Shown: piece after piece, positions 1 to 36,427 of the stretch
How positions within the stretch are numbered: position 1 is the first letter of the stretch
How the letters are laid out: every line of letters starts with the position of its first letter
From: an uncultured Clostridia bacterium
Lineage (GTDB): Bacteria > Bacillota > Clostridia > Oscillospirales > Ruminococcaceae
Assembly: GCA_947627045.1 (NCBI GenBank)
Contig: CANQUM010000017.1
Span: 1-36,427 of the forward strand
DNA length: 36,427 bases
Reading direction: 5' to 3'
Translations under genes and position numbers: made by a program
The notes under the pieces: model-generated
What the model was told of the DNA's origin: nothing
Seen by the model: only the letters and a program-made list of their open reading frames with translations
The model's database searches: none

Positions 1-76
1 ATTTATTTCCGTACTCGACTCCAAACAAGAAAATTAAAATTGCCTTAATATACTTATTGCGCTTTTTTATTTTCAT
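1..76 (-). CDS. Partial gene, N-terminus of an exported or membrane protein
   Basis: An ATG at 76-74 is preceded by a good Shine-Dalgarno (AAGGTGG, 88-82) and opens a frame that runs off the left window edge after 25 codons. The visible start, MKIKKRNKYIKAILIFLFGV, is a positively charged stretch followed by a hydrophobic segment, as in a signal peptide or N-terminal anchor. It is the next gene downstream of the VirB4 / BIG2-protein pair. In related elements an NlpC/P60-type cell-wall hydrolase often follows VirB4, so that is a possible identity, but no diagnostic residues are visible here. A palindrome that may act as a terminator lies between it and the gene before. Confidence 0.6.
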   Translation of the reverse strand, partial: MKIKKRNKYIKAILIFLFGVEYGNK

Positions 77-110
77 TACTACCACCTTAATCATATAAGT
101 TATAAGTGAT

Positions 111-134
111 AAAAGCGGAACCGGTTCCGCTTTT
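111..134 (-). terminator. Perfect 24-bp palindrome at a gene end, probable terminator
   Basis: Half-site AAAAGCGGAACC followed by its exact reverse complement. It folds as a 10-bp stem with a CCGG loop, A-rich on the 5' side and ending in TTTT, so it could terminate in both directions. The TAA stop of the upstream gene (135-133) overlaps its edge. An identical 24-mer lies at 10058-10081 in the same position relative to a stop codon. Confidence 0.7.
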
Positions 135-1308
135 ACCTTTTAACCGTAACCTTACACTGCGCCGAATAGCCGCTTGATTTTGAAGTAGCAGTTATAATTG
201 TAACTCCAGCGCCCTTTGCCACAATTGTAACCTTGGTAGTGTCGCCGCTTACAAAATCCGCTACTGCCGCGTTTTGCACGTCCCAATTACAGCCGTTCGC
301 GGCGGACAGTCCGGAAACGTAAATATCAATTTTTTCTCCGACCTTTAAGGTAAGCTCCGTCGGGTCGAGGTATATTCTGCCGTCGTCGATAATCGGCGGA
401 ATTGTCGGAGTATATTGCGGCTGAGTCGCAGGCGGGACATAAACGGGGTCGGTTTGCGGCTGTACCGAGGGCTGTGACTGCTGCGGAGCTTGTGGTTGCT
501 GTGATTGCTGCGGTTGCTGTGATTGAGATTGAGACCTCGGAGGATCTGTCGCTTTCGGCTTTGTTTCCTTCTCAGTCGGCTTTCGAGTTGCTTTCTCGGT
601 TGCTTTCTCGGTTGCTTTTTCGGTTGCCGGTGAGGTTGGCAGCACGCCCATTATAGAAGTACCGCTTTCGAGCTCTGTCATCGCTTCCATTTCCTTTTCG
701 GTAGAAGGTGCGGTGGATTTCTCTTCGCTTTCCTGCTCTACTTCGGAATACGAGGACTCGGTCGTTTTATCTTCAGACGGCGATTGATCCCCATTATTGG
801 TCGCCTTGTAGATTATACCGGCTATTATAAAGGCGATAAGCAAAACAACAAAAATAATTATAAGAGCCTTTTTATTTACGGCGAATTTGAAATGTGACTT
901 CGTGGGCTTTTTAATTTTTCTATCATTCAAGATATTTATGTCGTAAGCGGTCAGCCGGTTGTTGATTATGTATGCAAAATCCTCCGCCGTTATAGCTCGC
1001 GTTATAACGTCGGAGGTGTATTTTTTTACTTCGTTTGTATATTCCGCGTTCAGGCCGGGATAAATCAGGATTATTCGCATATCGTCATAAATTTCACGCG
1101 AATATTTTATGCTCTCAATTATTTTCTCTATCTCGTCGCCGGCGTCGGCAATTACAATTCCATGCGGATTGTATTCCGCCATAGCTTTATCTATTGTTTC
1201 CTTGTTAAAAACGCTTTCCGCCGCCAACAGATTGCTGTCGGCGGCGTTTTTAAACATCTCCTTGTAAGCCTTGCTCTCGTTTTTGTCGCAAAACAAAACG
1301 TAATTCAT
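133..1308 (-). CDS. Receiver-like / TM / BIG2-domain protein of the T4SS operon
   Basis: 391 aa, not recognised as a named family. Residues 1-125 look like an alpha/beta receiver-like fold (hydrophobic strands such as IVIADAG near 51-57 and RIILIYPG near 78-85). One transmembrane segment spans about 147-167, with lysines before it, so the N-terminus should be cytoplasmic and the rest outside. Residues about 170-305 are a low-complexity wall-spanning linker rich in S, T, E, P and Q, with repeated ATEK units. The C-terminus (about 312-391) is a BIG2-type bacterial Ig domain (start LTLKVGEKIDIYV, then VTIVAKGAGVTIITATS). It starts three bases after the virB4 stop, with SD AAAAGGGG. By position it probably links the cytoplasmic side of the transfer channel to the wall. 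The function is inferred. Confidence 0.75.
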   Translation of the reverse strand: MNYVLFCDKNESKAYKEMFKNAADSNLLAAESVFNKETIDKAMAEYNPHGIVIADAGDEIEKIIESIKYSREIYDDMRIILIYPGLNAEYTNEVKKYTSDVITRAITAEDFAYIINNRLTAYDINILNDRKIKKPTKSHFKFAVNKKALIIIFVVLLIAFIIAGIIYKATNNGDQSPSEDKTTESSYSEVEQESEEKSTAPSTEKEMEAMTELESGTSIMGVLPTSPATEKATEKATEKATRKPTEKETKPKATDPPRSQSQSQQPQQSQQPQAPQQSQPSVQPQTDPVYVPPATQPQYTPTIPPIIDDGRIYLDPTELTLKVGEKIDIYVSGLSAANGCNWDVQNAAVADFVSGDTTKVTIVAKGAGVTIITATSKSSGYSAQCKVTVKR

Positions 1309-1311
1309 TAT

Positions 1312-3792
1312 TTACGCCCCTTTTCGTTTTTCTCTGTTTTTAGAGAATTCATAAAATGTATTTTTTGAGGCTCTGTATGCTCTTCTCTGAATTAATTTTT
1401 TATCCTCTCCGAAGGTGGTCTGGCAAACCTTATACATCATTGTCGTTTTGGGGATTTTGTTTTCAAACTCCACGATTTTGTTACCGGCAATAATTAAACC
1501 GCGCCCGGGCTCATCGGAGGTTATCAGCTTCTTTTGCGCGGGGGAGAGCTTGTAATTATCAAGTATGTATTTGAGGTCGTCCTCCTTTTCGCGAAGAAAC
1601 ACAACAAACTCCGAGTTTTTCAGCATATTCATGGCGTGACTGTTAGTCAATGCCCTTGATATGTTTTGTGTGAGGGCAGTCGGAACGCCCCCGTATTTTC
1701 TGATGCGCTGATAAACCGTTTCAAAAAACGCCGAGGATTTTTCATCGTTAAGGACAATTACAAACTCGTCTATCCAAACCCACGTCCGCACTCCGTTTTC
1801 CTTGTTTCTGCGCACACGCTGCCATACGAGCTCAAGGAGTATCTGCATACCGACGGTTTGAAGCTGTCCACCCATATTATTAATATCGAACAGCATAAAA
1901 CGGTTGTTGTATTCTATGTTCGTATGATGTGCGAACATATCGAACGATCCGGATATATACAGCTCCAAATCGTCGCACAGATTGTCGGAAACCTTTGTGT
2001 TCTGTTTCTTTAAGATATTCCAGAAGTCCTGAAGTGTGGGGAGCGGCGCTTCTCCGTTTGAGTCGAGGAAGCTCTGATACGCTATTGTTACACAGCGGTT
2101 TACCATTGAACGCTCAGAGGCGCTGAGCTGCTCGCCCTTGATTTGCTCAACGACCATCATTATAAATTCTTTCTTATTTGAAAGCGCCGAAATGCCGTTT
2201 TCCGAAAAGCTAAGATCCGTATCGAATAGATTAATATGCGTCGGCGAGTCCGGAGCTATGGACACTATCGTTCCGCCGAATTTTTCGATTATTTCTTTGT
2301 ACTCGTTTTCGGGGTCTATTATTATGAACTCATCATCGGTAAATTTAAACATGGCGGGGATCATCTCCGTCGCCTTGACAAAAAAGGATTTACCGGAACC
2401 GGATGCCCCAAAGACAAAGCCGTTCGCGTTAAGACCCTTTGTCCGGTCAATTATAAGGAGCTTATTCGACTTGTTTTTTCGTCCGTAGCAGAAGCCGCCG
2501 CTGTCTATATAATCAATCGACGAAAAGGGGATTAAATTGGCAAGCTCGTCTGTGAGCCAGAAGAAATTAATGTTGTTTCCGCTCATATTGTTAAACGAGT
2601 TTTTCGCAATAGGAAGTATCGCCTTTAAGCCTTTCTCCTGCTGCCGCGTCAAGGCGTCGATAACGCATTGGTGCTTTCTCGCGAGGTTCTGAAGATATTT
2701 TGTCAAATCCTCAAGCTCCTCCTTGCTTCCGGCAGAGAAATAAATAAAAAGCCCCGCCTCAAATAAGTCGCAGTTTGTCCCTGCGAGCTTCTCCTGAATA
2801 CGTTCAATCTCCTTTTCTTTGTCGCGAAGCCTATACGGTATATAGCTCGAGCCTCTCTTGCTGTTTATCTCTCTGCGCTTTTCAAGCTGTCCCTCGAGCG
2901 CGTCGAGATTGTTTTTAAGTATCTGCGCACTTTCGTCCTTATCAAGCCTTCTGATATGCTTCGACACTGTGATTTTATACGGGTGATCGAGCAGGTCGCT
3001 CAAAAACGAATCATCAATATCGCGCGAGAAGCGCTTTAGGTACATAACGCGCCCAAAATTGGAGCCGGTTTCTATGTATTTGATTGGATCGAGCCTTATG
3101 TGCGACGGTGAAACATAATCCGAAAGCGCCATTCCGTGCTTATATAGGTTCTGTGGCAGGCGAAAATCCGCGTGACCGTCCGGCTGATATATATCGTGAT
3201 ATATGCCGAGTATCTCTTCAGGCGTTAAAATTTTTGTTTTTACGTTTATCTCATCCAGCGTTTTTTCAATGCTTTCATAATACTGAAACAAGGTGTCGGG
3301 GCTGTCGAGCTTGCCGTTAGGAGTGTATGATATTACGCCTACAAGCTGAGTGGTGCACTCTTTTCTCACACATTCGTTAATTCTCTTTTTCTGAAGCTTC
3401 TTATAATCCTCTTCGAGCAAGGAAAGCATTTTTGAGCCGCCTGCGAGGTTGTTGTTTTCGGAAATCAGAACGCTTTCCAGCACCGCCCTGTCATATTCCC
3501 TGTTCATCAACAGTTCTTGGTATGTCATATCGCAGGGCAGCGAGTTTAAAAGCTCCTGATATTTTTCGTATATGTTGTCCTGCTTTGTTTTGTCGAACGA
3601 GAGATAATCTATGTTACTAAAGGAGTAGCATAAAACGTATCTGTCGCCATCTCTTATCATACCGTTTTCGTAGATCTCATCGAAGAACAATACGCCGGAC
3701 GACTTTCTTTTTTGAACGCTGCTTTTAGCTTCTCCGGCGGATGAGCCTTTGCCTTGTATGATAGTTGCGTTCTTATTCTTCTTTTTCTTCAT
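1312..3792 (-). CDS. virB4: VirB4-like conjugal transfer ATPase
   Basis: 826 aa, the normal size for Gram-positive ICE VirB4 proteins (CD1110-like). It is the membrane-associated ATPase that powers assembly of, and export through, the type IV secretion channel. Walker A GASGSGKSFFVK lies near residue 460, Walker B WVWIDEFVIVL near 669, and the downstream TALTQN segment fits the RecA-like core. The N-terminal half has the long charged helices usual in the family. The start overlaps the end of the PrgI-like gene by 20 bases and has no clear Shine-Dalgarno of its own, which suggests translational coupling. The next gene starts three bases after its stop. Confidence 0.93.
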   Translation of the reverse strand: MKKKKNKNATIIQGKGSSAGEAKSSVQKRKSSGVLFFDEIYENGMIRDGDRYVLCYSFSNIDYLSFDKTKQDNIYEKYQELLNSLPCDMTYQELLMNREYDRAVLESVLISENNNLAGGSKMLSLLEEDYKKLQKKRINECVRKECTTQLVGVISYTPNGKLDSPDTLFQYYESIEKTLDEINVKTKILTPEEILGIYHDIYQPDGHADFRLPQNLYKHGMALSDYVSPSHIRLDPIKYIETGSNFGRVMYLKRFSRDIDDSFLSDLLDHPYKITVSKHIRRLDKDESAQILKNNLDALEGQLEKRREINSKRGSSYIPYRLRDKEKEIERIQEKLAGTNCDLFEAGLFIYFSAGSKEELEDLTKYLQNLARKHQCVIDALTRQQEKGLKAILPIAKNSFNNMSGNNINFFWLTDELANLIPFSSIDYIDSGGFCYGRKNKSNKLLIIDRTKGLNANGFVFGASGSGKSFFVKATEMIPAMFKFTDDEFIIIDPENEYKEIIEKFGGTIVSIAPDSPTHINLFDTDLSFSENGISALSNKKEFIMMVVEQIKGEQLSASERSMVNRCVTIAYQSFLDSNGEAPLPTLQDFWNILKKQNTKVSDNLCDDLELYISGSFDMFAHHTNIEYNNRFMLFDINNMGGQLQTVGMQILLELVWQRVRRNKENGVRTWVWIDEFVIVLNDEKSSAFFETVYQRIRKYGGVPTALTQNISRALTNSHAMNMLKNSEFVVFLREKEDDLKYILDNYKLSPAQKKLITSDEPGRGLIIAGNKIVEFENKIPKTTMMYKVCQTTFGEDKKLIQRRAYRASKNTFYEFSKNREKRKGA

Positions 3793-4093
3793 CGGAGTAT
3801 ATGCCGTCCTTTCTTGTGTGATAGTCTACCTTGATTTTTTTTACAAACAGGCTGAATAATACTTGTATCAGCGAAAGACCGTCTATTTTTATAAAGCCGA
3901 CAGCCGCTGCGGCAAGTATTTCAAAAAAGATAATGCCCATCATAAGGTCGATTTGTACCTTTCCCCACATTCCCCATAAGGAGAGTCCCGCAATCACGAT
4001 TCCGGCCGCGCCTATGGCTATCTGCTGCTTGCTCAGTCCCATAATCCATGTTCCTTTATCCACTATGTTTTTAGTTATCTTTACTCTTCGCAT
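3773..4093 (-). CDS. PrgI-family protein (VirB3-like)
   Basis: 106 aa with two membrane segments (about residues 25-45 and 50-70) after a short N-terminus ending in GLSKQQIAIGA, which matches the PrgI family layout. A polar tail, KVDYHTRKDGIYSD, follows. PrgI/VirB3-like proteins are small inner-membrane channel subunits that are almost always encoded directly upstream of VirB4, as here. The start has a strong RBS (AAAGGAGG, 8 bases before the ATG). The 3' end overlaps virB4 by 20 bases. Confidence 0.85.
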   Translation of the reverse strand: MRRVKITKNIVDKGTWIMGLSKQQIAIGAAGIVIAGLSLWGMWGKVQIDLMMGIIFFEILAAAAVGFIKIDGLSLIQVLFSLFVKKIKVDYHTRKDGIYSDEEKEE

Positions 4094-4107
4094 TATACTT
4101 TCCTCCT

Positions 4108-5499
4108 TTAACCGCCAAGAATTTGAGAGAATATCTTAGGCGGCTTATTTATAAACGTACATATAGCCCATAGCCCGATAAGCGTGCCTAATGTCGGCCA
4201 TGCAGAAATATCAAGCATAGTCCTTTCGCTTCCCGCATCGGCAATCATTTGACAGCCTATCGCGTAAAGCATGGCTATAAATACGATAGATACGGCGACC
4301 GAGGCAAAGGCCATAAGGAATCTTTCAAAATATTTTTTCGTGTTTTCTCCCGCCAGAAAAGCAAAGAAAACGGGGGAAATGGTAATAAGGCAGGTAAGCT
4401 CAAGAGCTCTGACCATAAGCTTGATTATACATTTCAAAATCGAAACGATGACCGCTATACAGAATATCACCAGCGGAAGCGCGAGTATCAATGTTCTGAA
4501 AAATGTAATAAGCGGAGCAATTACCGGAATGTCGGAGGTTACCGTAGTGAGGTTCGCCTTGAGGACTAAATTAGAACCGGTTTGTACGATCTGTGAAGCT
4601 AAATCATTCAAAATCGACACGATCAACAGGCATACGCTAAACGCCGTATCAAGAAACACCTTTCCGATTATTAGCTGTACAAAGGCTTTTATCATCACCT
4701 TTGGATCGGCTATGTCAAATCTGACTACGGAATTCATCATACTTGAGAAAAACGATATAATGAACACAAGATACGAAAGGCTCAGGAAGATCGGCTTATA
4801 TTGGGTGGCAAAGGACAGTATTTTTGCATATGAAAAAAACAATGTGTCCGCTTCAGCGCCGGTTCCCATCCTTATGGTTTTGCCGAAGAATTGCCAAATG
4901 CCCGAAAGAATATTGAAGACCGGATCGTAAAAAAATCCCGTGCTCTCGTTGGATACAGATACAGCCATGTTGTGTATCTTTGATTTCAAATCGGAGAATT
5001 CTCGGAATAATTCCTGAATGCGATTAATGTATTCATTACAGTTATAAGCGGTATGAGAGCCGCGAGGATCAAGCATAAAATCATGAATTTCCATAAAAAG
5101 TCCCTGGTCATAGCGCCCCAGCGAGCGGGCAATTCTGTCCAAGTCGGATTTAACGCTGATTTGCTGACTCTCGCTGAGCTTATTAAAGTCATCGATTAAT
5201 TCGTATATATCCTCGTTGTATTCCTTTATTGCGGCGCTTCTATATGAATAAAGCCTCAAAAGCGACGTGTTTTGAGTGCCGTCAGGATATTGAAAATTTA
5301 GGTTCATCATCATATCGTCGGTGTCATAGTATGGGTCGGAGAGTGTATCCGAATATGTATATTGACTTGCAGACAGTACAGTTACTGCCGCTGAAGCTGT
5401 GCCCGATGTTAAAAGCGGAATAAAAAGCAACGACGCAAGCAGAGCAAAAACTATGATTCTTTTGTCTATCCCTTTGTTTGCCCGTTTCAGCCTTTGCAA
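4108..5499 (-). CDS. VirB6/TrbL-like polytopic channel protein
   Basis: 463 aa. The N-terminus (basic residues, then FALLASLLFIPLL, then TASAA) looks like a cleavable signal peptide. Residues about 40-190 form a polar extracytoplasmic domain, and the second half has about six hydrophobic segments, for example YLVFIISFFSSMM, LILALPLVIFCIAVIVSIL and a final WAICTFINKPP. This is the arrangement of ICE VirB6/TrbL proteins, which form the membrane part of the secretion channel. The start is TTG at 5499, supported by AAAGGAGG 8 bases upstream; no nearer ATG fits. It lies between the Maff2-like and PrgI-like genes, the usual order in Tn1549-type transfer operons. Confidence 0.8.
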   Translation of the reverse strand: MQRLKRANKGIDKRIIVFALLASLLFIPLLTSGTASAAVTVLSASQYTYSDTLSDPYYDTDDMMMNLNFQYPDGTQNTSLLRLYSYRSAAIKEYNEDIYELIDDFNKLSESQQISVKSDLDRIARSLGRYDQGLFMEIHDFMLDPRGSHTAYNCNEYINRIQELFREFSDLKSKIHNMAVSVSNESTGFFYDPVFNILSGIWQFFGKTIRMGTGAEADTLFFSYAKILSFATQYKPIFLSLSYLVFIISFFSSMMNSVVRFDIADPKVMIKAFVQLIIGKVFLDTAFSVCLLIVSILNDLASQIVQTGSNLVLKANLTTVTSDIPVIAPLITFFRTLILALPLVIFCIAVIVSILKCIIKLMVRALELTCLITISPVFFAFLAGENTKKYFERFLMAFASVAVSIVFIAMLYAIGCQMIADAGSERTMLDISAWPTLGTLIGLWAICTFINKPPKIFSQILGG

Positions 5500-5521
5500 T
5501 TTTAAAACCTCCTTTCAATTC

Positions 5522-5554
5522 AAGGGCAGACGGAGGATTTTTCCGTCTGCCCTT
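5522..5554 (-). promoter_or_regulatory. Intergenic 12-bp hairpin between pilin-like and VirB6 genes
   Basis: Arms AAGGGCAGACGG (5522-5533) and CCGTCTGCCCTT (5543-5554) are perfectly complementary around a 9-base loop. No U-tract follows on the minus strand; the RBS of the next gene starts a few bases on. This looks like an mRNA-stabilising or partial-termination hairpin that would let the small upstream subunit be made in excess over VirB6. The role is inferred. Confidence 0.65.
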
Positions 5555-5565
5555 CAGGTTTATTA

Positions 5566-5913
5566 TTAGAAGAAAATAGCTTTTACAGCGACGACCGCGC
5601 CTACACAGGCTGCGGTAACGCAAAGACCGGCTATGCCGCTGTTCCTGCCCCTTACATCCTCGTTTGTCTGTCCCTCTACAATCTTTACCAAAGACGGAAG
5701 TCCACCGCCTGCGCCGATTGCAATTGCCAGTACCCAAACGATTATATCAGCAATCTGATCTGTTTGCGTTGTATCGACGTTGGACGGAACTGTTGGAGCG
5801 GCGAGTGAATTTGTCATTCCTATTGCCATTGTGGTAACCGCCATCGATATGGAGGCTACTGCTTTTTGTACTTTTTGCGCGGCGTTTGCCAGCCGCTTTA
5901 TAATCTTTTTCAT
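5566..5913 (-). CDS. Maff2/VirB2-like small membrane subunit
   Basis: 115 aa from the ATG at 5913; a TTG at 5916 is also well spaced from the SD AAAGGAG (5930-5924). The N-terminus (KKIIKRLANAAQKVQKAV, then a hydrophobic stretch ending in SLAAP) resembles a long signal peptide. Two hydrophobic helices follow (IIVWVLAIAIGAGGGL and IAGLCVTAACVGAVVAVKAIFF) around a polar loop, VEGQTNEDVRGRNSG. The pattern glycine-rich helix, polar loop with G-x-N/D, second helix matches Maff2 proteins, which occupy the VirB2 pilin position in these ICEs. It is followed by a strong hairpin. Confidence 0.75.
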   Translation of the reverse strand: MKKIIKRLANAAQKVQKAVASISMAVTTMAIGMTNSLAAPTVPSNVDTTQTDQIADIIVWVLAIAIGAGGGLPSLVKIVEGQTNEDVRGRNSGIAGLCVTAACVGAVVAVKAIFF

Positions 5914-5935
5914 CAAGTGATTTCTCCTTTGCTTC

Positions 5936-7030
5936 TTAATTTTTTGCCACGCTGTCGTTTATCGACTGCATGGTTTGTTTCATTGTGCCTTTAATCCTTT
6001 GGGTGGCCTTTTTCATTACATCCGCGGCTACTACAACGACAGCTCCTACTCCGGCTGTAGCCGCGCCCGCGGCGGTTGCTGTTCCTGCGGTTGCGGCTGT
6101 TCCGCCGACGCTCGCCGCCGTCTTTCCGAGTGTTGCCGCACTCTTTGCCGCTTGTCCCGCCTTTTCACTCGCCTGCATCGCTTTTCCGGCTCCTTCAGCC
6201 TTTTTAGCCGCGCCGCCTGCCTTTGACGCTTTCTTTGCGGGTTCTATGTATGAATAGTCATTGTCTATCTTGTTCGGAACGCCGTCCGCATCTATATCTC
6301 CGCCCAATACGCTCTTGATTTCGTCGTTGCTTGCGGGCTTGAGCTTAAAGCTTTGCGTCCTTGAAAATTCAAGTCCCTGCTCGGTCGGAGATATGATTCC
6401 TTCCTCAACCTTTACAAGTCCATGTTTGTTGAGCTCCTTAAAGTTGTTTATCACCGCCTGCTTGTTGGGACTGTTTTCGATGGAATTCATATCAATGTAG
6501 TCGGTATACTGAAAAACGCCCATGTCCTGCGAGGTACCGTTCAGCTCGACATATCCCAGCTCCTGCTCCGGCATTTGCCGCTGTATTTGCTCCATGCCGG
6601 CATTGATTTGGTCGTTTTCAAATTGGTTCACAAAGTGCTCGCTCTGCGTAAGCTCTCTGCCTTTGTCGGTGAGGTGCATTGTTCCGCCGTCGTCTATTGA
6701 GATATATCCGTCGTCGCGGGCGGAAACTATATTCCGCTTTGTTGCCTCGTAAACCTCTTTGTCCGTCGCATATTTTTTGACGTCGGTGCATTTCATTCCG
6801 TCCACTCCGGCAATGTCCGTCATGTTTCCCGTGAATTTCATTTCCTGCGGGGAGAGCTTACCCTCCTCCGCAAGCTTTGACTTCCTCTCCTTAACGGCTC
6901 TCACAAGACGAACTATTTCGCCGGCCTTTTGAATGCTCTGCACTCTTTTCTGCTTTCGCTCCTGCTTTTTGGCTTTGCGCTTGCTTTCGGCCTCCTCCAG
7001 AGCGGCAGCGTTTTCTCCTATGTCATACAT
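5936..7030 (-). CDS. Unknown ICE protein with two winged-helix-like segments and a DxDADG motif
   Basis: 364 aa from the ATG at 7030, chosen because GTAGGAG lies 9 bases upstream; ATGs at 7039 and 7036 sit on or beside the SD. It overlaps the virD4 end by 8 bases. Residues about 8-55 are a basic coiled coil. Two repeated segments end in similar wing-like stretches (GTMHLTDKGRELTQSEHF and GIISPTEQGLEFSRTQSF), suggesting tandem winged-helix domains. A DIDADGVPNKIDND calcium-loop-like motif follows, then an Ala/Gly/Lys-rich tail with a hydrophobic stretch (TAAGAATAGVGAVVVVAADV) that could insert in membrane. I do not recognise the family. The position between coupling protein and pilin-like subunit suggests a channel or substrate-recruitment role. 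Confidence 0.7.
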   Translation of the reverse strand: MYDIGENAAALEEAESKRKAKKQERKQKRVQSIQKAGEIVRLVRAVKERKSKLAEEGKLSPQEMKFTGNMTDIAGVDGMKCTDVKKYATDKEVYEATKRNIVSARDDGYISIDDGGTMHLTDKGRELTQSEHFVNQFENDQINAGMEQIQRQMPEQELGYVELNGTSQDMGVFQYTDYIDMNSIENSPNKQAVINNFKELNKHGLVKVEEGIISPTEQGLEFSRTQSFKLKPASNDEIKSVLGGDIDADGVPNKIDNDYSYIEPAKKASKAGGAAKKAEGAGKAMQASEKAGQAAKSAATLGKTAASVGGTAATAGTATAAGAATAGVGAVVVVAADVMKKATQRIKGTMKQTMQSINDSVAKN

Positions 7031-9041
7031 AATCATCATCTCCTACTGTTACAAATTCGGGATTAACAAACTCCTCGTTGACAAACTCTTCGCCGGTGAG
7101 TATCTCGGCGTCCTTCGGCTCGTCGCCGTATTCCTCAATTATTTCTTCCGGGTCAAAGGGTTCGCCGATTTCCTTTTCTTCTTCGTCTGGACTATCGAAC
7201 AGTTCTGACGTCTTCTTCGCCTCATCCTTCTTTTTCCGTTCGTATTCGCTCTTGCGCTTTTCATTTATTTGACCGTAAACGTCGGCTATCCTTGTGCAAA
7301 GCGTTGTGTTGAACTTGCTTCCGCATTCGTCTATCCTCGGGTGGCTCAGCGTGTCGTATTTATTCAGATAAAACGGGTCGTTATATCCTACCCACACAAA
7401 GCACCTGCCGCCGAATTTTTTGGATTTGCCCCTCGGCTTGACAGCCTTCGGTATCTCGTCCGGATAGAGTATCGGGCGGGAAACGTAATTTTCGCTGTCC
7501 TGTCCTCCGCCGCCCTGATTCATTCCTCTGTTGTATGAACGCTGATCTACCCGCACCGTCGTGTTGCCGAGCTTCTCGGATACATACTTTTTTGTGTCGG
7601 CGTCCTTCGAGCCTAAGAATGTGAATATGTCGCAGTTTCCGATAATGCTCTCCCACGTCTTTTCGTATATGGCTTTCAGCTGTGCAAGGCCTTGCAGGAC
7701 TATGCACGCGCGGATATTGTATTTTCTTATGACGGCGAGTATTTCTGGGAAGTCGGGTATTTTGCCGATATTCGCAAACTCGTCTATTTCAAGGGAAACA
7801 AGATGCTTTAATCTGCCGTTTGGCTGTGCTTCGGCGACGCGCATAAGCTCGGAAAAGAGCTGACTGTAAAATAAATTGGCTATGACCTTGTAGGTCTTTT
7901 TAGCCGCGGGAACAATGAGGAATATTACGGTTTTTTCAAATCCGATCCTGTCAAACTCCATCTCGTCGTTATCCATAAACACATCGACGTCTGACAGTGA
8001 CCAAAGCTGCAAACGCGTTGAAAGCGTTTTAGCAATTGAGCCCATAGTTTCCTCCGGCAGGTTCAACATTCCACGCCACGATACGAGCGCCGAGGCGTTG
8101 GGATCCTTGCATTCCGCACTGTATTTGGACATACAGCGCGCAAGCTCGCAGTTACCGGAAATTTTTCCGCCTACATACGAAATCGAATTAACGAGCCTTA
8201 TAACGCGCCCGAAGCTTTTCACCTCAGAGCCGCTATGGAAGAGGTAAAGCATAATACAGGTCAGAAGCTCCCTTGCCGAGCCGGTAAAGAAGTCCTCCTT
8301 TTCGCCCTCGCCGGCTGAGTTTTGCATAAAGAGCGTTGACACCTCAAGGACATCCTGCTCATTGTGCATATATTGAAACGGATTGTAGGAATTAGAGAGA
8401 TTTATGTTTGTGAGATTTAACACCTTTACCTTGTAGTGGTGATTGATAAACATTCGGTATGTGTCCCTGAACAGTTCGCCGGAGGGGTCGGTTACGACAT
8501 ATGAGCCGAAAAGCTGAAGCAAATCAGGTTTTATCTTTCGGAACGATTTTCCGGCTCCGGAGCCGCCGATTACCATCTCGTTGAGATTGGCCGTTTCGTA
8601 AGACTCAAGAGGAACGTAAAAATTCTCTCCGCATGGAATTCCGTTTTCCTTATCCTTTTCAAATACCTTTTTGTCCTCGTCGTCCGCCCATGACGCGGAG
8701 CCTTGCTCCATATTCTTAAATTCATCTTTTTTTCTGCCGGTAATAAAGAGGATTACCATAAGCGCAAAGAGCGCGTATGCCCACCAAAAAACAGAATATT
8801 GGAGGACGATAAGGGAGGGGAAATCAAAGGGGATAACTAAATCTGTTTTAAAGATTTTGCTCAGCATATTCATTCCCGACTCTATATCGGTAACGGCTCC
8901 GTATACATGGCAGTAGTTTGAATAAAAATACGAAAAGAAAAGCATTAAAGCGAAAAAGGCGGCAAAGGCTATGGCAAAGGCTATGAGCTTAGCCTTGACG
9001 CTCGTTTGTTTTCTCAGGACGTTCTTCCTTTTTTGCTGCAA
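7023..9041 (-). CDS. virD4: VirD4/TraG-type coupling protein (T4CP)
   Basis: 672 aa from a TTG at 9041, selected because GGAGG sits exactly 7 bases upstream; an ATG at 9046 is out of frame. The protein brings the relaxase-DNA complex to the secretion channel. Two N-terminal membrane segments (around IAFAIAFAAFFALMLFF and WWAYALFALMVILFI) flank an outside loop. Walker A GGSGAGKSF lies near residue 157 and the Walker B region LEIDEFANIGKIPDFPEIL near 415, followed by the family-typical IRACIVLQGLAQL. The C-terminal about 80 residues are acidic. The 3' end overlaps the next gene. Confidence 0.93.
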   Translation of the reverse strand: MQQKRKNVLRKQTSVKAKLIAFAIAFAAFFALMLFFSYFYSNYCHVYGAVTDIESGMNMLSKIFKTDLVIPFDFPSLIVLQYSVFWWAYALFALMVILFITGRKKDEFKNMEQGSASWADDEDKKVFEKDKENGIPCGENFYVPLESYETANLNEMVIGGSGAGKSFRKIKPDLLQLFGSYVVTDPSGELFRDTYRMFINHHYKVKVLNLTNINLSNSYNPFQYMHNEQDVLEVSTLFMQNSAGEGEKEDFFTGSARELLTCIMLYLFHSGSEVKSFGRVIRLVNSISYVGGKISGNCELARCMSKYSAECKDPNASALVSWRGMLNLPEETMGSIAKTLSTRLQLWSLSDVDVFMDNDEMEFDRIGFEKTVIFLIVPAAKKTYKVIANLFYSQLFSELMRVAEAQPNGRLKHLVSLEIDEFANIGKIPDFPEILAVIRKYNIRACIVLQGLAQLKAIYEKTWESIIGNCDIFTFLGSKDADTKKYVSEKLGNTTVRVDQRSYNRGMNQGGGGQDSENYVSRPILYPDEIPKAVKPRGKSKKFGGRCFVWVGYNDPFYLNKYDTLSHPRIDECGSKFNTTLCTRIADVYGQINEKRKSEYERKKKDEAKKTSELFDSPDEEEKEIGEPFDPEEIIEEYGDEPKDAEILTGEEFVNEEFVNPEFVTVGDDDYV

Positions 9042-9063
9042 ACCATCACCTCCAAAAACAATT

Positions 9064-9084
9064 GGGGCCCCTTTCGGGAGCCCC
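9064..9084 (-). promoter_or_regulatory. Intergenic GC-rich hairpin upstream of virD4
   Basis: On the minus strand GGGGCTCC pairs with GGGGCCCC (one G-U) around a CGAAA loop, followed by AATTGTTTTT and then at once by the virD4 Shine-Dalgarno. It is terminator-like but has a broken U-tract, so partial termination or transcript processing between the SpoVG-like gene and virD4 is more likely than a full stop. Confidence 0.55.
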
Positions 9085-9105
9085 GTGATTCGTGCGATTA
9101 CCAAG

Positions 9106-9897
9106 TTAACGTTTGATAGCTGGTCTTGCCGCCTGAGCAGCGCCCTGCATGGGCAACGCCGAAGCCGCGTTTTGAGTGTTCTTTGCAGAAAGCTTGCCGA
9201 GAATTTCGTTCATCGTTGTCTTGTTTGCCTCGTCAAACTTGATCTTTATGTTTTTGTCCTCCGAAAATCCGCTGCACTGCTTGTAAAGATCCGGGCAGGC
9301 GGCTTTTAAATTCTTGAAGGTTTCCGGATCCACCATGCGATACGCGTATTGGGTGTTGATTTCCGCCTTTACTGCCGAATCAAGCTGCTTGTATGCCTCC
9401 TTTGACGTGGGGACAACTATCGACTTAAAGCTTCCGTCAAGCGCCTTGTACGAGGGCATATTCCAGAACTGTCCCTTATCGCTTTGGAAAACGCTGACGT
9501 TCCTCACGACAAACGAATCTCCGATGCTGATAGTCCCCGCGCCGATTTTTCCGTTTTTAAGCGGCTGACTATACTTGGCGATGTTAGCGTCGATTTTTGC
9601 GTTTACAGGGACGTTTGCCCTTATGTCCATATCCACATCAGGGTTTCTGTATTTCTCAAGCACCTTTGCATTCAGCTCATCGCGGGACTGCTGGGTCGTC
9701 GGAAACGCTATATCCTCGTATGCCCCTTTGTTTTTGTTGAATTTTTGCGGCATCTGAACGTACAGCTCGCCGCTTTGTGTGTTCCGTTTTATCGCAATCG
9801 AGTTGACCGTCAGGGTGTTGTCAACCGTGACAGAGGCGAGTGCGACGGTGTTGTTTGTTGAATATTCCAGTGGGCTTACATTAACATTTGTAATCAT
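9106..9897 (-). CDS. Tandem SpoVG-domain protein, first gene of the transfer operon
   Basis: 263 aa with two SpoVG-like domains in a row. The first (about 17-85) has LTVNSIAIKRNTQSGELYVQ, MPQKF and AFPTTQQSRDELNAKVLEKY. The second (about 118-190) has FVVRNVSVFQSDKGQFWNMP and IVVPTSKEAYKQLDSAVKAE. SpoVG proteins are small nucleic-acid-binding regulators, and the motif order strand, MPxxK/Y, P-T/S, helix is conserved in both copies. A C-terminal region of about 70 residues ends in an Ala/Gln-rich tail. The RBS is AAAAAAGGAG before the ATG. It is the first gene after an attenuator-like leader, so it may regulate the operon or bind its RNA or DNA; that role is inferred. Confidence 0.85.
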   Translation of the reverse strand: MITNVNVSPLEYSTNNTVALASVTVDNTLTVNSIAIKRNTQSGELYVQMPQKFNKNKGAYEDIAFPTTQQSRDELNAKVLEKYRNPDVDMDIRANVPVNAKIDANIAKYSQPLKNGKIGAGTISIGDSFVVRNVSVFQSDKGQFWNMPSYKALDGSFKSIVVPTSKEAYKQLDSAVKAEINTQYAYRMVDPETFKNLKAACPDLYKQCSGFSEDKNIKIKFDEANKTTMNEILGKLSAKNTQNAASALPMQGAAQAARPAIKR

Positions 9898-9962
9898 AAT
9901 TATTCTCCTTTTTTAAAGTGCGTTGATCGGCACTATATTCTTATATATTTGATTTGGGTAAT

Positions 9963-9991
9963 AAAAAAAGCCCCGACCTTTCGTCAGGGCT
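9963..9991 (-). terminator. Intrinsic terminator in the transfer-operon leader
   Basis: On the minus strand AGCCCTGAC (9991-9983) pairs with GTCGGGGCT over 9 bp with one G-U, around a GAAAG loop, followed directly by a run of seven T. It lies two bases after the stop of a three-codon ORF and about 65 bases before the tandem SpoVG gene, so it would block entry into the transfer operon unless read through. Confidence 0.85.
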
Positions 9992-9992
9992 G

Positions 9993-10004
9993 TTAATTGT
10001 ACAT
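9993..10004 (-). CDS. Three-codon leader ORF (Met-Tyr-Asn-stop)
   Basis: ATGTACAATTAA, preceded by GGAGGTGA (10017-10010), a full match to the 16S anti-SD, with about 6 bases between GGAGGTG and the ATG. The stop is immediately followed by an intrinsic terminator. The design (consensus SD, minimal ORF, terminator) resembles ribosome-sensing attenuators known upstream of some antibiotic-resistance genes. Translation is inferred from the SD only. Confidence 0.6.
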   Translation of the reverse strand: MYN

Positions 10005-10020
10005 TGGACTCACCTCCAAT
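10003..10020 (-). promoter_or_regulatory. Hairpin that can hide the leader-ORF Shine-Dalgarno
   Basis: ATTGGA and TCCAAT form a perfect 6-bp stem around GGTGAG, so the SD of the mini-ORF lies inside the stem and loop and the start codon is at its foot. This would make mini-ORF translation switchable. The structure is read from sequence; the function is inferred. Confidence 0.5.
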
Positions 10021-10057
10021 TCTTTATTCTGTTTTCGCTAATATCCGGCAGAAGAAA

Positions 10058-10081
10058 AAAAGCGGAACCGGTTCCGCTTTT
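10058..10081 (-). terminator. Second copy of the 24-bp palindrome, strong intrinsic terminator
   Basis: Identical to 111-134: half-site AAAAGCGGAACC and its reverse complement. On the minus strand the 3' arm continues into a run of seven T in total and then CTTC, a good intrinsic terminator. The TAA stop of the giant helicase gene (10082-10080) overlaps its edge. It separates the DNA-processing genes from the transfer-operon leader. Confidence 0.85.
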
Positions 10082-13000
10082 ATAACATCTGCGGCCTCCG
10101 GATTTGTGACTGGCTTTGCTGTGCTCCCTTTACAATTTCGAGAGCCTGCAAGGCTGATTTGTCGGGCTGATACTTATTCAGAAGCCCCTCCATTTTTTCA
10201 GCGTCGATATGCTCGACCGACGTCAAGGAGCACATTCTCTCTGCGTTTTTGTCATTGTCAGACCATGCATACATTCCGTTTGTGAGCAGCTCGCGGCGCT
10301 CGCCGCGCTCATTTGTAACTGCGTAGTGCATGAATTCCTCGCCGTTGTCGCGGCGGTAAAGAGAGATGATTTTTATATCAGGAGCCGCTTGGGTATCTGC
10401 GTCTTTTTTTCCAATCGAATTGTTATCAATATTTAAAATAACGTTCAGCTCATTGACCCTTGATATTTTTTCTTTAAGCTCCTGTTCAAAGGGGAAAGGC
10501 TTTTCGACGTCCTTCTTTGCGACTTCAAACTGCTTTTCAGTATTTTCAAGGTCGTTTTCAGCATCCTTGAGCATTTCCGCAAAGCGTTCAACGCCATTGT
10601 CAATGCGAGTGATATTACCGTGAATATCATTTCCAAGAGGCACATAGCAGCTTGTTTTGCCTTGGAGCCTGACGACATACTCACGCCGAACAGTGTCAAA
10701 GAACAAATTTGTTTTAAATCCTCGGTAAGACCCGAGCGGAACAGAGTCGGGGCTGTTCATTTTCTTGCAGGCGTCGATAATTGCTTTGCCGGCTTCAGCT
10801 TTTTCGGAATAAAAAACACCTTTAACCTCCATGCCGACAAAGCGGTCGTCGGTAGGCTTCGGGTGTTCCTGCGCCGTTTTTGTATCTGCCTTTAACCCCT
10901 CTATACGGGAGTGCAGGGAGGCAATACGCTGCGGATAATATTTGATTATTTTGTCCTCCAATTTGTACTTTTCGGATAAAAAATTTGACTTAAGCATACT
11001 AAGTCTCTGAATCTGAATATCCAAATCCATTTTATCCTTTATGTAAGGATTTCCGGTCGCAAGCATTTTTATTTCCGCATAGGATAACGCTGTTTCGTCT
11101 ATATCCTCTGCTGAACGCACCGGAGATTTGCTCGTCATAATCTGACTTACAAATTTTTGTTTTCCCTCAATAAGTTGATAGAGGTAACTATCAAATGTCT
11201 GCTCCGTTACATAACGATAAATATGAACGTCTTTATTTTCATTGCCCTGCCGGATTATTCTTCCTGAGCGCTGCTCAAGATCACTTGGTCTCCACGGACA
11301 ATCAAGATCATGCAGCGCGATGAGTTTGTCCTGAACATTGGTTCCCGCGCCCATCTTTTGTGTTGAGCCAAGAAGAACCCTGACCTCGCCCTTGCGAACC
11401 TTTCGAAATAGCTCCTGTTTCTGTGCTTCGGTGTTTGCTTCGTGTATGAAGCGGATCTCATTTTTCGGAACGCCTCGTTCAACGAGCTTTTTTCTAATAT
11501 CGTTGTACACTGAAAATTCAGTGTCGGACTTTGGAGTTGACAAGTCGCAAAAAATAAGCTGTGTTAATTTTTTATCGGTATTGTCCTGCCATATTTTGAA
11601 TACATTCTCAACACAGGCATTTAACTTGCTTCCTTCAAAATCCGGAAGAGCGGGATTAATAAGCCGTTGATCAAGAGCAAGCTTGCGCCCGTCATTGGTT
11701 ATTTTTAACATATTATCTACGCTTGAATCCACCATTCCGGCACGGATTTTTTCAGCTCGGTCTCCGAGTTCCTTTACCATGTCCTGCTGAAATTCTGATG
11801 GTTTAACAGCAATGTTGTGGTAATGGGCTTCAGGAACCGGCAATTTAAGCATATCGGCAGTCTGAATATCGGCAACCTCCTTGAAGGTTGACATCAGTTC
11901 AGGAAGATTATAAAATCTTGCAAATCTTGTTTTGGATCTGTATCCCGTACCCTCGGGGGTCAATTCTACGGCGGCTACATTTTCTCCAAAGGTGGAAGCC
12001 CAAGCGTCGAAATGCTGTAATCCGTTCTTTTCAAGTGCTGCATACTGCAAATATCTCTGAATGGTATATAACTCCACCATAGAGTTGGAGATAGGCGTTC
12101 CGGTCGCAAAGACCGTGCCGCGTCCGCCCGTGATTTCATCAAGGTATCGGCACTTCATAAAGAGGTCGGAGCTTTTTTGCGCCTCGGTCTGAGCGATCCC
12201 GCCCACATTCCTCATCTTCGTATAGAGATAGAGGTTTTTGTAATAGTGGCTCTCGTCAATAAAGAGCCTATCAACGCCAAGCTCCTCAAATGTCACCACA
12301 TCATCCTTACGGCTTTGGTCGTTTAGCTTTTCAAGCTTCTGCTTAATGGATTTTCGGGTTTTCTCAAGCTGTTTGACGGAAAATTTCTCTCCACTGTTGT
12401 ACTTTAAGTCTGCTATTCCTTCGGTCACTTCTTCAAGCTGTTGTTCCAAGATTGCCCTCTGTCTTTCTAATGACATCGGTATTTTTTCAAATTGACTGTG
12501 CCCGATAATTACCGCGTCGTAGTCCCCGGTTGCGATACGTCCGCAAAATCGTTTGCGGTTTTTTGTTTCAAAGTCCTTTTTCGTCGCTACCAAAATATTG
12601 GCGGCTGGGTATAACTGTAAGTATTCTGCCGCCCATTGCTCTGTCAGGTGGTTTGGGACAACAAAGAGCGACTTGTTACACAGTCCGAGCCTTTTGGATT
12701 CCTGTGCCGCCGCTACCATCTCATATGTTTTTCCTGCGCCAACGACGTGTGCGAGCAATGTGTTTCCGCCATACAGAATATGAGCCACCGCGTTTTTCTG
12801 ATGTTCCCGCAGTTCAATTTCGGGATTCATACCGCTAAATATAATGTGACTGCCGTCATACTCACGAGGTCTTAAATTGTTGAATTTTTCGTTATACAAT
12901 TTTGTCAGATTTTCTCGGCGAGTTGGATCCGCCCATATCCAGTCCTGAAAGCCTTGCTTAATTAGCTCCTGCTTTGACTGAGCGATTAAGGTTTCTTTTT

Positions 13001-16000
13001 TGTTGAGGACGGCTTTTCTTTTGCCTTCGTAATCTTCTATATAATCAAAGATACGCACGTCCTTTAGATTCAGAGTTTCCTCAATTATCTTGTAGGCGTT
13101 GATACGAGAGGTGCCGTAGGTGTTGTATGCCTTGACATTGCTTTGATCGTAGGATTTACCCTCGATATTCCATTCTCCCGTGTACGCAGAAAAATGAAGC
13201 TTGATATTCCACTGCGCCCACCGGGGAGTGTCTAAGAATTCATATATAAACTGCTCAACAATTTTGGGCGGCAGCCAAGTAGCGCCAAGGCGCACGGAAA
13301 TTTCATTTGCAGTTAAGTCTTTCGGCTGCACCCTTTCAAGTGCCTCCACATTGACCGTATAATCCTCAGGATAAATCTCCGCAGACTTTTTAGCAACGGC
13401 AAGCTTTTCTCTGACATTACCGGAAAGATATTCATCCGCTATAAGATATTTGGATTTTGTGCTGTCTCCATCCCCATATAAAGGATTTAGAAAAATAACG
13501 CCCTTCAGGTCGTTGTAAATCTCCTGCTCTGTTTTGCCGGTGAGCTGCTGCATATAAGACATATCGACAGCTGCTTTTTCTCCCATTGAAACGGCAAGCG
13601 CTTCGCTTGCCGTATCGACCTCGGTTACGGGAATATGCGGCTTAATGGTTCGCTTTGAGAACATATCCGCCTTGCGTTCCAATTCGCCGTTTTCATTAAT
13701 AACTTCAAGCGAGACCAGCAGAGGATAAGAACTATCGTCATCGAAAACGGAAGCGTTCGCTCTGCTGTTAATCAGACCGTATTCCTTTGTGAAATTGTCA
13801 TAAAGCGTATTCAACTTATCTTGCGCCCGTTTAATATCACTGTCCGAATAATCCTCGGTCTGCAATTCGATAAGCTCTCTCACGCAGTCACGAATGGCAA
13901 TCATACCCTTAATGCGATTTTTTGCAGTGGGGGAAGCTTCCACCGGCGTCATTTTCGAGTTTTCACGGAAATAAATTGCATCATCTACGACCGTGTAAGA
14001 AAAGTTTCGCACGTTAGGATCAGCGGGGATTGAATTGTCCTCAGTCTCAATTTCATTGTCCGTTTCATAGTCTGAAATTTCACCGTGGATATTTGAAATA
14101 GCTTCTGCGAGTTGGCGTTCAAGGTCTGCATTCTCATATGGCTCACAAGTGCTTTCCGTTCCGAAGCGACCCGTCGCCATTTTCATCTCGCCAAGCACCA
14201 TTTCGGGATGTCTGACAAAATATGAGTTCATCTGAATACCGTTTTTATCGGTATCAAGATGAACCCAATCCGGTTCAATATCTATCAGTCTGTCTCTCTT
14301 TTGCAGGAACAGAATATCCGACACAACCTCCGTGCCGGCATTTCCTTTAAAGGTGTTGTTCGGCAGTCGGATTGCTCCCAAGAGCTCGGCTCTCTGTGCG
14401 ATATATTTACGCACCGCCGGATTGGTCTTATCCATTGTGCCCTTGCTCGTAACAAGCGCCATCATGCCGCCCGGACGCAGCTTGTCAAGACTTTTTGCAA
14501 AGAAGTAGTCGTGAATAAGAAAATTGTGCTTGTCGTACCTTTTGTCGAGCACCTTAAAATCTCCGAAAGGCACATTGCCTACAACTCCGTCAAAGAAGCT
14601 GTCAGGTACATTCACTTCCTCAAATCCACAGGCGGCAATAGAGGACTTTTGATAAAGCTGCTGCGCGATACCGGCAGAGATAGGGTCAAGCTCTACGCCG
14701 TAAATCTTTGCGTTTTCCATCGACTGCGGAAGCATACCGATGAAATTGCCGACTCCGCAGGAAGGTTCCAATAGGTTACCCTCACGAAAGTCCATCTGCG
14801 AAAGAGCATTGTAAATAGCGGTCGTAACTTCCGGCGGCGTGTAGAACGCCGTCAGGGTGCTTTCTCTTGCCGCCGTGTATTCCTCCGGAGTCAGCACGGT
14901 TTTCAACTCCAAATACTCTGTACCCCATGCGGAATTGTTCTTGTCGAATGCTTCGGGGATACCGCCCCAGCCGACATATTTCGATAAAATAACCTGTTCC
15001 TCCGGCGTGGCAAAGCGGTTTTCCTCCTGACATTTTTTAAGAAGCTGAATAGCCATAATGTTTCTGCGGAAGCGTTCTTTTTTACCGACCGTTTCCACGG
15101 GGTTTGCTTTCAGGTTAAAGGTGTGTCGCTCCGACATTGGTATATCGGGGTGCAGGTCAAAGGACTGCGCCTTGCTTTTCGGATTATTAAAATTTGGTAT
15201 GAGCGGCTCGGAGGGGGTTTCCTGAACAGGTTCTCCCGGCTGCTCACTTGCAGCTTGTTCTATTTTCTCTACAACCTGCTCGGCAGGAGTTTCTGCCGGA
15301 TTTTCCGGCATAAGATAGTCTGCCAATCCTTCTTCCCGCATAGCACGGACATAATCATCTTTAAGGATAGTGTCCGGCGTTACCACCGCAAGAACTTTTC
15401 TAGCTAAATCTTCCTCAAAATTGTAGCCGCTCAGGTCACGGGGCGTAACATAAAACCTTTTGATATCGCCGTCATAATCTCTGACTGCTTGCTGGAATTC
15501 CCTAAGCTGCTCGATGGTGAAAGGCTCCTGTGTGACCCAAAATATCTCGTTATCGTTTACTAAATCGACTTCTTTAAAGCGCATTTCATGTGGAATAAGC
15601 TTTTCAAACTCAATAGAATCAAAGCGCGGCAACTGTTCCTGTGCTTCCTGCTGCGCTAATTGCCGCTGTTCAAGGTAGTCGGGGTCGTCGTATTCGTTTA
15701 TATCAAACGGAGCCGACTCGTCCTCTGACCTTTCTTCCTCGGCGTGTATGTCCGTAACCTTTAAGTGGTCGTTCATCGGGTTTTCCCGCACCTTACGGTC
15801 AAATTCCTCCCTTGTAAGCTCTTTGTTGAATAATGGCATTTGTGTGTCGTAGAGCATAACACGGCTCTCATCAAGGGAAAGAATTTCATACTCGGAAGCG
15901 CCGATATACACGCTGTCGCCAAGATGATATTCGTACCTCGCCTCCTGCTCGTCCGTCTGCGTTTCAGGCTGTGGCGGAGCAGTGAAAAGGATTTCTCGGT

Positions 16001-17684
16001 TGCGGCGCCGCTCGGCAGCTTCCGCTCTCCGTTCTTCCTGCTTTTGAAGCCATTCCGGGTAGCAGGCTTTTTCTTTTGGGGAAAGGTATCGGTCGAGCCT
16101 GATCAACTCGGCAATGCGCTTCTCTACCTGTTGCCAGGACAAATCAATATGAGGCTTATCGTCCCCAAAGCCTCTTGAAATACGGATACCCTTGCCGTCG
16201 TGCTGTTCGTCAATGCCGACTCCGACAATGGCAGGGTAAACACCGCCCCAACCGTACTCTTTTTTCAGAAAATCGGCGTTCTCCTTGGCGGACAGGCTTT
16301 TCTCAAGCTGCTCGTAGATACGCATTTTCCCTTCCGAAACGCCGCTTCCACGAGTCAGAACTTCGTCTATGATTTCCTGAGAAAAAGTAAAGGCAGAGGG
16401 CTTTCGTTCCTCTGCCTGACTGTTCATCATTAAGGTTAGCTGCCCGTCCATAGACGGTAAGGGCTTTATTTTGTCCTCGTTGTTACGGTCATACCACTCT
16501 AAGCGAATATAACCTCCGTTTTGACTATCTCCTTCGCCCGATTGCGAATGTTGTTCATTTTGCGCACCCACGCCATCATGTCGTTCGCCTTCAGTTCCTC
16601 CGTGACCCCCTCGTCCTTCGCCATCTGTCTGACGAGAGTTTCCTCCATCTCCTCCGCGCGCCGCTGGATCTCCGCCAGATGCGGAATCAATTCGCAGCTC
16701 GTGAGCAGATTGCAGTAGAGTCCCTTGCGGTGCTCCTTCAAATATTGTTTTCTCATTCGCGCGTACATTCTCAGCTCCACCTCCGGCTGCTCCTGCTCCG
16801 GAAGCTTCAGATCGGGTATTAGATAATCTCCCTGTCTCGTGTAGGTTATTTCTGCCATTTGTAAAACTCCTTTCCGTTTTTTCTCTATTGATATTATAAT
16901 CCGTTTTTACATCGTACACAAGCTTCTGCTCTTTACGATTAAGTAAATTTACCTCTTTTGCTATTTCAGAAAGACACATTGCAGCAATAGAGCTTGCCGC
17001 AACGCCCAAAACGTTAAAAACCTTTTCATCACTGTAATTGACAATGTTTTGAAAATCTTCATTGCTAAAATACATATCCGCGTCAATGCCGAGTCTTTCC
17101 ATTGCCATATAAGCGACGCTGTTTGTAACAAGCTCCCTGCTGACTGCGGTTATAGCGCTTTCGTCTAAATCCTCAAGAAAGGTATTATCAACAATCGGCA
17201 ACAATTCATTAAGATAATTTGAAATATTGTTTTCAACCGCCTTTTCCGAAACTGATATAATAGCGTTTGCAAAGCTGCTCTTATCTTTTAGCTCTCCAAA
17301 TGCGCTTTCAAGCATATTGATAACTTCAGTTTCATATTCCGGCTTCATTTTCCAAATAGGAACCGGTCTTGCGGCATTGCCGGCGCGTGTGTCCGAAATG
17401 TCGAAGTAATGGATTAATCGCTGATTTTTATGTCCTTCGTCCTCGAACACGGCAATACCTTTAGTTCCACGCTTTACCCATCTGCCAAAGCTGATGTTCC
17501 AGCGTTCAATAGGAAGAACCGCCGTTGCGTCAGGTCGTTGGGCATAAAGTAAAAGCTGTTCGTCAAAACGCAACTTATAGTTACGGCAAGCTGTTTTTAA
17601 AAAGCTTTTCCATTCATCAGGGTGTGCCGCTTTCTTAACGGCGTCATTATACAAATCAATTATTAGGTCATATTTTCTCGCCAT
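10080..17684 (-). CDS. Giant DNA methylase / SNF2 helicase fusion of the ICE
   Basis: About 2534 aa from the ATG at 17684 (MARKYDLIIDLYNDAVKK); the upstream in-frame extension to 17816 is Arg-rich noise that lies over another frame. The N-terminal 270 residues are ArdC-like (KLRFDEQLLLYAQRPDATAV, then KRGTKGIAVFE). A Gly-rich linker (about 276-395) overlaps a nested tnpV gene. Next come the conserved segments of this ICE family (FLKKEYGWGGVYPAIVG, YHLGDSVYI). An N6-adenine methylase has motif I LEPSCGVGNFIG near 971 and a variant motif IV, GNVPFG, near 1035 where NPPF is usual. The SNF2 helicase has AHVVGAGKTYEM near 1645, LFIDESHYYKN near 1807 and LEQRSGRIIRQGN near 2132. A coiled coil ends the protein. 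It probably unwinds or protects transferred DNA. The RBS is unclear: GAGGAG is 20 bases away and better serves an 11-codon overlapping ORF. Confidence 0.92.
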   Translation of the reverse strand: MARKYDLIIDLYNDAVKKAAHPDEWKSFLKTACRNYKLRFDEQLLLYAQRPDATAVLPIERWNISFGRWVKRGTKGIAVFEDEGHKNQRLIHYFDISDTRAGNAARPVPIWKMKPEYETEVINMLESAFGELKDKSSFANAIISVSEKAVENNISNYLNELLPIVDNTFLEDLDESAITAVSRELVTNSVAYMAMERLGIDADMYFSNEDFQNIVNYSDEKVFNVLGVAASSIAAMCLSEIAKEVNLLNRKEQKLVYDVKTDYNINREKTERSFTNGRNNLHETGRLSNTRSEASGAGAAGGGAENVRANEKTIFEGAPQGTLLQSAHELRIDSASGGDPAARGGDGGNSRQTDGEGRGGHGGTEGERHDGVGAQNEQHSQSGEGDSQNGGYIRLEWYDRNNEDKIKPLPSMDGQLTLMMNSQAEERKPSAFTFSQEIIDEVLTRGSGVSEGKMRIYEQLEKSLSAKENADFLKKEYGWGGVYPAIVGVGIDEQHDGKGIRISRGFGDDKPHIDLSWQQVEKRIAELIRLDRYLSPKEKACYPEWLQKQEERRAEAAERRRNREILFTAPPQPETQTDEQEARYEYHLGDSVYIGASEYEILSLDESRVMLYDTQMPLFNKELTREEFDRKVRENPMNDHLKVTDIHAEEERSEDESAPFDINEYDDPDYLEQRQLAQQEAQEQLPRFDSIEFEKLIPHEMRFKEVDLVNDNEIFWVTQEPFTIEQLREFQQAVRDYDGDIKRFYVTPRDLSGYNFEEDLARKVLAVVTPDTILKDDYVRAMREEGLADYLMPENPAETPAEQVVEKIEQAASEQPGEPVQETPSEPLIPNFNNPKSKAQSFDLHPDIPMSERHTFNLKANPVETVGKKERFRRNIMAIQLLKKCQEENRFATPEEQVILSKYVGWGGIPEAFDKNNSAWGTEYLELKTVLTPEEYTAARESTLTAFYTPPEVTTAIYNALSQMDFREGNLLEPSCGVGNFIGMLPQSMENAKIYGVELDPISAGIAQQLYQKSSIAACGFEEVNVPDSFFDGVVGNVPFGDFKVLDKRYDKHNFLIHDYFFAKSLDKLRPGGMMALVTSKGTMDKTNPAVRKYIAQRAELLGAIRLPNNTFKGNAGTEVVSDILFLQKRDRLIDIEPDWVHLDTDKNGIQMNSYFVRHPEMVLGEMKMATGRFGTESTCEPYENADLERQLAEAISNIHGEISDYETDNEIETEDNSIPADPNVRNFSYTVVDDAIYFRENSKMTPVEASPTAKNRIKGMIAIRDCVRELIELQTEDYSDSDIKRAQDKLNTLYDNFTKEYGLINSRANASVFDDDSSYPLLVSLEVINENGELERKADMFSKRTIKPHIPVTEVDTASEALAVSMGEKAAVDMSYMQQLTGKTEQEIYNDLKGVIFLNPLYGDGDSTKSKYLIADEYLSGNVREKLAVAKKSAEIYPEDYTVNVEALERVQPKDLTANEISVRLGATWLPPKIVEQFIYEFLDTPRWAQWNIKLHFSAYTGEWNIEGKSYDQSNVKAYNTYGTSRINAYKIIEETLNLKDVRIFDYIEDYEGKRKAVLNKKETLIAQSKQELIKQGFQDWIWADPTRRENLTKLYNEKFNNLRPREYDGSHIIFSGMNPEIELREHQKNAVAHILYGGNTLLAHVVGAGKTYEMVAAAQESKRLGLCNKSLFVVPNHLTEQWAAEYLQLYPAANILVATKKDFETKNRKRFCGRIATGDYDAVIIGHSQFEKIPMSLERQRAILEQQLEEVTEGIADLKYNSGEKFSVKQLEKTRKSIKQKLEKLNDQSRKDDVVTFEELGVDRLFIDESHYYKNLYLYTKMRNVGGIAQTEAQKSSDLFMKCRYLDEITGGRGTVFATGTPISNSMVELYTIQRYLQYAALEKNGLQHFDAWASTFGENVAAVELTPEGTGYRSKTRFARFYNLPELMSTFKEVADIQTADMLKLPVPEAHYHNIAVKPSEFQQDMVKELGDRAEKIRAGMVDSSVDNMLKITNDGRKLALDQRLINPALPDFEGSKLNACVENVFKIWQDNTDKKLTQLIFCDLSTPKSDTEFSVYNDIRKKLVERGVPKNEIRFIHEANTEAQKQELFRKVRKGEVRVLLGSTQKMGAGTNVQDKLIALHDLDCPWRPSDLEQRSGRIIRQGNENKDVHIYRYVTEQTFDSYLYQLIEGKQKFVSQIMTSKSPVRSAEDIDETALSYAEIKMLATGNPYIKDKMDLDIQIQRLSMLKSNFLSEKYKLEDKIIKYYPQRIASLHSRIEGLKADTKTAQEHPKPTDDRFVGMEVKGVFYSEKAEAGKAIIDACKKMNSPDSVPLGSYRGFKTNLFFDTVRREYVVRLQGKTSCYVPLGNDIHGNITRIDNGVERFAEMLKDAENDLENTEKQFEVAKKDVEKPFPFEQELKEKISRVNELNVILNIDNNSIGKKDADTQAAPDIKIISLYRRDNGEEFMHYAVTNERGERRELLTNGMYAWSDNDKNAERMCSLTSVEHIDAEKMEGLLNKYQPDKSALQALEIVKGAQQSQSQIRRPQML
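16499..16858 (-). CDS. tnpV: TnpV, nested in another frame inside the helicase gene
   Basis: 119 aa, complete: MAEITYTRQGDYLIPDLKLP, then MRKQYLKEHRKGLYCNLL, EGVTEELKANDMMAWVRKMN and NNIRNRAKEIV. These match the TnpV family (transposon-encoded protein of Tn4451/CTn-type elements, function not firmly known). The ATG has a strong RBS of its own, AAAGGAG with 8 bases spacing. It lies entirely within the giant methylase/helicase gene, same strand but a different frame, where the host frame encodes a Gly/Glu/Gln-rich linker. The start, RBS and full-length family match show it is not a chance shadow frame. Confidence 0.85.
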   Translation of the reverse strand: MAEITYTRQGDYLIPDLKLPEQEQPEVELRMYARMRKQYLKEHRKGLYCNLLTSCELIPHLAEIQRRAEEMEETLVRQMAKDEGVTEELKANDMMAWVRKMNNIRNRAKEIVKTEVIFA

Positions 17685-17698
17685 ATTAAAAAATTCAT
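17663..17698 (-). CDS. Possible 11-codon coupling ORF over the helicase start
   Basis: ATG at 17698 encodes MNFLIWRENMT and stops at 17663, past the helicase ATG at 17684. The SD GAGGAG lies 6 bases upstream of this ATG, the ideal distance, whereas the helicase ATG has no SD at a workable distance. It may feed ribosomes to the helicase by overlap coupling, or simply be chance. Confidence 0.3.
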   Translation of the reverse strand: MNFLIWRENMT

Positions 17699-17701
17699 CT
17701 C

Positions 17702-17843
17702 TTTCTCCTCGGAGCTTTATGCTCCTGATTTTGCTTTTGCCGCTCCTGCTCATGAGCCTTTTTCGCGAGCTCGGCAGGCGGATATGTATATTGCGGATCA
17801 ACGCGATCCGGCACACCGTCGGCGTCTGTATCTCTGTAAGCGT
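17702..17843 (-). pseudogene. Out-of-frame tail after the relaxase with a DxDADGVPD motif
   Basis: The frame -1 to the relaxase is open across the relaxase stop and continues to a stop near 17702. It reads ENKVNAYRDTDADGVPDRVD, then PQYTYPPAELAKKAHEQERQ and a basic end. It has no ATG, GTG or TTG near its beginning. The motif closely resembles DIDADGVPNKID in the gene at 5936-7030. It therefore looks like the real C-terminus of an ICE protein (perhaps the relaxase), separated by a one-base frameshift, sequencing error or recoding within the A-rich stretch near 17850-17885. Confidence 0.45.
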
Positions 17844-19766
17844 TTACTTTATTTTCATACCGCCTTTCATTTTTGCATTTTTCTGACCTCCTTTCCGATG
17901 AGAAGCATTCGCTGAAATAATATCGTTGATTTTTCTTTCCTGCTCCGGCATATATACCACATTGTATTTCTGATTGCCGTATTTTACAAAGTTCTCGCGA
18001 TTTACCTTTTCCGAGAATTTTCCCACGAACGCGGCAAATTCAATGTTTCCCTCAGAGCTTAATCTTTCAAGCTGCTCCTTTGTTATGATTTTATAGCACA
18101 GTCTGACTCCCTGCGCGGCGGCCTTTTCTTTAAGCCGCTTGTTGATCTCCCTTGCGTTTATCACCTCCGATATTTCCCGCTTATGCTCGGGGTATATTAC
18201 ATCAAGAATCAACTTCTTGTTGTTTGGCTCAAATGCTATGTTATATTTTTTGTTGTCCTTTTTGCTTTTGAAATACGCTATATCAATTAAGCTCCATAGG
18301 CGATTGCCTTTAAGCGCCTTGAGCTTTTCCTCGTCTATCACTATGAAATTGACCGCCGCTTCGGACGCTTTCTTTATTCGCCTGTATTTTGCTATGTTCT
18401 CTTTCTCCTCAACTACCGCCGAATAATAATCGGCTCGCAGCCCAAGCGCCAACGCAAGATTTTTTACATTGTGTTTTTTCAATGTAACCTCTGCTATACC
18501 CGCCGCGTGATTAACCTTAGCGCTGTAAAAAAACGGTTGATTGCAAAGCAAGGGGAGTTGATGAGCGTATATCTTTATTCTTATGTTTTCGTCGGGAAGA
18601 TTTTTTAAAGCTTTGTAATTGATGTTCCCGACAAACGAAAAGCTGTTTTTAATTTCTTTTTCTGATGGGTATGACCTTCGATATTTTTTTCTTTCAAACG
18701 AAAGCCTTGAAAGAAATATTTTACTGCGCCGAGAAAACAAAAGCATAAGCAATATTTGAATTACAGATTTTAAAATAATATGATTTCCGTATTTGCTTTT
18801 GTCGTCGTTTTTAAAAATCGGAGCAAGGTCTTTCGCCCGTTTTTGTATTATCGGAACCTTTACGCCTAAGTACTGCGGCTGATGGGAATTGAAATATTCT
18901 CTTTCCGCTTTTGAAAAATCCTGCCGTGTGTTTTTTACTGTACTTTGATTTTTATTTTCCCCTATTAGAACGTGGTCTATCTTAAACCTTTTAACAATGT
19001 TATCCTGAGCGAAAATCTCTCCGGCTTCCCTTGCGAGTGTGTTTAGGCGAATACATTTTTTCTCACCGTCCTTCAGAATCGTTATGTTCTTTCCGTTATA
19101 GTTTACGAAAAACTTTCTGCCCGCAAGAAATTTATCAAGATCGTTTTGAGTTTTTATCTTGGGATTTTCGATTGCCGATTTAAGTGCAATCGCGAGCTCC
19201 ACCTTCCACGACTGCTTCCGTTTTGAGGCCTCGCGAGTCGCGCTGTTGATTCCCTTGTATTTTTTTGTTTCGTAATTCACACCTAAAACGGACAAATTAT
19301 GCTTTTTGCAAAGATCGTCGTTTACGCTTTGAAGCTCGGAGAGAGTCCTTTTGTTGTCGGCAAACTTTTTCCCCGTCGCAAGATTTATATTATTGACTAT
19401 AAAATGGCTGTGGAGATGATCGCGGTCAATGTGCGTTGAAATTATAACCTGATGATCCTTCCAAACCTTTTGCGCAAATTCCTTAGCAAACTCGTGCGCC
19501 TGCTCGGGCGTTATTTTTTCATCCTTCGGAAAGGACTGATAAAAATGGTGGCAGAGTATTCCTTTGTCTTGATTGAACGTCAGGCGAACGCTTTTAAAAT
19601 TATCGGCAATATCGTTCGCCGAGCCGCCGCAGCAATTCTGATAAAAAATTTTATACGCCTTGTCCTCGCGCCTTACATATTCTATTGCCGAAATGCAGTG
19701 CGACGCCGATTTTATTTTTCCTCTTGAGCCGCTGTTTTTGTTTCCGACCGATTGTATTATCGACAT
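17844..19766 (-). CDS. MOBP-type relaxase
   Basis: 640 aa. It is expected to nick oriT, attach to the 5' end through a tyrosine and pilot the strand into the recipient. Likely catalytic Tyr30 lies in CISAIEYVRRED; HHFYQSF spans 73-79; the metal-binding triad motif HIDRDHLHSHFIVNN spans 112-126 (H112, H117, H119, H121). The family's Y, H-x-x-x-S-F and HxDxxHxHxH order is intact. The C-terminal 400 residues are basic and of unknown fold. It starts 7 bases after the mobC stop without a good SD, suggesting coupling. The protein ends in KMKGGMKIK, but an adjacent open frame carries a plausible longer tail, so the annotated C-terminus may be truncated. Confidence 0.9.
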   Translation of the reverse strand: MSIIQSVGNKNSGSRGKIKSASHCISAIEYVRREDKAYKIFYQNCCGGSANDIADNFKSVRLTFNQDKGILCHHFYQSFPKDEKITPEQAHEFAKEFAQKVWKDHQVIISTHIDRDHLHSHFIVNNINLATGKKFADNKRTLSELQSVNDDLCKKHNLSVLGVNYETKKYKGINSATREASKRKQSWKVELAIALKSAIENPKIKTQNDLDKFLAGRKFFVNYNGKNITILKDGEKKCIRLNTLAREAGEIFAQDNIVKRFKIDHVLIGENKNQSTVKNTRQDFSKAEREYFNSHQPQYLGVKVPIIQKRAKDLAPIFKNDDKSKYGNHIILKSVIQILLMLLFSRRSKIFLSRLSFERKKYRRSYPSEKEIKNSFSFVGNINYKALKNLPDENIRIKIYAHQLPLLCNQPFFYSAKVNHAAGIAEVTLKKHNVKNLALALGLRADYYSAVVEEKENIAKYRRIKKASEAAVNFIVIDEEKLKALKGNRLWSLIDIAYFKSKKDNKKYNIAFEPNNKKLILDVIYPEHKREISEVINAREINKRLKEKAAAQGVRLCYKIITKEQLERLSSEGNIEFAAFVGKFSEKVNRENFVKYGNQKYNVVYMPEQERKINDIISANASHRKGGQKNAKMKGGMKIK

Positions 19767-19772
19767 TTAAAG

Positions 19773-20210
19773 TCACTGTCCCGACTGCTCGTATTTTTCA
19801 ATCGCCTCGTAAAGCAGAGCCTTTATCTCATCGAGCTGATACCTTATTGTGTCCGGCGACGGAGGTATTACGTCTTTCTCCTTTTCAAGAGTCATTGACA
19901 AAGCAAAATCAGCTTTCCGTTTAAGATATTCCATTTGCTTTTGGATCAGCTCGATCTGTTTTTGAGAAATCGTTTTATTCGTATTTGCAACTTTTGCAAT
20001 TTGATTGATATTGTTTCCGACGCGGTTTACTTCGATGAGCAGCCTTACTATCGGCTCGGGGTTAATTACCCTTTTCTTTTCTGAAAGGGTGAGAATGTAT
20101 TTTGACAGGGTAAAGCCCGCGGCTCTTGCTCTGCTTACAAGAATATTTTTCTCTTTTTTCGTGACGCGGATAATTATATTGTCGGTTTTGTTATTTTCGT
20201 TTTTTTGCAA
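19773..20210 (-). CDS. mobC: MobC-like relaxosome accessory protein
   Basis: 145 aa from a TTG at 20210 (QKNENNKTDNIIIRVTKKEK); the frame is open further to 20393, but that stretch is the repeat-filled oriT candidate and encodes no family-like sequence. IIIRVTKKEKNILVSRARAA fits a ribbon-helix-helix DNA-binding N-terminus, and VNRVGNNINQIAKVANTNK is the conserved MobC core. A coiled-coil-like C-terminus follows. MobC proteins bind oriT and help the relaxase open the nick region. It is directly upstream of the relaxase and directly downstream of palindromes it could bind. A weak SD (GAGG) supports the TTG; the exact start is uncertain. Confidence 0.8.
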   Translation of the reverse strand: MQKNENNKTDNIIIRVTKKEKNILVSRARAAGFTLSKYILTLSEKKRVINPEPIVRLLIEVNRVGNNINQIAKVANTNKTISQKQIELIQKQMEYLKRKADFALSMTLEKEKDVIPPSPDTIRYQLDEIKALLYEAIEKYEQSGQ

Positions 20211-20259
20211 TTTTTGACGCCTCGCTTTTTTAATTTTTCTTTCTGTTTGTCTGCTCTCT

Positions 20260-20283
20260 CCGAACCGACCGCCTGCGGTTCGG
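20260..20283. repeat. GC-rich inverted repeat beside mobC
   Basis: CCGAACCG and CGGTTCGG are perfect complements around an 8-base spacer. The right arm with three further bases (CGGTTCGGTTT) is repeated directly at 20400-20410, so the arms may be protein-binding half-sites of the transfer origin. Confidence 0.6.
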
Positions 20284-20304
20284 TTTGGAGGAGCGCAAGC
20301 ACAG

Positions 20305-20343
20305 ATTTTGTATATACAAATCAAAAATTTGTATATACAAAAT
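20305..20343. repeat. 39-base inverted repeat made of two TTTGTATATACAAA palindromes
   Basis: Left arm ATTTTGTATATACAAAT (20305-20321), spacer CAAAA, right arm exactly the reverse complement (20327-20343). Each arm contains the 14-base palindrome TTTGTATATACAAA. Paired palindromic sites of this kind are typical operators for ribbon-helix-helix dimers; MobC, encoded about 95 bases away, is the obvious candidate. Confidence 0.75.
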
Positions 20344-20382
20344 CGGCTTGTTAGGGAGAGCCCTAAGACCCCAAAAATCACT

Positions 20383-20527
20383 GCGTTCAGCAAAAATGAC
20401 GGTTCGGTTTTCGAATTTGTAAAAGATTGATTTTTTAAAAATTCAAATTTTTTCTATCAGAAAAATGAAATTCGATTTTTGCATTTTTCCGATTTTTGTT
20501 TTTTCCCTTTTCATTTTTGCCGAACGC
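20383..20527. repeat. Long-range 17-base inverted repeat flanking an AT-rich tract
   Basis: GCGTTCAGCAAAAATGA at 20383-20399 and TCATTTTTGCCGAACGC at 20511-20527 are reverse complements with one mismatch, enclosing 111 bases of A/T-rich DNA. It borders the oriT candidate. Confidence 0.6.
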
Positions 20528-20557
20528 GGATTTGGGGATTTTTACTATCGGCGTGTA

Positions 20558-20911
20558 CTAAGTATTAAAGAAAATGGTAACGAAAAAGAAAAGAACGCAA
20601 ACATAGAATATCGGTTTTAAAACTCTCTGTCGTAACCACTGCATATGTCCGTCGTCATTTTCGTAAGTGCATATCATATATTCTATCTCTGCAAATAAAA
20701 AGACGCCTATACTAATAGCAGCAACAAGTTTAAAAGCAAATCGAACTGCGCCGCTTGTAAACCATGTTACAATAAGGCAACCGCAAATAAACAGTCCCAT
20801 AATAATGATGAAAGGAAAAACATATTTATTTACCCGTATATATTTCTTGTATTGCTTTTCAAGAGATTTTTTCTCTCGTTCTTGCTTTTTACGTTGTTCG
20901 CTGTTATCCAT
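20558..20911 (-). CDS. Small three-TM membrane protein, unknown
   Basis: 117 aa. A charged N-terminus (NSEQRKKQEREKKSLEKQYK) is followed by three hydrophobic segments around FPFIIIMGLFICGCLIV, AFKLVAAISIGVFLFAEI and IFYVCVLFFFVTIFF, with a polar loop ENDDGHMQWLRQR between the second and third. Strong RBS (AAGGAGG, about 7 bases from the ATG). No family recognised. It is the last gene before the oriT candidate and could be an entry-exclusion or membrane accessory factor, but nothing in the sequence proves this. Confidence 0.7.
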   Translation of the reverse strand: MDNSEQRKKQEREKKSLEKQYKKYIRVNKYVFPFIIIMGLFICGCLIVTWFTSGAVRFAFKLVAAISIGVFLFAEIEYMICTYENDDGHMQWLRQRVLKPIFYVCVLFFFVTIFFNT

Positions 20912-20963
20912 AATTTCGCCTCCTTATTTTTTGAAAAATAAAAAGCCGTTAGAGAAACAACAA

Positions 20964-21209
20964 TTAAAGATTTTCCTCTTGGCGGCTTTGCGCCGCGTCG
21001 AGAATTTTTTTAAATTCCGCCGCAGTTTTAATTTCACTTTTGCTGATGATTTGCATAATCTTTTTCTGTTCGTCCTTTTGTTGCAGCGCGGCAAGTCTTT
21101 TAATCTTTTGCTTCTGCGCTTTGATTTTTTCCTTTGACCTGTTAATGATTTCTTCAAGCTGCAATATCTTCAACTCGCAGCCTTCGATTTCTTTTATGTA
21201 ATCCCTCAT
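20964..21209 (-). CDS. Small coiled-coil protein, unknown
   Basis: 81 aa, almost entirely helical and charged (LKILQLEEIINRSKEKIKAQ, then QKQKIKRLAALQQKDEQKK), with heptad-like hydrophobic spacing typical of a coiled coil. Its ATG overlaps the ssb stop in an ATGA junction, so it is translationally coupled to ssb. No family recognised; it could be a small DNA-associated or scaffold protein of the processing module. Confidence 0.7.
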   Translation of the reverse strand: MRDYIKEIEGCELKILQLEEIINRSKEKIKAQKQKIKRLAALQQKDEQKKIMQIISKSEIKTAAEFKKILDAAQSRQEENL

Positions 21210-21661
21210 TTTTCAACATCGTCCTCTGCGCCGTATTCGATATATTCATCGAGCGGAGGCGCGAACTCATCATCGGGCAACGGTATATCCTCGCTCGGAA
21301 CATTTTCACCGAATGCCGAAACCTCATTTGTCTTTTTTGCTCCTGCGAAAAATGCCTGTTCAACATTTAAGACAGTGGATTTTCTCTTTACGCCGTCTTT
21401 GTCTGTGTAGTTGTTCGTTCTAAGCTCGCCCTTAAGAGTTATTTCCTGCCCTTTTGAAAAATGCTTATGGATAAATTCCGCCGTCGCTCTCCACGCGGTG
21501 CAGTCGATAAAATCGGCGGAATACGTCCCGTCCGGGTTTTTATAATTTCTCTGGCAGGCGACGGTGAAGTGCAAAAACTTCAATTCCTTATCGCCGTTTT
21601 TCTTGCTTTGCAGCGTCGGCTCCTGTGTGAATCTTCCTGTGATTGATACTGAATTTAACAT
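21206..21661 (-). CDS. ssb: Single-stranded DNA-binding protein
   Basis: 151 aa. The OB-fold is clear: MLNSVSITGRFTQEPTLQ, LHFTVACQRNYKN, FIDCTAWRATAEFIHKHFSK, GQEITLKGELRTNNYTDKDG. It should coat the transferred single strand or protect replicating element DNA. The C-terminal 40 residues are acidic. The usual DDDIPF protein-interaction tip is missing: a DIPLPDDE stretch is internal and the protein ends in AEDDVEK. An RBS-like AGAGGA is upstream. It overlaps the next gene by 4 bases. Confidence 0.93.
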   Translation of the reverse strand: MLNSVSITGRFTQEPTLQSKKNGDKELKFLHFTVACQRNYKNPDGTYSADFIDCTAWRATAEFIHKHFSKGQEITLKGELRTNNYTDKDGVKRKSTVLNVEQAFFAGAKKTNEVSAFGENVPSEDIPLPDDEFAPPLDEYIEYGAEDDVEK

Positions 21662-21750
21662 TCTTTTTTCATCCTCTTTTCTTAATTATAATTTTTCGTC
21701 TGTACAATTATCGTGGCTTTCTAAAAATAAAGCTGTGCGCGTGAGTAAAA

Positions 21751-22020
21751 TTACTTCGTCTCATCTCCCTCCTTAAAAAATTCTGACAAAATGACGTATT
21801 CAAAGTAATCTCTTACCCTTGAATCAAGTAAAACTATCGTTTCCGGACTATGGCAGCTTTCTTTAGGAAAAGCTATGCGGTATCTGTTTGCGATTGTTTT
21901 GATTATTTTTATATCCTTGATGAGAATACAATGATTAAGCGTGATCGTCGCGTATGCCTTTAGCCTCGGGAGTCCTTCTACTTGCCGGATACTGATGTTC
22001 GTTATTTTTGGTATGTTCAT
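21751..22020 (-). CDS. SpoVG-family protein
   Basis: 89 aa. ITNISIRQVEGLPRLKAYAT followed by ITLNHCILIKDIKIIK, then YRIAFPKESC in the place of the MPxK motif, and a C-terminal helix SRVRDYFEYVILSEFF: the compact SpoVG layout. It starts two bases after the parB stop and uses an SD inside the parB end (GAGGAAG). SpoVG proteins bind nucleic acid and modulate gene expression; many ICEs carry one next to ssb and parB. A second, tandem version is at 9106-9897. Confidence 0.8.
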   Translation of the reverse strand: MNIPKITNISIRQVEGLPRLKAYATITLNHCILIKDIKIIKTIANRYRIAFPKESCHSPETIVLLDSRVRDYFEYVILSEFFKEGDETK

Positions 22021-22021
22021 T

Positions 22022-23197
22022 TCATTCTTCCTCGTTAAAAAAATTATTTAAAAGCTTTTTCAGCTTCATATGCTTTTCCTTGCTCAAAAGCCTGCCGGAG
22101 CGTATCATATCGCGGATGCAGGAATCGACTTCGGAATATTTAAATGCATCGGTTTCGCCGTTTGCATCAAGCATAAAGGAATAATTGTTAAGATTAACCT
22201 CAAGTTTACCATTATAACGGAAAGAGAAACCGCCTCTCGGCTTCAGCTTTTCCTTTATCGCTTCCTGTGAAGTAGGCAGATGCGATATGTAATATTCAAA
22301 AATTTCTTCTGCAACATAGTAAGAAAGTATGGCTTCTTCCAAATGTTTTCTTCGTGCAATCTCATCAATCGTATCACACAATTTCTTGTCGGCGTTATCC
22401 TCGTTTTCTTCTTCAATGATTTCGCCTTCTGCTTTTTCGCAATCCGGCATTTCTCCGTTAAACGCTTCGGACGGCGGAAACCCGCCGTCCGAATATTCAC
22501 TGTCAATGTTATCGTCATCATTACCCTGATCCTCGTCGGATATGTCATCGACGGCCTGCTGCGTTATTTCTTCGGTCATGCTTTTATAATCCCGGGAAAG
22601 ATTATAGGCGCGATTGATAGTCATATCGCCCTCCATAACGCTTTCTTGTATCTCATCGGGAAGATTAGATATGCTGTCATACTTTCTAACCTGCCTCTCC
22701 GATATATGCAGCATATCCGCGATATTTTTTTGCAGTCCGCCCGAGAGCTTACCGTTATCCTTGAGATCCTCAAGAAGCTCCTTTACTCTTTTGTAAAAGC
22801 TGAATTTCTGCGCCGAGGTGTATTCTCTTGTTTCAAGGTTTGCTTCGTGCAGCCGTAATTCCGCCTGTATCGCCTCCAGATCGTCGTAAACCACGCATGG
22901 GACGCTTTTCCAATTAAGCCTTGAAATCGCCTTAAAGCGCCGTTCTCCGCTTATTAGGTGATACAACCCGTCGCTCCCCTTATTCACGCACAGCGGCTCT
23001 ATGAGCCCGTAAGCCTCTATGCTCTTTGCAAGCTGTTCCACGTTCTCGGCGCTGTCGTTTTCATTGTAGGGATTAAACTCGGCGGCAACGATCTCCGACG
23101 TCGGTATAAGCTCTTGCCTGCTTGTGCTTTTAAGCTCCTGCACCGTTTCGTTTGCGTCGGCAAAAGCTGCGGTTAGGTTTTCTAAGTTTATAGCCAT
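22022..23197 (-). CDS. parB: ParB/Spo0J-like partition protein
   Basis: 391 aa. The ParB N-terminal domain is clear: IPTSEIVAAEFNPYN, ENVEQLAKSIEAYGLIEPLC, and the CTP-binding arginine box GERRFKA at 84-90. A central HTH follows (LSGGLQKNIADMLHISERQV with a recognition helix near RKYDSISNLPDEIQ). A strongly acidic linker (about 215-275) precedes a C-terminal region of unknown fold, longer than in chromosomal Spo0J. It is a candidate partner of the ParA at 25110. RBS AAAGGA upstream. No parS-like site was identified with confidence. Confidence 0.9.
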   Translation of the reverse strand: MAINLENLTAAFADANETVQELKSTSRQELIPTSEIVAAEFNPYNENDSAENVEQLAKSIEAYGLIEPLCVNKGSDGLYHLISGERRFKAISRLNWKSVPCVVYDDLEAIQAELRLHEANLETREYTSAQKFSFYKRVKELLEDLKDNGKLSGGLQKNIADMLHISERQVRKYDSISNLPDEIQESVMEGDMTINRAYNLSRDYKSMTEEITQQAVDDISDEDQGNDDDNIDSEYSDGGFPPSEAFNGEMPDCEKAEGEIIEEENEDNADKKLCDTIDEIARRKHLEEAILSYYVAEEIFEYYISHLPTSQEAIKEKLKPRGGFSFRYNGKLEVNLNNYSFMLDANGETDAFKYSEVDSCIRDMIRSGRLLSKEKHMKLKKLLNNFFNEEE

Positions 23198-23258
23198 AAC
23201 TGTCAGTCCTTTCTTAAATGTTAAAATTCATATTGAGGAATTCCTTAATCGCTAAAAA

Positions 23259-23699
23259 TCATTCATCCTTTTGTGCGAATGGTAATTCGTTGGTTGTCAT
23301 ATCATCTATTAGCTTCTTGCTATATCTTTCTCCGTATTCCCCATCGAGAGGCACATTATGTATTAAATCTATCCATTTTGCATCAACAGTATTAATTATA
23401 TCTAATATAGTATTAATTATATCTAATGTCGCAGTATTTGTTGCCGTCAACGAAGAAATAAGCTGCAAAATCATTTCGGACGCCTCGTCGGGATACATAA
23501 GAATTCGTATATACTGTTCTTTTGTTTCTTCATCTGTAATTATCCGGCTGTACTTCATTAACTTTTCCATCAGTTTTTTTGCGTCCGATTCGGGTTCCTT
23601 GTTTTCCAAATTGATAAAATTCTTTTCTAAAGTCTCCATTAAAAAATCAAACCCTGATGGAGTAAGAATCAACTTTACAGGCGGTAATGATTTCCACAT
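23259..23699 (-). CDS. Unknown protein with an internal 7-aa duplication
   Basis: 146 aa with a good RBS (AAGGAG, about 10 bases upstream). It appears helical and soluble (LMETLEKNFINLENKEPESD, KKLMEKLMKYSRIITDEETK). The segment ILDIINTILDIINTV comes from a 21-bp tandem duplication (23388-23427). No family recognised. It sits between the XRE regulator and parB and may be an accessory of the maintenance operon. Confidence 0.65.
   Translation of the reverse strand: MWKSLPPVKLILTPSGFDFLMETLEKNFINLENKEPESDAKKLMEKLMKYSRIITDEETKEQYIRILMYPDEASEMILQLISSLTATNTATLDIINTILDIINTVDAKWIDLIHNVPLDGEYGERYSKKLIDDMTTNELPFAQKDE
23388..23427. repeat. 21-bp tandem duplication inside a gene
   Basis: Unit AGTATTAATTATATCTAATA plus T is repeated head to tail, 19 of the second 21 bases being identical before it diverges. 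It keeps frame, adding ILDIINT to the encoded protein, and could vary in copy number by slippage. Confidence 0.7.
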
Positions 23700-23722
23700 A
23701 GAATTTGTCTCCTTTTTCTTTG

Positions 23723-24103
23723 TTATTTAAAATTTTTAGCGAATGCGGCTTTTTCCTTTTTCCCGAGCTTGCGGTAATACAAAAGCAGCTGCCGTTCATC
23801 GACGGAAAGCGGATATAACAATTCATCCTTCTGAAACAGAATAATTTTATCATTTTCCGGTTCGATAGTTTTAGGCGATACTTCTGCTTCAATTTCGCTG
23901 TCGAAACAGCGTAAAAGCTCGTCATATGGTATATTGAGGAGCTTTTTTAATATCAGAATCGTATTTAAACTCGGACTTGATTTTCCGGTTTCATAGTAGG
24001 AATATGTTGATCTGTCAACTTTAAGAGTATTAGCGACCATTTGCTGTGTGAAGCCGCAGCATAACCGATAACGGATTAATAAGCCTGATATTTTATTAGG
24101 CAT
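23723..24103 (-). CDS. XRE-family transcriptional regulator
   Basis: 126 aa from the ATG at 24103, preferred over a GTG at 24112 because that GTG overlaps the SD GAGGTG. The helix-turn-helix is at the N-terminus: LLIRYRLCCGFTQQMVANTL, VDRSTYSYYETGKSSPSLNT, ILKKLLNIPYDELL, a typical HTH_3 of the Cro/C1 type. The C-terminal 60 residues (acidic linker, then VDERQLLLYYRKLGKKEKAA) may sense or dimerise. It probably regulates maintenance or transfer genes of the element; its operator is unknown. Confidence 0.88.
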   Translation of the reverse strand: MPNKISGLLIRYRLCCGFTQQMVANTLKVDRSTYSYYETGKSSPSLNTILILKKLLNIPYDELLRCFDSEIEAEVSPKTIEPENDKIILFQKDELLYPLSVDERQLLLYYRKLGKKEKAAFAKNFK

Positions 24104-24146
24104 TCTTGTCACCTCGCTTTTTTGTGGTTTTTGTTATTTTCTTTTT

Positions 24147-24929
24147 CTATTCTCCCAATATATGTAATTTTGCCAACTCTATCGCTATTTGATATTCGCG
24201 CCCGTATTTGTTATTGCCGTGTGTTTCTTCAACCGCAGCCGCGAATTCGTCTATTGTGCCGGTAAAGCAACCGCACGTTACACCAATTCCGCCGTCTGCT
24301 GTTTTGTAGAATGTGGTAGCGTCGTTACGGCTGCCTATACTATCAGCAACAAATATATCTTGTTTACTTTTGATGTGAGCTCTTCCGCAAACATGGGCGT
24401 TGCCATCAATGCAGGCTTTGCCGCTAACACGGGCATTGCCATCAATATAAGCACTCCCATTAATATAGGCGCTTTCATGAACAGTGGCGTTGCCGCCAAT
24501 ACGGGCGTCGCCATCAACACGAGCGTTGCCGTCAACATAGGCATTGTCGCGAACATGGGCATTACCACCAACATTAGCGTTGCCAGCAACAAAAGCCCCG
24601 CCACCAATATAGGCATTGCCATCAACACAAGCACTGTCATCAACACAGGCATTGCCATAAACCCAAGCTCTGTTTTTAACACAGGCGTTGCCACGGACGG
24701 TAGCACGACCGAAGGCACGGGCATTATCGCCCACCCACGCACAGCCGAGGTGGGATAGATTATCTTCCGTTTCAATGTAGCCGCCCAACGTGCCGACCGT
24801 AACACCGTCCGTAACTATTTTTTCTGTACCGATTCGAAAATCAATTAATGCCCGAATACGGTGCAACACCCTGCCATTAATCCAAATAGTATCATCAGGA
24901 ATTAATTCGTATTTTTTTGTTTCTGCCAT
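24147..24929 (-). CDS. Hexapeptide left-handed beta-helix protein
   Basis: 260 aa from the ATG at 24929; a TTG lies 6 bases upstream. The middle holds about 21 consecutive six-residue units of the form G-N-A-x-V-x (GNACVD, GNAYIG, GNARVD, GNATVH, GNARVS), which fold as a left-handed parallel beta-helix. An N-terminal cap (VTVGTLGGYIETEDNLSHLG) and a C-terminal domain (FYKTADGGIGVTCGCFTGTI, then EETHGNNKYGREYQIAIELA) are the conserved flanks of this family in gut phages and ICEs. The enzymatic or structural role is not established, and there are no catalytic acyltransferase residues I can point to. The upstream box 24959-24980 is shared with parA. Confidence 0.8.
   Translation of the reverse strand: MAETKKYELIPDDTIWINGRVLHRIRALIDFRIGTEKIVTDGVTVGTLGGYIETEDNLSHLGCAWVGDNARAFGRATVRGNACVKNRAWVYGNACVDDSACVDGNAYIGGGAFVAGNANVGGNAHVRDNAYVDGNARVDGDARIGGNATVHESAYINGSAYIDGNARVSGKACIDGNAHVCGRAHIKSKQDIFVADSIGSRNDATTFYKTADGGIGVTCGCFTGTIDEFAAAVEETHGNNKYGREYQIAIELAKLHILGE
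24371..24750 (-). repeat. 18-bp periodic coding repeats (about 21 hexapeptide units)
   Basis: Degenerate 18-bp units encode the beta-helix rungs. The variable positions are mostly the second and sixth residues of each unit. The periodicity also opens long meaningless frames on the opposite strand. Confidence 0.75.
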
Positions 24930-24958
24930 TGTCAATCCTGCTCCCTTCGTTTTGCCTT

Positions 24959-24980
24959 ATAATTGATTTAACTGTTATTT
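24959..24980. promoter_or_regulatory. 22-base shared upstream box, copy 1
   Basis: ATAATTGATTTAAC-T-GTTATTT, 21 of 22 bases identical to 25893-25914. Its centre TAAC-T-GTTA is palindromic. It lies about 30 bases upstream of the beta-helix gene. Likely an operator or promoter element used by two transcription units. Confidence 0.5.
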
Positions 24981-25001
24981 CGTCTTTAGACGAGTCGTTG
25001 T

Positions 25002-25109
25002 TTATTTATCCTTTTTCTCGTTATCTGCTCTGGAGGAAGATATTGTAAACGCCATTATACCAATTCCAATTAAAGCGCCTATAATAAGTCCCATAAAAAA
25101 TTCAAGCAT
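25002..25109 (-). CDS. 35-aa DUF3789-like membrane peptide
   Basis: Starts with ATG directly after the parA stop (TAAATG) and uses the GGAG within the parA end as SD. The sequence begins MLEFFMGLIIGALIGIGIMA, one hydrophobic helix with small-residue spacing, and ends in a charged tail (SRADNEKKDK). DUF3789 proteins are about this size, have the same GLxxG-rich helix with a charged tail, and are common in Clostridia mobile elements. Function unknown. Confidence 0.75.
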   Translation of the reverse strand: MLEFFMGLIIGALIGIGIMAFTISSSRADNEKKDK

Positions 25110-25877
25110 TTACTTCATCTCCTTTATTACTTCTTCGGCAAAGGCGAGGTAATCAACAGCGCCGTTTGAACGTCTGTCGTATTCAATAATTGGCTTGTGA
25201 TGATTTATTGCCTCGGAAAGCTTTGTGTTTTTTCGTATTACTGTATTAAAAACAGGCAAAAGCCTTTGCGACTTAAATGCCTGTGTGTATGCTTTTTTGT
25301 TAATCGTATTTTCATACTGTGTAATCAGCACGCCCATAACTTTTATATTCGGATTTGTGAAGCGTCTTATTTTGGTTATTTCCTCCGACATTTGCATAAG
25401 TCCGGGCAGTGCAAAATCGTCCGGGATAAGTGGAAGAATAACAAAGTCGGCCGCTGTCAGGGCGTTTTCCTTTATCCGCTCGCCGGACGGCGGACAGTCA
25501 AATATTATAACGTCGTATTTGTTTTCTATCGGTTTAAGGGAGGATAAGAGAAGATATTCCTGTCTCCTCGTCATCATCATAAGATGAGTTTCTATCTCGC
25601 TGAAGCTCCGGCAGGACGGGAGAATATCCAAGCCCTTATACGGCGTGTTTATGATTGCCTGTTCCGGCGCACAACGCCCCGTCATCACCTCATATATCGT
25701 ATTTTTAATATCCTTTCGCTCCTTTAGGTAATACGACGTGCTATAAGCCTGCTTGTCCAAATCGACAAGCAGTACGGTTTTGTTATACTCGGAAGCGAGT
25801 ATAGCTGCTAAATTCACCGCCGTGGTTGTCTTTCCACAGCCGCCTTTTTCATATGTAACTGCTATTTTCTTTGCCAT
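25110..25877 (-). CDS. parA: ParA/Soj-type partition ATPase
   Basis: 255 aa. Deviant Walker A YEKGGCGKTTTAVNLA at residues about 9-24, Walker A' DLDKQAYSTSYYL near 40, Walker B YDVIIFDCPPSG near 115, and the conserved FVILPLIPDDFALPGL segment. It uses ATP-dependent dynamics to position and segregate the element; the likely partner is ParB at 22022. RBS AAGGA about 9 bases upstream. It heads the maintenance operon, after a strong terminator that closes the pilus operon. Confidence 0.93.
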   Translation of the reverse strand: MAKKIAVTYEKGGCGKTTTAVNLAAILASEYNKTVLLVDLDKQAYSTSYYLKERKDIKNTIYEVMTGRCAPEQAIINTPYKGLDILPSCRSFSEIETHLMMMTRRQEYLLLSSLKPIENKYDVIIFDCPPSGERIKENALTAADFVILPLIPDDFALPGLMQMSEEITKIRRFTNPNIKVMGVLITQYENTINKKAYTQAFKSQRLLPVFNTVIRKNTKLSEAINHHKPIIEYDRRSNGAVDYLAFAEEVIKEMK

Positions 25878-25892
25878 AATTGTCGTCCTTTC

Positions 25893-25914
25893 ATAATTGA
25901 TTTAACGGTTATTT
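25893..25914. promoter_or_regulatory. 22-base shared upstream box, copy 2
   Basis: ATAATTGATTTAAC-G-GTTATTT, one base different from 24959-24980, located 16 bases upstream of the parA ATG. With the palindromic core it may be an operator for ParA, ParB or the XRE regulator. Confidence 0.5.
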
Positions 25915-25936
25915 AATGCCGAGAATTTTACCCTCC

Positions 25937-25980
25937 TAAAAAGCAAGTCGGACAAGATTGTTCTCTTGCCCGACTTGCTT
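25937..25980 (-). terminator. Intrinsic terminator closing the pilus operon
   Basis: On the minus strand AAGCAAGTCGG-G-CAAG pairs with CTTG-T-CCGACTTGCTT (one G-U) around a short loop, and the 3' arm runs into TTTTT. A 16-bp stem with U-tract is a strong terminator. It follows the small SpaA-like gene and isolates parA. Confidence 0.85.
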
Positions 25981-26014
25981 GTAATATTTTTAATAAAATT
26001 TAACAAATGTTATT

Positions 26015-26905
26015 TTATCTATCCCGCTTAATTTTCCGGCTCTTTTCTTTCGCCTTTGCTACAAGCAAAACTCCGGCAGAGAAAAGAACAACAGCAGCCG
26101 CGAGGCATACGCCTGTTGCTATTTCACCGGTTTTAATGTTCCCCTTACTTCCATTGGTATTTATGTCGTTTCCGTTGCCGTTCGTGTCTATACCGGAACC
26201 GGTTCCGCTTGTAATCGCGGTTGCCGTTTCCGGCTCGGTTTCGATATTCATAACGAACTTTGGACTTGCGTCAAGCTCATAAAGCCATTGTGAGCCGTCC
26301 TCGGAAGTGTAGGGCAGAGACACAAGAAAATCGCTCGGCTTTTCCTTAACGATTTCCGGAGCAGATACGCAGGAAACGATATACACCCCGCGCTTATCCG
26401 TACTGAGCGTTATAGACGTTTTCCCGTCTGCGCCTGTCGCCGGAAGTCTCATGAGCATAAGCTTCGACTTGTCAATGCTCTTTATATCTATGTCCGATTT
26501 ATCGATCGTAAAGTCTTCGTTTATTCTGTATATTTCAAACTCTACGCCTTCGATGGGATTGTACTCTGCGTCCACAGCCGCTATATTCAAAACAACGTCG
26601 CGGTTGTCAGAGATAAGGTGAGATGTTGTGGTGGCGTCCGCATCTGCCGGATAAACCACATCGCTTGCCTCCGTTTGGAAGACAGGATCTGTTGCCGGAT
26701 TTGTAGACGGATCCGTTACGAAATCTGTGTTTGTTTCAAAATCGCTATCCTCATCTGTTGACAGCTGTGTTGCTTCAACGATTATCGTTTCTGCCTCGCT
26801 CTCCGAAATTTCATTTTCATCCTCCGCAGACGCTGCTATGGAAGAAAACAAGCAAACGGTAAACGCAAGAGCAAAAAACAGAATTGCTATTCGTTTTTTA
26901 AGCAT
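26015..26905 (-). CDS. Small SpaA-like surface protein, probable pilus base or minor subunit
   Basis: 296 aa. Signal peptide KRIAILFFALAFTVCLF with a cut likely after SIAASAE. An acidic T/S/D-rich stretch follows, then one SpaA/Cna-B-like domain (LNIAAVDAEYNPIEGVEFEI near residue 108, closing around VYIVSCVSAPEI). The C-terminus has a Gly/Asn-rich linker, the sorting-like motif NIKTG, a hydrophobic helix (GVCLAAAVVLFSAGVLLVA) and a basic tail. NIKTG is a degenerate LPxTG site, so it may be a poor or special sortase substrate, as pilus base proteins can be. The SD GAAGGAGG lies in the sortase end; it is the last gene of the pilus operon. Confidence 0.8.
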   Translation of the reverse strand: MLKKRIAILFFALAFTVCLFSSIAASAEDENEISESEAETIIVEATQLSTDEDSDFETNTDFVTDPSTNPATDPVFQTEASDVVYPADADATTTSHLISDNRDVVLNIAAVDAEYNPIEGVEFEIYRINEDFTIDKSDIDIKSIDKSKLMLMRLPATGADGKTSITLSTDKRGVYIVSCVSAPEIVKEKPSDFLVSLPYTSEDGSQWLYELDASPKFVMNIETEPETATAITSGTGSGIDTNGNGNDINTNGSKGNIKTGEIATGVCLAAAVVLFSAGVLLVAKAKEKSRKIKRDR

Positions 26906-26908
26906 ATA

Positions 26909-27562
26909 TTAACCTCCTTCATTTAAAATTCTTTCTCCGCGTACAAGCAGACGGCGGGCGTTGAGTCCGCCGTCGCTTACGCAGGTTACAAGCGTTACAT
27001 AATCCTTTTCCGGGATGATCTCGGTATATTTTGTATCGGATGGCAGGCATTTGACAATTCTATCCACTTTATAGGTCAGCCTTCTGTTCTGCACGTTAAT
27101 TGTGAATTTATCGCCCTTAACAAGCTCGCTTAATCTGTCGAACATCTCATAGGATAGCCCCGTATGCCCGACAAGCACCGCATGAGTGCTTTTACCGCCG
27201 ACGGGGAGAGAGGTGTTTTTCATATGCCCAACTCCCTTGGCGAGTACGCTGTCGCTTGTGCCGTGGTAAATTGGAAGCTCTATATTTACCTTTGGCACGG
27301 AAATATACCCTATCATGCCCTCGTCGCCGAAGGACAGCGCGTCGTAATAGTTGACGTCTGTACCCTCGCCGTTCGAGATCAATCTGTTGTATTCGTCCGC
27401 CTTGGCAAAGTCGCCGCTTGAATCTCCGTCTATACCGGCAATGTAGTCTGTAATAATATGACTAAAATTATTTTGGTATATTAGCTGTATTACAAGCGGA
27501 GATACAGCGACCGCCGCTCCTATGATTATGCAGACAAATCCAATTATTCGCCCTTTGCGCAT
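26909..27562 (-). CDS. Class C-like sortase (pilus assembly)
   Basis: 217 aa. N-terminal membrane segment (IIGFVCIIIGAAVAVSPLVI). The catalytic core is intact: His133 in LVGHTG, Cys194 in VTLVTCVSDGG and Arg204 in NARRLLVRGER. The TLVTC and RLLVRGERI pattern is that of pilin-polymerising class C sortases, which link pilin subunits through lysine. It differs from typical class C in lacking a C-terminal membrane helix and a DPF/W lid motif. The start overlaps the pilin 3' end by 19 bases, so expression is coupled to the pilin. Confidence 0.9.
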   Translation of the reverse strand: MRKGRIIGFVCIIIGAAVAVSPLVIQLIYQNNFSHIITDYIAGIDGDSSGDFAKADEYNRLISNGEGTDVNYYDALSFGDEGMIGYISVPKVNIELPIYHGTSDSVLAKGVGHMKNTSLPVGGKSTHAVLVGHTGLSYEMFDRLSELVKGDKFTINVQNRRLTYKVDRIVKCLPSDTKYTEIIPEKDYVTLVTCVSDGGLNARRLLVRGERILNEGG

Positions 27563-29487
27563 TTTCTCTTTTTGCTCTTAATGAACAGAACGGCTATGCC
27601 TACGCATACGACGCCAATGCCCGACGCAACTACAAGCAGCCATGAGAAATTACCGCCTGTGTGCGGATAATTTACCTCTTCTGTATTAACGGTTGTAACA
27701 TTGATATCCTTCTTGTAATTATGCGAGGTGCTGTTGATTGTAATCTCAAAGGGCTTTTTAAGCAGCTGGTAGCCCTTTGCTGTCTTTATTTCGGCAACAT
27801 AGTATGTAGTTTCGCCCTTATTGGAAGGATTATCTGCTTCACCGTAGATCAGTCCGCGAATATTTACCATTCCGTCTGCACCGGAAACAACAATTGCATT
27901 TGCCTTACCGGAAAGATTTTTATCGTCGGCATAATAGATACCATCCTTCAACTCGAATTTGATTGGGTTGATATTCTGCTGCGCGTCGCTGAGCGTTCTA
28001 TACACGCTGAACTCTACTCCTGCGAGAGTGTCGCCATTTACATCCACCTTTTTCCACGCATAACCTCCGGTATGAACCTCAGGTGTTCTTGACTTTATGT
28101 TATATGCACTGTCTGTTTGTATGTCGTTTGTGTAGTCAAGCTCCGCAGTATTCGGGTTATCTCCGCCGATTATTGCCTTTTCATTAAGAACGGTCGTAAA
28201 TATAGTCTTGAGCTCGTTAAAGTCCTCAAAGGCTTTAAAATTGGTTACTGATACTGTGATTATATTGTTGTTCTTGCTGTCGATCTTCGAGTGGTCAACT
28301 GAATAATTCGCAGCGCTTATTGTTGTTTCACTGCCGTCAGCCTTTACTCCGATAAGCTCCACAGACTTATATGTGCAGCCCTCGGAAAGAGTGTCCGTGA
28401 TAACGTACTTTGACATTTTTCCGATCAAGGACGGAACAGAGGTCGTTACCTTCCAATAAACCTCCTTGTTTATATCCTGCGTTACATCCTGATGCCAGCT
28501 TGTCTTATCCGTCGATACTTCCTTATCAATCGTTACATTTTCATTGGGAACCTTGATCTTGTTGTCCTCAACGACTTCACCGTCAGCTTTGTCGTGTATA
28601 TCCGCGCTGTTGTTTACATCGCCGTGAGTATATGTAACTGTTCCGTCATCGTTGATTGTAAATCCGTAATATACTGTGCTGTCTACAATATAGGATTTGT
28701 CATCTGCGGAGATCTCTCTGAAACGGTAATCAGTGTGCGTCGGCAGATGAGTTACAGTGAATTCTCCTGTGCCTGCCGATGTGTATGTGCCGCCAACCGG
28801 TACCCAGCTTACTTTCTTATCCTTAGTTATATTCTTTCTTTCCAGTGTGAAGTGGAAGCCTTCGAGCGGATCGTCTGAATTTAAGTCGTATTTGTGCAGA
28901 GTTACGTTTGCATACTTCGTCTGGTTTTTCGGCTGAACGGTTATATCGTACATCCACGCGGTTTTGTCCGCTGTTGTGGTCGGTACCGAGATAACAAACG
29001 GAGCCGTCTGCTGCCTTACCTGAGCGGGGGCAAAGGTTTCTTTAACGTAATAAACGCCCAAGGCAAGATTTGTAAATGTGATTTTTCCCTCTGAGGTTGT
29101 ATAGCCTGAAGAGTTCCATGTGTTGCTGCCAATATATGCAGCTTCATTTTTAGCTATATCGGCGGCCTTAGGAAGATCCTCGGCTGAGTTGTAATTGAAA
29201 AACTCGGTCAGATCCTTGATCTTGTAGAGTGTAAACTCGACTCCCTCTATCGGCTTTGCGCCTGCGGGAAGGCTGCTGGTGTATGTACCGTCGCCCGGAG
29301 TTGTCGCGTTTTCATAGGCTTCGTCCTCCATCTCGTATTTATAGAGAGTGAGGGAGCCCGTCTTTGTTTCGTCGATAAGGTTCTTGCTAACGCCATCGGC
29401 CGCAAACGCTGTGGTTCCGACTCCGGCAAATACTGAGAATGTCATTAACATTGCGATTAAAAAGCTGAATAATCTTTTTGTTTTCAT
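27544..29487 (-). CDS. Major pilin portion (SpaH/EbpB-like) with its own RBS
   Basis: 647 aa from the internal ATG at 29487, preceded by AGGAAAGG (about 9-10 bases). The signal peptide KRLFSFLIAMLMTFSVFAG ends in TTAFA, a good cleavage site. Pilin domains follow: KTGSLTLYKYEMED and IEGVEFTLYKI (first), YANVTLHKYDLN (second), VTIDKEVSTDKTSWHQDV with WKVTTSVPSLIGKMSKYVIT (isopeptide-forming backbone domain), and YAWKKVDVNGDTLAGVEFSV (last). The sorting signal is YPHTGG, a hydrophobic helix and KSKKRKCAKGE. It is the expected substrate of the adjacent sortase. Its frame is continuous with the upstream adhesin. Confidence 0.85.
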   Translation of the reverse strand: MKTKRLFSFLIAMLMTFSVFAGVGTTAFAADGVSKNLIDETKTGSLTLYKYEMEDEAYENATTPGDGTYTSSLPAGAKPIEGVEFTLYKIKDLTEFFNYNSAEDLPKAADIAKNEAAYIGSNTWNSSGYTTSEGKITFTNLALGVYYVKETFAPAQVRQQTAPFVISVPTTTADKTAWMYDITVQPKNQTKYANVTLHKYDLNSDDPLEGFHFTLERKNITKDKKVSWVPVGGTYTSAGTGEFTVTHLPTHTDYRFREISADDKSYIVDSTVYYGFTINDDGTVTYTHGDVNNSADIHDKADGEVVEDNKIKVPNENVTIDKEVSTDKTSWHQDVTQDINKEVYWKVTTSVPSLIGKMSKYVITDTLSEGCTYKSVELIGVKADGSETTISAANYSVDHSKIDSKNNNIITVSVTNFKAFEDFNELKTIFTTVLNEKAIIGGDNPNTAELDYTNDIQTDSAYNIKSRTPEVHTGGYAWKKVDVNGDTLAGVEFSVYRTLSDAQQNINPIKFELKDGIYYADDKNLSGKANAIVVSGADGMVNIRGLIYGEADNPSNKGETTYYVAEIKTAKGYQLLKKPFEITINSTSHNYKKDINVTTVNTEEVNYPHTGGNFSWLLVVASGIGVVCVGIAVLFIKSKKRKCAKGE

Positions 29488-32400
29488 TTTAAATTTTCCT
29501 TTCCTCTTAAAAATAAAAATGGTGAGTGGAATGAGGATCAACGCCATTCCAACAGAAATAAAAATAGTTTTGTCAAAGCCTCCGGCGATCGGGAAATCTG
29601 ACGTCGGAGTATTGTACATTTCCTTGCTGAGCTCCGGGCTGTCCAAAATTATCTCGACTTCCTCCTTGAGAAGCTGATAGCCCTGAGCCGAAACAGTCTC
29701 GGATAAATAATATGTGCCGTATTTCAGATCGGCTATTACGATTTTTCCCTCGGCGTCCGTCAAAAGATCCGTCGAGCCGTTCTCATCGGGAACATACTCG
29801 TTATTTTCGCCCCGGGAAAAGGTAAGAATATTATGCTCGCTGTCGGTGATATTCATTACAACGCCCGCGAGGGGAAGCTTAGTATCGAGAGCCTTCTTCC
29901 AGACAGTGATTTTCCCCTTCCGGCGGTTTATCACTCGCGGCAGCTCGGTATCATCTTCCGACAAGTCTAAACGCAGGCTCACTGTATCGGTTATCTCTTC
30001 ATAGCCCTCGTCTGTCGGCTTGTAAAGCTTTACATTACCTTCGGTATCTATTACCGCTTTGATTGCATATCCGAGCGGCTGATAGCCGTCGAGAGGCGTT
30101 GTTTCGCTGATATAGTAAACGGTCTCGTTTTTCGTGCTGTATCTAATCTTTTCTGCGGTGAGCAAACCGTCTGAGCCTGTTATCAGCTCGCCGATTTCTT
30201 CGCCGTAAAAATCCTTTGCGGGGGTCTTGCAGTCCTCGTCGGTATAGAGAGTAAATCCAACTCCTTCAAGGTACTTTATATCGTCGCCCTTGCCGTCGTC
30301 GGTCTTAACAAACATGAGATCTATCATTGTCGGGGAGTTAGCGATTCTGAGTTTGGTTGTTTCTCCTGTGCTGATTTCAAACGTTTCTCCGTTTGTTATG
30401 TCTACCTTGTATCCGTCGGGTGCTGACTTTTCTTTCAGTACATATTCTCCTGCCGGAAGTCCGTAAACCGTAAGAGTACCCGGATCGCCTGCCGGAGCAA
30501 CTCCCGCAAAGAAGTATGGACGCAGATCCGTTTTGTTGCTATTTACCGCCTCGTCAGTATCTACATATCCTGCATCATCGCCGGTATATTGATAAGCGCC
30601 CATAATCGGGTTAGACTGGCAAACAAATGCGTTTTTCATCAGCACCTCTTTGCCGTTTTGCACTGCGTAAAGATTGAAAAGCAAGCTGCTGCCGCTTATC
30701 GCTTCGCCGGTATAACTGTCAAATTTTTCAACGTGTAAGTCGCCCTGATTTGAAAAATTAAGAGTTTGATGACTGTCGTCGATATTCTTATGAACTGCGA
30801 TTGTATTTCCGCGATATTTGAGCTCCTCGAATACTACAACTGCCTTACCCGCATATGGGATCGCATTTATTGTGTACTTTATTTTAATGCTCTGGGTGTT
30901 TGCTGTAGCTTCAAAAGTAATATCCGCAGACTTGGAACCGTTCGCGATTTCTACGGAGTTGCCATCACTTGCAGCATTCAAAAGCTCTATCGGAGCTTCA
31001 TCATCCTTACCGACCACGCTGCCGGTTATGGTGTAGCTTTGCCCTGCAATTAGCCCTGTCATGGTGACGGTATCCTCAAGGGTATATTCGGCTGCGGGGA
31101 CTTTTTTCTCTCTACGATCCGTCACCTCTGTCGTGACCGTGGGGTTAAGAATACTTACAGTCTGTTCCGTATCCTCCAAATCCTTGTGTTCGGCTATTAC
31201 CTTGCCGTTATATTTGAGCGTTTCAAAAACAACTAAGTCTTGTCCTGCGTACTTTGAAGCGTCAAAGTCAAAGGCCATATTAAACCCCACATCTCCCTTT
31301 CGAGCGGTGAAGGTTTCCTCACCTGTTGATATTACATTTCCGCTTGATTTTTCTACGAGCTGACCCTCTACGGTATACTCCTGTCCTGAAATAAGTCCGG
31401 TAAGCTGCACATTGTCGATTATCGACGAGTTCTCTAACGCATACGCATAATGTGTTTTTGTCAAAGAGTCGGTCGCGGTAGTCTTTATGCTCGGATTGAA
31501 AACGCTTACAGTCTGTTCCGTATCCTCCAAATCCTTGTGTTCGGATATTACCTTGCCGTTATATTTGAGTGTTTCAAAAGCAACTAAGTCTTGTCCTGCG
31601 TACTTTGAAGCGTCAAAGTCAAAGGTCATATTGAGGCCTGCTTCTTCTTTTCGAGCGGTGAAGGTTTCCTCACCTGTCGATATTACATTTCCGCTTGATT
31701 TTTCTACGAGCTGGCCCTCTACTGTATACTCCTGTCCTGAAACAAGTCCGGTAAGCTGCACGTTGTCGATTATCGACGAGTTCTCTAACGCATACGCATA
31801 ATGTGTTTTTGTCAAAGAGTCGGTCGCGGTAGTCTTTACACTCGGGTTAAGAATACTTACGGTCTGTTCCGTATCCTCCAAATTCTTGTGTTCGGATATT
31901 ACCTTGCCGTTATATTTGAGCGTTTCAAAAACAACTAAGTCTTGCCCTGCGTACTTTGAAGCGTCAAAGTCAAAGGCCATATTAAACCCCACATCTCCCT
32001 TTCGAGCGGTGAAGGTTTCCTCACCTGTCGATATTACATTTCCGTTCGATTTTTCTACGAGCTGACCTTCTACGGTATACTCCTGTCCTGAAATAAGTCC
32101 GGTAAGCTGTACATTGTCGATTATCGACAAGCTCTCTAACGCATAAGCATAATGCGTTCTTGTCAAAGAGTCGGTCGCGGTAGTCTTTACACTCGGCGAA
32201 ACAAATTCAACCTGTTGCCTTTGGTCGTCCTTGTCCTTGTGTGTTGCAACAACTACATCGTTGCATATAAGCTCCTCATAAACCGTTATCTTTTTACCCT
32301 TGAGCTCGGAGGAATCGACGGTAATTTCAGTCTCAACTGTTCCGCTGTCGCTATTGGGAGTAAAGCTTTTCGTTGCAGGAGTTCCTATTTCCTTGCCGGT

Positions 32401-35400
32401 CTCACTGTCAGCAACGGTAGTTTTTAATGTGTAGTTCACATTGGCGATAACATTTGAATACTCAACGCTATCCAGTATTGTGGTCTTGCTATTCGCATAT
32501 CCCACTTGAAGAGTCGTCTCCTTGTCTATAGCAGAAGTAACAAGATTAGGCTTTATAAAGGTCACGGTTTGCCCCGCGTCTTCAATATTTTTGTGCTCGA
32601 CCATGGTTTCGTTGTTATATTTCAGAGTTTCAAATACAACTACGCTCTTTCCCGACAAAGCGGAAGCGTCCAGTGTAAACGTCACCGTGACTTTTCCATT
32701 TTCATCGGTCGGAGTAAAGGTTTTAACCGCCGTTATTTTTTTGCCGTTTATCAGCAGCTCCTTACCCGTCGCCTTATCCATCAAAACGCCCTCAATAGTG
32801 TATTCTACCTTAGGCGTTACACCCTCGTATGTTACCGTATCTGTAATCTGAGCCTCATCAATCGCAAACGCTTGGTGAGTATTCGTCAGTGCGCTGAGAG
32901 CCGTTGTGCCAATTTTCGAATAGGGATTTATTATTCTCGGCAGAGTTAAAATCTCACCGTCAAAAACAAGCGTCGCCTTACCGGTTATCTCTTCATAGCC
33001 GCCCTCGTCTGTCGGCTTGTAAAGCTTCACCTTGCCCTTGGTATCTATTACCGCTTTGATTGCGTATTCGAGCGGCTGATATTCGTCGAGAGGCGTCGTT
33101 TCGCGCAAGTAATAAACGGTTTCCTTTGCCGTGCTGTATCTCACATTTTCCATTCTGAGCAAGCCGTCTGAGCCTGTTAGCTGCTCGCCGATCTCTTTAC
33201 CGTAAAAATCCTTTGCCGGGGTCTTGCAGCTCTCGTCGGTATATAGAGTGAACCCAACTCCCTCAAGGAACATGGTATATGCTCCAATTCCGTCGTCGGT
33301 TTTTACAAGCATCAGATCTATCAGTGTCGGGGAGTTAGCTATTTCAAGCTCGGTTGTTTCTCCGGCGCTGATTTCAAACGTCTCGCCGTCTGTTATATCT
33401 ATCTTATACCCGATGGGTGCCGACTTCTCTTTTAACACATATTTTCCTGCCGGAAGTCCATGAATCGTAAGAGTACCCGGATCGCCTGCCGGAGCAACTC
33501 CCGCAAAATAGTACGGGTGCAGATCCGTTTTGTTGCTATTTACCGCCTCGTCAGTATCTACATATCCTGCATCATCGCCGGTATATTGATAAGCGCCCAT
33601 AATCGGGTTAGACTGGCAAACAAATGCGTTTTTCATCAGCACCTCTTTGCCGCCTTGCACGGCGTAAAGGTTAAAAATCAAGCTGCTGCCGCTTATCCCT
33701 TCGCCGGTAAAGCCGTCGAGTTTTTCAATGTACAGGTTGCCCTGATTTGAAAAATTAAGAGTTTGATGCGTGTCGTTGATATTCTTATGAATTGCGATTG
33801 TATTTCCGCGATATTTGAGCTCCTCGAATACTACAACCGCCTTACCCGCATACGGGATTGCATCTATTGTGTACTTTATTTTAATGCTCTGGGTGTTTGC
33901 CGTAGCCTTAAACGTAACGTCCGCAGACTTCATGTCGCCCGCGATTTCTACGGAGCTGCCATCGCTTGCAGCATTCAAAAGCTCTATCGGAGCTTCATCA
34001 TCCTTACCGACCACGCTGCCGGTTATGGTGTAGCTTTGCCCTGCAATTAGCCCTGTCATGGTGACGGTATCCTCAAGGGTATATTCGGCGCTTGGAGCTT
34101 TTTTACCGGTGAACTCCGTTACTTCTGTTGTGACCGTCGGACTTAGCAAATTAACTGTCTGATTTGCGTCGTTTACACTCTTGTGCTCGGCAACAATTGC
34201 GCCGTTGTGCCTCAAGGTTTCAAAGACCACAAAATCCTTGCCGGTGTATCCCTCAGCGCTGAAGGTGAAGACCATATTTTGAGTTGCGCTTGTGCTTTTC
34301 GCCATAAACGTCAGCCCCTTTGTCGCCAATACGGTACTCGGATTGCTCTTCAGCACAACCTGTCCGGTCAGAGTGTAGTTCTCATTCGCAATCAGGTTTT
34401 CCATTTTTACGCTATCGTTTATCGAAAGCTCGCTCACTGCATAGGCGGAATGTGTGTTTGTAGCGGAATTTGTCGCTGTTGTCGTTATGCTCGGAGAAAT
34501 GAATGTGACGGTCTGATCCGTATCATTCACATCATCGTGAGCGGCTATGATGAAAATCTCGCCATATTCATACAGATCCTCACACACTACAACGGATTTC
34601 CCGCTCAAATCGCCGGTTTTGGACATATCAATATCGAACACTAACGTCATATTCTCTGTTTCGGAGGTTGCCGTAAAGACAAAATCTCCGGTATATTTAT
34701 TCGCCGAATTTATGATCTTAGTGAGCTTGCCGTTAACATTGCGGTAAACGTCAACACCAAACGGCCGTCCAATGATTTCCTTGCTTTCCTTGTCCATTAA
34801 GTAGGGATAGAGATCATATTCAAATCCGGGAATAAGCCCTTTAATCGTCAAGTTCTCTGTTATTCTTTTTTCGGTCGCATACATAAACTTTCTGTTGTTG
34901 CTTCCGTAAGCATAGGCTTTTGAATCCAACTCCGGCAAGCTGTAGGTCACCGTTTGACTTAAGTCGTTAAGATCCTCATGAATAGAGCCCTGTATGACAT
35001 TGCCGTCAGCGTCAGTTATCGGCGCTCCTCCGACTTTAGTAATGCGCTGGAACACAACAAACTTATACGAATAAGTACCGGCCTTGTATGGAATTGTAAA
35101 GTAGAACGCCTCGGTGGTTAAAGTCCCGCTTCCGGAGGCTGTTGCTTTGAAGCTTGTTTTGTATGTGCTTACTGTATTTGTAAGCGGACGAGAGAAGCTC
35201 GTCGCAAGCTGCACGGGTGTAGCATTGCTTCCGTTTACATACATTATTTGAGTGTGCAGCTCATAATCCGCATTCGCGGTAAGTCCGGAATATGTTACAG
35301 TGTCTTTTATCTTGCCGTATTTGTCAGAAATATCGAAGTGAGCATTTTGCGATTCGTAAGACGCATCCTGCGCCGAGGTTATAATATTAATATCGTTTTT

Positions 35401-36427
35401 CACGTACTTGACGCTTTGAACCAAGCTATTAACATCCTCGTGCTTTGCAATCTCCTTGCCGTTTTGCTTGACATAAGCAAGCGCCACCATGAGCTTATCC
35501 GGATATGGCGTACTGTCAAAGCTGTAATCAAGCGTTAAGGAACCGTTTTGCTGTGTTACCGTGAATTGCTTTGTCGCGGTCGCAACAACAGTCTGCGGAT
35601 TGTCCTTGAGCACAAGCTTGCCCTCAAGGGTATATGTTTCGCCTACGTTCAATCCCCAATATCTTATGGTATCGGTAGCACTTGAGTTTTTGCTTACAAA
35701 CGCCGTGTGGCTTTTTGTGCCGTTATCGCGAAGCGTTGTGCTGAGAGAGATTGAAGAGTTCGGTATTTCGGGGGCGTTGTAGGTGTCAACTGTTGGTAAC
35801 TGCTGATCGCCGCTCGTTATGGGAATGAGCCTTACGGTTTTGTCAATTATATAGCCGTCGGGGGCGGTTGTTTCTTGAATTAGGATTGTGCCGAGAGGCA
35901 ATATCGGGTTAGGATCGCCCTCGTTGTAATAAAAATTATCGCCGGAAATTTTATAGTTATTACTATAAAACACATATCCATTCTCGTTAGTCTTAAACAC
36001 CCAACTTCTTGTGTACTTGACATCCTTTTTAACGCCATTCTCGGTTACTGTTACGTCCGGGTTATCTTTGCCGTCGGATAAATCAGCGTCCGCGTGAATG
36101 TCAGAAGTATCGAAGAATGAATCAAAATACTGAACCGTAAACTCAGCTCCGGGCAAGCCCTTACCGTTTTTGTCGATTTTCTTTAAGAGAACATTGACAG
36201 GGTCGTTCTCAGGTTCGTCCGGCAGACAATATTTATCGTCCGCCGACGGGTCATCGGTCACCGGACAATAGCCGGGATATCCGCCGTACATCTTCTGTTT
36301 GCCGTCGCTATCGTAAACGGGTTCGATTGGATATACGTTTTTGTCAAGCGCATACCCTTGAGGGGCTGTGAGCTCTTTAATGTAATATGTGCCCTTTGGT
36401 ATGGGAATTGAGTCGCCATACGCTTTC
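27544..36427 (-). CDS. Giant adhesin fused in frame to major pilin, 5' end off window
   Basis: One open frame from the window edge to 27544, at least 2960 aa. The visible N-terminus is inside a SpaA-type domain (GTYYIKELTAPQGYALDKNV). About eleven VaFE/T-Q ester units follow, each with an N-terminal TTATDS-like Thr segment, a VVFETLKYNG-like core and a closing EHKDLEDTEQTV; they are interrupted by two blocks of two SpaA domains. The adhesin part ends with FPIAGG, a membrane helix and KRKGK, a cell-wall sorting signal. There is no stop: four codons later the frame enters the pilin's Met and signal peptide. T-Q ester units self-crosslink and make stiff stalks. It is probably the tip or shaft adhesin of the pilus. 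A one-base change at the junction would restore a stop, so two separate genes remain possible. Confidence 0.85.
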   Translation of the reverse strand, partial: KAYGDSIPIPKGTYYIKELTAPQGYALDKNVYPIEPVYDSDGKQKMYGGYPGYCPVTDDPSADDKYCLPDEPENDPVNVLLKKIDKNGKGLPGAEFTVQYFDSFFDTSDIHADADLSDGKDNPDVTVTENGVKKDVKYTRSWVFKTNENGYVFYSNNYKISGDNFYYNEGDPNPILPLGTILIQETTAPDGYIIDKTVRLIPITSGDQQLPTVDTYNAPEIPNSSISLSTTLRDNGTKSHTAFVSKNSSATDTIRYWGLNVGETYTLEGKLVLKDNPQTVVATATKQFTVTQQNGSLTLDYSFDSTPYPDKLMVALAYVKQNGKEIAKHEDVNSLVQSVKYVKNDINIITSAQDASYESQNAHFDISDKYGKIKDTVTYSGLTANADYELHTQIMYVNGSNATPVQLATSFSRPLTNTVSTYKTSFKATASGSGTLTTEAFYFTIPYKAGTYSYKFVVFQRITKVGGAPITDADGNVIQGSIHEDLNDLSQTVTYSLPELDSKAYAYGSNNRKFMYATEKRITENLTIKGLIPGFEYDLYPYLMDKESKEIIGRPFGVDVYRNVNGKLTKIINSANKYTGDFVFTATSETENMTLVFDIDMSKTGDLSGKSVVVCEDLYEYGEIFIIAAHDDVNDTDQTVTFISPSITTTATNSATNTHSAYAVSELSINDSVKMENLIANENYTLTGQVVLKSNPSTVLATKGLTFMAKSTSATQNMVFTFSAEGYTGKDFVVFETLRHNGAIVAEHKSVNDANQTVNLLSPTVTTEVTEFTGKKAPSAEYTLEDTVTMTGLIAGQSYTITGSVVGKDDEAPIELLNAASDGSSVEIAGDMKSADVTFKATANTQSIKIKYTIDAIPYAGKAVVVFEELKYRGNTIAIHKNINDTHQTLNFSNQGNLYIEKLDGFTGEGISGSSLIFNLYAVQGGKEVLMKNAFVCQSNPIMGAYQYTGDDAGYVDTDEAVNSNKTDLHPYYFAGVAPAGDPGTLTIHGLPAGKYVLKEKSAPIGYKIDITDGETFEISAGETTELEIANSPTLIDLMLVKTDDGIGAYTMFLEGVGFTLYTDESCKTPAKDFYGKEIGEQLTGSDGLLRMENVRYSTAKETVYYLRETTPLDEYQPLEYAIKAVIDTKGKVKLYKPTDEGGYEEITGKATLVFDGEILTLPRIINPYSKIGTTALSALTNTHQAFAIDEAQITDTVTYEGVTPKVEYTIEGVLMDKATGKELLINGKKITAVKTFTPTDENGKVTVTFTLDASALSGKSVVVFETLKYNNETMVEHKNIEDAGQTVTFIKPNLVTSAIDKETTLQVGYANSKTTILDSVEYSNVIANVNYTLKTTVADSETGKEIGTPATKSFTPNSDSGTVETEITVDSSELKGKKITVYEELICNDVVVATHKDKDDQRQQVEFVSPSVKTTATDSLTRTHYAYALESLSIIDNVQLTGLISGQEYTVEGQLVEKSNGNVISTGEETFTARKGDVGFNMAFDFDASKYAGQDLVVFETLKYNGKVISEHKNLEDTEQTVSILNPSVKTTATDSLTKTHYAYALENSSIIDNVQLTGLVSGQEYTVEGQLVEKSSGNVISTGEETFTARKEEAGLNMTFDFDASKYAGQDLVAFETLKYNGKVISEHKDLEDTEQTVSVFNPSIKTTATDSLTKTHYAYALENSSIIDNVQLTGLISGQEYTVEGQLVEKSSGNVISTGEETFTARKGDVGFNMAFDFDASKYAGQDLVVFETLKYNGKVIAEHKDLEDTEQTVSILNPTVTTEVTDRREKKVPAAEYTLEDTVTMTGLIAGQSYTITGSVVGKDDEAPIELLNAASDGNSVEIANGSKSADITFEATANTQSIKIKYTINAIPYAGKAVVVFEELKYRGNTIAVHKNIDDSHQTLNFSNQGDLHVEKFDSYTGEAISGSSLLFNLYAVQNGKEVLMKNAFVCQSNPIMGAYQYTGDDAGYVDTDEAVNSNKTDLRPYFFAGVAPAGDPGTLTVYGLPAGEYVLKEKSAPDGYKVDITNGETFEISTGETTKLRIANSPTMIDLMFVKTDDGKGDDIKYLEGVGFTLYTDEDCKTPAKDFYGEEIGELITGSDGLLTAEKIRYSTKNETVYYISETTPLDGYQPLGYAIKAVIDTEGNVKLYKPTDEGYEEITDTVSLRLDLSEDDTELPRVINRRKGKITVWKKALDTKLPLAGVVMNITDSEHNILTFSRGENNEYVPDENGSTDLLTDAEGKIVIADLKYGTYYLSETVSAQGYQLLKEEVEIILDSPELSKEMYNTPTSDFPIAGGFDKTIFISVGMALILIPLTIFIFKRKGKFKMKTKRLFSFLIAMLMTFSVFAGVGTTAFAADGVSKNLIDETKTGSLTLYKYEMEDEAYENATTPGDGTYTSSLPAGAKPIEGVEFTLYKIKDLTEFFNYNSAEDLPKAADIAKNEAAYIGSNTWNSSGYTTSEGKITFTNLALGVYYVKETFAPAQVRQQTAPFVISVPTTTADKTAWMYDITVQPKNQTKYANVTLHKYDLNSDDPLEGFHFTLERKNITKDKKVSWVPVGGTYTSAGTGEFTVTHLPTHTDYRFREISADDKSYIVDSTVYYGFTINDDGTVTYTHGDVNNSADIHDKADGEVVEDNKIKVPNENVTIDKEVSTDKTSWHQDVTQDINKEVYWKVTTSVPSLIGKMSKYVITDTLSEGCTYKSVELIGVKADGSETTISAANYSVDHSKIDSKNNNIITVSVTNFKAFEDFNELKTIFTTVLNEKAIIGGDNPNTAELDYTNDIQTDSAYNIKSRTPEVHTGGYAWKKVDVNGDTLAGVEFSVYRTLSDAQQNINPIKFELKDGIYYADDKNLSGKANAIVVSGADGMVNIRGLIYGEADNPSNKGETTYYVAEIKTAKGYQLLKKPFEITINSTSHNYKKDINVTTVNTEEVNYPHTGGNFSWLLVVASGIGVVCVGIAVLFIKSKKRKCAKGE
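29985..31140 (-). repeat. 1.15-kb segmental duplication inside adhesin, copy A
   Basis: Encodes one VaFE unit plus two SpaA domains (LEDTVTMTGLIAGQSYTITG through VNSNKTDLRPYFFAGVAPAG to LYKPTDEG). It matches about 32976-34140 at an offset of close to 3.0 kb, with long exactly identical stretches, for example around 30541-30650. Confidence 0.8.
31141..32193 (-). repeat. Three tandem 351-bp VaFE repeats
   Basis: Units 31141-31491, 31492-31842 and 31843-32193, each exactly 117 codons and near-identical at DNA level. The marker GTCTGTTCCGT recurs at 31160, 31511 and 31862. Each unit encodes KTTATDSLT to EQTVS. Confidence 0.9.
32976..34140 (-). repeat. 1.15-kb segmental duplication inside adhesin, copy B
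   Basis: Second copy of the block at 29985-31140 with the same domain order (one VaFE unit then two SpaA domains). Recombination between copies would delete about 3 kb in frame, removing VaFE units 6-10. Confidence 0.8.

Follow-up and report, generated by a model that had tools for sequence, protein, structure and literature searches.

A shared adhesin-pilin reading frame

In a 36,427-nt stretch of DNA from an uncultured Clostridia bacterium (hereafter the window, i.e. the whole stretch analysed), an adhesin and a shaft pilin are encoded in one reading frame without a stop codon between them, within an operon that, judged by its genes (Table 1), specifies a sortase-assembled pilus and is carried by a conjugative element. 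The ORF listing places this frame at 27544-36291 on the minus strand and shows it open up to the contig end, hence the N-terminus of the adhesin lies outside the contig; the fused ORF has 2915 aa if counted from the ATG at 36291 and 2960 aa if counted to the contig end. The junction region (29440-29520, minus strand) translates as ...FPIAGG FDK TIFISVGMALILIPLTIFIF KRKGKFK MKTKRLFSFLIAMLMTFSVFAGVGTTAFA... with no stops. We consider it reasonably probable that ribosomes reading through the junction produce a hairpin precursor, which signal peptidase I and sortase would cleave, and that additional free shaft pilin arises by internal initiation.

Hydropathy analysis of the 2915-aa ORF identified only three hydrophobic segments (starting near residues 2238, 2273 and 2880), which correspond to two sorting-signal helices and the signal peptide of the pilin. 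By comparison with Pfam and NCBIfam profiles, 11 VaFE/TQ ester-bond stretches were assigned to the ORF along with SpaA domains, and the part 3' of the junction proved to be a SpaH/EbpB major pilin. This pilin scores above the cut-off for NF033902, TIGR04226 and PF16569, and matches 17 PDB sequences at E <= 1e-5, with 7woi ('Spa2') as the best one. Residues P186, K187 and N188 are invariant in all five pilins compared (the window and the loci L034, L076, L077 and L078 described below), and we take lysine 187 of the TVQPKN motif to be the linking lysine. The neighboring sortase was assigned to class C (NF033745, 187.6 bits against a cut-off of 160). An earlier note on this DNA had claimed a stop-less adhesin-pilin frame with an internal sorting signal and an internal signal peptide; the minus-strand sequence and the ORF bear out the former, and hydropathy and the domain profiles the latter. 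By its sequence features the ORF specifies two exported parts with a signal peptide in between, and adhesin and pilin, in the window as in L034, are not encoded as individual precursors that each carry a signal peptide and a C-terminal sorting signal of their own. The signals between adhesin and pilin are present and the N-terminal signal of the adhesin is off the contig. The shared frame is a difference of gene structure, which leaves the remaining features of a sortase pilus unaffected.

Table 1. Features of the pilus operon in the window
Feature	Position	Strand	Basis or remark
Adhesin half, N-terminus truncated by contig end	29488..36426	-	VaFE/TQ ester-bond repeats and SpaA (Cna-B-like) domains
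Internal sorting motif FPIAGG, residues 2233-2238	29578..29595	-	Sequence and hydropathy
First membrane helix of the proposed hairpin, TIFISVGMALILIPLTIFIF	29509..29568	-	Hydropathy
Basic linker KRKGKFK, stop-less	29488..29508	-	RKKGNNK in L034
Internal Shine-Dalgarno-like site AGGAAAGG, 10 nt 5' of pilin ATG	29498..29505	-	Duplex energy -5.9
Pilin ATG, residue 2269, probable internal start	29485..29487	-	SD energy minus local folding energy
Internal signal peptide MKTKRLFSFLIAMLMTFSVFAGVGTTAFA	29401..29487	-	Cleavage after AFA inferred
Shaft (major) pilin, SpaH/EbpB family	27544..29487	-	Profile matches; motif TVQPKN; lysine at pilin residue 187
Pilin sorting motif YPHTG	27655-27669	-	Sequence
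Class C (pilin) sortase	26909..27562	-	Overlap with pilin end, 19 nt
Minor pilin	26015..26905	-	Signal-peptide-like start; C-terminal helix (NIKTGE)

Recurrence of the junction in a close relative

The same stop-less junction was found in L034, a locus from an independent MAG with 82% DNA identity to the window, in which the linker reads RKKGNNK. The last helix codon and the seven linker codons differ at six of eight positions between the two copies, and the protein sequence of the linker evolves fast (dN 0.38 over 8 codons), whereas its charge is nearly kept, with 8 basic residues through MKTKR in the window and 7 in L034. Near the junction dS is 0.60-0.65, with dN/dS ratios of 0.094 for the pilin and 0.143 for the final 300 adhesin codons; both halves are under purifying selection. 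Because it recurs in L034, the fused arrangement is more than an accident of a single sequence. Both fused copies sit at contig ends of draft assemblies.

The TTT run ahead of the pilin ATG is present as the earlier note described it, but the view that a homopolymer error or slippage is an equally direct explanation fares badly, since L034 keeps the frame without a T run at that place; nor does L034, the sole close relative found, contain the stop codon that the note had proposed to look for in such relatives. A slippage switch should show a homopolymer or tandem repeat at the junction that is conserved in relatives, and TTT occurs in the window with no counterpart in L034. Three T residues are also not a usual slippage tract. 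The adhesins of the more distant loci L076, L077 and L078 do end in the other two frames, and G-tract slippage switches of sortase pili are known in Bifidobacterium breve (PMC9187656). We nevertheless reject an artefact of sequencing or assembly, as well as a T-run on/off switch caught in one state, on the strength of this nearest relative, an independent assembly with the same frame and a largely changed linker, and hold this explanation to be very improbable.

The signal-peptide-like segment with AFA is identical at the protein level in the window and L034, which argues against the absence of any cut at this place, with adhesin and pilin remaining one giant surface protein. Such a product would agree with the continuous frame, but the pilins of L076, L077 and L078 begin with signal-peptide-like sequences as separate genes, and a pilin held in the membrane by its N-terminus would presumably be unable to enter the shaft; we regard an uncut protein as highly unlikely.

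Two-gene relatives and the probable origin of the fusion

Three more distant loci, L076 (genome G915), L077 (G780) and L078 (G791), encode an orthologous pilin (48, 48 and 49% identity, respectively) with a signal-peptide-like start and share the gene order adhesin-pilin-sortase with the window; minor-pilin-like and ParA-like genes were also recognized downstream in L078 by reading the sequence. Their adhesins carry FPNAG or YPNAG instead of the FPIAGG of the window and, unlike in the window, end with a stop codon and are followed by the pilin as a separate gene, at a spacing of +1 nt in L076, -4 nt in L077 (ATGA) and -8 nt in L078. In a 13-row tree the fused pair forms one clade (100/100) within a five-member clade (100/100). 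The stops in these more distant loci show that pili of this type do not generally have the fusion, and since three distant operons of the same clade keep two genes at such short distances, the fusion probably grew from a tightly coupled gene pair. The apparent evolutionary step leads from tightly spaced or overlapping genes to one gene with the inner start retained.

The window has an out-of-frame TAA 4 nt before the pilin ATG, in the same frame in which the adhesin of L076 ends. Other-frame stops adjoin the ATG in both copies (TAA at -4 and TGA at +1 in the window, -7 and +1 in L034), as would suit ribosomes that slip near the junction, meet such a stop and re-start at the pilin ATG, giving two proteins as in the relatives. 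The TTTAAAA of the window is, however, out of phase for a usual slippery site and is missing from L034, so that we find this route scarcely credible.

Only two fused copies are known, in the genomes of the window and of L034. A DNA search of phage records gave no match; plasmid records gave seven, all below 60% identity and none covering 80% of the junction query, with no third fused copy; among viral contigs no relative was confirmed and no third fused copy was found. A scan of named genomes with exact 8-residue patterns, which detects close relatives only, matched 21 stretches, one of which was confirmed, namely L034. Scans at the level of family, order, genus and class (396, 394, 15 and 391 genomes) and around the genome of L034 (300, 6, 6 and 398 genomes in overlapping sets), with the best 3 to 6 first-look candidates scored in most genomes, revealed no fusion beyond these two genomes; only part of the weak matches in long ORFs were retrieved, those left aside including G004 (2834 aa), G781 (1772 aa, with an internal TAA) and G868 (3023 aa). 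The nine other matching genomes of the 391-genome class scan have pilin ORFs of 480-643 aa, and the matches of the 398-genome scan outside G761 all lie in ORFs of 524-925 aa. Among the fetched loci, a search for hairpins in ORFs of at least 500 residues recovered the junctions of the window and L034 together with L042, L043, L044, L095 and L106; in each of the latter five the pilin match of that locus is on the other strand, and we read them as antisense frames. The long ORF of L016 (2345 aa) contains no hairpin within the part retrieved. Adjacent surface-protein pairs, defined by motif rules in the fetched loci, are separate genes in 25 of 27 cases.

Probable internal start of the pilin

The internal ribosome-binding site claimed earlier was located as AGGAAAGG. 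Ranked by SD energy minus local folding energy, the pilin ATG comes first of 37 in-frame ATGs in the window and first of 15 in L034. If SD strength alone is considered, the pilin ATG is equalled or exceeded by 6 of the 36 other in-frame ATGs in the window and by 1 of 16 in L034, where the SD is weak (-3.5); GG at -13 to -11 is common to all five loci compared. The start context at the pilin ATG is favoured in both copies. The first 24 pilin codons show no synonymous changes between the window and L034 (p = 0.00075 at that place), but such a run anywhere has p = 0.12 and a synonymous-free block is missing from all three other gene starts used as controls, which weakens synonymous constraint as a proof of internal initiation. 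A strict 1:1 ratio of adhesin to pilin is unlikely, because many pilins go into each shaft and the internal start appears to be usable.

These observations also bear on a neutral fusion, in which almost all pilin would come from the internal start and the run-through chain would be a tolerated by-product, degraded or poorly processed. In a simulation of the observed window-L034 divergence, with no indels modelled, the linker stayed open by chance with P of about 0.65, and we therefore do not accept its openness as proof of selection for the fusion. Together with the fast-evolving linker, the best-scoring internal ATG in both copies and the count of two fused copies, this favours neutrality; on the other hand, without a stop most ribosomes finishing the adhesin should continue, making the fused chain about as abundant as the adhesin, and the linker has retained nearly all of its basic charge. 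We consider a neutral fusion doubtful, though worth serious attention.

Possible mode of action

According to the hairpin reading, which we prefer, the tip-adhesin and shaft-pilin cistrons, tightly spaced in related operons, would have merged into one in-frame gene, and ribosomes completing the adhesin would continue into the pilin. The sorting helix of the adhesin would halt transfer, leaving the basic linker KRKGKFK-MKTKR inside, and the signal peptide of the pilin would re-initiate export, so that the chain is inserted as a hairpin. Cleavage after AFA by signal peptidase I would then release the pilin, and the class C sortase would cleave the adhesin at FPIA/G and link it to lysine 187 of a pilin, the bulk of the shaft pilin being supplied by separate initiation at the internal SD/ATG. 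From the sequence we infer both these events in the cell and the role of the adhesin as the tip subunit. A working hairpin would provide the tip along with the first shaft subunit, a point relevant to how pilus assembly begins. More speculatively, the fused gene could be a pilus-nucleation device that in every round of translation places one tip adhesin next to one shaft pilin, as a membrane hairpin at the sortase, with internal initiation supplying the remaining shaft; we think this unlikely. If true, the first tip-to-shaft bond would join two halves of one chain, and translational coupling of overlapping pilus genes would here reach its limiting case.

Comparison with known systems

We found no description of a pilus with fused adhesin and pilin in the titles and abstracts of open-licence literature. 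An adhesin and a shaft protein made as one membrane-cut chain, as predicted for these two related mobile elements of Clostridia, would be unusual for bacteria, and the arrangement naturally tests the ability of the Gram-positive export and sortase pathway to process a polyprotein that comprises two substrates and carries a sorting signal and a signal peptide internally. Pilus operons of the SpaA/Ebp type in Gram-positive bacteria have the same SpaH/EbpB major pilin with the PKN lysine motif and isopeptide-type domains, the same class C sortase, VaFE/SpaA adhesin and sorting signals, and differ from the window in that adhesin and shaft pilin are not in one frame. The fbcH gene of Bradyrhizobium encodes a cytochrome b/c1 polyprotein that is cleaved at a signal sequence within the chain. 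It resembles the arrangement predicted for the window in that a single chain gives rise to two exported or membrane proteins by cleavage at an internal signal peptide, but it belongs to a Gram-negative respiratory complex, with neither a sortase cut nor a polymer.

The GeneTack survey reports that fused homologues can exist for adjacent or frame-shifted genes, and the words 'pilin' and 'signal peptide' are absent from its main text (PMC3711429). In tip pilins of Actinomyces oris a sorting signal with FLIAG decides tip placement (PMC11389406). Both systems would mark the tip subunit by its sorting signal, and FPIAG resembles FLIAG in letters, a likeness that may be due to chance; FLIAG adjoins LPXTG, whereas in the window FPIAG itself constitutes the sorting motif. 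The B. breve switch relies on a G-tract homopolymer between the signal peptide and the LPXTG of one pilin (PMC9187656), and there, too, the formation of a sortase pilus depends on the reading frame; the window differs in having no such tract and in joining two whole genes.

Fused adhesin-pilin reading frame

On the minus strand of the window, a single frame runs inward from the contig end for 2960 codons, of which 2915 remain when counted from the first ATG. Domain searches identified within it an adhesin with SpaA domains and 11 stretches of the VaFE/TQ ester-bond type, and in its last part a major pilin of the SpaH/EbpB family that contains GramPos_pilinBB. The adhesin N-terminus lies beyond the contig end and is hence absent from the window sequence. 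Translation across the join gives FPIAGG-FDK-TIFISVGMALILIPLTIFIF-KRKGKFK-MKTKRLFSFLIAMLMTFSVFAGVGTTAFA, with zero stops between adhesin and pilin. The 2915-residue ORF contains only three hydrophobic segments: one helix follows FPIAGG, another follows YPHTG, and the third segment is the pilin signal peptide. The stop-less frame with an internal sorting signal and signal peptide, which an earlier note had claimed, is thus seen in the translated window. The other two frames are closed directly at this junction, by TAA at -4 and TGA at +1.

Coordinates of the features discussed
Feature	Coordinates	Strand	Remark
Fused adhesin-pilin frame	27544-36426	-	
Pilin/sortase frame overlap	27544-27562	-	19 nt in window and in L034
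First 24 pilin codons	29416-29487	-	DNA-identical in window and L034
Pilin ATG	29485-29487	-	
2578-aa protein	10080-17816		ResIII/SNF2-type helicase domains
Weak bactofilin and hexapeptide-repeat matches	24147-24935		each under curated cut-off
Second region of L034's genome	L080:2851-15316		2510-aa plus 709- and 755-aa sorting-signal proteins, all separate genes

The same junction, which the note had proposed to look for in related elements, is present in L034, a locus of the MAG 'uncultured Clostridia bacterium isolate Lapin-003-2' and the sole relative confirmed by the named-genome scan (82% DNA identity to the window, 3367 alignment columns). Its join, FPIAGG...FILRKKGNNK-MKTKRLFSF, is also stop-less, with stops in both other frames nearby (-7 and +1). 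In the stretch that begins with the final helix codon and ends before the ATG, L034 differs from the window at 9 of 24 bases and in 6 of 8 codons, with no stop and the same length. A homopolymer error or a slippage switch in a T run before the pilin ATG had been offered as an equally direct explanation of the fusion; the suspected run is absent from L034 and the frame is still open there. Because L034 keeps the stop-less join without the T run, the comparison makes an error or switch confined to the window very unlikely. Proteins of the neighboring genes are 83–89% identical (sortase 89, minor pilin 83, ParA 85). We infer that the two host genomes probably fall into separate families of a single order, which would fit transfer of the element.

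Both halves of the fused gene look like working proteins under constraint, as judged from substitution rates between the window and L034: dN/dS is 0.094 for the pilin (dS 0.65) and 0.143 for the 300 adhesin codons directly upstream of the linker (dS 0.60), with 0.077 for the sortase; the adhesin farther upstream is more diverged (0.166, dS 1.1, 570 codons aligned). The linker by itself provides no evidence of selection for the fusion, as in a simulation of substitutions only, with no indels, it stays open at P ~0.65.

Origin of the fusion

The pilins of L076, L077 and L078, operons with adhesin and pilin as separate genes, are 48, 48 and 49% identical to that of the window (one alignment) and form with the window and L034 a five-member clade (support 100/100), within which the two fused loci group together (100/100); the tree comprises 13 rows, is midpoint-rooted and has several open forks. 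The two genes are separated by 1 nt in L076 and overlap by 4 nt (ATGA) in L077 and by 8 nt in L078. On the simplest history suggested by these sequences, two closely spaced genes came to share one frame in a single event. This direction, from separate to fused, rests on the separate state being commoner, as the tree by itself gives no direction. Motif rules applied to the fetched loci found 31 distinct junctions at which a signal peptide follows a sorting signal, 2 fused and 29 separate, a count covering only loci with at least one junction that passes the rules. Four of the 29 read as pilin-to-sortase (one of two rows each in L036 and L096, L047 and L084), and their removal leaves 25 separate surface-protein pairs. 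Adjacent surface-protein genes overlap by 4 nt in three different loci (L044, L058 and L068), and such an overlap is therefore recurrent in these operons.

Probable internal start of the pilin

All five loci compared carry GG 13 to 11 nt upstream of the pilin ATG, with duplex energies with the 16S tail of -5.9, -3.5, -5.6, -8.9 and -6.0. By the SD alone the site is not outstanding in the window, where 6 of 36 other in-frame ATGs are equal or stronger; in L034 one of 16 equals it. In a score devised for the present analysis, combining SD and local folding, the pilin ATG comes out on top both among 37 in-frame ATGs in the window and among 15 in L034; these two ranks are not independent because the sequences are related. 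The DNA-identical block of 24 codons starts exactly at this ATG, in an aligned region that is ~18% different overall. It contains 0 synonymous changes at 21 codons able to vary, versus 228/803 over the compared region (p = 0.00075 at the pilin start; p = 0.12 for a run of this kind at any position), and no synonymous depletion is seen at the starts of the sortase (4/19), minor pilin (7/21) and ParA (7/23) genes. The synonymous-free start lends mild support to a used internal start; the block could be explained by a translation-start or RNA element, or by local exchange.

Operon and element

Downstream of the pilin follow a class C sortase, whose frame overlaps the pilin end, and a minor pilin. 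The corresponding spacing is a 16-nt overlap in L076 and L078, and the genes abut in L077; from such overlap or abutment the operon looks translationally coupled. Domain searches identified further a MobA/VirD2 relaxase, NikA/MobC and a TraG/VirD4-type coupling protein; other products are a TraG P-loop (VirB4-like) ATPase, TrbL/VirB6, PrgI, SSB, ParB and a ParA-type ATPase. Because these genes are present, the window is taken to be a conjugative element. The 2578-aa protein adjoins the relaxase and has an Eco57I methylase match slightly under the cut-off; a 921-aa frame next to the L076 pilus operon may, by reading, be related to it.

Proposed mechanism

A sorting signal combines an LPXTG-type motif with a hydrophobic stretch and a basic tail, and pilus cross-linking uses the pilin-motif lysine as its nucleophile (PMC11389406). 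The joined chain would form a membrane hairpin with both large parts outside. By the positive-inside rule, a basic stretch flanked by two hydrophobic segments should remain cytoplasmic, and this topology is expected because the linker is such a stretch. The expected cuts are by signal peptidase I after AFA and by sortase at FPIA/G; the leftover helix, linker and signal peptide would pass to membrane proteases. Extra shaft pilin would be needed from elsewhere, with the internal start as its natural source. The whole scheme, comprising the hairpin, both cuts and internal initiation, is plausible from the anatomy of the chain.

Comparison with known systems

The present operon resembles other sortase pilus operons in its parts and differs from their usual separate precursors in that adhesin and pilin are not separate. 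As a polyprotein, the nearest known precedent is the cytochrome b/c1 precursor fbcH. A search of open-licence papers turned up none whose title or abstract describes a fused precursor for a pilus. The most relevant rival is the G-tract switch of Bifidobacterium (PMC9187656), which does not fit the present fusion. Judged from the two sequences, the fusion is real and occurs in two elements, its parts are ordinary and their join is unusual, and a polyprotein mechanism is plausible.
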